From contig CALUVG010000017.1 in NCBI GenBank assembly GCA_944324165.1, positions 1-47,744 on the forward strand: DNA of 47,744 nucleotides. Reading direction: 5' to 3'. Under the pieces are notes generated by a model. That model worked only from the letters and a program-made list of their open reading frames with translations, did no database searches and was not told where the DNA came from. Both the position numbers and the translations under genes were made by a program. This document shows, piece by piece, positions 1 to 47,744 of this stretch; position 1 is the first letter of the stretch; each line of letters opens with the position of its first letter. Source of the stretch: Candidatus Gastranaerophilales bacterium (lineage in GTDB: Bacteria > Cyanobacteriota > Vampirovibrionia > Gastranaerophilales > Gastranaerophilaceae).

Positions 1-117
1 GCAGTTTCGTCTGTTTCTTCGGCTGCTGCAGGCTCTGCTGGAACTTGAGCAGTTTCGTCTGTTTCTTCGGCTGCTGCAGGCTCTGCTGTTGCTTGTGCAG
101 TTTCGTCTGTTTCTTCG
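1..117. repeat. 48-bp in-frame tandem repeat
   Basis: Units begin at 1, 49 and 97 with gcagtttcgtctgtttcttc; the third is partial and the array continues past or starts at the window edge. Read on the minus strand each unit gives 16 residues (ETDETAQ-x-x-AEPAAAE). Units differ only at the AQ(A/V)(T/P) positions. Acidic/Ala-rich repeats of this kind change copy number easily by slippage. Confidence 0.9.
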
Positions 118-3100
118 GCTGCTTTATCTTCAGAATTTACAGCATTAGTTTTATTTGCCATAGCTCTTGTTGCAGCTACGTTGTCATTGTTTTTATTTTC
201 TTCATCTCCTTTATTAGTTGAATCATTTTCATCTTGTTCAGATACACTTCTTGTTCTGCTTGAGACAGTATTATTGTCAGAATCATTTTTTGCATTGTTA
301 GAAGTTGATGTAGTAGATTTTGTATTTGAACTGGTTGAAGAATATGATGATGAAGAACTTCTTAAGGATTTTTGTCTAAGTGTATAAATTGAATCTTCGT
401 CTTCTTCAGGTAAATATTCGCTTGCCGCTTCTCTTGCAGCTAAGCCTTCACGAATATTTTGTCTGCGCTTATTTCCTTGAGCAATAATTTCTTTTGCTCT
501 GTCAGAAAGTTGAATATTTAATTCAGCTTTTTCAGGTTCTTTATTAGCTTTATTTTGTTGAGCACTCATGAATGCTGTACCTGCATTTAACAGAACTTGT
601 TTACCTGCGGATTTAATAGTTTCTTTTACTGCAGTTTTTGCGCCCTGTTTCATTGCATTTGCTGTAGCTGCTGCAGCCGTCTTTTGCATTGATTGTTTAA
701 GCCCTTCTTCTCCTGTCTTAGTAATTGCAGCTTTTGCGCCCTCTTTTGCAGCGGCATAAATTGCGGCTTTACCTTTTGCCATAGCAATATTTTTACCCAT
801 TTGCTGGAACCCTTTTGTAGCAGCATTTGTAGCACTGACTGCAGATGCACCTGCCATAATAGCCATACCTGCACTCATCAAAGCTCCCATCAAATTGCCT
901 TGAGCGGCATAAGTTGCCATTTTAGTAACGTTTGCAGCTGCAACACCATAGTTACCGACAGCTTCTGCCGCATGTCCTATAGGTGACATAACTGCCCCGA
1001 CAACAGGAATCCAAGGCGGTAAAATAACTTTCATCAATATATCACCTGTAAGTCCGACCACCATACCTGTCAATGCAACTGTTGATGATATGCTTTCAAC
1101 CTTACCGGCAACTTCTAAGACTTTTTCGCTTGTTGATTGATCTTCTTCTTTTTCTTTTTGTTCTTTTGCAACAGCTTTATTATAATTTTTATTATTTATA
1201 GCCATTGTTTTAATTATTCTGTCTGATTTAGTTTGATAGAAAGTTAATTTGTTGGAATAAATACTTATTTTACCGGCTTTTTCACCAATTTGTTCATTCA
1301 AACCTTCAACTTTAACCTGTGTATCACTTGCTGTATCTGAAGCCGGAGCATTAGTACCATTCATTACACTATCCATAACATTGAAACTATTATTAGTTGC
1401 CTGAGTAGTTTGTTGCTGTGGATCTACAGGGGTTGCAGGCTGTTGAGCCGGAGTTTGTGGATTTTGTTGTGCAGGAGCAGCTGCTGCTGCAGGAGCTGCT
1501 GCCATTTCTTCTGCCTGCATTAAACCGTCAACTTCTGATTGCAACAAGTCTATTGCAGCAATTTCTTCTTCTATTTTTTGTTGTGTTTCTTGAACCTGTT
1601 TTTCGTTCTGTGCTAATTGTTTTTCATTCTTTTTAATATCTTTTTGTAATGATTTTGAATCCTTTTCTAATTTCTTATCAGACTTTTGTGCATCTTTGTC
1701 TGCTTTTTCCATCTCTTCTGTATTTTTTTCAGTTGTAGCGGTATCACTTTCTACACCATCAGCAGCCTTATCAACTTCTGATGCTGCCTGTTTACCATTG
1801 TCAGCATTAATTTCTTCACTACCTTCAGATTTATTTGAAGAGGATGTTTTAGTTTCTCCTGATGCAGGAGTCTGTGCTTGTGCAGCTGCTGCTCTTGCCA
1901 TTGCACGTGTTTGAGGTACGCCATCTTCATCAATATTGTCTTTATTGTTAATAACTGTGACATTTTCAGCATTAGATCTGTCATTACCTGTTTTTTCTAC
2001 TGCTTGAACGTTGTCTGTTGAAACTGTTGATTCCGGCAAATCTTTTGTTATTTCGGTCATTTTATCAACAAAGGAACCTTTTCTTTCGTTAATAACGCCT
2101 ACTTGTTCCTGAGCATATTTAGACAATGGAACCTGTCTTGTCAAAACAGTATTTGCGTCTGTTGATTCCTGGTCAAGTAATTCTCCGCGATCTATTGCGT
2201 CACGACCTAAAGATTCACCGGCTTTACCATATAAAATATCTTTTTGTCTTTCATTCCCCATAAGCATAAAGAACAGTGTCTTTTTCAAATGACTTCTGTC
2301 ACCTAATTCTGAAATAGCAAGTTCTTTACCTTTTTCAATTGTTGCTGCGGCTATTTCAAAACCTTCGCCAACAATACTCATGGCACTGTTTAAACTCTGT
2401 GTGTAACCGGTTAATGTATTAATTTTTTCATTTAAACCGTTTACATATTCACCGTTTTCTTTATCTAGTTCATCTGTTAATTTTTTGAAATTAGCTTCTT
2501 CTTTTGCGCTTAATTCTTCTCCATTTCTAAGTTTATTACAAAGTTCTTCATATGCATTCATTGATTTTTCAACTTTTGCATCCTGAATTTTTGCTTCTAA
2601 TTTAGATTCACTTTTAATTTCTTCAACCCCTTTTTTAAGTGAATCAATATTAGTTATAGCGGCAGTCATTTCTGCTGAACGTGTATTACATTTATTAATT
2701 TGTTCCTGAGCCTGAGTTCTCAAATCATTACCGGCAGATTCTGAATTATCAGTACTCAAGGTATCAGTTTCAACAGAATTTTCTGTTGAAGTTTCACCGA
2801 CATTTGTAGTTTCAGCTATGCTTGTAGTGTCTGTTGCTGCAGTTGTTGTCGGAACCTGCGCAGGAGATTGAGCTGGTGTTGCAGCTTCGCTTGCCTGTGT
2901 TTCTGTAGTTTTTGCAGAGCCTTTTCCATCTTTAACTTCATTTTCAGCACCTTCTTTCACATTATTTATTGTTTGTTCTGTTTGTTCGTCGGAAACCTGA
3001 TTTTGCGCCTGAGAATCTTCAGCCGCTCTTGTTGTAACATTTGTTGTCAAATCGTTTATTGATGCAACTTCGTTTACCTCAAGCTGCATATCTTCTGTTG

Positions 3101-4028
3101 AGTTATCTGTTTGTATTGCTGCTCCAAGTATTGTTTGTGCTAAGTTTTTAGATAAAGATCCACTTAAAATAACCCCCATTATACCGGTTGTATTATCGCC
3201 ATTTTTACCTGTTGATGTATATTTGTGTTTTGCTTCTTTTTCTGTAATTTCCTCTCCAATAGTTTCTGAAACTTCAGATAATTTTTCTGATTTAGCAGAC
3301 ATTTCGTCAATTTCGTTCAATGATTCTGCTATTTCATCAATTGCAGAATCAATATCGTTCATTTCATTCTGATACTGTTTAGTTTCATTATTTAATAATG
3401 TACTTAACTCATTAAAGCGTTGTTGTTCTGACTCTGAAAGAGGTGTCCCGCGTTTAATTTTACTTTGTAATTTTTCCCATTCCTTATACAAATTTTCAAT
3501 TTTAGATAGTGCTTTATTTTGAGCAGCCTCAGCTTCCATATTTTTGCTTTCTGCTGCTTTTTTAGAAATATCAATATTCTCTTTTTCATTTTCAATGTCA
3601 TTCTGGTTGTCTTTAGATTTTTCAACCATACCTAAGGCATTGTTTTTCATTTCAGGGTAACTTGCATTGCTGCTTGTATTCATTGAATCCAGGCTTGTTT
3701 GGTCATCAGTATTTGTTATTTCAGGAGTTTCATAATTAATGCTGTCAGAATCCTGCATAGAATGTGCCCATGCAAGAACTTCTTCAGGAATTAATACCCC
3801 CATTTCTTCCATCTGGATAAGTTCAGTATATGTAAATTGTGCCCACACACTATTTTCATCTGTAAAAGGGCTTAACGGATCAATTTGAGAATTAAATATA
3901 CCTGCAATACGGGAATACATACCTGCTTTGCTTAACTCATTTGCAAGGTCATACAGTTGATCATCAGTCATAGAACCATATGCTGAAGTGCTTTTAAGTT
4001 TGTTGAATATATTATCAACTGCTGACAT
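1..4028 (-). CDS. Very large coiled-coil and Ala-rich protein, C-terminus outside window
   Basis: An uninterrupted reading frame runs from an ATG at 4028 to the left edge, at least 1342 codons, so the C-terminus is missing. I do not recognise the family. There is no signal peptide. Residues about 90-220 and 430-560 are Glu/Lys/Gln-rich coiled coil, and each holds a copy of a related segment (around residues 181-210, RGTPLSESEQ; and 489-521, NGEELSAKEE), pointing to an internal duplication. Ala/Pro/Gln-rich linkers follow, then more heptad-like coil around 840-880. Residues about 975-1160 are Gly/Ala-rich and hydrophobic, with amphipathic helices that could enter a membrane. A Ser-rich linker follows, then 16-residue repeats (ETDETAQ plus AEPAAAE). 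A weak AAAGGG lies before the start. The shape (coils around a hydrophobic Ala-rich core, no signal) recalls secreted translocator or scaffold proteins, but this is only an analogy. Confidence 0.85.
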   Translation of the reverse strand, partial: MSAVDNIFNKLKSTSAYGSMTDDQLYDLANELSKAGMYSRIAGIFNSQIDPLSPFTDENSVWAQFTYTELIQMEEMGVLIPEEVLAWAHSMQDSDSINYETPEITNTDDQTSLDSMNTSSNASYPEMKNNALGMVEKSKDNQNDIENEKENIDISKKAAESKNMEAEAAQNKALSKIENLYKEWEKLQSKIKRGTPLSESEQQRFNELSTLLNNETKQYQNEMNDIDSAIDEIAESLNEIDEMSAKSEKLSEVSETIGEEITEKEAKHKYTSTGKNGDNTTGIMGVILSGSLSKNLAQTILGAAIQTDNSTEDMQLEVNEVASINDLTTNVTTRAAEDSQAQNQVSDEQTEQTINNVKEGAENEVKDGKGSAKTTETQASEAATPAQSPAQVPTTTAATDTTSIAETTNVGETSTENSVETDTLSTDNSESAGNDLRTQAQEQINKCNTRSAEMTAAITNIDSLKKGVEEIKSESKLEAKIQDAKVEKSMNAYEELCNKLRNGEELSAKEEANFKKLTDELDKENGEYVNGLNEKINTLTGYTQSLNSAMSIVGEGFEIAAATIEKGKELAISELGDRSHLKKTLFFMLMGNERQKDILYGKAGESLGRDAIDRGELLDQESTDANTVLTRQVPLSKYAQEQVGVINERKGSFVDKMTEITKDLPESTVSTDNVQAVEKTGNDRSNAENVTVINNKDNIDEDGVPQTRAMARAAAAQAQTPASGETKTSSSNKSEGSEEINADNGKQAASEVDKAADGVESDTATTEKNTEEMEKADKDAQKSDKKLEKDSKSLQKDIKKNEKQLAQNEKQVQETQQKIEEEIAAIDLLQSEVDGLMQAEEMAAAPAAAAAPAQQNPQTPAQQPATPVDPQQQTTQATNNSFNVMDSVMNGTNAPASDTASDTQVKVEGLNEQIGEKAGKISIYSNKLTFYQTKSDRIIKTMAINNKNYNKAVAKEQKEKEEDQSTSEKVLEVAGKVESISSTVALTGMVVGLTGDILMKVILPPWIPVVGAVMSPIGHAAEAVGNYGVAAANVTKMATYAAQGNLMGALMSAGMAIMAGASAVSATNAATKGFQQMGKNIAMAKGKAAIYAAAKEGAKAAITKTGEEGLKQSMQKTAAAATANAMKQGAKTAVKETIKSAGKQVLLNAGTAFMSAQQNKANKEPEKAELNIQLSDRAKEIIAQGNKRRQNIREGLAAREAASEYLPEEDEDSIYTLRQKSLRSSSSSYSSTSSNTKSTTSTSNNAKNDSDNNTVSSRTRSVSEQDENDSTNKGDEENKNNDNVAATRAMANKTNAVNSEDKAAEETDETAQATAEPAAAEETDETAQVPAEPAAAEETDET

Positions 4029-4147
4029 CGTTTCCCTTTCAATTTGAACAAACAATACTGATTTCCTTTTACTTTTATCGGAATTATGCCTGCAGTTCTT
4101 TAATTATTGGTGATTTTTATCAAAAAAATATTTACAAAAATTTACAA

Positions 4148-4180
4148 TCGGAGCCGGTGACATAAAATCTCCGGCTCCGA
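4148..4180 (-). terminator. Hairpin between trxA and the large gene
   Basis: A perfect 10-bp inverted repeat (tcggagccgg / ccggctccga) with a 13-nt loop lies 32 bp past the trxA stop. On the minus strand it is followed by a T-rich stretch, so it fits an intrinsic terminator of trxA that separates it from the large downstream gene. Confidence 0.75.
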
Positions 4181-4211
4181 CATTTAATATTTATATCTTA
4201 CAATATAAAAA

Positions 4212-4535
4212 TTATAAATGTTTTTCTATATTTGAAATAATAGTTGATTTTGGCATTAATCCGACAAGTCTTTCTAGTGCTTTGCCATCTTTAAATACTA
4301 AAAGACTAGGCAACCCGCTGATTGAATAATCCTTAGCAGTCTTCAAATTTTCATCTGTATTAATTTTTACAAATTTAACTCTATCAGAAAATTCATCGGC
4401 TACTTCATCCAATATAGGTCCCAATTTACGGCATGGTCCGCACCACGGAGCCCAAAAATCAACTACTACAGGAATCTGTGAATTCAATACTTCTGTTTCA
4501 AAAGTTGAGTCATTAATATCTATTGCGTTTGACAT
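4212..4535 (-). CDS. trxA: Thioredoxin
   Basis: A 107-residue protein of normal thioredoxin length. It has the redox-active WCGPC at residues 31-35 inside FWAPWCGPC, the buried Asp of VVVDFW, and the cis-proline at 76 (GLPSL rather than the usual IPT). It reduces protein disulfides in the cytoplasm using thioredoxin reductase, which is not in this window. The ATG at 4535 has a good AAGGAG Shine-Dalgarno. It is transcribed divergently from the DnaQ-like gene across 94 bp and ends in its own hairpin, so it is probably monocistronic. Confidence 0.97.
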   Translation of the reverse strand: MSNAIDINDSTFETEVLNSQIPVVVDFWAPWCGPCRKLGPILDEVADEFSDRVKFVKINTDENLKTAKDYSISGLPSLLVFKDGKALERLVGLMPKSTIISNIEKHL

Positions 4536-4629
4536 AATATCTCCTTAGTCTAATTTATTTTACCAGACTATTCTAACACAGAAAAAATTTTTGTGCTATT
4601 ATCTTAATAGCATTTAGTAGGATAAGATA

Positions 4630-5547
4630 ATGGGAAGAAAAAAAGTAATAGAAATTGTTCTTGATACCGAGACAACCGGCTTAGATTATACGCGCGAAAA
4701 AATGGTAGAATTCGCTGCGGTGAGGCTTGAAAACGGAAAAATAAAAGATGAGTTTCAGACTCTTATTAACCCGCATCAACATATTAGAAAATCAAGCATA
4801 GCAATACATGGAATTACACCTGAAATGGTAGAAGATGCCCCGACTGAAGAAGAAATTTTACCCCGTATATTAGAATTTATTGGTGATTATCCCATTGTCG
4901 CACATAATGCAATTTTTGATTATTCTTTTCTGAATGAGGCATCTTTAAGAGTTTTGGGCAAAGAACTTACAAACCCGAGAATTGATACTCAACAGATGTT
5001 TAAAGAAATATATCCGGATCTTGAATCTCACGGGCTGGAAGCACTTACTAAAAAATTTAAGGTCGACCTGACTAACCACCATAGAGCAATGGCTGATACA
5101 ATGGGGCTTGCTCTTGCTTATCCCAAACTCAAAAAACTTTACACACAGAAATATGACTGGGAAGTTAAACAACTTGACAATGTTGAATATCTTTTGGAAC
5201 GCTATCTGCGCATACAACAGACGGTTACAACTCTACAATCAGAATTACAGGACTTAAAATCCGTATTTAAATTATACTTTGAACAAGGTGGTACACCTAT
5301 TACTTCCCCAACCGGTGAAACTCTTATCTACAGTTCTAAACAGTCGTTCGGTTATGACCTACAAAAAATAAAAGATATACTGGAAGAAGTCGGAGCACTT
5401 GAAAAAGCTGTTAAAGTCAATACCGGTTTTATTGACCGTCTGGTAAGCGGCGGAAGGCTTGATGAAGACAAACGAGAAATTATCAGGGAAGCACGTCAGG
5501 AGTTGACTGAAACCAGAAATGTCCAAATTATAAAAGCGGGTAAGTAA
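4630..5547 (+). CDS. DnaQ-like 3'-5' exonuclease with C-terminal extension
   Basis: A 305-residue DEDDh exonuclease of the Pol III epsilon superfamily. Exo I is DTETTG (D12, E14), Exo II is HNAIFDYSF near residue 97, and Exo III is HHRAMADT near residue 151, so all metal-binding acidic residues and the catalytic His are present. The first ~175 residues are the nuclease. The last ~130 are a charged helical region (coiled coil near 190-215) that I cannot assign and that is absent from the shortest epsilon proteins. It may serve proofreading, repair or RNA trimming; the family alone does not decide this. An AGGATAAG lies just upstream of the ATG. The transporter begins 3 bp after its stop, so they are probably co-transcribed. 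Confidence 0.88.
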   Translation: MGRKKVIEIVLDTETTGLDYTREKMVEFAAVRLENGKIKDEFQTLINPHQHIRKSSIAIHGITPEMVEDAPTEEEILPRILEFIGDYPIVAHNAIFDYSFLNEASLRVLGKELTNPRIDTQQMFKEIYPDLESHGLEALTKKFKVDLTNHHRAMADTMGLALAYPKLKKLYTQKYDWEVKQLDNVEYLLERYLRIQQTVTTLQSELQDLKSVFKLYFEQGGTPITSPTGETLIYSSKQSFGYDLQKIKDILEEVGALEKAVKVNTGFIDRLVSGGRLDEDKREIIREARQELTETRNVQIIKAGK

Positions 5548-5550
5548 AAA

Positions 5551-6939
5551 ATGTTAGATAAATTAGCTCAATTTTTTAAGGAACCTCCGGAAAAAGAATT
5601 AATTCAGGATAAGGAACAGATAAAAAAAGATTATGCGCACTGGCGTTGGCGTATATTTTATGCTTGTTTTATCGGATATACAGTATTTTACTTGTGTAAG
5701 AAAAATATTGCTGTAGCATTACCTGGTCTTAGTGCCGAATACGGTTATTCTAACACTGAACTCGGATTGTTGGGTAGTTCTTTATATTTGACATACGGAA
5801 TAGGCAAATTTGTTAACGGTGTAATTGCTGACCGTGCAGATGTCAGAAAATTTTTGCCGACAGCTTTAATTATGACAGCTATTGCAAACTTATGCTTTGG
5901 ATTATCTGCAGTATTTATAACCCCGGGGCAGATATCTTTCTTTGGTTTACCTACAAATACCATTTTGTTATGGCTTTTTGTCTTCTTCTGGGGTGCAAGC
6001 GGATGGTTTCAATCTGCAGGTTTTCCGGCTATTGCCAAAAGTTTAACCTACTGGTATTCAAACTCCGAACGAGGCACTAAATGGTCATTATGGTCTTGTT
6101 CTCACCAGACAGGAACATTTTTAAGCGTCATAATTTCGGGCTTTTTAGTAGCGCATTTTGGTTGGAAAATGGCGTTCTTTGCTCCGGCTACACTTGCAAT
6201 TATTGTAGCAATCTGGTTATTTAACCGCCTGCGGGACAGACCGCAATCTCTGGGACTTCCTGACATTGAAACTTACAATAACGAACCTGTTAAAGTTCAG
6301 GATGCATGTGATGACAACAGATCTTACATAGAAATATTCAAAAAACATATACTGTGCAACAAAACTATATGGCTGCTTGCAATTGCTTATATTTTTGTAT
6401 ATATAATCAGATTTGGGGCAGAAGACTGGATGATTAAATATTTAAGTGAGGCTAAACACAATTCACTTGAGCTTGCTGCCATGAAATTAAGTTCTCTTCC
6501 TCTTGTCGGTATCGCAGGAACCGTTTGTGCCGGCGTTATTTCCGACAAAATCTTCAAAGGACAAAGAGCCCCTGTAAACTTGATTTATCTGGCAGGAGTG
6601 ACTATTTGTCTTATCCTTTTAAAATTTAATACGATTAGCAGCCTCGATTTTGTACTAATTGGTTTACTAGGCGCATTCACATATGGTCCGCAAATGATGA
6701 TTGGCGGGCTGTGTGCAGTAGAATCCAGTTCTAAAAAAGTTGCATCCGCAGCTACCGGCTTTACAGGCACATTCGGATATATAGGGGCTGTATTGTCCGC
6801 AACCGGAACAGGATTTATGACTGATAAATTCGGCTGGAACGGGGCAATTGCTTTTTGGATACTATCCGCTATAATTTGTATTGTAATTTGTACTGTACTT
6901 TTGCTCAACGAACGCAAAAAAAGAACAGTTGCAAATTAG
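5551..6939 (+). CDS. MFS transporter, organophosphate:phosphate antiporter (OPA) family
   Basis: A 462-residue, 12-helix major facilitator. The start (W-R-W-R-IFYACFIGYTVFYLCKKN), the central segment FQSAGFPAI-(x)n-WYSNSERGTKWSLW, and GFLVAHFGWKMAFF are characteristic of the GlpT/UhpT/UhpC group, which exchanges glycerol-3-phosphate or hexose-6-phosphate for inorganic phosphate at the inner membrane. I cannot tell the sugar phosphate from sequence alone; overall it looks closest to UhpT/UhpC. No UhpA/UhpB-type regulators are adjacent. The gene follows the exonuclease by 3 bp and ends 6 bp from the convergent histidine kinase, leaving no room for a classical terminator. Confidence 0.88.
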   Translation: MLDKLAQFFKEPPEKELIQDKEQIKKDYAHWRWRIFYACFIGYTVFYLCKKNIAVALPGLSAEYGYSNTELGLLGSSLYLTYGIGKFVNGVIADRADVRKFLPTALIMTAIANLCFGLSAVFITPGQISFFGLPTNTILLWLFVFFWGASGWFQSAGFPAIAKSLTYWYSNSERGTKWSLWSCSHQTGTFLSVIISGFLVAHFGWKMAFFAPATLAIIVAIWLFNRLRDRPQSLGLPDIETYNNEPVKVQDACDDNRSYIEIFKKHILCNKTIWLLAIAYIFVYIIRFGAEDWMIKYLSEAKHNSLELAAMKLSSLPLVGIAGTVCAGVISDKIFKGQRAPVNLIYLAGVTICLILLKFNTISSLDFVLIGLLGAFTYGPQMMIGGLCAVESSSKKVASAATGFTGTFGYIGAVLSATGTGFMTDKFGWNGAIAFWILSAIICIVICTVLLLNERKKRTVAN

Positions 6940-6945
6940 TACATA

Positions 6946-8118
6946 TTATTTTGCCGGCGGATTTTGAGGAATAGAAAACCAGAATGTACTGCCATAACTT
7001 AAACGGGATTTAAAATTCAAATCCCCGCCGTGCGCCCTGGCTATAGTCTTACATAACGCAAGTCCGACACCTGAACCCTGCTGGCGTTTAAGCTGGTTTC
7101 TGTTAACCTGTGAAAAGAAATTAAATATCTTTGCGCAATCCTTTTTACTTATACCGTCTCCGGTATCTTTTATTTCAAATACAAATTCTTGCTTTTCATT
7201 TAAATAAGTAACTATAGTTATTTTACCATTTATCTTATTGAATTTTATAGCATTTGAAATAAGATTATAAATCAACTGTTTAAATCGGCGCAAATCCGCA
7301 CATATTATAATATCCGTAAGAGTATAATTAAATTCAATATTCTTTTCCTTCCTCTCCTCGTCAAATCCCCATATAATATCTTTTATTACTTCTTTAGGAC
7401 GAAAATATTCATACTTAATTTCCATAGGATTTGCCTGAGAACGAGCCAGATCCAAAACATCCTGTATAAGACTTAATAAAAATTTGGAACTTTTGGCAAT
7501 ATTGTCAATGTATTTAAGATTATCCTTATCTTTACACTTCTCCTTTAAAACAGCAGAAAATCCAATAATTGAATTAAGCGGTGTTTTGAATTCATGTGAT
7601 ATGCTTGCCAGAAATTCCACACGCTCCCGCATTGCCTTTTCATTTTCTTCATTCATGGAGATAATCTCCAAACGGGAGTTAACATTTTCTGCAATTATTC
7701 CCACAACATCTCTATATTCTTCATTAAAATCCTTACTGCCGCCTATTAACCCGATATACCCCAACAAATTGTTTCTGTAAATTACAGGCTCAATAATTTT
7801 ATCTGTAATTGAAATTGATTCAAAATACTCGATAACTTCTTCATTATCATAATTGTTTGTCAGAAAATCCGTTGCAATTGTATTAATCTTTTCTGCTTCA
7901 GTATGAAGTTCTATATCATCAATCGCATCATCCGCATATTGAAAACGTTTCATGCCGACTTTTCCAGTCTCAAAATTAATAAGACAAAGCCAGCATGCCT
8001 TAGCATTACATATCTCTAAAAGATTTATCGTCAACTCTCTTGCCAGTTCTTTATATCCTGTTATTGTATTAAGTTTTTTCAAAAAATAATATATTGATTT
8101 TTTATTTGCCATATTCAT
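6946..8118 (-). CDS. Soluble GAF-type sensor histidine kinase (orphan)
   Basis: A 390-residue kinase with no membrane segments. Residues ~5-150 resemble a GAF sensor domain. HisKA follows with the phospho-acceptor His in SHEFKTPLN (about H175). The ATPase domain has the N box (LISNAIKFN), G1 box (DTGDGIS) and G2 box (GSGVGLAL), all intact. No receiver or output domain is fused and no response regulator lies within the window, so its partner is elsewhere. I place the start at 8118 (MNMANKK): this leaves 14 bp to gmk and puts a TATAAT exactly 6 nt upstream with no Shine-Dalgarno, consistent with a leaderless message. An in-frame ATG at 8166 would run into gmk and is less likely. Confidence 0.9.
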   Translation of the reverse strand: MNMANKKSIYYFLKKLNTITGYKELARELTINLLEICNAKACWLCLINFETGKVGMKRFQYADDAIDDIELHTEAEKINTIATDFLTNNYDNEEVIEYFESISITDKIIEPVIYRNNLLGYIGLIGGSKDFNEEYRDVVGIIAENVNSRLEIISMNEENEKAMRERVEFLASISHEFKTPLNSIIGFSAVLKEKCKDKDNLKYIDNIAKSSKFLLSLIQDVLDLARSQANPMEIKYEYFRPKEVIKDIIWGFDEERKEKNIEFNYTLTDIIICADLRRFKQLIYNLISNAIKFNKINGKITIVTYLNEKQEFVFEIKDTGDGISKKDCAKIFNFFSQVNRNQLKRQQGSGVGLALCKTIARAHGGDLNFKSRLSYGSTFWFSIPQNPPAK

Positions 8119-8132
8119 TGTATAATTATAAT
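8119..8132. promoter_or_regulatory. 14-bp divergent spacer with overlapping -10 elements
   Basis: The whole space between the kinase ATG (8118, minus) and the gmk ATG (8133, plus) is tgtataattataat. A TATAAT at 8121-8126 points at gmk and one at 8130-8125 points at the kinase; each ends 6 nt before its ATG. Neither gene has a Shine-Dalgarno. The two -10 boxes overlap, so the promoters would compete for polymerase. No strong -35 is seen for either. Confidence 0.6.
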
Positions 8133-8696
8133 ATGAACAAAAAATTATTTGTAATATCAGGCTCATCAGGTGTCGGAAAAGGTACTGTTTTAAAAGGATT
8201 TTTAGAAAGAAATCCTGAATTTATGCTTTCAATTTCCTGTACGACACGCTCTCCGCGCCCGGGAGAAGTTGATGGAGTTAACTATTTTTTCATTTCTAAA
8301 AAAGAATTTCAATATTGTATAGATAATAACAAATTTCTTGAATGGGCAGAATTTGCAGGAAATTTTTACGGCACAAAGAAAAAATATATTAATCAATGCC
8401 TTGAAGACGGCAAAGATATTATTCTTGAAATAGAAACAAATGGCGCAATGCAGGTAAAAAAACAAATGCCCGAAGCCGTCTTAATATTTATCTGTCCGCC
8501 ATCCTACGAAACTCTGGAAAACAGACTTCGCGGACGCCATACTGAAGATGAAGATACTATACAAAAGCGACTTGATGAAGTAAAAAAAGAACTGAAAGCT
8601 GCTGAAAATTTCGATTATAGAATTGTAAATGACGATTTAGAAACCGCTATAACAACTCTTGAAAGTGTAATTAAAGGAGAAATGGAAAAATGTTAA
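8133..8696 (+). CDS. gmk: Guanylate kinase
   Basis: A 187-residue GMP kinase (GMP + ATP to GDP + ADP). The P-loop GSSGVGKGT is at residues 9-17, followed by the GMP-binding segment SCTTRSPRPGE-(D)GV(N)YFF and the lid-region R-x-R (RLRGRHTEDEDTI). Length is normal. The likely start is the ATG at 8133; an upstream in-frame ATG at 8094 would add 13 hydrophobic residues before the conserved MNKKLFVISG and overlap the kinase start. It heads gmk-coaBC-nif3, with a 7-bp overlap into coaBC, a common bacterial neighbourhood. Confidence 0.96.
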   Translation: MNKKLFVISGSSGVGKGTVLKGFLERNPEFMLSISCTTRSPRPGEVDGVNYFFISKKEFQYCIDNNKFLEWAEFAGNFYGTKKKYINQCLEDGKDIILEIETNGAMQVKKQMPEAVLIFICPPSYETLENRLRGRHTEDEDTIQKRLDEVKKELKAAENFDYRIVNDDLETAITTLESVIKGEMEKC

Positions 8697-9865
8697 GCGG
8701 AAAAACGGTTCTAATCGGCATAACAGGCGGCATTGCTGCCTACAAAATATGCGAACTTATACGCATGTTTAAACGTGCAAACGCAAACGTAAAAGTAATC
8801 TGTACCCCTAACGCCATGAATTTCGTAACAAAACTTACTTTACAAAATTTAAGTCAAAACGAAGTCGGAATTGAAGAATTTGAAATACCTGATTTTAAAC
8901 CTGAACATATTTCATACGCTGATGGAGCTGATATTATGGTCATTGCTCCTGCAACCGCAAATACAATATCTAAAATTGCAAATGGCATATGTGACAATCT
9001 TTTGACTTCGGTTGTATGTGCATTTCATAAACCTGTAATTATTGCTCCTGCAATGAATTGTAATATGTGGCAAAATCAGGCTGTTCAAGAAAATCTGAAA
9101 AAACTTGCGGCTTACGGTTACACAATACTTGAGCCTGAAAATGGATTTTTAGCCTGCGGTTATGAAGGTCAGGGCAGACTCTGTGCTTTAGAAAAAATCT
9201 TTGATGCAGCTGTCAAAAAACTTTCACAGCAAAAACCCCTTGAATGGGAAAAAATCATAATTACAGCCGGCGGCACTATTGAAGATATTGACCCTGTAAG
9301 ATATATTTCAAATTACTCCTCCGGCAAAATGGGGATCGCGCTTGCAGATACAGCATACAGCCTCGGGGCAGATGTGCATCTTATCACAACAGTTTCAACC
9401 CAAAAGCCTTACGTTGTTGAAAAAGTCAAATCAGCCCGTGAGATGCAAAATGCACTTGATGAAACTTTTCAAAATGCCGATTGCGTAATTATGGCGGCAG
9501 CAGTTGCTGATTACAGGGTAAAACAACAATCCGAACAAAAAATTAAAAAAACATCAGATGAAGAAATAACATTGACCCTTGTCAAAAATCCGGACATTCT
9601 AAAACACTTATGCGAAATAAAAACTCACCAGACTGTTGTAGGTTTCTGCGCTGAAAGCGAAAACTTAATTGAAAATGCCAAAGAAAAAATATCCCAAAAA
9701 GGCTGCGACTATTTAATAGCAAATGATATTTCACGTAAAGATATAGGATTTTCAAGCGATTACAATGAAGTTTCAATACTGAAAAAAGACGGTTCCATAA
9801 AAAAACTTGAAAAAGCAGATAAATATACAATTGCACGCCAAATTTTTGAGGAAATTTATGGATAA
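8690..9865 (+). CDS. coaBC: Bifunctional phosphopantothenoylcysteine decarboxylase/synthetase
   Basis: A 391-residue two-domain enzyme of coenzyme A synthesis. The N-terminal CoaC flavoprotein (residues 1-~180) has the ITGGIAAYK start, the active-site His in the PEHISYAD segment, PAMNCNMW, and the ACGYEGQGRL substrate flap with its Cys. The C-terminal CoaB (about 185-391) has TAGGTIEDIDPVR, ISNYSSGKMG, and MAAAVADY(R)V followed by the Lys-rich dimer loop. CoaB condenses 4'-phosphopantothenate with Cys using CTP; CoaC then decarboxylates. The start overlaps the gmk end by 7 bp behind AAAGGAG, indicating translational coupling. Confidence 0.97.
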   Translation: MLSGKTVLIGITGGIAAYKICELIRMFKRANANVKVICTPNAMNFVTKLTLQNLSQNEVGIEEFEIPDFKPEHISYADGADIMVIAPATANTISKIANGICDNLLTSVVCAFHKPVIIAPAMNCNMWQNQAVQENLKKLAAYGYTILEPENGFLACGYEGQGRLCALEKIFDAAVKKLSQQKPLEWEKIIITAGGTIEDIDPVRYISNYSSGKMGIALADTAYSLGADVHLITTVSTQKPYVVEKVKSAREMQNALDETFQNADCVIMAAAVADYRVKQQSEQKIKKTSDEEITLTLVKNPDILKHLCEIKTHQTVVGFCAESENLIENAKEKISQKGCDYLIANDISRKDIGFSSDYNEVSILKKDGSIKKLEKADKYTIARQIFEEIYG

Positions 9866-10535
9866 ATACGAGCTTACACAAAGCATAGAGAAATTTGCAC
9901 CGCCTGAACTTGCAGAAGACTGGGACTGCTCAGGCTGGGGGGTGGAAGTCAAAGGGCAAGACGAAATTCACAAAATAATGCTTTGCTTAACCATTACCAA
10001 TGATGTTGTAAATCAGGCGAAAAAAGCAAACTGTGACATGATTATTTCACATCATCCTCTGTTTTATGTTCCGCTTGAATGGCAGGACATAAATATTTAC
10101 AGTGCGCACACAAACCTTGACAGAGCTGATGGCGGCACAACCGATACACTTGTTGCGGCTTGCGGCTTTATTACAAGCGGGAAAAACGATTTTTTGCGCT
10201 TTGTTGACTGTGAAATTTCTGTAGATGACTTAGTAAAAAGATTAAAAGAAATTTCGCCGAATCTGCGTTATGTAAACAATTTTGGCAGCAAAATCCTGCA
10301 TAGAATAGCATTTTGCGCGGGCAGCGGCTCGGAATTTATCAATGCAGCACAAGAACAAGGGGCTGATGCACTTGTAACCGGTGATTTGAAATTCCATACA
10401 GCACTCGATAGTGAAATAGTTGTGTTTGACATAGGGCATTTTGAAAGCGAAATATTAATTCTACCGGTACTCGCATCTCTTTTAAGCGACGTCGAAATAA
10501 TATACGCCAAAGAACACAGCCCATTTATCTATTAG
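9858..10535 (+). CDS. Nif3-like dinuclear metal-binding protein
   Basis: A 225-residue member of the Nif3/YqfO/YbgI family (sometimes annotated GTP cyclohydrolase I type 2). The metal ligands are visible: SHHPLFY near residue 65, AHTNLDRADGGTTD near 90-103, and GHFESE near 195. The biochemical role of the family is unsettled. The ATG at 9858 has GAGG 6-7 nt upstream and overlaps coaBC by 8 bp; extending upstream only reads through coaBC sequence. Its stop overlaps the stop of the convergent pilin-like gene by 4 bp. Confidence 0.9.
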   Translation: MDKYELTQSIEKFAPPELAEDWDCSGWGVEVKGQDEIHKIMLCLTITNDVVNQAKKANCDMIISHHPLFYVPLEWQDINIYSAHTNLDRADGGTTDTLVAACGFITSGKNDFLRFVDCEISVDDLVKRLKEISPNLRYVNNFGSKILHRIAFCAGSGSEFINAAQEQGADALVTGDLKFHTALDSEIVVFDIGHFESEILILPVLASLLSDVEIIYAKEHSPFIY

Positions 10536-11260
10536 AATTTCAACGGGTAATCATCAGGAATTTTCCAGTTATTTTTCTGAATCAATGCAGTGCAGTAAAC
10601 ACTTCCCTCAACCGTATTGTCATCAGTTAATAATGTATTATTATAACAACCTTCTTTTAATTGCTCCTCATCGGTTATACATTGATAGTTTGAGGGCTCC
10701 ATTCCTTTATTGTAAATACAGGAAAAATACTTATCTTTTCTATCAGGCACAAAATTAAATACAAACTGGCAGGCACCATACAGTTTTCCTTGATTATTTT
10801 GTAACTTAATACATTTATCAACATCCATCGTAAAAAAATGCCAATCACGCGTTGTTGCAGAGCCAGATCGCATTATACTGCCATCATTAAAAAATACAGT
10901 TATAATATTATTTTTAAACTCAATTTTATCATATTTCAGATACGGTGCTAAATATTTTCTAAACCATTTTTCCTTTTCAGGAATTCCAGGAATAGGATTT
11001 CCTTCATCATCAGTAATTTCATAACCATTAATATCCTGATACCAGTTTTTCTTGTCTCCATAATCAATTTCTGCCATTTGAATCGCCTGATTTATCATAG
11101 AGTAAAATCTTACAAGACGCGTTTCGACGACTTTCTTTTTGTATGACTGTATAAGATTTGGGATAGTTAGAGCGGCAACAATACCTATGACAGCAAGTGT
11201 TATCAAGACCTCTGCAAGAGTGAATGCCTTAAAAAAATTATAATTAGATTTGTTCTGCAT
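10532..11260 (-). CDS. Type IV pilin-like (pseudopilin) protein
   Basis: A 242-residue protein with a short basic leader (about 13 residues) and a class III prepilin signal KA|FTLAEVLITLAVIGIVAA, including Glu at +5. The rest is a polar periplasmic or extracellular domain with several Cys. The signal would be cut and methylated by a PilD-type peptidase; the protein would then assemble into a type IV pilus or type II secretion pseudopilus. No assembly genes are in the window, so this is an unlinked minor pilin. It has a very strong AAGGAGG and a near-ideal promoter (see 11280-11309). It uses normal AT-rich codons to the end, unlike the pilin at 46352. Confidence 0.88.
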   Translation of the reverse strand: MQNKSNYNFFKAFTLAEVLITLAVIGIVAALTIPNLIQSYKKKVVETRLVRFYSMINQAIQMAEIDYGDKKNWYQDINGYEITDDEGNPIPGIPEKEKWFRKYLAPYLKYDKIEFKNNIITVFFNDGSIMRSGSATTRDWHFFTMDVDKCIKLQNNQGKLYGACQFVFNFVPDRKDKYFSCIYNKGMEPSNYQCITDEEQLKEGCYNNTLLTDDNTVEGSVYCTALIQKNNWKIPDDYPLKF

Positions 11261-11279
11261 TTTGTACCTCCTTGTCGTA

Positions 11280-11309
11280 ATTATATGACATTTAACTGCA
11301 TAATGTCAA
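11280..11309 (-). promoter_or_regulatory. Consensus sigma-70 promoter of the pilin-like gene
   Basis: On the minus strand TTGACA (11309-11304) is followed after 18 bp by TATAAT (11285-11280), both hexamers perfect. The predicted start site is about 13 nt before the ATG at 11260. The -35 lies in one arm of a 7-bp inverted repeat (tgacatt / aatgtca), which could be an operator. Confidence 0.8.
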
Positions 11310-11385
11310 TAGTATTTAAAATATGAATTTTATATCCATTATTTTCCAACAATACAAAAAATATAATTAATTAAAAGGAGCTGAA

Positions 11386-11793
11386 ATGAGTTATTTAAAA
11401 AAAGCATTCGGTACCAATGTAAAAATAATAAGGAAGTCGCGTAAGCTGACTCAAGAAAAACTCGCAGAATTAATAGAAATTGACCAGAGGCAAATGGCAA
11501 GAATAGAGGCAGGAGAAAGCTTTGTAACTGCAGAAACAATAGAAAAATTGAGCACAGTATTAAATGTTCCGGTGAAACTTTTGTTTGATATAGAGAATAT
11601 AGAAACCGATAAAATGACATTAGAAGTCATAGAAACTTATAACAAAAACATAAAAAAACTGCGTAAAATAATTGAAAAAGCGGCATTAAATAATGCACAA
11701 ACCGAATTAATCAGCCTTGCGGCTGAGGCATTAGAAAAAAAATTGGCGCGAGAGAGGCTGCGTGGTCTGTTAACGGGATTGGATTTAAAATAA
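11386..11793 (+). CDS. XRE-family helix-turn-helix regulator
   Basis: A 135-residue DNA-binding protein. The N-terminal HTH_XRE domain is clear (IIRKSRKLTQEKLAELIEID, then QMARIEAGESFVTAETIEKLS), and the family signature continues with LNVPVKLLFDIE. The C-terminal half (from residue ~75) is a charged helix, probably for dimerisation. The ATG follows AAAGGAG. It is divergent from the pilin-like gene, separated by 125 bp, and may regulate it, though nothing in the sequence proves that. A TATAAT lies at 11362-11367 with a poor -35. Confidence 0.88.
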   Translation: MSYLKKAFGTNVKIIRKSRKLTQEKLAELIEIDQRQMARIEAGESFVTAETIEKLSTVLNVPVKLLFDIENIETDKMTLEVIETYNKNIKKLRKIIEKAALNNAQTELISLAAEALEKKLARERLRGLLTGLDLK

Positions 11794-11798
11794 AAATA

Positions 11799-11826
11799 TT
11801 GACAATGAAATTTCAGCATATAGAAT
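11799..11826 (+). promoter_or_regulatory. Promoter of tRNA-Gln
   Basis: TTGACA at 11799-11804, a 16-bp spacer and TAGAAT at 11821-11826, ending 17 bp before the mature tRNA. Confidence 0.7.
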
Positions 11827-11843
11827 AAAATAGTAGCCATTAA

Positions 11844-11915
11844 TGGGGCGTCGCCAAGTGGTAAGGCACCTGGTTTTGGTCCAGGCATCCGGAGGTTCGA
11901 ATCCTTCCGCCCCAG
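11844..11915 (+). tRNA. tRNA-Gln (anticodon TTG)
   Basis: A 72-nt cloverleaf. Acceptor stem TGGGGCG (11844-11850) pairs with CGCCCCA (11908-11914), G discriminator at 11915. The D stem is gcc/ggc, the anticodon stem cctgg/ccagg with loop TTTTGGT (anticodon TTG at 11876-11878, reading CAA), and the T arm carries GGTTCGAATCC. CCA is not encoded. The 3' end is repeated downstream (see 11905-12327). Confidence 0.97.
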
Positions 11916-12327
11916 AATTTGAAAAGCCCTAGCGGGCTTTTTTTATTTGCGGATGGATGAGAACCACAAGACGAAGTCTTGTCACGTTCGAATCGCGCGA
12001 GGGAGCTGAGGCTGGAGCGTTTTTGACGATGTAATCCAATTACATCTGGCAAAACGCGAAATGCCGTTACTCGCGACCGAGCAAGACACTTCCGCCCCAG
12101 AATTTGAAAAGCCCTAGCGGGCTTTTTTATTTGCGGATGGATGAGAACCACAAGACGAAGTCTTGTCACGTTCGAATCGCGCGAGGGAGCTGAGGCTGGA
12201 GCGTTTTTGACGATGTAATCCAATTACATCTGGCAAAACGCGAAATGCCGTTACTCGCGACCGAGCAAGACACTTCCGCCCCAGAATTTGAAAAGCCCTA
12301 GCGGGCTTTTTTTATTTGCGGATGGAT
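11905..12327. repeat. About 185-bp tandem repeat carrying the tRNA-Gln 3' end and terminator
   Basis: Copy 1 runs 11905-12089, copy 2 12090-12273 and a partial copy 3 12274-12327. The copies are practically identical, differing in T-tract length. Each starts with ttccgccccag, the last bases of tRNA-Gln, then the terminator, then a GC-rich segment much unlike the AT-rich surroundings. That segment folds: acaagac/gtcttgt with a gaa loop, and gatgtaat/attacatc inside a longer gcgtttt/aaaacgc stem. It ends in gttactcgcgaccgagcaag. The apparent frame on the minus strand across it is not a gene. Direct repeats of a tRNA 3' end are typical of integration or replication-slippage scars. The third copy is cut off just before the ParDE promoter. 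Confidence 0.9.
11922..11944 (+). terminator. Intrinsic terminator after tRNA-Gln (first of three copies)
   Basis: Stem aaaagccc / gggctttt with loop tagc, followed by seven Ts. Identical hairpins recur at 12107-12128 and 12291-12313 because the terminator is part of the tandem repeat. Confidence 0.9.
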
Positions 12328-12356
12328 AAAAATTGTTACAAAATATCCTCTAACGA

Positions 12357-12394
12357 TTGAAAGTTATGTCAATCTTTGTTATAATATTGACATA
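12357..12394 (+). promoter_or_regulatory. ParDE promoter with inverted-repeat operator
   Basis: TTGAAA at 12357-12362, a 17-bp spacer and TATAAT at 12380-12385. A perfect 9-bp inverted repeat (tatgtcaat 12365-12373 / attgacata 12386-12394) brackets the -10. This is where an RHH antitoxin would bind to repress its own operon. Confidence 0.75.
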
Positions 12395-12417
12395 AATAGT
12401 TATTAATGAGGTATATT

Positions 12418-12654
12418 ATGAACATATCCTTAACTCCTACTCTAGAAAAATTTGTACAAGATAAAGTTGCATCAGGATTATACAACTCTGTTAGTGAAGT
12501 CATTAGAGAAGCTTTAAGAATGATGGCATCAAGAGATAACATTTCGTCACAAAAAATTACACAGTTAAATCGTGATATTGAAGAAGGCTGGAATGATACG
12601 GTCATTTTAGATGGACAATCAGCAATAAATAATTTGCTCCAAAAATATGAATAA
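12418..12654 (+). CDS. parD: ParD-family antitoxin
   Basis: A 78-residue ribbon-helix-helix antitoxin: beta strand MNISLTPTLEKFV, then KVASGLYNSVSEVIREALRMM, the standard ParD/CopG dimer and DNA-binding region. The C-terminal tail (about 45-78) would wrap the toxin. The ATG at 12418 has GAGG at correct spacing; the in-frame ATG at 12406 overlaps that site. It overlaps parE by 8 bp. Confidence 0.9.
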   Translation: MNISLTPTLEKFVQDKVASGLYNSVSEVIREALRMMASRDNISSQKITQLNRDIEEGWNDTVILDGQSAINNLLQKYE

Positions 12655-12949
12655 TTTAAAACTTGAAATTACAAGTAAAGCATATCACGATATTGAATTA
12701 ATCTCAGATTATATTGCTAAGGACAACAAAAATGCAGCAATAAAATTTGTGAAACTGTTCAATAAAACATTTAATACCTTGTGTAGCCATCCAAACCTTG
12801 GAAAATCAAGAGAAGATTTTACTTATTTAGATGTAAAGTTTTATATTCTACAAAAGAACTATCTGATTATTTACAGGATAATTGATAACAAGATTTTGAG
12901 AATATTGAGAGTATTAACGACTTATCAAGATGTTTGTTCAGCATTATAA
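12647..12949 (+). CDS. parE: ParE/RelE-superfamily toxin
   Basis: A 100-residue toxin: EITSKAYHDIELISDYIAKDN at the start and KSREDF-(x)n-LIIYRIIDNKILRILRVL at the end, the family's usual length and motifs. ParE members poison gyrase, RelE members cut mRNA; YRIID(N)xIxILRV is nearer ParE. It is translationally coupled to parD. The pair sits directly beyond the tRNA-linked tandem repeat and could stabilise that region. Confidence 0.88.
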   Translation: MNNLKLEITSKAYHDIELISDYIAKDNKNAAIKFVKLFNKTFNTLCSHPNLGKSREDFTYLDVKFYILQKNYLIIYRIIDNKILRILRVLTTYQDVCSAL

Positions 12950-13002
12950 GAACTCATATCTACTAAAAACAAACTATTACACCATTCCAAACAAATAATG
13001 TT

Positions 13003-13027
13003 GTTACTCATTACCGAGCAAGACACT
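13003..13027. repeat. Remnant of the GC-rich tandem repeat
   Basis: Matches the 3' end of the tRNA-linked repeat (12066-12090) at 22 of 25 positions: gttactc, three differing bases, then accgagcaagacact. It lies alone between parE and the next gene, so parDE is bracketed by copies of the element. Confidence 0.7.
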
Positions 13028-13051
13028 ACCATGCCGTATAAGAACTAATAT

Positions 13052-13612
13052 CTATTTTTTCGTTGTAAAACTGTAATCTACACCTTTAATAGTTCTATTA
13101 TATTCTCTGTTTCCGTTTTCATACTCAGCAAATGAATATTTATCACCGTTTGCATATTCTACCTTAACACTCCTTCTTACAGGTGTATATATATTCATTT
13201 CACTGGTTTTTACATATTTGCCGGGAATTTCTGTAACTGTTTTGGCATCTATTGTTTCTCCATTTGCAAATGCCTTATTTTTTGTAAGTTTTCTAACAAG
13301 ATTGCCTTGCCAATCAGTAAAATACTTAACAATACCGGATCGTTGTTTATCAAAAAATGTCATAATTTTAGCTGTCTGTGTTTGTTTTTGCACATAACCG
13401 CTATTCATATCTACTCCGAAAGTCATTGCACCTGTTCCTTTACCGGTATGTTCTGATGCCATTAGAACAAATTTATCTTTTGAAATTACTCTTTCTCGAA
13501 TTTCCTTCATGCCTGCGGAATGCAGTTCTCTATACATTTTATTTTTAACACGACCTGTTTTTGAAAATGTATTTATAAATTTATCATAACTGCCAATAAT
13601 TTTTGTATTCAT
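13052..13612 (-). CDS. Uncharacterised 186-residue protein
   Basis: I do not recognise the family. There is no signal peptide or membrane segment. The protein is basic and polar: the N-terminal third is helical (residues 1-55), and the rest is beta-rich with repeated short strands (GDKYSFAEYENGNREYNRT near the end). A GKGTG stretch at ~56-60 is not a complete P-loop. The ATG at 13612 has an excellent AGGAGGT, which supports it as a real gene. Its stop is near the repeat remnant at 13003-13027. It might be a host-associated accessory gene, but nothing specific shows this. Confidence 0.7.
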   Translation of the reverse strand: MNTKIIGSYDKFINTFSKTGRVKNKMYRELHSAGMKEIRERVISKDKFVLMASEHTGKGTGAMTFGVDMNSGYVQKQTQTAKIMTFFDKQRSGIVKYFTDWQGNLVRKLTKNKAFANGETIDAKTVTEIPGKYVKTSEMNIYTPVRRSVKVEYANGDKYSFAEYENGNREYNRTIKGVDYSFTTKK

Positions 13613-13676
13613 ATTTTTACCTCCTAAAAAGTAAAAAATGGTAAAAATAAAATTTGCTAGCAGTATAAAATATTAT

Positions 13677-15053
13677 TTAAACATGTTCATTTATTTTATA
13701 TAAGTCTACTCCGCCCGCAGCTTTGTACAAGCCGATTGTGGAAATTAATGAATTTATTTTGTTGGAAACTTCTTCTTTTTTCACAACCAGATAAGCCTCT
13801 TTTGCATATAATACATCCAGATCACTGGCTGCCCCAATTTCATATTTATCTTTCATAAGAGAATATGTTTGAGACTGCATTTTTAAACGCTGCGCGCTTT
13901 CATCGTAATTTTCACAAGCTTCTTTATATGCAACCAGACCGGAATTCATATCTTTTATGCCTGTAAGTATAGTTTTTTGATAACTGTTTAAAGCTTCTTC
14001 ATATTCATATTTACGCAATTTTAACATTGCAATTTTTCTTCCGCCGGAGAATAAATCTATTGAAGGCAAAATTCCTGCATTAAACATTTGAGATACGGAA
14101 TTAAATAAAGTATCCAAATGATATGCATTTAACCCTATTTGTCCGTAAATTATGAATTTCGGCAAAAATTCACGCTTTGCAACCCTGACATCAAACCCTA
14201 TACGTTTTATATTAGCTTCTTCCTGAAGATAATCCGGACGATTTTCTATAACTTCCGTACTGTATTCTGAAGGGATATTCTTCAATAGCACAAGGCTGTC
14301 ATATGTATTTCTTTCTATATTATCACCCGCGTCCGATAAATAGACACGCAGCGAATTAATTAATGTATCACGTGTTTTTATATGTGTATTTCTTTCTTCT
14401 TTCAATGAGGTCAGCAATCTTTGTTCTGCAAGCAATTCATTTATTGTACATAAACCAATTGAATATTTATCAGATGTTTTAGATACAATCTCTTCCTGTG
14501 TCTTAATAAGTTCTTCCTGTATATTAAGAAAAGTATCTGTTTTAATCAAATTATAATAATCTGCCGCGAAATCTGAAGTTAAAGCAATATATGTTGCGCG
14601 TTCAGCCTGTTTGATAATCTCTAACTGTTGTTTAACGCTTTTAGTTCTCAGACGGTTTGTCCCCCATATATCAATTTCATACCCCATTGTTAGAGGTAAG
14701 TAATAATTGTACTGCGCGTAACTGGGAATACGCATGCTTCCATACTGCTGCATTGATGATCGAAAAGCACGGGTTAATTCTCCTGAAAAGCCGAGCTGCG
14801 GCAATTCATTCGCAAACTGCATTTTAACAATTTGTTCATTTTCTTTAACTTTTAAAGCAGCATTTTTCAAATCGTAATTTTTTTCATAAAGTTTCTGCAA
14901 ATTATTTGATAAATGTTCATCGTTATAATGCGCCCACCATTGCATATTCATATATTCAATATGTTTTTCGGGTTCGGAATTTTTGTTCCCTGCAAAAGCC
15001 GGGGTAACAAGGGTTAATGTAACTAAAAAAACAATTAATAAACTTTTTTTCAT
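13677..15053 (-). CDS. Outer-membrane efflux factor, TolC/NodT-like (pump 1)
   Basis: A 458-residue TolC-superfamily protein. The signal peptide MKKSLLIVFLVTLTLVTPAFA is followed by two outer-membrane-efflux repeats rich in long helices. Its conserved bits include QFANELPQLGFSGE, YEIDIWGTNR, ENRPDYLQEEANI, VAKREFLPKF and GIYGQIGLN-type strands. It forms the trimeric channel taking drugs from the EmrA-like adaptor. There is no lipobox Cys. I start it at 15053, where the signal peptide begins, behind AAGGATAG; extending to 15098 would cross the operator. It is divergent from marR-emrA-emrB and shares the operator at 15074-15101. It is a paralogue of the protein at 36688. Confidence 0.9.
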   Translation of the reverse strand: MKKSLLIVFLVTLTLVTPAFAGNKNSEPEKHIEYMNMQWWAHYNDEHLSNNLQKLYEKNYDLKNAALKVKENEQIVKMQFANELPQLGFSGELTRAFRSSMQQYGSMRIPSYAQYNYYLPLTMGYEIDIWGTNRLRTKSVKQQLEIIKQAERATYIALTSDFAADYYNLIKTDTFLNIQEELIKTQEEIVSKTSDKYSIGLCTINELLAEQRLLTSLKEERNTHIKTRDTLINSLRVYLSDAGDNIERNTYDSLVLLKNIPSEYSTEVIENRPDYLQEEANIKRIGFDVRVAKREFLPKFIIYGQIGLNAYHLDTLFNSVSQMFNAGILPSIDLFSGGRKIAMLKLRKYEYEEALNSYQKTILTGIKDMNSGLVAYKEACENYDESAQRLKMQSQTYSLMKDKYEIGAASDLDVLYAKEAYLVVKKEEVSNKINSLISTIGLYKAAGGVDLYKINEHV

Positions 15054-15073
15054 AAATACTATCCTTAAAATTT

Positions 15074-15101
15074 TTCTTGTGCTATAATTACAGCACAAGA
15101 A
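15074..15101. promoter_or_regulatory. MarR operator overlapping a -10 element
   Basis: A perfect 10-bp inverted repeat (ttcttgtgct / agcacaagaa) with an 8-bp spacer lies between the divergent channel gene and marR. A TATAAT at 15083-15088 sits within it. A bound MarR dimer would block polymerase; spacing and position fit autorepression plus control of the channel gene. Confidence 0.75.
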
Positions 15102-15130
15102 TATTAAAAAGTAAATAAGGCAAAATAAAT

Positions 15131-15589
15131 ATGTATAGAGAATATTTAAAACACAGAATTGGTTCGCTAATTTATATAACAGGTACCCTCATACGCGGAC
15201 TGTCATCTCAAACATTTGTTGAAAAAGGGTATGATATAACCCCGGATCAATACGTAATACTATCCTTATTGCTTGAAAATGATGAAATAATGTATCAAAG
15301 ACAACTCGCAGAAATTATGTTTAAAGACAGGGCTAATATTTCCCGCATCATTGATATTATGCATAATAACGGACTTATCGAAAAAATTCCTGATTCCAAC
15401 GGAAGAAGAATATTTAAACTTATAGTAACTGAAAAGGGTAAAAAATTAAAAGACGAAATATTTCCTATGGATATAGACCTAAGAAAAATGATAACAAATA
15501 ATATAACAGAAGAAGAACTGGCTGTTACATTCAATACTCTTGAAAAAATGAATTTAAATATAAGAGATAAAGTTAAACTACAGATTTAA
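15131..15589 (+). CDS. MarR-family regulator (pump 1)
   Basis: A 152-residue winged-helix repressor: helical dimer region, ITPDQYVILSLL, then RQLAEIMFKDRANISRIIDIMHNNGLIEKI and the wing PDSNGRRIFKLIVTEKGK. MarR proteins typically leave DNA when bound by a phenolic or drug ligand. First gene of marR-emrA-emrB; 14 bp to emrA. Paralogue of 36085-36561 (shared LKDRAN-type recognition helix), yet the two proposed operators differ. Confidence 0.92.
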   Translation: MYREYLKHRIGSLIYITGTLIRGLSSQTFVEKGYDITPDQYVILSLLLENDEIMYQRQLAEIMFKDRANISRIIDIMHNNGLIEKIPDSNGRRIFKLIVTEKGKKLKDEIFPMDIDLRKMITNNITEEELAVTFNTLEKMNLNIRDKVKLQI

Positions 15590-15603
15590 AGGAGAAATAA
15601 AAA

Positions 15604-16584
15604 GTGAGTAACAAAAAAACAGAAGATATAGTAGAAATAGAAGATACCCGCCCCGAATATATGAAAAAGAGAGTTCTTGTGCCGAGTATAACTGCTGTAA
15701 TATTTTTGATTTGCGGCATATTTTATGCAATACATACAGTTTATTACAAATCCACAGATGATGCCTTTATTGAAGGTCATGTAATAACAGTTGCCCCTCG
15801 TGTATCAGGACCTGTATTAAATTTAAATATTGAAGATAATCAGGAAGTTAAAAAAGGCGATTTTTTACTTGAAATTGATCCGGAAGATTACGCGGCAAAA
15901 TTGCGTGAAACCTCTGCCAAACTGGAAGAGGCAAAAGCATCACTTGTAAATACGGAAAATCAGGTTACAAGAAGTTTATCCGATTTAGAATTTGCACAGG
16001 CAGATTATGACAGGTACTCCAAAATGTATGCCAAAGGAATAGCCTCAAAACAGGATTACGATGCAAGCTCAAATAAACTTACCGCCGCTCAATCCAACAG
16101 TAAATCCGCACAGGCAAGATATGACGAAATTACAGCTTCAATTAAAAGACTGGAGGCTGAAGTAAAACAGGATGAATTAAATCTGTCTTATACCAAAATT
16201 TACGCTTCTGCTGACGGCAGGATTACAAACCGTACTGTGGAACAGGGAAATTATGTTCAGGTTGCCCAACCTTTATTTGCCATAGTACCTGAGAAAATGT
16301 GGATCGTCGCAAACTTTAAAGAAACTCAGCTTGCCAACATGAAACCGGGTCAGCCGGTTAAAATTAAAATTGATACTTATGGAGGTAAAAAATTTGAAGG
16401 CAAAGTTGACAGCATACAGCGTTCAACAGGCGCAAGAGCAAGTCTTTTCCCGCCGGAAAATGCTGTAGGCAGTTACGTAAAAATTGTTCAAAGAGTTCCT
16501 GTAAAAATTGTATTTACTGAAGATATTTCTAAATACAATATAGTACCGGGGATGTCTGTTGTGCCGGAGGTTAAAGTTAAATAA
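15604..16584 (+). CDS. emrA: EmrA/HlyD-type membrane fusion protein (pump 1)
   Basis: A 326-residue periplasmic adaptor. Short cytoplasmic tail, one membrane segment (about residues 25-45), then STDDAFIEGHVITVAPRVSGPV (first half of lipoyl domain), a helical hairpin ~95-200, the second lipoyl half YTKIYASADGRITNR, and the beta barrel (VVANFKETQL, PGQPVKI). The start is GTG at 15604, 8-9 nt after AAAGGAG. Its stop overlaps the emrB ATG (TAATG), so the two are coupled. It would link the inner-membrane pump to the channel encoded at 13677. Confidence 0.93.
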   Translation: MSNKKTEDIVEIEDTRPEYMKKRVLVPSITAVIFLICGIFYAIHTVYYKSTDDAFIEGHVITVAPRVSGPVLNLNIEDNQEVKKGDFLLEIDPEDYAAKLRETSAKLEEAKASLVNTENQVTRSLSDLEFAQADYDRYSKMYAKGIASKQDYDASSNKLTAAQSNSKSAQARYDEITASIKRLEAEVKQDELNLSYTKIYASADGRITNRTVEQGNYVQVAQPLFAIVPEKMWIVANFKETQLANMKPGQPVKIKIDTYGGKKFEGKVDSIQRSTGARASLFPPENAVGSYVKIVQRVPVKIVFTEDISKYNIVPGMSVVPEVKVK

Positions 16585-18128
16585 TGCCAAAAGTTGTATA
16601 TAAACATACCCCTGCCCCGTTATGGCTGGTTGCATTTTCAATACTTTTGCCGACATCTTTTTCCTGTCTTGCGACATCTGCCACTAACGTTGCAATACCT
16701 CATATTTCAGGATATTTCGGTTCAACAATTGATGAGGCAAACTGGATTATAACATCATATATGATTGCAAATGCCTGTTTAATCTTGATGTCCGGATGGC
16801 TGGAAAATCTTTTGGGACGAAAACGTTTTTTGAAAATTTTTATCGGGATTTTCACTCTTGGTTCATTAATCTGTGCAATTGCTCCTAACCTTAACTTGAT
16901 GGTACTTGGAAGACTAATTCAAGGGATTGGAGGAGGACCAATGACACCTTTATCGCAGGCAATTCTTCTTGCAGCATTTCCTCCGGACAAAAGAGGCATT
17001 GCAATGAGTTTGTATGGAATTGCCGTAATGGTATTCGCAATATTAGGACCTACATTTGGCGGATTTATCGTTGACAACGCGGATTGGCAATGGATTTATC
17101 TTGTAAATATTCCGGTTGGAATTCTTTCAATTTCAATGGTGCATGCAAATATTGAAGAACTTAAGACAAGAAAGGAAATTAAAAAAACAGATTATCTGGG
17201 AATGATTTCTCTTGTTTTGTGGCTTTTATCAATGCAGATTGTTCTCGATAAAGGGCAGCAGTATAATTGGTTTGACTGCGCATGGATATCATGGCTTTCA
17301 GGATTTTCAGTGTGTATGTTTGTATTTTTTATTATTAGAGAATTAGAAAGCAGTGCTCCGTTAATTAATTTAAGACTGTTTAAAGACAAGAATTTTTTAA
17401 TAGGTACAATCTTAAGTGCATCTGTTAACATGATAGTATTCTCTTCAATAGTACTTGTGCCGCAATTTCTACAAAATATGATGGGATATACGGCAATGTT
17501 AAGCGGCTATGCCCTTGCCCCCCGTATAATTTCATGTGTGTTTATGATGATTGTAATAAATCCGCTGATGAAACTCTTTGATAACAGGGTCTTAATAGCA
17601 ATTGGATTTTTCTTCTTAGGGATTTCAATTTTATTCTTTATGAATTTAAATCTCAGTGTATCATTTATTTATATAGCAATTCCACAGGTTCTTATGGGGG
17701 TTGGCGTAATTATGACATTCATTCCTATTTCTTCACTGGTATTAGGAACTTTGCCTAAGACAGAATTAACAAACGGAGCAAGCTTACATAACCTATGTAA
17801 AAGTGCAATGACAGCGGTTATAGCATCTGTAGCCTCAACCCTTGTGGCAAGACACAGTCAGATGCATCAGGTTTATCTGGTTGATAACCTTTCTAACTTT
17901 AATCTGATATTTCAGCAAAAATTTGCCTCTTTAGTGCATACATTTATGGCAAATGCATCTAGTTCATTTGCGACAATTAAAACAAATTCGTATATGTACA
18001 AATCCCTGCTTACCCAATCCCGTTTAATGGCTTATGTGGATGTGTTTGAAATATTTGCATTTATTGCATTTTTACTTATACCGCTGGCATTCTTATTCAA
18101 AACAGATACCTCTCAAAAACAGGCATAA
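16584..18128 (+). CDS. emrB: EmrB-type drug:H+ antiporter, DHA2 family (pump 1)
   Basis: A 514-residue major facilitator with about 14 membrane helices, the DHA2 pattern. Motifs: ATNVAIPHISGYFG in helix 1 region, WIITSYMIANA, LGRKRF (motif A-like), GRLIQGIGGGPMTPLSQA, and motif C-like GPTFGGFIVDN. It extrudes hydrophobic drugs or toxins using the proton gradient. No terminator hairpin is seen after it before the recombinase region. Confidence 0.93.
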   Translation: MPKVVYKHTPAPLWLVAFSILLPTSFSCLATSATNVAIPHISGYFGSTIDEANWIITSYMIANACLILMSGWLENLLGRKRFLKIFIGIFTLGSLICAIAPNLNLMVLGRLIQGIGGGPMTPLSQAILLAAFPPDKRGIAMSLYGIAVMVFAILGPTFGGFIVDNADWQWIYLVNIPVGILSISMVHANIEELKTRKEIKKTDYLGMISLVLWLLSMQIVLDKGQQYNWFDCAWISWLSGFSVCMFVFFIIRELESSAPLINLRLFKDKNFLIGTILSASVNMIVFSSIVLVPQFLQNMMGYTAMLSGYALAPRIISCVFMMIVINPLMKLFDNRVLIAIGFFFLGISILFFMNLNLSVSFIYIAIPQVLMGVGVIMTFIPISSLVLGTLPKTELTNGASLHNLCKSAMTAVIASVASTLVARHSQMHQVYLVDNLSNFNLIFQQKFASLVHTFMANASSSFATIKTNSYMYKSLLTQSRLMAYVDVFEIFAFIAFLLIPLAFLFKTDTSQKQA

Positions 18129-18186
18129 TTTTAGTTTTTGGAGTAACAATAGTTTTTAATGCTTATAGTTGCATTTAAAGTCTCCA

Positions 18187-18226
18187 TTTATCAATAATAA
18201 TATTGGTCACAATTATGATTGATAAA
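18187..18226. promoter_or_regulatory. 40-bp imperfect palindrome before the recombinase
   Basis: tttatcaat (18187-18195) and attgataaa (18218-18226) form a perfect 9-bp inverted repeat; including inner bases, 16 of 20 positions per arm are complementary. It ends 15 bp before the recombinase ATG. It could be an autoregulatory operator or an accessory binding site for the recombinase. Confidence 0.5.
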
Positions 18227-18241
18227 TAGAAAGGAGAAAAC

Positions 18242-18784
18242 ATGACAACTGTAGAACCTATTAGAAAAAAAGAAGACATTAAAAAAGTGGAGGAAGTGCT
18301 TAGAAAACAAAACAAAAGAAATTTGTTGATGTTCACAATCGGCACAAATTGCGGCTTACGTGTTTCGGATATTCTTGCGCTTAATGTAGGGGATGTTATG
18401 GGGAAAAATTACATCCAAATTATTGAAAAAAAGACCGGAAAGTTTAAAAAATTTCCCATCAATGCAAAATTAAAACCAATGTTTGCCGAATTTACCAGAG
18501 GTAAAAGTGCGGAGGAACCTTTATTCAAAACAATATTCCACAACAGGCTTGAGAGATTTGCCGCATATCATATAATACGTGACGCTTGTAAAGCTGCGGG
18601 GCTGGAAGAAAAGGTAGGAACACATACAATGCGAAAAACTTTTGGGTATCACCATTATAAAAAATTTAAAGATGTAGCAATGCTTCAAAAAATTTTTAAC
18701 CACTCAAGTCCGCAAATAACCCTGAGATATATAGGAATTGAACAAGATCAAATTGATGAAAGCTACGCAAACTTCATTTTATAA
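18242..18784 (+). CDS. Minimal tyrosine recombinase
   Basis: A 180-residue protein consisting of only the catalytic domain of the phage integrase/XerCD family. Catalytic residues are visible: R40 (GLRVSD), a Lys in KKTGKFKK (about 64-70), H128 and R131 (HTMRKTFG), H154 (NHSSPQ) and the nucleophile Y163 (LRYIG). The usual N-terminal core-binding domain of ~100 residues is missing; a strong AAAGGAG precedes the ATG, so the short form is genuine. Family members cut and rejoin DNA at short inverted arms. Its stop is 87 bp from an 18-bp inverted-repeat pair enclosing a promoter-sized segment, so the likely job is DNA inversion that switches the glycan operon. No phage or transposon genes accompany it. 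Confidence 0.92.
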   Translation: MTTVEPIRKKEDIKKVEEVLRKQNKRNLLMFTIGTNCGLRVSDILALNVGDVMGKNYIQIIEKKTGKFKKFPINAKLKPMFAEFTRGKSAEEPLFKTIFHNRLERFAAYHIIRDACKAAGLEEKVGTHTMRKTFGYHHYKKFKDVAMLQKIFNHSSPQITLRYIGIEQDQIDESYANFIL

Positions 18785-18870
18785 TTTTGTATAAATTCTA
18801 TACTAAAATTATAAGTGGATTTATTTTGAGAATCGAAAAAGATTAAAAATAATTTTTTAAAATTAAATCT

Positions 18871-19061
18871 CGACAATTTTTATCCAAAATGTGATGTAAT
18901 CGTAAAAGTCTTGATTTAAAAGGATTTGAGGTAACATAAAAATCTTATAGTCAGATAGCATAACAAAAGTTAATAAATAGCCAAATTCCGTTTTTTTGTG
19001 TTATTATTAATATAGATAAAGGATTAAAATTTTATAATCACATTTTGGATAAAATGTGCCG
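18871..19061. repeat. Inverted repeats flanking a putative invertible promoter segment
   Basis: Left arm 18871-18895 and right arm 19037-19061 are inverted copies: 18 bp perfect (ttttatccaaaatgtgat at 18878-18895), with matches continuing unevenly outward (cgaca / tgccg ends). They enclose 141 bp (18896-19036) with no gene. The right arm ends 35 bp before the first glycan gene; the left arm starts 87 bp after the recombinase. The whole 18785-19095 gap holds only this. The arrangement matches invertible promoters of surface-polysaccharide loci. Confidence 0.75.
18957..18984 (-). promoter_or_regulatory. Candidate promoter inside the invertible segment
   Basis: On the minus strand TTGGCT (18984-18979), 16-bp spacer, TATGCT (18962-18957) with an extended TGT just before it. 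In the given orientation it points away from the glycan operon (OFF). A weaker plus-strand option is TTGATT-18-CATAAA near 18911-18940, so the current state is not certain. Confidence 0.4.
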
Positions 19062-19095
19062 AAAATTTTTAAAAATGTTATAAACAGGGTGATTA

Positions 19096-19614
19096 ATGGA
19101 AAATCAAATTTTAAATATTGCATATATAGAATACCTCAATACACGGGAAGAACTGAATTATTTTAAAGATTTAATAACAAAAACTAATAAAAACATTACT
19201 CATAAGATTAACTTATATTTAATATCAAATCTTGCAACAAACGAAGATATTGAAGAATTAAAAAATAATGTAAATGAAATTTTCACATACAATTCATTTA
19301 ACGCATCAATATTTGATAATTTAGCCTGCAAAATACAACTGGGCATTGTGCCCTCAATACTTGCTGAAACCATTTCACAGGCAACCATTGAATTTATATC
19401 AAGAAATATACCTGTTCTCTGTGGTGATAAAGGCGGAGATAGTGAACTTTGCACAAGCAATTTGTTCACTTTTAATACCGAAGATATTAACGATTTTGAA
19501 AGTAAAATTTCAAACTTTATAAATCAACCGGAATTATTAAATGAATACCGGCAAAATAAACACGAACTAACTGATACGTTTATTAATGACTCACTATTGC
19601 TTGCAGCAGAATAA
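19096..19614 (+). CDS. N-terminally truncated GT4-like glycosyltransferase fragment
   Basis: 172 residues resembling only the C-terminal Rossmann half of a GT4 (glycosyl transferase group 1) enzyme: NSFNASIFDNLA, then QLGIVPSILAETISQATIEF, RNIPVLCGDKGGDSEL, and FNTEDINDFESKISNFI. That half normally binds the nucleotide sugar; the acceptor-binding half is absent. An in-frame TGA immediately precedes the ATG, so it cannot extend upstream. It is the first gene after the inverted repeats. It may be a relic left by rearrangement, or a subunit working with another protein. The Shine-Dalgarno is weak (AGGGTGA). Confidence 0.6.
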   Translation: MENQILNIAYIEYLNTREELNYFKDLITKTNKNITHKINLYLISNLATNEDIEELKNNVNEIFTYNSFNASIFDNLACKIQLGIVPSILAETISQATIEFISRNIPVLCGDKGGDSELCTSNLFTFNTEDINDFESKISNFINQPELLNEYRQNKHELTDTFINDSLLLAAE

Positions 19615-19638
19615 TATATCCGGAGAGACCATTAAAAA

Positions 19639-20754
19639 ATGAATGCTAAAAAGAAAAATTTAATAGTTGGAGCAGGATTTGCCGGCGGAACAATAGCCAA
19701 TTTAATTGCGGACAAACTAAATGAACAGGTTGTCATAATTGATAAAAAATCACATCTTGCAGGAAACAGCCATGATTTTCGCGACGAAAACGGTATAATG
19801 ATTCACAAATACGGTTCGCATATTTTTCACACGAACAGTGAAAAAGTATGGAATTTTATCAAAAAATTCGGCAGTTTTAATCAGTATATGCATAAAGTTT
19901 ATGCATTGATTGACGGGATAGAAACTACTATTCCATTCAATTTTAATACTTTATATAATGTTTTTCCGCAAAAATTAGCAAACAAAATTGAAGAAAAACT
20001 TCTGCAAAAATTTGAATATAATTCTAAAGTTCCTATTCTGGAATTTTTAAAACAGGATGATAAAGATTTAAAATTTCTAGCAAATTATATTTACGAAAAA
20101 GTTTTTCTTCATTACACAGCCAAACAATGGAATGTTAATCCCAAAGATATTGATAGTGCTGTAACTGCCAGAGTACCAGTATATTTATCAAAAGACAACA
20201 GATATTTTCAAGATAAATATCAAGGCATTCCCCTGGAAGGCTATACAAAACTTGTTGAAAACATGTTGAATTCACCGAATATAGAAATTCGCTTAAATAC
20301 AAATTTTAAAGATATCAATGAACAATTTGAGCGCATATTTTATACAGGTTCGATTGATGAATTTTTTGATTACAAATTCGGAATACTTCCTTATAGAAGT
20401 GTAAACTTCAAATTTGAAACACACACAAAAGATTTCTATCAACAAAATTCCGTAATAAATTATCCATGCAATTACGATTTTACCAGAATTCATGAATTTA
20501 AACATTATCTAAATGACAAATCTGACAAAACCGTAATTGCAAAAGAGTATTCAGAAAATTTTGAATTAGAAAAAAATGAACGATATTACCCCGTTTTAAA
20601 TGACCAGAATATTAACCTGTATAATAAATATTTTGCAGAGGCAAAAAAATTAAATAATGTATATTTTCTCGGCAGACTTGGAGACTACAAATACTACGAC
20701 ATGGATAAAGCAATATTGAGGGCAATAGAAATGTTTGAGGAGGTTTGTTTATGA
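19639..20754 (+). CDS. glf: UDP-galactopyranose mutase
   Basis: A 371-residue flavoenzyme converting UDP-galactopyranose to UDP-galactofuranose. The FAD-binding start is VGAGFAGGTIAN, then HLAGNSHDF, KYGSHIFHTN, and PFNFNTLY. Active-site features include QWNVNPKDI, the ARVPVYLS segment and GRLGDYKYYDMD near the C-terminus. Length is normal. It implies galactofuranose in the glycan. The gene ends in ATGA overlap with the next glycosyltransferase. Confidence 0.96.
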   Translation: MNAKKKNLIVGAGFAGGTIANLIADKLNEQVVIIDKKSHLAGNSHDFRDENGIMIHKYGSHIFHTNSEKVWNFIKKFGSFNQYMHKVYALIDGIETTIPFNFNTLYNVFPQKLANKIEEKLLQKFEYNSKVPILEFLKQDDKDLKFLANYIYEKVFLHYTAKQWNVNPKDIDSAVTARVPVYLSKDNRYFQDKYQGIPLEGYTKLVENMLNSPNIEIRLNTNFKDINEQFERIFYTGSIDEFFDYKFGILPYRSVNFKFETHTKDFYQQNSVINYPCNYDFTRIHEFKHYLNDKSDKTVIAKEYSENFELEKNERYYPVLNDQNINLYNKYFAEAKKLNNVYFLGRLGDYKYYDMDKAILRAIEMFEEVCL

Positions 20755-21839
20755 ATTCGGATATAGCAGTTTCTATATTAGTCCCGGTATATAATGTTGA
20801 AAAATATCTGCCGCAATGTCTGGATAGTTTAATAAATCAGACGTTAAAAAATATTGAAATAATTTGCATAAATGATGGCTCAACCGATACAAGTCTAAAA
20901 ATTTTAGAAAATTATCACCAAAAAGATACCAGAATAAAAATAATTGATAAAGAAAATTCCGGCTATGGTGCTTCTATGAATCTTGGATTAGATGCCGCAT
21001 CCGGCGAATATATCGGCATCATAGAACCTGATGATTTTGCCGACAGTACAATGTTTGAGTCTTTATACAAACTTGCAAAAAAATTTGATGCAGAAATTGT
21101 TAAATCTGATTTTTTCCAATATACAACATCCAATAATCAATCAAGAAAATCCGGTATTATTGACAAAAATTTTGCGAATAAATTCTTAAATGCAAAAAGC
21201 TATCAAAATTTATTCAAAATGCCGCCTAGTATCTGGAGCGCGATTTATAAAAATGAATTTATCAAAAGAAATAATATCAGATTTTTAGAAACACCCGGCG
21301 CAAGTTATCAGGATACTTCTTTTGCATTCATAACACTTTCTCTTGCCGAAAAAATTGTACTCACAGACAAAGCATTTTTATACTACAGGCAGGACAATGA
21401 AAATTCTTCAGTAAATTCTAAAGAAAAAGTTTTTCTTATCTGCGGAGAATACAATAAAATTACTGATTTTCTCAATCACAATCCTGAAATTAAAAAGTTT
21501 GTAAACACACCAAAACTCATCAAACAATATTCAACTTATCTGTGGAATTTGAAAAGAATTGATGACAAATTCAGAGACAATTTTATAGATGTCTTTTCTG
21601 ATACGTTTAAAAAATATTTTAACGACGGTGAGATTACTGAAAAATTTTATAAAAAACACGATAAAAATTTATTCAATCTGCTGCTAAATGACAAAGAATT
21701 ATTTAAAAAATCTATGGAAAAAATTATTGAAAAAGAGAATAAAAAAATGCAAAGAAGAAAAATGTTTTCAATACGCATTAACCCGTCAAGAAGAATAAGC
21801 ATTGTGCTGTTTGGCAAACAAATTTTGGAGGTGAAATAA
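20751..21839 (+). CDS. GT2 family glycosyltransferase
   Basis: 362 residues. GT-A domain in the first ~220 residues: SILVPVYNVEKYLPQCLDSL, INDGSTD, GYGASMNLGLDAASGEYIG and the metal-binding PDDFAD. The C-terminal ~140 residues are Lys-rich helices without membrane segments. Transfers a sugar from a nucleotide donor in the cytoplasm; donor unknown (UDP-Galf is possible given glf next door). I use the ATG at 20751 with GAGGAGG 7 nt upstream; it overlaps the glf stop as ATGA. The upstream in-frame TTG overlaps that Shine-Dalgarno. Ends TAATG with the next gene. Confidence 0.9.
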   Translation: MNSDIAVSILVPVYNVEKYLPQCLDSLINQTLKNIEIICINDGSTDTSLKILENYHQKDTRIKIIDKENSGYGASMNLGLDAASGEYIGIIEPDDFADSTMFESLYKLAKKFDAEIVKSDFFQYTTSNNQSRKSGIIDKNFANKFLNAKSYQNLFKMPPSIWSAIYKNEFIKRNNIRFLETPGASYQDTSFAFITLSLAEKIVLTDKAFLYYRQDNENSSVNSKEKVFLICGEYNKITDFLNHNPEIKKFVNTPKLIKQYSTYLWNLKRIDDKFRDNFIDVFSDTFKKYFNDGEITEKFYKKHDKNLFNLLLNDKELFKKSMEKIIEKENKKMQRRKMFSIRINPSRRISIVLFGKQILEVK

Positions 21840-23191
21840 TGGATTCTATTAACCCGAAAGTATCAATTATTCTGCCGACATATAATGGTGAAAAATATAT
21901 AAAAACAGCGATTAATGCAATTCTTGCACAAACCTATAACAACTGGGAACTAATCATAGTTGACGATTGTTCTACAGATAATACAAACAAAATCATAAAT
22001 GAATTTGCACAAAAAGATTTACGTATAAAAGTTATAAGAAATGAAGTTAATAAAAAAGTTGCCGCATCATTAAATATCGGATTTTCACATGCAGCAGGAG
22101 ACTATTACACCTGGACATCGGATGACAATTATTATAAGCCTGCAGCAATTGAAAAAATGGTTAAATTTCTACAGAAAAATCCTGATTACGGAATGGTATA
22201 TGCGATAAGTGATATGATTGATGAAAATGGCAAAAAATATGCCGAATGGGGAGCAACTCCGGCAGATGCAGAAAAAATATTTGATGCAAATTATATCGGC
22301 GCCTGCTTTCTTTACACAAAAGGAGTTGCGAAAAAAGTTGGTGAGTATTCTCAAAATCTTACTTTAGTTGAAGATCATGAATACTGGATTCGTATGAAAT
22401 TAGCCGCAAAAATTACAAACATTCCGGAAAGCCTTTATGTTTACAGATTACATTCAAAAAGTTTGACAGGACAGAATACTTATACCGGCAGAATTAAAGA
22501 TTTTGATATGATGTTCAACTATGAAAAGGTCTATGTCGAGAAGTTTCCTGAACTTCAACAATACATGAATTCTTTTATGAAAGTCAGAAGAATTTTACGC
22601 CAAAAAGAACTCGTTTCAATAAAAGAATTATTGAAATATTTAAACAAAAAAGATTTGTATAAAGAACTAAAAACTTTCTACAGATTTCATAACGAAAATT
22701 ACTATCTGAAATATATTTTACAGCTTGGCGGTATATATTTAATCAAAGGCATAAAACAATACATTAAATGCAGAAAAAATCGCAAAAATTTTTATGAATT
22801 AAGCATAAGAAGATACGGCGATGACAGAGGTTATTTAACCACAATAGAAAATACAGATATTCCTTTCAAAATCAAGCGAGTATATTATCTTTCGGATGTT
22901 TCAAAGGGCAAAGACAGAGCACATCATGCGCACAAAAAATCTTCGCGTGTGCTGTCAGCAATCAGAGGGTCTGTGAGAGTAAAATTGGTTGACGGATTGA
23001 ACAATAAAACAGGCGAATTTGTTCTCAACAATCCGTCCCGCGCCGTCTATTTTAACAGAAAAGTCTGGTGCGAATTGTCAGATTTTTCAGATGATGCAGT
23101 TGTACTGGCATTGGCGGATCAGCCTTATTTTGAAAAAGAATATATAAGAAATTATGACGATTATAAAAAATTCATCGGGAGAGCAAAATAA
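21839..23191 (+). CDS. Fusion: GT2 glycosyltransferase + FdtA/WxcM-like ketoisomerase cupin
   Basis: 450 residues in two parts. Residues 1-~310 are a GT2 transferase (SIILPTYNGEKYI, VDDCSTDNT, ASLNIGFSHAAGDY, metal site TSDDN, and LVEDHEYWIRM). Residues ~320-450 are a cupin resembling the dTDP-sugar 3,4-ketoisomerases FdtA/QdtA and WxcM: RRYGDDRGYLTTIE, RAHHAHKKSSRVLSAIRG with the H-x-H pair, and DQPYFEKEYIRNYDDYKKFI. In stand-alone FdtA that His pair lies in the active site; the family's usual Gln after HAHK is an Arg here. No rmlA/rmlB or aminotransferase is nearby, so the substrate is unclear. Both parts are full-looking, so this is a true fusion. It starts by TAATG overlap and ends directly against capG. 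Confidence 0.85.
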   Translation: MDSINPKVSIILPTYNGEKYIKTAINAILAQTYNNWELIIVDDCSTDNTNKIINEFAQKDLRIKVIRNEVNKKVAASLNIGFSHAAGDYYTWTSDDNYYKPAAIEKMVKFLQKNPDYGMVYAISDMIDENGKKYAEWGATPADAEKIFDANYIGACFLYTKGVAKKVGEYSQNLTLVEDHEYWIRMKLAAKITNIPESLYVYRLHSKSLTGQNTYTGRIKDFDMMFNYEKVYVEKFPELQQYMNSFMKVRRILRQKELVSIKELLKYLNKKDLYKELKTFYRFHNENYYLKYILQLGGIYLIKGIKQYIKCRKNRKNFYELSIRRYGDDRGYLTTIENTDIPFKIKRVYYLSDVSKGKDRAHHAHKKSSRVLSAIRGSVRVKLVDGLNNKTGEFVLNNPSRAVYFNRKVWCELSDFSDDAVVLALADQPYFEKEYIRNYDDYKKFIGRAK

Positions 23192-24307
23192 ATGAAAGTA
23201 ATGACAATAGTCGGAACACGACCGGAGATAATAAAACTTGCAGAAACAATTAAAGAATTGGATAAATATACCGACCATATTTTAGTGCATACGGGTCAGA
23301 ATTTTGATTACGAATTGAATGAAGTATTTTTCAAGGATTTAGAGTTGAGAAAACCGGATTATTTTATGAATGCGGCAGGCAAAAATGCTGCACAAACTAT
23401 TGCAAATGTCATTGCAAAAACTGATGAAATTTTAGAAAAAGAAAATCCCGATGCAATTTTGTTATACGGTGATACAAATTCATGTCTTTCAATAATTGCA
23501 GCCAAGCGTAGAAAAATTCCAATCTTTCACATGGAAGCCGGCAACAGATGTTTTGATCTTCGTGTTCCGGAAGAAATAAACCGCAAAATTGTCGATCATT
23601 TATCAGACATAAATCTTGTATTAACAGAACAGTCAAGAAATTATTTAGAACGCGAAGGCATAGCACCGGAGACGATTATAAAAACAGGTTCGTCAATGAA
23701 AGAATTGTTTTTAAAATACAAAGAAAAAATCGAAAATTCTAACATTTTAGAGCAGTTAAATTTGCAAAAAGGTAAATATTTTGTAGTAAGTTCGCATCGG
23801 GAAGAAGTGGTTGACAGTCCGGAAAATTTAAAAGATTTGATAGAATCGCTGAACGGATTAATTGAAAAATATAATTATCCAATAATTTTTTCAACACACC
23901 CGCGGACAAAAAAACAACTCGAAAAAATCGCGGATTTAAAGGCGGATGAGCGGATAATTTTTTCAAAACCGTTTGGATTTTTTGATTATATTTCTTTGCA
24001 AAAAAATGCAGCGTGCACACTCTCTGACAGCGGCACAATTACTGAAGAGAGTTCAATTTTAGGATTTCCTGCGGTAACTATAAGAAACGCGCACGAACGT
24101 CCTGAAGGCAATGATGAAGGCACACTTGTAATGTGCGGTTATAAAAAAGCAAGAGTAATGAAAGCGGTAGAAGTTGTGATGTCACAACACAGAGAAACAT
24201 CAATGCATATAGTGAAGGATTATGAGGCGGATAATGTATCGAAAAAAGTTGTCCGCACAATACTCAGCTACATAGATTACGTAAATGAAAAAGTATGGAG
24301 AAAATAA
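23192..24307 (+). CDS. capG: UDP-HexNAc 2-epimerase, CapG/FnlC/WbjD type
   Basis: 371 residues of the WecB superfamily. VGTRPEIIK, HTGQNFDYELNEVFFKDLEL, GDTNSCLS, HMEAGNRCFD(x)RVPEE, SSHREE, and DSGTITEE are all present. The NFDYELNE-FFKDLELRKPDYF block is typical of the CapG/FnlC/WbjD branch that epimerises C2 of UDP-2-acetamido-2,6-dideoxy-L-talose (to L-FucNAc) or L-rhamnose configuration (to L-QuiNAc), rather than WecB proper. It would be the last step after the CapE-like enzyme (28810) and the reductase (29850). The ATG directly follows the previous stop. Confidence 0.88.
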   Translation: MKVMTIVGTRPEIIKLAETIKELDKYTDHILVHTGQNFDYELNEVFFKDLELRKPDYFMNAAGKNAAQTIANVIAKTDEILEKENPDAILLYGDTNSCLSIIAAKRRKIPIFHMEAGNRCFDLRVPEEINRKIVDHLSDINLVLTEQSRNYLEREGIAPETIIKTGSSMKELFLKYKEKIENSNILEQLNLQKGKYFVVSSHREEVVDSPENLKDLIESLNGLIEKYNYPIIFSTHPRTKKQLEKIADLKADERIIFSKPFGFFDYISLQKNAACTLSDSGTITEESSILGFPAVTIRNAHERPEGNDEGTLVMCGYKKARVMKAVEVVMSQHRETSMHIVKDYEADNVSKKVVRTILSYIDYVNEKVWRK

Positions 24308-24309
24308 AA

Positions 24310-25551
24310 ATGAAATGGAAAAACAAAGGTCATGAATTTGATGAACTAGGAGCTTTATTTCAAAAAAATTCTGAAATACTTGTAATAGGGAATAAAAATG
24401 ATGCCGAAAAAATATACAAACAATTGGAATTTTTAAATACAAAAATTTCCACCTTTACTGATATCAATATTTTGGATTTAGGACACGGATTAAAAAAAAG
24501 AATTAAACAAATTAAAACTAAATTTTTAGAAAATATTTTAAAAAATAAAACAATTATACTTGCTAATTCAATTGCCTACAATAACCGTCTGATAACAATA
24601 TTAACGAAACTCAAATTAAAAGAAAAAATTAATTATTTTAGAGAAGAAGAATTCTTCAACAAATTTTTAAGTATTTATGCAGTTTATGTTTCGGATAAAG
24701 TATATTTTCCTAGTAATTGTTTTATATGTACAACGGTTTGTACGCTTAACTGCCGCGATTGTTTAAATTTTGCGCCATATGACAAACATAAAACTCATTA
24801 CGATTTAGAACGTTTAAAAAGTGATGTAGACACCTATTTCAAATGTATTGATAGAGTTGGTCTATTTCATATTTCAGGCGGCGAACCTTTTTCATATCCA
24901 CACATTAAAGAGTTAATTGAATATATAGGTGAAAACTATAGGGACCAAATAGATATTTTGGGTACAGTAACAAATGGAACCCTATTACCATCTGATAATT
25001 TATGTAAAGTCTTACAAAAATACGATGTAAGGGTAGAAATTGACGATTATACAATATCTTTACCGCATTTAAAAGAAAATATAAATAAATTAAAAAATAA
25101 ACTTACTCAATTCAACATTGATATACAAACAAATATTGCAACAACTTTTTATGAACTATTCCCTCCAAAAGAAATTACACCACAAGAAAACTTATGTAAA
25201 AAATTTGATGCATGTAATCAAATTTACCAGGAGTTAAAAAATGGTAAATTATATACTTGTAATTGGGCAGAATTTGCTTATCAAGCAGGTATTTTGACTG
25301 AAATAAACGATTATTATGATCTTAATAATTTTATTGCTACCCAAGACAAGAAAGAACTCATTGAATACAGATTAGGTTTTAATGCAAAAGGCTATGTAGA
25401 TTTTTGCAGGTATTGCAATGGTAATCAAAATATTAATAAACATTTTGTACCTGCTGCAATTCAGGCAAAAGGATATCTTGAATGGGATATAAATAATCCT
25501 ACCGAAGTTAGAGAAACTAACACAATTCAGCAAGGAGAAAGACATGAATAA
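24310..25551 (+). CDS. Radical SAM enzyme 1 with auxiliary cluster, in glycan operon
   Basis: 413 residues. Residues ~1-135 form an extra N-terminal region with a Rossmann-like start (EILVIGNKNDAEKIY). The radical SAM core follows: C144-TLN-C148-RD-C151 for the 4Fe-4S cluster, then ISGGEPF (SAM amino-group site). C-terminal cysteines (LCKKFDAC, LYTCNWA, FCRYCNG) fit a Twitch/SPASM-like auxiliary cluster. Chemistry unknown: in a sugar locus it might deoxygenate, epimerise or modify a sugar or peptide acceptor. I use the ATG at 24310 because GGAG lies 9 nt upstream; an ATG at 24295 lies inside capG. Overlaps the next radical SAM gene by 8 bp. Confidence 0.85.
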   Translation: MKWKNKGHEFDELGALFQKNSEILVIGNKNDAEKIYKQLEFLNTKISTFTDINILDLGHGLKKRIKQIKTKFLENILKNKTIILANSIAYNNRLITILTKLKLKEKINYFREEEFFNKFLSIYAVYVSDKVYFPSNCFICTTVCTLNCRDCLNFAPYDKHKTHYDLERLKSDVDTYFKCIDRVGLFHISGGEPFSYPHIKELIEYIGENYRDQIDILGTVTNGTLLPSDNLCKVLQKYDVRVEIDDYTISLPHLKENINKLKNKLTQFNIDIQTNIATTFYELFPPKEITPQENLCKKFDACNQIYQELKNGKLYTCNWAEFAYQAGILTEINDYYDLNNFIATQDKKELIEYRLGFNAKGYVDFCRYCNGNQNINKHFVPAAIQAKGYLEWDINNPTEVRETNTIQQGERHE

Positions 25552-26584
25552 TTTTATATTTAAAAAAGTTAAATCAGAAGATAGCAAAAAAATTTACATA
25601 TGCGGAATTAATGTGCATACAACAAAATATACTCCAACAAGTAAGAAATATTATTTATTTGGTATTCAATACAAAAATAAAAAACAGAAAACAAACCTGA
25701 TGGCAATGCTTAATGAAAGACTCGCAAAAGTTGAACAATTTTGTATAAACTCAACATATAACCGCACTAAAACTCAACCATATATACGACAAATTGCAAT
25801 TATGGTCGCTGAGCATTGTAACCTAAATTGTTATGGATGCAGTCATTGTTCACCACTTGCAGAACCGGAATTTTTAGATATTAACAGTTATGAACGCGAT
25901 CTGGAAAGGCTTGCGCTGCTTGCGTTTCAGCAAGGGGGGGGGGGCTTAGGTATTGATATTATTCAACTTCAGGGGGGTGAACCATTATTACATCCTCAAT
26001 TTTTAGATTTTATACCTGTTACCAGAAAATATTTTCCAGATTCCGAAATTACAATAACTACCAACGGAATTTTATTAGAGCAACAACCGGATATTTTTTG
26101 GGAAACACTTCATAAATATAACGTAGAAATCACGCCTACTATATATCCAATAAAAATAAACTGGGAAAACATAAAAAAGAAGGCTGATGAAAAAGGAGTA
26201 ACAATAGATTTGACTTTTATCGCAGAAAATATATTTCAAGAAATAAAAACAAGCTGGCATTGGCCATATGATCTAAAAGGTCACCAGGAACCTGTATACA
26301 ATTTTACTAAATGTATGGTTGGTAATAGCTGTGTGGGATTATCTAACGGAAGATTATATACATGCGTTTTGCCAATGGCAATAAAACATTTCAACAAATA
26401 TTTTGGTACAAATATCAAAGTTTTAGACTCTGACAGTATTGATATATATAAAGCACAAAGTTTCCAAGAAATACTGGATTTTCTAGCGAAACCAATGGCA
26501 TTTTGCAGATATTGCAAAATTGACGAAAGACGTTTTGACCTACCATGGTCACGCTCTAAAAAAGATATAAAGGAATGGACTTAA
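25544..26584 (+). CDS. Radical SAM enzyme 2 containing a G11 tract
   Basis: 346 residues. Core cluster C92-NLN-C96-YG-C99 (EHCNLNCYGCSHCSPLAEPE), SAM-binding LQGGEPLLHP, and C-terminal cysteines matching enzyme 1 (CMVGNSC, GRLYTC, FCRYCKIDERRF), so probably a Twitch-type auxiliary cluster and paralogy with the gene before it. The first ~80 residues are a basic beta-rich extension. Codons 131-134 (GGGG) come from 11 consecutive G in an AT-rich genome, located in a loop between the cluster and GGEP motifs; the present length keeps the frame open. One base gained or lost would truncate the enzyme, so it is probably phase-variable. AAGGAG precedes the ATG. Confidence 0.87.
   Translation: MNNFIFKKVKSEDSKKIYICGINVHTTKYTPTSKKYYLFGIQYKNKKQKTNLMAMLNERLAKVEQFCINSTYNRTKTQPYIRQIAIMVAEHCNLNCYGCSHCSPLAEPEFLDINSYERDLERLALLAFQQGGGGLGIDIIQLQGGEPLLHPQFLDFIPVTRKYFPDSEITITTNGILLEQQPDIFWETLHKYNVEITPTIYPIKINWENIKKKADEKGVTIDLTFIAENIFQEIKTSWHWPYDLKGHQEPVYNFTKCMVGNSCVGLSNGRLYTCVLPMAIKHFNKYFGTNIKVLDSDSIDIYKAQSFQEILDFLAKPMAFCRYCKIDERRFDLPWSRSKKDIKEWT
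25934..25944 (+). repeat. G11 homopolymer in a coding sequence
   Basis: Eleven consecutive G. The next longest G runs I noticed are six long (25972-25977 and in the Nif3-like gene). Tracts of this kind are classical slipped-strand contingency sites, notably in Campylobacter and Helicobacter glycan genes. Confidence 0.9.
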
Positions 26585-26606
26585 ATTACTTATAAAAGGA
26601 GAGTAA

Positions 26607-28796
26607 ATGACACCAAAAATAACAGTTATAATGCCTGCATATAATAGAGCCAATTTGATATCTAAATCAATTGAAAGTGTTCTTAATCAAACATACAAAG
26701 ATTTTGAATTTTTAATTCTTGATGACGGTTCAACCGACAATACTAAAGAAGTCATTGGAAAATATTTATCTGATCCAAGAGTCCAATACCTTTATCATGA
26801 AAATCAGGGAGAGGCACAAACTGTTAACTGGGGATGGTCCTTAGCAAACGGTGAATATTTTACTCAGGTAAATTCCGATGATACTATTACCCCTGATTCT
26901 TTTGAAAAAATGGTCGAAGCTATGGACAAACATCCCGATAAAGTTCTTGCATATCCTGATTTTAATTTCATTGATGAAAACGATAATATAATTTCTGTAA
27001 CAAAATCTCCTGATTGGAATTTTAAACAGGCATTATCTAATTTTGCCTGTTATGCCGCATCTGCTGGGACTTTTATTAGAAGAGAGCCGTTTAAAGAATG
27101 GAAAACTATTAAAAGAGGGCGTTTTAAACATATTAACGATATAGAAATGTATTGGGATATGGCATTGGTAGGCGACTTTTTACATGTCCAAGAAGTGCTC
27201 GCTAATTGGCGCGTTCACAGCGGACAAATATCGCACGACAGATATAATTCCATTCCTGAAATTGAAGTATGGTACAAATATTATTTTGAAGAAAAAAATC
27301 TGCCGGATGAAATTAAAAACATTCAGCCGACCGTCAGAAAATCCATTCTTAACTATTATATTTCGCTGATTGAAAACAGTAATCTCTCAAAAAATGAAAA
27401 ACGACAGAGAAAAATCCCTTATTTAAAAGAATTAAATCTTCCATGTTATGAATTTAACTGCCTGCAAATTGGGGACAATGATTTAATCGGCAACAAATTT
27501 AACGGGCACGATCTGCATTTATATCTGCGTGAAAAAAATATTGATGCAAATCATATCATAATGATGAAACTTTCTGATGATGAAAATACTTTTCTTTTTC
27601 TCAGAACAAAATCAGAAAAAAAATTTACAGAAAGTTTAATCTTTTCTGATCTGTTTTTGGATGCTGATATTATACATTTGCATCTAATTCATAATACACT
27701 CTTTGATTTAAATTATTTACCAATAATTACGGCAATGAAACCTACTGTTATTACATTGCACGATCCATATTTTTTGGGCGGACATTGCATTCATCATTTT
27801 GATTGCGAAAAATGGAAATCATTCTGCAAAGATTGTCCAAATTTAGATTCACCATTTCCGCTTAAAAGAGATTCTTCTGCTTTTGAATTTTCAATGAAAA
27901 AACATATTATTCAAAATTCAAATATCACAGCAATTGTTGCATCTAAATGGATGGAAAATAAAGTTGCACAATCACCGATCTGGCAGGGGAAAACAATACA
28001 CAGACTGCCATTCGGTATTAATCAGGATATTTTTAAACCGGAGGACAAAAATAAAATACGAAAGGATTTAAATATTCCTCAAGATGCAACCGTTCTAATG
28101 TTTAGAAGTGATCTTTCTCCATTCAAAGGACTTGATTTAATAAAAAATGCACTGAAAAACTTAAAAACAGATAAAAAAATTGTCCTGTTAACTGTAGCCC
28201 AAAAAGGCAAACTCAAAGAATTAAAAAACAAATTCGACATAAGGGAATACGGCTGGTTAAAAGATGATAAACTACTCGCAAAACTTTATCAGGCTTCGGA
28301 TTTATTTCTTATGCCTTCAACTCAAGAAGCCTTTGGAATGATGGCTATTGAGGCTATGAGCTGCAAAGTTCCGGTGCTTGCACTTACTGGAACGGCACTA
28401 CCGGATGTAATAAATTCTCCACAATGCGGGCTTGCTGTTGATGCAGATAAATTTTCTACAGAATTACAAAGACTGATTAATACTCCAGAAGAAATAAAAG
28501 AACGCGGAGAAAAATCATTAACTTTTGCAAAAGAAAATTACGACAAAGAAGTCTACATCAACAAAATGATAAACATTTACAAAGAAGTAATCGCAAATCA
28601 TAAAACTGATGCAGAAACCGAATTTGTATTTGAGCAATTGAATAAATATGCCAAAAATTCAGAGTTAAGAAAAAGATTTAAACTGGCGGACAATAAATTA
28701 TGGAGGCTTTTCTACAAACTTACTTACCGTATCTATTTGAAAAAACGATACGGCAGAAAAGTTGTACACGAAAAATATGACAAAAAATATTTATAA
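26607..28796 (+). CDS. Two-domain glycosyltransferase, GT2 + GT4
   Basis: 729 residues. N-terminal GT2 domain (1-~260): TVIMPAYNRANLISKSIESV, LDDGSTDN, GEAQTVNWGWSLANGEY, metal site NSDDTI. The C-terminal GT4 domain (~290-690) has LHDPYFLGGHCIHH with a Cys-rich CKDCPN stretch, RLPFGINQDIF, SPFKGLDLI, and the donor-binding STQEAFGMMAIEAMSCKVPVLAL. One protein could thus add two successive sugars. The last ~35 residues are basic and may touch the membrane. Shine-Dalgarno AAAGGAG before the ATG; 13 bp to the next gene. Confidence 0.9.
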   Translation: MTPKITVIMPAYNRANLISKSIESVLNQTYKDFEFLILDDGSTDNTKEVIGKYLSDPRVQYLYHENQGEAQTVNWGWSLANGEYFTQVNSDDTITPDSFEKMVEAMDKHPDKVLAYPDFNFIDENDNIISVTKSPDWNFKQALSNFACYAASAGTFIRREPFKEWKTIKRGRFKHINDIEMYWDMALVGDFLHVQEVLANWRVHSGQISHDRYNSIPEIEVWYKYYFEEKNLPDEIKNIQPTVRKSILNYYISLIENSNLSKNEKRQRKIPYLKELNLPCYEFNCLQIGDNDLIGNKFNGHDLHLYLREKNIDANHIIMMKLSDDENTFLFLRTKSEKKFTESLIFSDLFLDADIIHLHLIHNTLFDLNYLPIITAMKPTVITLHDPYFLGGHCIHHFDCEKWKSFCKDCPNLDSPFPLKRDSSAFEFSMKKHIIQNSNITAIVASKWMENKVAQSPIWQGKTIHRLPFGINQDIFKPEDKNKIRKDLNIPQDATVLMFRSDLSPFKGLDLIKNALKNLKTDKKIVLLTVAQKGKLKELKNKFDIREYGWLKDDKLLAKLYQASDLFLMPSTQEAFGMMAIEAMSCKVPVLALTGTALPDVINSPQCGLAVDADKFSTELQRLINTPEEIKERGEKSLTFAKENYDKEVYINKMINIYKEVIANHKTDAETEFVFEQLNKYAKNSELRKRFKLADNKLWRLFYKLTYRIYLKKRYGRKVVHEKYDKKYL

Positions 28797-28809
28797 AGGA
28801 GAGAATAAA

Positions 28810-29850
28810 ATGGATTTTAGTGACAAAATACTTTTGATTACGGGAGGTACCGGCTCTTTCGGACAAAAAATGTTGAATTACTTTATCAACAATACAAATA
28901 TTAAAGAAGTTAGAATTTTTTCTCGCGATGAAGAAAAACAAGACCGCATGAGAACTGTTTTCAAAGACCAAAGAATTAAATACTACATAGGCGATGTCAG
29001 AAACTACAGAAGTATTCTTGAGGCAACGAAAGGTGTTGATTTGTTGTTTCATGCCGCCGCATTAAAACAGGTTCCGTCCTGCGAATTCTATCCTATGGAA
29101 GCCGTTGCAACTAATGTTCTCGGTGCAAGTAATGTAGTGAACGCCGCGGTTGAAAATGAGGTCAGAAATGTCGTAGTTTTATCTACTGACAAAGCTGTTA
29201 ATCCGATAAATTCCATGGGTATGACAAAAGCGCTTATGGAAAAAATTATGGTTGCAAAATCAAGAAATACTGACCAGAATAAAACAATACTTTCTGCAAC
29301 CAGATACGGTAATGTTATGGCGTCCCGCGGTTCTGTTATACCATTATTTATTAAACAGTGCAAAGAAAACAAACCGATAACAGTTACCGATCCAAATATG
29401 ACAAGATTTTTGATGTCTTTAGAAGAATCCGTTGAACTTGTTCTATTCGCATTTTCTCATGCAAACAGCGGTGATATTTTCGTACAAAAAGCTCCGGCAT
29501 CAACGATTTATGATCTTGCTCTTGCTGTTAAAGAACTCTTTAACCCGAATGTGGAAATAAAAATCATCGGCACAAGACACGGTGAAAAAGCTCACGAAAC
29601 TCTGGTTGGTAGAGAAGAAATTATCAAAGCGCAGGATATGGGTAAATTCTACAGAATTCCGGCAGATAACAGAGATTTGAATTACGATAAATATTTCATC
29701 GAAGGCAACGAACAAATTTCTAAAAAAGAAGAATACACATCCGCCAACACAACAAGATTAACTAAAGATGAAGTAATCAAAACATTATTGAAACTCGATT
29801 ACATCCAGAAAGAATTACACTCAAAAGAATATGTAGGAGTAGCAAAATAA
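28810..29850 (+). CDS. capE: UDP-GlcNAc 4,6-dehydratase/5-epimerase, CapE/FnlA/WbjB type
   Basis: 346-residue extended SDR. NAD site TGGTGSFGQ at residues ~10-18, IFSRDEEKQDRMR, HAAALKQVPSCE, catalytic STDKAVNPINSMGMTKALMEK (here with Met instead of the common Tyr, as in this subfamily), ATRYGNVMASRGSVIP, FVQKAPASTI and GTRHGEKAHETLV-(x)-REE. The last motifs separate CapE/FnlA/WbjB from FlaA1/PseB. It removes water and inverts C5 of UDP-GlcNAc to give the 4-keto-6-deoxy-L-sugar. The start at 28810 follows AAAGGAGAG; an in-frame ATG at 28762 lies inside the preceding gene. Overlaps the reductase by 1 bp. Confidence 0.92.
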   Translation: MDFSDKILLITGGTGSFGQKMLNYFINNTNIKEVRIFSRDEEKQDRMRTVFKDQRIKYYIGDVRNYRSILEATKGVDLLFHAAALKQVPSCEFYPMEAVATNVLGASNVVNAAVENEVRNVVVLSTDKAVNPINSMGMTKALMEKIMVAKSRNTDQNKTILSATRYGNVMASRGSVIPLFIKQCKENKPITVTDPNMTRFLMSLEESVELVLFAFSHANSGDIFVQKAPASTIYDLALAVKELFNPNVEIKIIGTRHGEKAHETLVGREEIIKAQDMGKFYRIPADNRDLNYDKYFIEGNEQISKKEEYTSANTTRLTKDEVIKTLLKLDYIQKELHSKEYVGVAK

Positions 29851-30719
29851 TGACAAAAATTGCAATACTCGGAAAAACAGGAATGCTCGGAAATGCTGTT
29901 TTAAAAGCATTTTCTAACACGGATTTTGAAATAATTGCAACAACGAGAAAAGAACTTGATGCACAAAAATCCGCCCCAAAAGATATTGAAAATATTTTGC
30001 ATGGCTGTGATTACGCGATAAATTGCATCGGTATAATTAAGCCCTATATTCACGATGAAAATTCATTTGAGGTTAAACGTGCAATTGAAGTTAATGCACT
30101 TTTTCCTCACAAACTTGCTGCCGTTTCAAAAATAACCGGAACAAAAGTTATTCAAATCGCAACTGATTGTGTTTATGACGGACAAAACGGTTTATATGAT
30201 GAAAATTCAAAACATAATGCGACAGATGTTTACGGTAAAACAAAAAGTTTGGGAGAAGTTCAGCAAGAAAACTTTCTAAACCTGCGTTGTTCAATTATAG
30301 GGCGGGAAAAAAAATCTTATTTATCACTTCTTGAATGGTTTTTAAATCAAAAGCAAAATGCAGAGGTAAAAGGCTTTAAAAATCATCTATGGAACGGAGT
30401 TACAACAGATACATTCGCTGATATCTGCATAGGGATAATCAAAAATGACATATTCTTTAGCGGCACACAGCATGTTGTGCCTGCTGATATTGTTTCAAAA
30501 TATCAAATGCTCAAAATATTTGCAGATGTTTTTGACAGGCAAGATATAAAAATTACGGAAGTAAATACCGAAATAAAAATTGACCGGACACTGTCCACAA
30601 TAAATAAAGAAAAAAATACAAAAATCTGGCAGGCGACTCATTACAAAGCTGCACCAAAAATCGAAGAAATGATTAGAAATATTTCAGCGACCGTACATTC
30701 ATGCCGGAATATAAACTAA
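29850..30719 (+). CDS. RmlD-like SDR, probable UDP-4-keto-6-deoxy-HexNAc reductase
   Basis: 289-residue SDR. NAD(P) site ILGKTGMLGNAV, NCIGIIKPY, QIATDCVYDG with the catalytic Ser/Thr region, and the active-site Y-x-x-x-K in VYGKTKSLGE. Between capE and capG-type genes it fits the 4-keto reduction. CapF/FnlB/WbjC (L-FucNAc route) are longer (~370 residues) with a C-terminal cupin, which is missing here; the shorter RmlD form resembles the reductase of the UDP-L-QuiNAc route (WbvR). I therefore lean to UDP-L-QuiNAc, without proof. Starts by TAATG overlap with capE. Confidence 0.82.
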   Translation: MTKIAILGKTGMLGNAVLKAFSNTDFEIIATTRKELDAQKSAPKDIENILHGCDYAINCIGIIKPYIHDENSFEVKRAIEVNALFPHKLAAVSKITGTKVIQIATDCVYDGQNGLYDENSKHNATDVYGKTKSLGEVQQENFLNLRCSIIGREKKSYLSLLEWFLNQKQNAEVKGFKNHLWNGVTTDTFADICIGIIKNDIFFSGTQHVVPADIVSKYQMLKIFADVFDRQDIKITEVNTEIKIDRTLSTINKEKNTKIWQATHYKAAPKIEEMIRNISATVHSCRNIN

Positions 30720-30741
30720 ATAATTGAATAAGGAGAAAAAT

Positions 30742-31788
30742 ATGCTTACAGAAGACAATGCAGCACGCAAAAAATATGCTATAATTTGCCCTCTACAAAT
30801 AGTAACAACAGGTCTGGGAGCAGTTACCAGGCTTGTTATGAGCAAAGTTATAAAGGCATCAAATTTAGGTTACGTTCCTATTGTTGACCTGAAACATATG
30901 AGTTATAAATACTTCAAAGATGGTCGAAAATTAAAAGACAATGCCTGGGAATATTTCTTCAAACAGCCCTGCGGAGTATCTTTAGATATCATAAACCAAC
31001 TGGAAGATACTTCTCAAATTTTTTGTTGGGATAATGAAATAGAAATGATGGGTAATCCGCTAACTGATGAGTTTTTCGCTCTAAACCCAAAATACGCTAA
31101 AACAGTCCCTTATCTGGAAGAACATATGAAATTTTTACAATTCAGTGACGAGTTTCAAAGCTATATCGACGACAACTATAAAAAAATTGTTGGAGATGAA
31201 ACAGAAATACTAGGTATTCTTTGCCGCGGAACTGATTATATAAATTACCGCCCTTTAGGTCACATTATTCCTGCCACACCTACACAGCTAATAAAAGAAG
31301 CTAAAGAATTACTGGGAAAATACCATTACAAAAAGATTTACGTTGCGACTGAAGACAAGCAGATTTATGAAACTTTTAAAAAAGAATTTGGCGACATGTT
31401 ACTGCCTAATACACAATATATGTATGATAAATATGAAAATGCTGATAAAACTCTGCTGGCTCAGATTAAAGTTGACCGCCCAGATCATCACTACAAACTT
31501 GCGATTGAATATCTTTTCTCAATGTACATACTTTCTAAATGCAAGTATTTTATTGCAAGCAATGAATGCTCAGGCTTATATTTTGTTTGTGTCTTTTCTA
31601 CATATTACAAAGATATGAAATATGTACACGTCTGGGAACGCGGTCGGTATAAATATAGAACAAAAATCGGTTATACAAACTTCTGGCAGCGAATATTTTC
31701 TGTAAAAAATGAAGTGTATGAAAATATAGTAAGAAAGGTTATAACTATACTGGGTATAAAAATTAAATTCATTAAAGAAATCAAGTAA
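30742..31788 (+). CDS. Putative fucosyltransferase-like glycosyltransferase
   Basis: 348 residues, last gene of the glycan operon. It resembles the GT-B fold fucosyltransferase-like group: GILCRGTDYINYRPLGHIIP matches the Arg-containing donor-binding motif (H-x-R-R-x-D in NodZ/FUT8) with C-R-G-T-D, followed by KKIYVATEDKQIYETF and YFIASNECSGLYFV. Donor could be GDP-fucose or another deoxy-sugar; no GDP-fucose genes are here. The start is taken as ATG 30742, 6-7 nt after AAGGAG; the in-frame TTG at 30724 overlaps that site. It converges on efflux locus 2 with 16 bp between stops and no hairpin terminator. Confidence 0.6.
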   Translation: MLTEDNAARKKYAIICPLQIVTTGLGAVTRLVMSKVIKASNLGYVPIVDLKHMSYKYFKDGRKLKDNAWEYFFKQPCGVSLDIINQLEDTSQIFCWDNEIEMMGNPLTDEFFALNPKYAKTVPYLEEHMKFLQFSDEFQSYIDDNYKKIVGDETEILGILCRGTDYINYRPLGHIIPATPTQLIKEAKELLGKYHYKKIYVATEDKQIYETFKKEFGDMLLPNTQYMYDKYENADKTLLAQIKVDRPDHHYKLAIEYLFSMYILSKCKYFIASNECSGLYFVCVFSTYYKDMKYVHVWERGRYKYRTKIGYTNFWQRIFSVKNEVYENIVRKVITILGIKIKFIKEIK

Positions 31789-31804
31789 AATTTTTCATAA
31801 TACT

Positions 31805-33385
31805 TTATTCATTATCTCGTATTTCAACTGTTTGTGTTTGAGATTTTTTAACCTTTATCAATAACAACAGCGGTATCACTATAAAACACATCAATCCGAA
31901 AATTCTAAAAGAATCAATAAATGCCCACAGTGTTGACTGTTGTATCAATTGTTTATACATAGAATACTGAGACATATATTGTGCGACGGCAATCTGTGTA
32001 TACTGAGCAAGTGCCCCGGCAGTTGACTGCACTCTTTCGACAAAATTAGGGTTCAATTCATGCATCTTACCAACAAGCATATATTGATGAACTTGTGCAA
32101 AACGTGTTAACATTGTTGCTACAAGTGAAGTACCTACTGCACTTCCGATATTTTTCAGCAAGTTTTGAATACCCGTCGCATTTGTCATCTGTTCATTTTT
32201 CAAAGTGTCCACTGACAAATTCATAATAGGTACCATTGAAAGCCCCATACCCAATCCCATAAAGAAATTTGGTATAGCAATATTCATATTAGATATTTGT
32301 AAATTCAATGCCCCGAACGCAAGGCTTGCCCCGCCAATAAGTGATAGTCCAACCATTACCATTAATCTGTTATCTATTCTATTGGTTAAAGTTGCAGTCA
32401 AAAGCATTGCCGTCATACTTCCAAACCCTCTCGGCATCATTGTTGCACCGCTTAAAAATGCCGTATATCCCATCATACTCTGCAAAAATTGCGGCAATAT
32501 AGCAAGTGATGCATACAAAACAGCCTGTATAACAACCTGTATAATAGTTCCGGCTGAAAAATTTCTATCCTTAAAAACAGATAAGTCTATCAATGACTCC
32601 TTATTTGTAATCTGTGAATGGAAAAACAATACACACGCAACCATTGAAACTCCAAAAGTCCATCTAATCCATGTTGCATTAAACCAGTCGGCATTATTAC
32701 CCTTATCAAGAACTGTTTGAAGTGTTACAAGCCAGATTGTAAGATAAAAAAATCCTCTTCCGTCAATTTTAACATTCTTCTGTTTTTTAGCATAAGGAGG
32801 ATCCTCAAGCAGTTTATGACACAAAAGTGCTGCCACACATCCAAACGGCACATTAATAAAGAAGATCCACGGCCATGTCCAGTTATCAGTAATCCATCCG
32901 CCTAAAACAGGTCCTATAATAGGTGCAAGGATTACCCCCATACCAAAAATTGACATTGCCAGACCACGCTTTTCTTTAGGAAAACTTTCAATCATTATAG
33001 CCTGTGATATAGGCAAAATTCCGCCGCCGCCAAATCCTTGTAACACTCTTGCAAATATCATAAACTCAATGTTTTTTGCCATGCCGCAAAGCATGGACGC
33101 TATTGTAAAAAGCATTATACTTATTATAAAAAAGTTCTTTCGCCCGAAAACTTTACCAAAAAAATCAACAGCAGGAATAACTATACCTGCTGCGATTAAA
33201 TAACTTGTCAAAATCCACATGGATTCATCACGTGTCGCTGAAAAACTTCCCGCCATATGAGGCAATGCAACGTTACCTATTGTACCATCCAAAACATAAA
33301 TGAATACAGCAAGCATTACCGGTATTACCATTATCCATGGATTAACCGACGGGGTCCATTCTTCTTTTAACTGTTCATTTGACAT
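31805..33385 (-). CDS. emrB: EmrB-type DHA2 antiporter (pump 2, second copy)
   Basis: 526 residues, ~14 membrane helices. GTIGNVALPHMAGSFSATRDESMWILTSYL is split here as NVALPHMAG and MWILTSYLIAAG; also FGRKNFF, GRVLQGFGGGGILPISQA-type motif, and motif C-like GPVLGGWITDN. Tandem paralogue of 33389-34951, which ends 3 bp before its ATG; the two share long segments (NADWFNA, MTNA(T/S)G(I/F)QNLLK(N/T)IG). Last gene of marR-emrA-emrB-emrB. Two pump subunits per adaptor could form different complexes or give distinct drug ranges. Confidence 0.92.
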   Translation of the reverse strand: MSNEQLKEEWTPSVNPWIMVIPVMLAVFIYVLDGTIGNVALPHMAGSFSATRDESMWILTSYLIAAGIVIPAVDFFGKVFGRKNFFIISIMLFTIASMLCGMAKNIEFMIFARVLQGFGGGGILPISQAIMIESFPKEKRGLAMSIFGMGVILAPIIGPVLGGWITDNWTWPWIFFINVPFGCVAALLCHKLLEDPPYAKKQKNVKIDGRGFFYLTIWLVTLQTVLDKGNNADWFNATWIRWTFGVSMVACVLFFHSQITNKESLIDLSVFKDRNFSAGTIIQVVIQAVLYASLAILPQFLQSMMGYTAFLSGATMMPRGFGSMTAMLLTATLTNRIDNRLMVMVGLSLIGGASLAFGALNLQISNMNIAIPNFFMGLGMGLSMVPIMNLSVDTLKNEQMTNATGIQNLLKNIGSAVGTSLVATMLTRFAQVHQYMLVGKMHELNPNFVERVQSTAGALAQYTQIAVAQYMSQYSMYKQLIQQSTLWAFIDSFRIFGLMCFIVIPLLLLIKVKKSQTQTVEIRDNE

Positions 33386-33388
33386 ATT

Positions 33389-34951
33389 TTAATTCTCTGC
33401 TTTTTTCTCTCCCTTTAATAAAAACATAAACGGAACTAAAATAAAACATGCTATTGCAAAAATTTTAAAAGTTGTCATATATGCACATAATGTTGATTGT
33501 TGAATTAACTGATTGTATAACATTTTACCAGCCATGTATGTTGAGTTAAGCATATCACCCGCCTGATGAATAAACGCGCCGGCGTATGAACTCAGTCGAT
33601 CCATAAAAACACCATTTGTTTCATGAAGAGATTTAACCAGTCCGTTCTGGTGAACCTGTGACAATCTTGAAATCATTGTTGCAACAAGTGAAGTACCAAT
33701 TGCACCGCCTATCGTTTTTAGCAAATTCTGAAATCCTGATGCGTTTGTCATCTGATCATTTCTTAAAGTTATACACGATAAAGTTGTAATAGGCATCATT
33801 GTAAATACAAGTCCCACACCAAAAACAATATTTGGTATAACAATATTCATCATGCTTATCTCTAAATTTAACGAACCTAGTATCCAGCCGCCAAGTCCCA
33901 TACAGAATAATCCGATAATACCATAAGTTTTATAACTCAACCTTCCGCCCAATCCGCCAAAAATTGCCAGTGCTGTAAATGCCCCCACACCTCTAGGCAT
34001 AATTGCAAGTCCGCTTGTAAATGCATCGTATCCCATCATATTTTGCAGTAATTGAGGCAATATCGCCAGTGATGCAAGCAATACAGCATTTAACAGAATT
34101 AACATAGTCGTGCCGCATAAATAATTTACATCCTTTAACACATCCAGTTTGACCAACGGGTTTTTACCTTTAACCTGCGTATAAAAGAAACAAATACAAC
34201 CTAATGCAGCAATTGCAGAAAGCCAGCAAATCCATGGTGCATTAAACCAATCGGCATCATTACCCTTATCAAATACAATCTGCAGCGGCACAAGCCATAC
34301 GCAAAGCCATAAAAATCCAAATTTATCTAAATGTACATTCTTTTGTCTTCTTGCATATGGTGGGTCTTCAAGAAATTTCTTAGCTAGAGCTATACACAAA
34401 AAACCAAATGGAACATTAATAAAGAAAATATATGGCCATGACCAGTTTTCCGTGATATATCCGCCCATAACCGGTCCTAAAATCGGCGCAACCACAACAA
34501 CTAATCCAAATACAGACATAGCCTTATTTCTTGCTTCACCTTTAAAACTTTCCATAGTAATCGCCTGTGCCATAGGCATCAAACATCCGCCGCCAACCCC
34601 TTGCATTGCACGGGCAACTACAATCATTCCTATTGATGTAGATATACCGCATAAAAACGATGCCAGTGTGAAAATAAATACTCCGAGCATAAACAAATTT
34701 TTTCGACCCAGCAATTTACAAAAATAATCAATCATAGGTATTACAATACTGCTCGCCATCAAATAACTTGTTAAAACCCATATAGATTCCTGATTACTAA
34801 CCGAATATGAGCCTGCAATGTGTGGTAAAGCAACATTTGCGACCGTTTCATCCAAAGCATACATAAATGTCGCCAGCATTACCGGCATAATTATTAACCA
34901 TGGACTTACCGATGGCTGCCATTCATTCTCTTGTTCTATTTGTTCTGACAT
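33389..34951 (-). CDS. emrB: EmrB-type DHA2 antiporter (pump 2, first copy)
   Basis: 520 residues, ~14 membrane helices. ETVANVALPHIAGSYS, SIWVLTSYLMASS, LGRKNLF, ARAMQGVGGGCLMPMAQA and GPVMGGYITENWSW are the DHA2 landmarks. I place the start at the ATG at 34951 (MSEQIEQ) behind GGAGG; a TTG 21 nt upstream reads through that Shine-Dalgarno. A terminator-like hairpin lies between it and emrA, so its expression may be attenuated relative to the adaptor. Confidence 0.92.
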   Translation of the reverse strand: MSEQIEQENEWQPSVSPWLIIMPVMLATFMYALDETVANVALPHIAGSYSVSNQESIWVLTSYLMASSIVIPMIDYFCKLLGRKNLFMLGVFIFTLASFLCGISTSIGMIVVARAMQGVGGGCLMPMAQAITMESFKGEARNKAMSVFGLVVVVAPILGPVMGGYITENWSWPYIFFINVPFGFLCIALAKKFLEDPPYARRQKNVHLDKFGFLWLCVWLVPLQIVFDKGNDADWFNAPWICWLSAIAALGCICFFYTQVKGKNPLVKLDVLKDVNYLCGTTMLILLNAVLLASLAILPQLLQNMMGYDAFTSGLAIMPRGVGAFTALAIFGGLGGRLSYKTYGIIGLFCMGLGGWILGSLNLEISMMNIVIPNIVFGVGLVFTMMPITTLSCITLRNDQMTNASGFQNLLKTIGGAIGTSLVATMISRLSQVHQNGLVKSLHETNGVFMDRLSSYAGAFIHQAGDMLNSTYMAGKMLYNQLIQQSTLCAYMTTFKIFAIACFILVPFMFLLKGEKKAEN

Positions 34952-34992
34952 CTTTCCTCCAACTTGTTCCAAAATCCGGTATGATAAAATAA

Positions 34993-35035
34993 AAAGCCGG
35001 TTTATCTAAAATATTAAATTTTAAAATCCGGCTTT
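34993..35035 (-). terminator. Terminator-like hairpin between emrA and the emrB pair
   Basis: Inverted repeat aaagccgg / ccggcttt with a 27-nt AT-rich loop that can pair further. On the minus strand it is followed by TTTTTATTTT. It sits inside an otherwise plain operon, suggesting partial termination (attenuation). Confidence 0.6.
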
Positions 35036-35061
35036 CGGTTAAAAATATCATTTCAGAAATT

Positions 35062-36057
35062 TTATTTTACTCTTACTTTTGGTACAACAGACATACCAGG
35101 TACAATATTGTATTCCTCAGGATTAATTTTTTCAGTAAATACAATTTTAACAGGTATTCTCTGTACAATTTTTACAAAAGATCCGACCGCATTTTCGGGC
35201 GGGAAAAGACTGGATTTTGCCCCTGAAGCCCTTTGAATACTATCAACTTTTCCTTTAAAGACTTTATTAGGATAAGTATCAATTTTTATATCAACCTCCT
35301 GTCCGGGTTTCATATGCCTTAATTGATTTTCTTTAAAGTTTGCGACAACCCATACATCATCCGGTACAATTACAAAAAGCGGAGTACCAACTTGCACATA
35401 CATACCTTTTTCTACGCGTCTGTTTGATACAGTACCATTTTGAGGCGCATAAATATTTGTATATGAAAGATCTAATTCAGCCTCATCTTTCAATGCCTTT
35501 AATTCTTTTAAGTCAGCATCGGCAACTTTACTATTATCTTTTGAAAACAAAGATTGTTCAGCTGTTGTCAACTGTGCTTTTGAAGAATCATATTTTGCCT
35601 GTGCAGCATCTAGTGTTTGTTTGGATACTGCGCCTTCTGCATACAAATTTTTATATCTTTCCAAATCTTTTTCTGCAACTTCAATATTAGTAGTTGCAGC
35701 TGTAAAATTTGCTTTTGCATTTGTTTGATTTAGCAATTCTCTTTCATAACGTGCTTTTGCTTGCTCAACCTTTATTTTGTAATCCGCATCATCAATTCTT
35801 GCAACTAAATCGCCTTCATGTACTCTCTGGTTATCAGTAATAAACACATCCGTAATCTGTCCTGCAACCCTTGGAGCAACCTGAACAGTTGTAGTTTCAA
35901 CATAAGCATCATCTGTAGATTGAAACATAAGTGTTTCGTGTATAAAGTACCCTACTGCAATTACTACTAATACTCCAAGTCCTATAGCCAAATATCTTTT
36001 CTTAACTTTTTTGGCTTTATGCTCTTCTGTATTGTTTTCTAATTTTTTTTCTTCCAT
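35062..36057 (-). CDS. emrA: EmrA/HlyD-type membrane fusion protein (pump 2)
   Basis: 331 residues. Basic cytoplasmic tail with KKVKKR, one membrane helix (about 24-44), STDDAYVETTTVQVAPRVAG, a helical hairpin at ~95-205 (ERYKNLYAEGAVSKQTLDAA), YTNIYAPQNGTVSNR, VVANFKENQLRHM, and PGMSVVPKVRVK at the end. Close paralogue of the pump-1 adaptor with identical architecture. Preceded by GAGGTAG. Confidence 0.93.
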   Translation of the reverse strand: MEEKKLENNTEEHKAKKVKKRYLAIGLGVLVVIAVGYFIHETLMFQSTDDAYVETTTVQVAPRVAGQITDVFITDNQRVHEGDLVARIDDADYKIKVEQAKARYERELLNQTNAKANFTAATTNIEVAEKDLERYKNLYAEGAVSKQTLDAAQAKYDSSKAQLTTAEQSLFSKDNSKVADADLKELKALKDEAELDLSYTNIYAPQNGTVSNRRVEKGMYVQVGTPLFVIVPDDVWVVANFKENQLRHMKPGQEVDIKIDTYPNKVFKGKVDSIQRASGAKSSLFPPENAVGSFVKIVQRIPVKIVFTEKINPEEYNIVPGMSVVPKVRVK

Positions 36058-36084
36058 TTTTACTACCTCTACTTATAATAAATA

Positions 36085-36561
36085 TTATATATTCATTTTT
36101 ACAAATTCTTCTATACTATTTCTAAATCTTTTTAGCGATTGCTGTAAAGCTTCAATTTCTTCTTCTGAAAAAGATGCGGTTGTATTTCTAAAATGCACTT
36201 CCATTTTGTTACTTAACTCTTGCAGCTTTTTTAAACCCTTTTCTGTTATTCCCATCTTTCTCACGAGACGATTATTTTTGGTATCAATAAACCTTGTTAT
36301 AAGCCCCATACCTTCTAATGTATCAAGAATTCTGCCGGTGTTAGCCCTGTCTTTCAAAATAAGCTTTGCAAGATCGCGCTGGCATATACCGGCATTACAT
36401 GATATTGTATCCAATGTTATATATTCATCTGATGTAAGTCCAAGATTCAGCTTTTCAAACACCTGATTACCTAACTTTTTCATTAATCTGGCTGTTTGTT
36501 CCAGATCATAATATATACTGTCTGTAAAATGTTTAACCGGTAATTTCTGTATTTTTTGCAT
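36085..36561 (-). CDS. MarR-family regulator (pump 2)
   Basis: 158-residue winged-helix repressor: LGLTSDEYITLDTI, QRDLAKLILKDRANTGRILDTLEGMGLI, wing DTKNNRLVRKMGITEKG, and C-terminal dimer helices. First gene of the minus-strand pump-2 operon, 27 bp before emrA, and divergent from the channel gene at 36688. It probably binds the long inverted repeat at 36592-36631. Confidence 0.92.
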   Translation of the reverse strand: MQKIQKLPVKHFTDSIYYDLEQTARLMKKLGNQVFEKLNLGLTSDEYITLDTISCNAGICQRDLAKLILKDRANTGRILDTLEGMGLITRFIDTKNNRLVRKMGITEKGLKKLQELSNKMEVHFRNTTASFSEEEIEALQQSLKRFRNSIEEFVKMNI

Positions 36562-36591
36562 TCTTTTTCCAATTTGCTTTACAATTTTAAC

Positions 36592-36642
36592 ATATTGTTG
36601 TAAAAAAAATTTGTTGCATTTACAACAATATTATGTTATCAT
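36592..36642. promoter_or_regulatory. MarR operator and promoter between marR and the channel gene
   Basis: A perfect 13-bp inverted repeat (atattgttgtaaa 36592-36604 / tttacaacaatat 36619-36631) with a 14-bp spacer that holds a further ttgttg half-site. A plus-strand promoter TTGCAT (36614-36619), 17 bp, TATCAT (36637-36642) with extended TGT overlaps the right arm, so repressor binding would cover the -35 of the channel gene. Confidence 0.75.
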
Positions 36643-36687
36643 ACTAATATAGAAAATGCAAGTAGTTTTAAAAAAGGAAAAAGAAAA

Positions 36688-38085
36688 TTGAAAAAGATAC
36701 TATCAATAGCACTTATTCTAAGCATTTTGGGTATGAATACCATGCCTGTATTTGCAATAAAAAATAAACAGGAAACAGACAATACCCCGAAACAATTCAA
36801 GAGCATGGTTAAAAAAAATAAACGTACCAGTGATGATTACAAACTGGTTTATGTAAATCTTGATTACTGGGAAAGATTTAATGATGACTTATTAAACGGC
36901 TATATTCAAAAAGCAGTATTAAACAACTATGATTTAAAAATGGCAACACTCGCAACTGAAGAATATTATCAACAGGTAAAACTTCAATTTGCAAACGAAT
37001 TGCCTATGGCTGGTATAGGTTTTGCGCCTAATTATGTAAAAATGCCAAATGTTTCTTCCGGAGACTGGATGTTCGCCATGCCTGCTTTAGTTAATTATGA
37101 ATTTGATATTTTCCTAAAAAATCGCGATAAAACAAAATCCGCTAAGAAAAATTATGAAGCTTCAAAATTCGACGAACGAGCAGCTTACATTTCGGTTGCC
37201 TCTGCCGTTGGAACAACCTATTTTAATATTATCAAGTTAGATAAGATGATTGAACTTCAAGAAGAAATAGTAACGGACAGACAGGTGATATATGATTTAA
37301 TGCTGGTAAGAAACAGAGAAGGATTAACTTCAACTGCTGACACCTTAAATGCCAACAAATCACTTGTTAACGGAAAAACAGACTTGTTGGAATTAAAAAA
37401 ACAGAGAGAACAGTTATTGCACCAGTTTGCAGTATTAATTGGCGAAAGCCCGGAAAACGCTGCAAATCTTACAAGAGCCACACTTGATGATTTAACTTAT
37501 AACCATACAATACCTGACAGTATTTCAACGGAAGTAATTGTTCAGCGTCCGGATTATCTGAAAGCTGAAAAAATGGTGGAAAAAGCAGGTCTGGACGTTA
37601 GAATAGCGAAGAAAGAGTTTTTACCGACAATTAATTTAAGCGGTTTAGCATTATTCAATACGGCAAGTTTTGGCAGTTTGTTCTCTACAAAAGGTATGTT
37701 ATATGCACTTGGCGGGGCAGCCTTACTGCCATTATTCACCGGCGGTTCAAGGGTTGCAACTCTGAGATTGAGAAAAAATACTTATGAAAGAATTCTTCAG
37801 AATTATTACAAAACAAACCTTACAGCTATGCAGGAGATAAATGACTCTCTTGTGGCTGCAAGGCTTGATAAAGAAAAAATGGAACAAACACTTAAACAGG
37901 CTAATTTAGAAAGAGCCGATTACAAATATAATGAAATGCGATATGCTCAAGGCACAATTTCTAAATTAGATTTAATTCAGTTTAAAGAAAATTTATTGAC
38001 AATTGATAAACTTGTTGCCCAACAAAAAGTTGAATGTATGGTGGATTACATCAGTTTGTATAAAGCAACAGGAAGCAAGATTTAA
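36688..38085 (+). CDS. Outer-membrane efflux factor, TolC-like (pump 2)
   Basis: 465 residues. The start is a TTG at 36688 (signal peptide KKILSIALILSILGMNTMPVFA) with AAGGA 10-12 nt upstream. Two OMF repeats follow: QFANELPMAGIGF, NYEFDIFLKNRDKTKS, QRPDYLKAEKMVE, IAKKEFLPTINLSG, and GGSRVATLRLRK. These match pump-1's channel segment for segment, so they are paralogues. Forms the outer-membrane exit duct of pump 2. Followed by a strong terminator. Confidence 0.9.
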   Translation: MKKILSIALILSILGMNTMPVFAIKNKQETDNTPKQFKSMVKKNKRTSDDYKLVYVNLDYWERFNDDLLNGYIQKAVLNNYDLKMATLATEEYYQQVKLQFANELPMAGIGFAPNYVKMPNVSSGDWMFAMPALVNYEFDIFLKNRDKTKSAKKNYEASKFDERAAYISVASAVGTTYFNIIKLDKMIELQEEIVTDRQVIYDLMLVRNREGLTSTADTLNANKSLVNGKTDLLELKKQREQLLHQFAVLIGESPENAANLTRATLDDLTYNHTIPDSISTEVIVQRPDYLKAEKMVEKAGLDVRIAKKEFLPTINLSGLALFNTASFGSLFSTKGMLYALGGAALLPLFTGGSRVATLRLRKNTYERILQNYYKTNLTAMQEINDSLVAARLDKEKMEQTLKQANLERADYKYNEMRYAQGTISKLDLIQFKENLLTIDKLVAQQKVECMVDYISLYKATGSKI

Positions 38086-38127
38086 GTATAATCATCACCT
38101 CTTTACTTTAAAAACTAAAGTGAAGCC

Positions 38128-38157
38128 CCGGCAATTCTCCAGTTGCCGGCTTTTTTT
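38128..38157 (+). terminator. Intrinsic terminator after pump-2 channel gene
   Basis: Stem ccggcaa / ttgccgg, 8-nt loop, then seven Ts. Confidence 0.9.
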
Positions 38158-38215
38158 ATATTTAATTTGCATTTTTTTTGTATTATAGGGTATATTATAT
38201 ATAAGAGGTTAAATT

Positions 38216-39022
38216 ATGAAATCTGTAAAAGAAATAGCAATAGAAACAAAAATACTGGGACGATTAAAGAAGAATTCAAAAGCACTGGAACTTGCAGAAT
38301 ACTTATTTGCTGATGAAGAACTGCAGGAATTGCAGGAATACGCAAACAATGTTTCCATTAAACGTCTTGGTTATAATGATCATGGTCCTGTTCATATGAG
38401 ACAGGTTGTTGGTAATGCAATAAAAATGTTGAATATTCTTCAGGATTCAGGCATACAAACATCACTTGAAAAAGAAGAGATAGGGACTTTTGAAGACAGC
38501 ATGTGCGCAGTAATTCTTGCCGGTTTAATGCACGATTTAGGCATGACAATCGGTCGTCAGGGGCATGAAGATATGTCCGTAATTCTTGCGCAGCCAATTA
38601 TTGAAAGAGCATTGATGCATATTTTCCCAGACAATCTTCATAAAAGAGTAGTTATAAAATCGTTAGCTACTGAGGCAATTATAGGTCATATGTCTTCTAA
38701 AAAAATACATTCTCTTGAAGCCGGCATTATACTAATTGCTGACGGCTGTGATATGACAAAAGGACGTGCAAGAATACCGCTTGCGATAAACACAACTCCA
38801 AAAGTAGGTGACATCCATAAATATTCCGCAAATGCAATAACACGTATTGGCATTCATCACGGTCAAAGAAAACCTATTAAGATTACAATAGAAATGACTG
38901 CAGATGTGGGATTTTTCCAGATAGAAGAAGTTTTACTGACCAAAATCGACTCAAGTCCGGCTAAACAGTATGTAGAACTCTATGCCGGTGTTGAAGGTCA
39001 GGAACCTAAATGTTATTTATAA
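38216..39022 (+). CDS. HD-domain phosphohydrolase
   Basis: 268 residues. HD-superfamily metal site: DHGPVHMRQV near residue 57, HDLGM near 106-110 (the HD pair), GHEDMS near 116, and a later Asp in ADGCDMTKGRARIP. Some members hydrolyse (p)ppGpp, cyclic nucleotides or dNTPs; sequence alone does not settle the substrate. C-terminal ~80 residues are beta-rich. The ATG follows AGAGG. It is a single-gene unit closed by a very strong GC-rich terminator. Confidence 0.82.
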   Translation: MKSVKEIAIETKILGRLKKNSKALELAEYLFADEELQELQEYANNVSIKRLGYNDHGPVHMRQVVGNAIKMLNILQDSGIQTSLEKEEIGTFEDSMCAVILAGLMHDLGMTIGRQGHEDMSVILAQPIIERALMHIFPDNLHKRVVIKSLATEAIIGHMSSKKIHSLEAGIILIADGCDMTKGRARIPLAINTTPKVGDIHKYSANAITRIGIHHGQRKPIKITIEMTADVGFFQIEEVLLTKIDSSPAKQYVELYAGVEGQEPKCYL

Positions 39023-39036
39023 TAAAAGATGTGTAA

Positions 39037-39067
39037 GGCGGCGGGGCTGACGCCCCGCCGCCTTTTT
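39037..39067 (+). terminator. Strong GC-rich terminator after the HD gene
   Basis: Perfect 11-bp stem ggcggcggggc / gccccgccgcc with loop tgac and five Ts. Confidence 0.92.
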
Positions 39068-39088
39068 GCAAAATTTTATAGAAAATTT

Positions 39089-39631
39089 TTACACACTTTT
39101 ACCGGCATCATAAGCGGCTTTAATATAAGGGGTTTCATTTATTTCACCTTTATTCCAAACGCCGGCTGCATAGATAACTCCTCGTTCTACAGCACCTGTC
39201 AGACAATCCGTAAATCCTCTGAAACATTCAACCGCTCTCTCTAGATTGTGAGGATTATCATCTGCTGCTGTTACGATAAAGTAAAATTCTTTATTTAGCA
39301 TTTTTGTGTATTTTGCACAACATCTATCAATTAATGTTTTCATTTGCGCATCAATTGTATAAAAATACACAGGTGATGCCATTACAATAACATCCACATC
39401 CAACATTTTATCCAGAATTTCTTCCATATCATCTTTTTGGGAACATCCTGAATAACCATTTGATGTACATAACCCGCAGCCGATACAGTAATTTATTTTT
39501 TTATCCCGTAAAAAAATCTTTTCAACAGTATTACCGGTTTCAACTGCTCCTTTCATAAATTCGTCGCATAAAACATCTGAATTTCCGCCTTTTCGCGGAC
39601 TGCTTGATAAAATTAGAACTTTTTTTGACAT
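39089..39631 (-). CDS. NADPH-dependent FMN reductase / iron-sulfur flavoprotein-like
   Basis: 180 residues with a flavodoxin-like fold: VLILSSSPRKGGNSDVL (FMN phosphate loop), ASPVYFYTIDAQMKTLIDR (flavin ring loop). A cysteine group (YCIGCGLCTSNGYSGC) resembles the compact 4Fe-4S motif of archaeal and clostridial iron-sulfur flavoproteins, so it may bind a cluster as well as FMN. Role would be NAD(P)H-linked electron transfer or quinone/metal reduction. Start chosen at 39631 (MSKKVLI) with AAGGAAGG upstream; the extra residues from 39685 cross the palindrome at 39665. Confidence 0.85.
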   Translation of the reverse strand: MSKKVLILSSSPRKGGNSDVLCDEFMKGAVETGNTVEKIFLRDKKINYCIGCGLCTSNGYSGCSQKDDMEEILDKMLDVDVIVMASPVYFYTIDAQMKTLIDRCCAKYTKMLNKEFYFIVTAADDNPHNLERAVECFRGFTDCLTGAVERGVIYAAGVWNKGEINETPYIKAAYDAGKSV

Positions 39632-39664
39632 TGCTATCCTTCCTTTCATATTATAAAGTAACAT

Positions 39665-39680
39665 TGAGAGTGCACTCTCA
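39665..39680. promoter_or_regulatory. Perfect 16-bp palindrome upstream of the flavoprotein
   Basis: TGAGAGTGCACTCTCA lies 33 bp before the ATG, between a TTGACT (39685-39680) and a TATAAT (39655-39650) on the minus strand. It looks like a TetR-type operator. The regulator is not recognised in the window. Confidence 0.6.
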
Positions 39681-39696
39681 GTCAAGTATCTTACAG

Positions 39697-40299
39697 TTAC
39701 TGAATTTTAAACTCATCTACAAGCCATTCTATAAGTGTTTTACGCTCACCAAACTGTATACTGTATGCAAATTCATGATCTTGATTTGTAAGAAAATTAT
39801 AACTTACATTAAAGGCATAGGGTTCTGTGATATCACCGAGTTCTTTGTATTTTTCTTCTGATATTGTTTTAGTTTCCGCATCCAATACTTTTGAGTAATT
39901 TAAGCCTTCAAATGCGCAAAAAGGTATTTTGGAAGACCCGTCGTCACGAAAATACATAAGTCCGAAAGTTCTGCATATTATGCCCCGGTAATCATAGACA
40001 AGGCACTCGTCGTTTTGCAAAAACGGACATTCGTAATTAAAATGTTCGCCCTCAAAAGTCAATCTGTCTTCAAATATATTTTGAATTTTATTTTTGATTA
40101 CATTTTGCAGTTCCGGTTTAAGTTTTTTAAACCCTAGCATCAGATACCGGAATTCTATTTCCGTAAACGGATAATTTCCGTTTTTACAACATTTTGCACA
40201 GCCTTTTTTACAACAAATATAGGGCTGCTGGTTTTTAAAAAAGCCATCTAATTTATTCGTCAAATAATCCAGATATCGAATATAGTTATACAGAATCAT
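39697..40299 (-). CDS. YkgJ-family cysteine-cluster protein (UPF0153)
   Basis: 200 residues. The N-terminal CCKKGCAKCCKNG and the later CPFL-(x)n-CLVYDYRGIICRTFG are the family's Cys-rich metal-chelating signature (zinc or iron-sulfur suspected, not established). Overlaps the murF end by 14 bp and is probably co-transcribed with it. No signal peptide, so cytoplasmic. Confidence 0.85.
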   Translation of the reverse strand: MILYNYIRYLDYLTNKLDGFFKNQQPYICCKKGCAKCCKNGNYPFTEIEFRYLMLGFKKLKPELQNVIKNKIQNIFEDRLTFEGEHFNYECPFLQNDECLVYDYRGIICRTFGLMYFRDDGSSKIPFCAFEGLNYSKVLDAETKTISEEKYKELGDITEPYAFNVSYNFLTNQDHEFAYSIQFGERKTLIEWLVDEFKIQ

Positions 40300-41680
40300 T
40301 GTATTTAGCCATTAATACTTTCAAGTAATTGACAATTCTATAAAGACTGATTGAATGCGAAGATTTTATAAATACACAGTCTCCGTCTTTAAGCCAATTT
40401 AATAAATCTTTGTTAAGAGCTTTATATTCAGGATACCATTGACCTGAATATTTATCTTTTAAAACATCCCACAACGCCTTCATCTGCTCGCCGCAAAGCA
40501 ATACTCTGACAGGTTGAATTTTGTCTATTGTTTCGGCAAGCGCGAGATGATTTTTATGTGTTTCGGGTCCGCCTTCAGCCATATCACCGAGGATTAATAC
40601 ACGTGTTTTATCAGCCCCGCCAAACATTTTACCAAACCCTTCAAGTGATGCTTTCATTGATAACGGATTGGCGTTAAATGCCTCGTCAACCATAATAATT
40701 TCACGATTAGGTAGAATTTTACCTTTATAAACTTCACCGCGACCTGCAAGTGCCTGAAATTTATTTAATTTTTCACACGCACTATCCACAGATAACCCCA
40801 TATCGTTAATTACGGCAACGACAAATGCCATATCCAGAAGAATATGCCGCGGCAAAAACTGTTTCATAATATATTTTTTGTCACCAACATAAATAACATT
40901 TTCAGATGCAGTTTCAATTCTTACATCGGCATCTACACTCTCACCCACAGTTATAATACGTAAGTTTCTATCTTTTGCCGCTGTTTCCAGTATATTATAA
41001 TATTGCATTTCCTTGTATATTACGGCAACGCCGTTTTCAGGTACAGCATCAAATATTTTAGCTTTGTTGCGTGCAATATCCTCGACACTCTGATGTTCTT
41101 TTAAATGTACCGGAGCGACATTCGTTACAATTGCATAATTCGGACGGGTTATCAAAGAATTTCTTGTCATACCGCCGCCTAGAGATGTTTCAATCGCCCA
41201 GTAAGGAACATGTAATGAAAAGTTTGACATATTCCAGCAAATCCCCCAGGTTGTATTTGCCTGGTTAAGATTTGAGGATACACCGTACTCTTCCAATACA
41301 TCATAAAACATCTTTGTAACAGTTGATTTTCCGGAACTGCCTGTTACTGCGATTACCTTACCTTTGAAAACTTTTCTTATAAATTTAGCAAAATAAATAA
41401 CGGATTTGCTCAAATCCGGCACTTCAACGATAGGAATATTCAATTCCAAAAAAGGTTGTGCATTAGTACAAACAATAGCACTTGCCCTATCCAAAACTTT
41501 TTCTAAGGATTCTACAGGTATTCCTATAGTTTCTTCGCCCGTGCGCACAATTGCAATATTGCCGTCCTCAAAAGAACTGTGGGTAATTTTAATACCTTTT
41601 GCATGCCAGCCTTCATAAAAATTATATAATTTTGCTTTCGGATTTGCTAATCTTACCCGTTTTTCATTCCAAAAATCCAT
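40286..41680 (-). CDS. murF: MurF: UDP-MurNAc-tripeptide--D-Ala-D-Ala ligase
   Basis: 464 residues, Mur-ligase fold: N-terminal UDP-binding domain (1-~105), ATPase domain with P-loop AVTGSSGKST (Ser where many have Thr), the NANTTWGI-like motif here as LNQANTTWGICWN, and the C-terminal domain with VDEAFNANPLSMKASL, diagnostic for MurF. Adds D-Ala-D-Ala in the last cytoplasmic step of peptidoglycan precursor synthesis. No Shine-Dalgarno: an extended -10 (TGG TAAAAT) ends 6 nt before the ATG and TTGCGG sits 17 bp further, suggesting a leaderless transcript. Confidence 0.87.
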   Translation of the reverse strand: MDFWNEKRVRLANPKAKLYNFYEGWHAKGIKITHSSFEDGNIAIVRTGEETIGIPVESLEKVLDRASAIVCTNAQPFLELNIPIVEVPDLSKSVIYFAKFIRKVFKGKVIAVTGSSGKSTVTKMFYDVLEEYGVSSNLNQANTTWGICWNMSNFSLHVPYWAIETSLGGGMTRNSLITRPNYAIVTNVAPVHLKEHQSVEDIARNKAKIFDAVPENGVAVIYKEMQYYNILETAAKDRNLRIITVGESVDADVRIETASENVIYVGDKKYIMKQFLPRHILLDMAFVVAVINDMGLSVDSACEKLNKFQALAGRGEVYKGKILPNREIIMVDEAFNANPLSMKASLEGFGKMFGGADKTRVLILGDMAEGGPETHKNHLALAETIDKIQPVRVLLCGEQMKALWDVLKDKYSGQWYPEYKALNKDLLNWLKDGDCVFIKSSHSISLYRIVNYLKVLMAKYNDSV

Positions 41681-41686
41681 AATCTT

Positions 41687-41715
41687 ATTTTACCATAAAT
41701 TTTCAAAACCCGCAA
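41687..41715 (-). promoter_or_regulatory. murF promoter, probably leaderless
   Basis: TTGCGG (41715-41710), 17-bp spacer, TAAAAT (41692-41687) with upstream TGG. Six nt separate the -10 from the ATG at 41680. Confidence 0.6.
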
Positions 41716-42453
41716 CTAATTTAACTTCAACACTGCACTGTGCCTGCTTGTTGTTGCATTTTCCTTCCTGTAAGAAAAGAACATATCATTATTGCAGACA
41801 GTACAATACGGGCACACATCAATACTCTCGACGCCGGTTTCAACAATTTGCTGCCTGTTTATTCCTTTTAAATCAACAAACAACTTGCCATCGCGTTCTT
41901 CAAACAAATCATCGTAAACACTGATTGTACTTTTTAGCTGCTGCATTACATCTTCACCAACATTATAACAACATTTTGAGATAGCAGGTCCTATTACGGC
42001 AACTATATCTTTGGTATTTGAATTAAAATCCGAGACGAGTTTTTTCACAGTCAAATAAGATATTTTCTGAGCAGTACCGCGCCATCCTGCATGTGAAACG
42101 GCTCCGATATTTTGCTTTTTATCGTAAAAAATTACGGGCGTACAATCTGCAAAATTCAAATATATTGCATGCTTAGAATCCGTAAGAATAAGCCCGTCAG
42201 TATCAGGATAAACATTGCATTGCGGCTGTACAACCGCAATATTTGCCGTATGTGTTTGCGAAGGTGTGATTAAATCTTCAGGTTTAATGTTCAAATATTC
42301 ACAAATTTCTTTTTTATTTTCCGCAACTATAGGCTCATATTCAGGCTCTTTAGACTTGATGCAAGTTTCTCTTGTTGTAAAAAAATGCTCCACACATTCA
42401 AGCATATCCGATTTCAAAATTCTTTTCATATTTATAGAGGTATAATAAAACAT
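41716..42453 (-). CDS. pgeF: PgeF/YfiH multicopper-oxidase-like (laccase-domain) protein
   Basis: 245 residues. Family landmarks: PSQTHTANIAVV (first His), LNFADCTPVIFYD (Cys), AVSHAGWRGTAQ (second His), GPAISKCCYNVG, and DVCPYCTVCNNDMFFSYRKE near the end. YfiH-type proteins prevent misincorporation at peptidoglycan residue 1 (editing factor) and have purine/phenol oxidase activities. The ATG at 42453 is favoured by a TACAAT exactly 6 nt upstream (leaderless); the alternative is Met 9 at 42429. Clusters with murF and nagZ. Confidence 0.92.
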   Translation of the reverse strand: MFYYTSINMKRILKSDMLECVEHFFTTRETCIKSKEPEYEPIVAENKKEICEYLNIKPEDLITPSQTHTANIAVVQPQCNVYPDTDGLILTDSKHAIYLNFADCTPVIFYDKKQNIGAVSHAGWRGTAQKISYLTVKKLVSDFNSNTKDIVAVIGPAISKCCYNVGEDVMQQLKSTISVYDDLFEERDGKLFVDLKGINRQQIVETGVESIDVCPYCTVCNNDMFFSYRKENATTSRHSAVLKLN

Positions 42454-42459
42454 ATTTTT

Positions 42460-42539
42460 ATTGTAATATAAAAATAGGTTAAGTTAACTATATAAAATAT
42501 TAAAATTTTTAAATAAAAATATTATTATAAAGTTAACTA
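42460..42539. promoter_or_regulatory. pgeF/aquaporin intergenic region with direct repeats
   Basis: Contains the pgeF -10 TACAAT (42465-42460, minus) with TTAACT 16 bp upstream, and a 10-bp direct repeat aagttaacta at 42481-42490 and 42530-42539, each with the palindrome gttaac. May be paired sites for one regulator. The rest is plain AT-rich DNA. Confidence 0.4.
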
Positions 42540-42559
42540 AAAGAAAGGAGTTTATGGTT

Positions 42560-43198
42560 ATGAATAAAAGCGTAAAAAAATATCTTGTAGAATTTATTGG
42601 AACATTTTTTCTGGTCTTTACTGTCGGCTGCTGCGTATTGTTTGGCATACCGGGCGTAATCCCTGCTATAGCAATAGGTATGGTATTAATGATTATGGTG
42701 TATGCAGGCGGTCAGATTTCCGGCGGTCATTATAATCCGGCAGTGTCTCTTGCTGCAGTTATAAGAGGGGCACTACAGGCAAAAGAGCTTGTGCCTTACT
42801 GGATTGCACAAATACTTGGCGGCACTATCGCTGCATTCTTAATTTTGCAAATGGTAACCCCGCCGGCATATGCAAATATGGTTAACTATGAAAGCACAGG
42901 GTTAATAATCGGAGAATTTTTATTTACTTTTGCATTATGCTATGTAGTTTTGTTTACAGCAACATCTCCGGAAACAGAAGGTAATTCATATTATGGATTT
43001 GCAATAGGCTCAACTGTTATGGTCGGGATTTTTGCGGTTGGAAGTGCAATTTGTTATGGAGCATTCAATCCTGCTGTTGCCATTGCTCTCGGCACTATGC
43101 AAATCGCTGACTGGTCCAGTATTCTATTGACAATCCTTGCCAATCTTCTGGGAGGATTTGCTGCTGCTTTTGTTTATAAATTTGTAAAATCAAACTAA
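42560..43198 (+). CDS. Aquaporin / MIP-family channel
   Basis: 212 residues, six helices and two NPA boxes (GHYNPAVSLA near residue 60 and GAFNPAVAIA near 174). EFIGTFFLVFTVG is the usual first helix. The second NPA lacks the Arg that follows in strict water channels (NPAVA versus NPARS/NPAR), placing it in the less selective bacterial branch that may carry water, glycerol or other small solutes. I use the ATG at 42560, 9 nt after AAAGGAG; the ATG at 42554 is too close. Ends in a good terminator. Confidence 0.9.
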   Translation: MNKSVKKYLVEFIGTFFLVFTVGCCVLFGIPGVIPAIAIGMVLMIMVYAGGQISGGHYNPAVSLAAVIRGALQAKELVPYWIAQILGGTIAAFLILQMVTPPAYANMVNYESTGLIIGEFLFTFALCYVVLFTATSPETEGNSYYGFAIGSTVMVGIFAVGSAICYGAFNPAVAIALGTMQIADWSSILLTILANLLGGFAAAFVYKFVKSN

Positions 43199-43217
43199 TA
43201 AAATAACTCGCATATCT

Positions 43218-43248
43218 AACAGGATACCGCAACTGGTATCCTGTTTTT
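43218..43248 (+). terminator. Intrinsic terminator after the aquaporin
   Basis: Perfect 11-bp stem aacaggatacc / ggtatcctgtt with a 6-nt loop, followed by Ts. Confidence 0.9.
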
Positions 43249-43252
43249 ATGT

Positions 43253-43264
43253 TATAATATTTCT
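43253..43264 (+). promoter_or_regulatory. Leaderless-type -10 of the secreted hydrolase
   Basis: TATAAT at 43253-43258 then six bases and the ATG at 43265. No Shine-Dalgarno and no clear -35. Confidence 0.5.
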
Positions 43265-44491
43265 ATGAAAAAGATTTTATTATTATTCTTAACTGTTTTA
43301 ACATTGCAAACAACAGTTTTTGCTCAAACAGGAATAAGTTTTATTTACATCAACGGCTCTAATAGCAATGATGATAAATCCTATAACTGGTTCGTTAACG
43401 GGATTGAAAAACTCCATCCGATACTGAAAAAACAATTTGAAAAAAATGACAGAATTAATGAGTTGTTTTTGAAAAATGGAGAGTACCAAATAAATAATAA
43501 TCCTGTAATCTTTTTCTGGGGAGACAAAAGCCAGAACAATCTTTTATTTGTAAAAAAACAACTGGACATATCAAAAGCTTTAAGTCCGACAATGGCATAT
43601 TCTGTTCGTGAACTTTTAGCATCCTGCCTGCATGATGCTATATGGGTACAAAAAACACACAACATGAATAAAGTTCTTGAGGAATTAAACACACTTGTTA
43701 AATCAGAATATGAAAAAGGCAATAATGTCGTTTTATATGGATATTCAGCAGGAAGCTTTGTCACATATGAATACCTTTTTAACAGAATGCCATATCTTAA
43801 TCTTGATAATCTTTTCGAGAATTTAAATGTAAATGACAACATAAAAAATTATGTTAAACAGCACCCGAAACGTAATACCTGTATTGCGGCTCTTCAAAGC
43901 GGACACATAGGTGTTGTTTCAGAAGACGGCAAGCTATTATTTGACCCTGAAGAAAACTTATTCAAAAAATCTTATGACGAATTAGATACAGTAACCGAAC
44001 AAGTCTGTATGCCGGAAAATTCAATTAAAGGTATAGTAAATTTTGCCAGCCCGCTTGTCTTATTTTATTCTGATCTTGCGGATCCTGATTATGAATTAAC
44101 TTATTATAACAAGCTAATGCTTGAATATATTCTGGAAAAAGGATTATTCTGGCTCACTGTAAATTATCGCGAGGACCCTCTGGGATTTCCAACCTCTCAA
44201 AACTTAACCAATGATGAGATGTCACAAATAGCAAATATTGAATTAACAGACCCGAAAGGCTTTGTCTTTGACAATTCCAGTATCTGGAGTAAACGTTCAT
44301 TCATTTTTGCGCATACATCATACTGGAGTACAAGCAAAACTCTTGCAAAAGCAATTGTAAAAACTTATCTTTACGGTTATGATTTCCAATATGATCCTGA
44401 ATTTCAACAAAAAGTGCTGAATTCCAGAACATATCAAAAAATCAAAAAAGATGTAAATACCGATTTAAAAACAAAAGAAAAAACATTATAG
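43265..44491 (+). CDS. Secreted alpha/beta-hydrolase-like protein
   Basis: 408 residues. Signal peptide MKKILLLFLTVLTLQTTVFA then QTG. A nucleophile elbow G-Y-S-A-G-S near residue 162 (VVLYGYSAGSFVTYEY) follows a hydrophobic strand, as in lipases and esterases. A candidate oxyanion-type IYINGSN lies at the start of the mature protein. A family name is not evident, and I could not assign the acid and His. Probably periplasmic or secreted. It is followed by the 192-residue gene after 12 bp and then nagZ, so the three form one operon. Confidence 0.65.
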   Translation: MKKILLLFLTVLTLQTTVFAQTGISFIYINGSNSNDDKSYNWFVNGIEKLHPILKKQFEKNDRINELFLKNGEYQINNNPVIFFWGDKSQNNLLFVKKQLDISKALSPTMAYSVRELLASCLHDAIWVQKTHNMNKVLEELNTLVKSEYEKGNNVVLYGYSAGSFVTYEYLFNRMPYLNLDNLFENLNVNDNIKNYVKQHPKRNTCIAALQSGHIGVVSEDGKLLFDPEENLFKKSYDELDTVTEQVCMPENSIKGIVNFASPLVLFYSDLADPDYELTYYNKLMLEYILEKGLFWLTVNYREDPLGFPTSQNLTNDEMSQIANIELTDPKGFVFDNSSIWSKRSFIFAHTSYWSTSKTLAKAIVKTYLYGYDFQYDPEFQQKVLNSRTYQKIKKDVNTDLKTKEKTL

Positions 44492-44503
44492 GAGAATACA
44501 AAA

Positions 44504-45082
44504 ATGGATTTTAAGGACGGTGCACAGTTTGACCCGGGGTTTGTACAACATATTTCTGCGTTTGTACCGAATATAGAATATGCTTACGGGTCTTTGAACA
44601 GATTTAAAAATTTCGGGATGAAAAAACAACAATTCAAGATGTTATTGCCAAAAATTGAACATCTTCTTGAAAATTATCTTGGATTTTACACAGGCTGTAT
44701 TTTGTGGGCAAGTTATATAAAAAATCTTGATGACACCCCGCTTTTAAACAATTTTGGATTTGGCTGTGAATATAATGAAGAAGAAACACTTTCTGAAGTT
44801 GATTTTATTTTGAATTATATTGAACAACTTAAAAAAGATGTTAAATACTATACAGGAAAAGACTTCTCCATTGATTCCACAAGTCTTAATATATTAAATG
44901 CCTACCGCTCCTTTTTGAAGGCAAATGAAGGGTTTACCAAAACAGAAAAAACAAGTGATATTGTTTTGCCGGAAGGTTTCAAAAATACCGGTAAAGATGA
45001 AGAAGTGCTTTCAAAAATCGAAGAAGTGATAGAAACAGGTAACCTAAAAGACTTAATCAGTTTAAGCGGAAAGCTGTTTTAA
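44504..45082 (+). CDS. Uncharacterised 192-residue protein
   Basis: No recognised family. Soluble, mostly helical and acidic; residues 1-~120 look like one helical domain (IEYAYGSLNRFKNF, LLPKIEHLLENYLGFYTG), then a linker and a short acidic C-terminal helix region. No signal or membrane segment. Shine-Dalgarno AGGAGA before the ATG. It is coupled to nagZ by a TAATG overlap, so it may relate to cell-wall recycling, but this is position only. Confidence 0.7.
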   Translation: MDFKDGAQFDPGFVQHISAFVPNIEYAYGSLNRFKNFGMKKQQFKMLLPKIEHLLENYLGFYTGCILWASYIKNLDDTPLLNNFGFGCEYNEEETLSEVDFILNYIEQLKKDVKYYTGKDFSIDSTSLNILNAYRSFLKANEGFTKTEKTSDIVLPEGFKNTGKDEEVLSKIEEVIETGNLKDLISLSGKLF

Positions 45083-46053
45083 TGGATATTAGAACAAAAT
45101 TATATCAAATGTTTATTCTCGGTACAGAAGGCGGCGGGTATGAAAAAGCACTTGCTCAAGGTCTTGGCGGCATAATATTTTTCACACATGACCTAAAAAG
45201 TACCGAACAATTTAAAACACTTGTTAAAAACATAAAATCTATGGCTGCACTCCCTCCGTTTTTATCCATAGATCAGGAAGGCGGACGTGTAGAACGCAGC
45301 GAAAATATTCATAACGGAAAAAAATATTTATCTGCCAAATTTGCATATGAAAAAGGCGAAGAATTTTTACGCAGGCAGACAAAGGAAATTGCTGATGAAT
45401 TGAAATCATACGGTCTTAATCTGAATTTTGCCCCATGCATTGACGTGAATACAAATTCTGATAATCCAATAATCGGGGAACGTGCATTTTCTTCAAATGT
45501 TGATGAAGTAATAAACGGCTGTCAAATAGTTTCTTCAGTATACCGTGAAAATGGAATTATCCCGTGCGTCAAACACTATCCCGGACACGGAGATGCAAAT
45601 GCCGACAGTCATCTAACCCTGCCCGAAATTGATTTACCACTTGAAGAAATGGAAAAAACTCATATAAAACCATTTGCAGCAGCCATAAAAAACGGCATTG
45701 AAATAGTTATGGCGGCACATCTTCACTGCACCTGCTTTGATAGAGAAAATATCCCAACATCGTTAAGCAAAAATGCACTTTCTTATTTGCGGAATAATCT
45801 TGGCTTTAATGGAGTTATAATCTCAGATGACATGATTATGAAAGGAGTTGCCGCATTTGGCATGCAGCAAACATGTGAAATGGGAATACGCGCAGGTCTA
45901 AATATGTTTATATACAGAAATTCAACACCTGAAATAATTGATATAATAGAAAATATCGCTCAAAAAGCTCTTACAGATAAGGAACTCTTTGAAAATATTG
46001 AGTACTCGTACGCACAAATAATGCAACTGAAAAAGAGATATATCAGTCCTTAA
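45082..46053 (+). CDS. nagZ: Beta-N-acetylhexosaminidase NagZ (GH3)
   Basis: 323 residues. GH3 landmarks: IDQEGGRVER, NFAPCIDVNTN, IGERAFS, KHYPGHGDANADSH (the loop with the catalytic His/Asp typical of NagZ), and the nucleophile Asp in IISDDMIMKGV. Releases GlcNAc from 1,6-anhydro-muropeptides during cell-wall recycling. No signal peptide, so cytoplasmic, as expected. Starts by overlap with the preceding gene and ends at a terminator. Confidence 0.95.
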   Translation: MDIRTKLYQMFILGTEGGGYEKALAQGLGGIIFFTHDLKSTEQFKTLVKNIKSMAALPPFLSIDQEGGRVERSENIHNGKKYLSAKFAYEKGEEFLRRQTKEIADELKSYGLNLNFAPCIDVNTNSDNPIIGERAFSSNVDEVINGCQIVSSVYRENGIIPCVKHYPGHGDANADSHLTLPEIDLPLEEMEKTHIKPFAAAIKNGIEIVMAAHLHCTCFDRENIPTSLSKNALSYLRNNLGFNGVIISDDMIMKGVAAFGMQQTCEMGIRAGLNMFIYRNSTPEIIDIIENIAQKALTDKELFENIEYSYAQIMQLKKRYISP

Positions 46054-46081
46054 GGAGTTAAAAAAGACGTTAGTTTCGTAG

Positions 46082-46113
46082 GGTGGGCAAAGCAATGCGT
46101 GCCCACCTTTTTT
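46082..46113 (+). terminator. Intrinsic terminator after nagZ
   Basis: Stem ggtgggca / tgcccacc with a 10-nt loop, then six Ts. Confidence 0.9.
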
Positions 46114-46172
46114 ACTTGTTAGCTTGGTAAAGCCGACAATAAAAGTCTATTTATATAAAAGTTATAGGCGCA

Positions 46173-46341
46173 TTTCTTTCTCTTTTGTTGCGATGCAAAA
46201 GAGAAAGAAACATGCCGGCAAAGAAAGAGAAAAGCGCGAGTGAGCGGAAGGCGTAGGCTTGACGCCGAAATGGCTGAGCCATACAGGCGTCAACCGAAGA
46301 CCTGCAAAACGCGAACGAGCAAGACAACGCGAGCCGCTGTC
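46173..46341. repeat. GC-rich, hairpin-rich intergenic repeat element
   Basis: Fills most of the nagZ-pilin gap. It opens with a perfect 15-bp stem (tttctttctcttttg 46173-46187 / caaaagagaaagaaa 46196-46210). Next comes a compound hairpin (ttgacgcc 46259-46266 / ggcgtcaa 46286-46293, with atggct/agccat inside), then gcaaaacgcgaacgagcaag and a small hairpin at 46323-46341. The gcgcgagtgagc start and the gcaaaacgcgaa...cgagcaagaca end are shared with the tRNA-linked repeat (11905-12327), so this is a dispersed family with a variable middle hairpin. It is far richer in G+C than the genes around it. Confidence 0.75.
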
Positions 46342-46351
46342 TATTAGTGCA

Positions 46352-47635
46352 TTATTCTCCAATACAAACCGCTAGTCTGTAGCTGTGGTCGCGGGAGACG
46401 TAGTTGCTCCAGCCCGTGCTGGTAGAGGTAAAGGAGCGGGCGTACGCGTAGTTCTGACTATACTCCTGCCCAGACCAAACAAAGAACGAGCTAGAATACG
46501 GTGAGGCTGAGAGGAATTGGGCTGCCTTAGTTGTGTCTAGGGTTAGTCCTGATGAAATATCTTGTAGCGCTCCTATTGTTCCGTCGTAGTTGTATACATA
46601 TGTCGCTAGCTGTCCTAGCTGTTCCATTGTTGGCATTTTACTAACTCCGCCACATGTTTTTACTGCGCCTGCCCAATAGTCATTATCATAACCACAAGCG
46701 CTTATGCCTAAGTCGCCTTTTTGTGCCTCACATTCTGCTTTTGTTAGTGGTCCATATCCGCCATTCTGTGGTCCTAATATCTGTGATATACACATGCCGC
46801 CTACTAAGTTCGGATCTATCATACAACCCGTTACACCTGCAAGATTTTCTACGTTTATTTTGCCTATATCCTTACCGTTTGTATTTGGATTCTTATTTCC
46901 CGATACATCGTACAATATTGCCATGCTTGCTGAGGTTGCCGCAAACTGATTATTAAATGGCTGTTGTTCTGTGTTAGGATTGTAAGCGATTATCGCGTTT
47001 ACACCATTCGCAAATTGAACAGCTACTGTATCCGTATCCCAATCGTCCTGACCTAAACTTGCTGCATTTCTTATTGTGGACATGTCAATCGGGTCTTCGC
47101 CTTCGTTCCAGATTACTTCTTTGTTAAAACATTTTGTAATATTGCTGTTGTCACATACTCTTGTTATTTTTATGTATTTCTTCAATTCATTTACGAAGTC
47201 CATGGTATTTGAATACCCTGCCAATTTTTCCTCTGTATTCATTTGTCTTGTTGCGACTTCAAGGCGGTTGGTGAACACATCCTGTGCTGTTGACCATGCC
47301 TTTTCGTTGTAGTTCTTCACAAGGCTCGGGATTGTTATCGCTGCCACGACACCGATGATTGCAAGGGTGATGAGGACTTCGGCGAGGGTGAAGGCAACCT
47401 TCTTAGAAGTTACTAAGGCACTAGCGGATTTGCGGACGGACGGAACGAAGTGAGTCCGGATAGCGAACGGAATGAGCCGGCTTGTGCGTAAGCACAATAG
47501 GCGAGTCTCCGTGAGCGTGGAGCAAATCCAAGACAGGCCCTGAGGCACTAAGGAGTTACTTAAAGCTGGCTCTGTCGCTCCGTGATTAATTTCGTTCTGA
47601 TTAATAATTTTTGTTGATTTTGGTTTCTGTTCCAT
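46352..47635 (-). CDS. Pilin-like protein with very long leader and DGR-like variable C-terminus
   Basis: 427 residues. The class III prepilin site is V-A|FTLAEVLITLAIIGVVAA at residue 81/82, so the leader is 81 residues instead of the usual 5-30; a GC-rich 104-bp element (47426-47529) encodes about 35 of them. The mature part has the pilin helix, a polar middle with several Cys, and a C-terminal end (VWSGQEYSQNYAYARSF...YRLAVCIGE) similar to FISUMP/DUF1566-type C-type-lectin folds. Its last ~40 codons have a very unusual C-ending codon pattern (see 46379-46453). Start ATG 47635 with AAAGG; no later ATG/GTG precedes the signal. Either the long leader is tolerated or the insertion damaged the gene. 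Confidence 0.8.
   Translation of the reverse strand: MEQKPKSTKIINQNEINHGATEPALSNSLVPQGLSWICSTLTETRLLCLRTSRLIPFAIRTHFVPSVRKSASALVTSKKVAFTLAEVLITLAIIGVVAAITIPSLVKNYNEKAWSTAQDVFTNRLEVATRQMNTEEKLAGYSNTMDFVNELKKYIKITRVCDNSNITKCFNKEVIWNEGEDPIDMSTIRNAASLGQDDWDTDTVAVQFANGVNAIIAYNPNTEQQPFNNQFAATSASMAILYDVSGNKNPNTNGKDIGKINVENLAGVTGCMIDPNLVGGMCISQILGPQNGGYGPLTKAECEAQKGDLGISACGYDNDYWAGAVKTCGGVSKMPTMEQLGQLATYVYNYDGTIGALQDISSGLTLDTTKAAQFLSASPYSSSFFVWSGQEYSQNYAYARSFTSTSTGWSNYVSRDHSYRLAVCIGE
46379..46453 (-). other. Candidate DGR variable region (NNC-codon block)
   Basis: Of 25 consecutive codons 20 end in C (AAC, TAC, GCC, CGC, TCC, ACC, AGC, GGC, GTC, GAC, CAC and so on), against 7 of 25 in a sample from the middle of the same gene. 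Diversity-generating retroelements mutate template adenines, turning AAC codons into NNC. The block ends 24 nt before the stop and encodes the exposed end of a lectin-like fold, where DGR variable regions normally lie. No template repeat or reverse transcriptase is in the window. Confidence 0.55.
47426..47529. mobile_element. GC-rich MITE-like insertion in the prepilin leader
   Basis: 104 bp bounded by 8-bp terminal inverted repeats (ggatttgc / gcaaatcc). Inside are hairpins gtgc-gtaa-gcac and ctcc/ggag. The octamer aggcacta occurs on both sides (47416-47423 and 47543-47550) and may be a target duplication. The element has no gene of its own and reads in frame through the leader. Confidence 0.5.
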
Positions 47636-47686
47636 AAATTTTTACCTTTCTTTTATTTTTCTATCCGATAGTTCACTTTTTGAAAA

Positions 47687-47721
47687 TTTATACACTTTCA
47701 CACAAGTATTTTAACTTGTGT
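47687..47721 (-). promoter_or_regulatory. Promoter and inverted repeat of the variable pilin gene
   Basis: TTAAAA (47714-47709), 16-bp spacer and TATAAA (47692-47687) on the minus strand. A perfect 8-bp inverted repeat (acacaagt 47700-47707 / acttgtgt 47714-47721) overlaps the spacer and -35 and could be an operator. The remainder to the window edge shows no gene. Confidence 0.5.
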
Positions 47722-47744
47722 CGAATTTTTGTTTGAGATCCCGC

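Follow-up and report, generated by a model that had tools for sequence, protein, structure and literature searches.

A probable invertible promoter beside a tyrosine recombinase gene at the head of a glycan operon in Gastranaerophilales

A recombinase gene next to perfect inverted repeats

The locus analyzed here raises the question whether a short gene-free segment between a recombinase gene and a glycan operon acts as a promoter switch and, if so, in which state this copy was assembled. What is known of the Gastranaerophilales, a group of gut bacteria, comes mainly from metagenomes, and the stretch of DNA under study (the window, 47,744 bases) represents the entire contig C17 of a 2.05-Mb genome, which consists of 55 contigs and is 99.96% complete. 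We consider the locus very probably to be a phase-variation switch, in which the local recombinase flips a promoter segment heading the glycan operon. That a promoter here is invertible and served by a local recombinase had already been proposed in the preliminary description of this DNA, and this proposal is supported by inversions at homologous loci and by a family-wide association of recombinase genes and repeats.

The gene at 18242-18784 (plus strand) encodes a tyrosine recombinase of 180 aa that consists of the catalytic domain only (PF00589, E=7e-23), as previously noted from the sequence; the Pfam search detected no N-terminal domain. All catalytic residues (R-K-H-R-H-Y) are present, and R40, K64, K67, H128, R131, H154 and Y163 are retained in 97 of 97 active-type homologs. 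This protein is the presumed invertase of the adjoining segment. Three paralogs are encoded on contigs C2 and C14 of the same genome, and each of the four recombinases is accompanied by its own, differing repeat sequence.

Downstream of the gene, perfect 18-bp inverted repeats (18878-18895 and 19037-19054), short repeats of the kind by which invertons are recognized, enclose 141 bp that contain no ORF of at least 80 aa, just as the preliminary description had it; the arms reach 31 bp at 84% identity if mismatches are allowed. The distance to the operon, given there as 35 bp, had to be corrected: the first start codon is located 41 bp past the 18-bp arm and 28 bp past the 31-bp arm. The inverted repeat of the window is not a chance occurrence. 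First-order Markov shuffling of 18785-19095 yielded a perfect 18-bp arm once in 3000 trials, and in the 400 kb of the same genome on which the background rate rests just four perfect pairs of 17 bp or more were found 80-300 bp apart, three of them directly downstream of the three paralogous recombinase genes. Another perfect inverted repeat, of 17 bp (AGTGAACAGTGAACGGT) with 112 bp inside, was noticed at L175:9416-9561 (contig C5 of G000), with no recombinase of the same family alongside.

A conserved promoter core and the state of the assembled copy

A common promoter core of about 49 bp was recognized in 40 of 57 segments by a model search on both strands, which was seeded with a consensus read off the aligned segments and reached a log-likelihood of 351, compared to 124-141 in five shuffles. 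Its consensus is roughly TAACATTTTTTAATAAA, followed by a T-rich stretch and then by TTTGTGTTATTATA with an extended -10. The core points to the operon in 14 of the 40 segments (ON) and away from it in the other 26 (OFF). After training that excluded the window and its ortholog, the model gave its highest score on either strand of the 47.7 kb to 18960-19008 on the plus strand (15.5 bits); this match points into the operon and includes the extended -10 TGTTATTAT at 18999-19007. The segment of the window thus holds a promoter predicted from sequence, as expected for an inverton. Since the plus-strand core is the best match of the whole window, the assembled copy is most likely in the ON state.

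The preliminary description had arrived at the opposite state, with a promoter at 18984-18957 on the minus strand that points away from the operon and would drive it only once the segment is inverted. The motifs of this candidate are indeed there (TTGGCT-16-TATGCT with TG), and the TTTTGTTATG stretch on this strand is also found in L031, the nearest ortholog. Its score of 8.0, however, is close to the shuffled mean (7.2, sd 2.1), for which reason we judge it the weaker candidate, and the family core model favours the plus strand, giving the minus strand of the segment -6.9 bits. That the copy at hand is the OFF form of the same switch is therefore improbable, though it is the best of the alternatives considered here. 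Generic sigma-70 scoring, trained with 194 upstream regions from this genome, separated the orientations poorly in this AT-rich DNA, and the family core model was used instead.

Recombination sites and inversion at homologous loci

Alignment of 51 elements at their centres revealed a 6-bp centre TAnnCA between an outer and an inner half-site. The two arms of one element agree to 96-100% in the centre, whose middle bases differ from element to element, and to only 53-96% by position in the outer halves; as the elements were chosen by arm identity, the high identity of the centres is partly built in, which does not apply to their contrast with the outer halves. Tyrosine recombinases depend on half-site recognition and on homology at strand exchange, and this contrast matches what such an enzyme needs. 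In the window, the repeat search and the site model of the 51 elements place the left recombination site at 18871-18896 on the plus strand (outer half 18871-18880, centre TATCCA 18881-18886, inner half 18887-18896), including the left 18-bp arm, and the right site at 19036-19061 on the minus strand (inner half 19036-19045, centre 19046-19051, outer half 19052-19061), including the right arm. By analogy with the homologous inversions L113/L116 and L062/L063, the segment predicted to invert lies between both site centres and comprises about 159 bp (18887-19045).

Comparison of related genomes for inverted segments, a check already suggested in the preliminary description, revealed an exact inversion at these two homologous loci. 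L113 and L116, which derive from two MAGs, are 99.3% identical over 12 kb, and the 129 bp between their repeats are 100% identical but reversed; the core model calls L113 ON and L116 OFF. Between L062 and L063, which share 93.8% identity over 2.8 kb, a 189-bp stretch is exactly inverted. In this second pair the two sites differ in their half-sites; inversion has swapped the inner halves and left the outer halves with their flanks, which indicates a crossover inside the shared centre TTAGTATT. Apparently three recombination sites instead of two are present at L062:2077-2423 and L063:1299-1645, and also at L072 and L075; the inversion between L062 and L063 used the second and third of them.

Among recombinase copies located at most 200 bp from a contig end, this end is on the downstream (switch) side in 16 cases and on the upstream side in two (sign test p=0.0013), as counted from listed coordinates that for part of the copies show only one of the two contig ends. 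An excess on the switch side is expected if both orientations coexist, but contig ends could alternatively arise where strains differ in the downstream operon.

L031, the nearest ortholog of the window's locus, shares its orientation, and both orientations are seen at the two homologous loci. The earlier proposal of an ON/OFF phase-variable operon thus holds for the family as far as inversion, evident from sequence comparison, is concerned, whereas for the window we infer from its relatives that the segment inverts. One might argue that the sites were used formerly and that this particular copy, of which no inverted form is known, inverts no more. We regard such a fossil segment as quite unlikely: the recombinase is intact with all its catalytic residues, the 18-bp arms are perfect, and although the site centres differ between the window and L031 (TATCC versus TAATC), the two arms still agree within each locus.

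Building on the site architecture, exact inversion, crossover position and conserved promoter core apparent in the relatives, we propose the following course of events for a functioning switch. The recombinase encoded at 18242-18784 would bind both inverted core sites, and strand exchange inside the 6-bp centres would flip the segment of about 159 bp. One dominant promoter, with an extended -10 and a conserved element upstream, would lie in this segment; in the assembled orientation it points right and would drive the glycan operon (ON). After flipping, the promoter would face the recombinase gene from its 3' end, leaving the operon silent (OFF); we speculate that antisense transcription in this state might damp the recombinase. 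In the window, inversion of the locus by its own recombinase, activity of the predicted promoter and a change in expression would all be expected under this model. The site and promoter models also define the exact junctions that can be sought in public reads.

Distribution of the recombinase and its repeats

At an E-value limit of 1e-20, 198 of the 288 sampled family genomes (about two thirds) and 34 of 41 genera contain relatives of the recombinase, with up to 11 copies per genome; such relatives also occur in four sampled genomes from three other families of the order. An inverted repeat with a score of at least 13 is located within 450 bp downstream of 60 out of 111 distinct recombinase copies, many of these repeats with 125-150 bp between the arms, and almost none were found upstream. 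About half of the copies show no detectable downstream repeat, which is partly due to contig ends and distance limits. Judged by these counts, recombinase genes and repeats go together throughout the family. Glycan genes are frequent as the first gene behind an element: among 47 elements, this gene matches a GT2 glycosyltransferase in 12 cases and sugar-nucleotide enzymes or Stealth proteins in others, and in seven it is a recombinase relative. If these elements are promoter switches, this Gastranaerophilales lineage would generally vary its surface by DNA inversion.

The notion that the repeats merely serve a mobile element for attachment or integration, with the recombinase as its integrase and without promoter switching, draws on closer phage relatives in Streptococcus prophages (52% identity) and on a few relatives on contigs classed as viral, but is scarcely credible given the pair of inverted sites that enclose a short segment with a promoter, the exact inversions in relatives and the 82% DNA homology to the ortholog L077, which runs unbroken through recombinase, segment and first operon genes (18183-24300). 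The window's own segment was not found in viral contigs, nor was a switch-like repeat found in the DNA downstream of one Streptococcus prophage relative.

One sub-family of elements, with a site like TTACAATTTAACCATTTTGTAAG (L006, L074, L075, L100, L129, L136, L143, L151, L158 and L161), stands ahead of a small HTH-like gene, and several of its loci contain a further active recombinase that has a switch of its own, possibly forming a two-stage cascade. Every alignable member of this sub-family has the same orientation.

A catalytically dead recombinase paralog in switched operons of relatives

In many switched operons of relatives, the first gene encodes a recombinase paralog of about 175 aa that has lost catalytic residues (L055, L061, L071, L112, L115, L134, L152 and L184-L213). 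Of 32 proteins of this dead type, all lack histidine II and 29 lack arginine I, and 18 have phenylalanine in place of the tyrosine; arginine I, histidine II and the tyrosine are retained in 97 of 97 active-type proteins. At about 20 of the 27 loci examined, the gene of the dead paralog is located 21-81 bp past an inverted repeat, behind a promoter core, or both. The operon of the window does not include such a gene.

If the switch model holds, the dead paralog would be expressed in the ON state only. It is conceivable, although we put this forward tentatively and as a hypothesis only, that at some loci other than the window the ON-expressed dead paralog serves as a feedback or directionality factor on inversion within a family-wide phase-variation system. 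To our knowledge, feedback by a dead recombinase paralog is not a known kind of control for invertible promoters.

Comparison with known switches

Promoter inversion ahead of surface polysaccharide operons would be shared with the capsule promoters of Bacteroides (Mpi, Tsr). Mpi is a serine invertase that acts on several promoters; in contrast, the recombinase of the window is of the tyrosine type (PF00589) and adjoins its switch, and the sites of its paralogs differ in sequence. No arrangement of the Mpi type, with a serine invertase serving several promoters, was found at the window locus.

The proposed switch of the window resembles the fim system of E. coli (FimB/FimE) in that a short catalytic-domain tyrosine recombinase is encoded beside a promoter-bearing segment with short inverted repeats. 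It differs from fim in the length of the segment, about 159 bp compared to 296 bp (PMC5903667), in the glycan operon that follows it and in the presence of one recombinase at the locus. In addition, the recombinase is only 26% identical to FimB and stays below the NCBIfam cut-offs for FimB and FimE (NF007370 and NF007371; 24.5 and 32.7 bits versus 221 and 222). RecV of Clostridioides difficile is likewise a tyrosine recombinase combined with short inverted repeats ahead of surface genes; the sites on which it acts, however, lie elsewhere in the genome (PMC5903667; PMC7446863), unlike the pairing of one recombinase with each switch found here. A survey of invertons in a defined gut community concluded that nearby recombinase genes are generally not placed where the invertons could regulate them, with one possible exception (PMC11892184).

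Within the open-licence PMC literature, we found no description that ties Gastranaerophilales to invertible promoters in substance; the single co-mention occurs in a survey of the goose gut. The switch of the window would thus be a FimB-like invertible promoter, of a known kind, in a lineage for which that literature yielded no such description.

The glycan operon and its flanks

The operon behind the presumed switch comprises eleven genes on the plus strand (19096-31788, delimited by ORFs and Pfam matches). The count of 11 co-directional genes in the preliminary description was accurate, and Pfam backs glycan functions for most of them. The products are a GT4-like protein, a UDP-galactopyranose mutase, a GT2 protein, a GT2-FdtA fusion, a UDP-GlcNAc 2-epimerase, two radical SAM proteins, a GT2-GT4 fusion, a Polysacc_synt_2 protein, an RmlD-like protein and one protein without Pfam match.

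Two MarR-HlyD-MFS efflux clusters in opposite orientation flank the glycan region (13677-18128 and 31805-36561). At L077, from the relative G002, the left cluster is missing between homologous flanks. A stretch of the window within a glycosyltransferase gene (27465-27999) is 97% identical to L077 at the DNA level, well above the 82% seen over 18183-24300, and may reflect a recent exchange.
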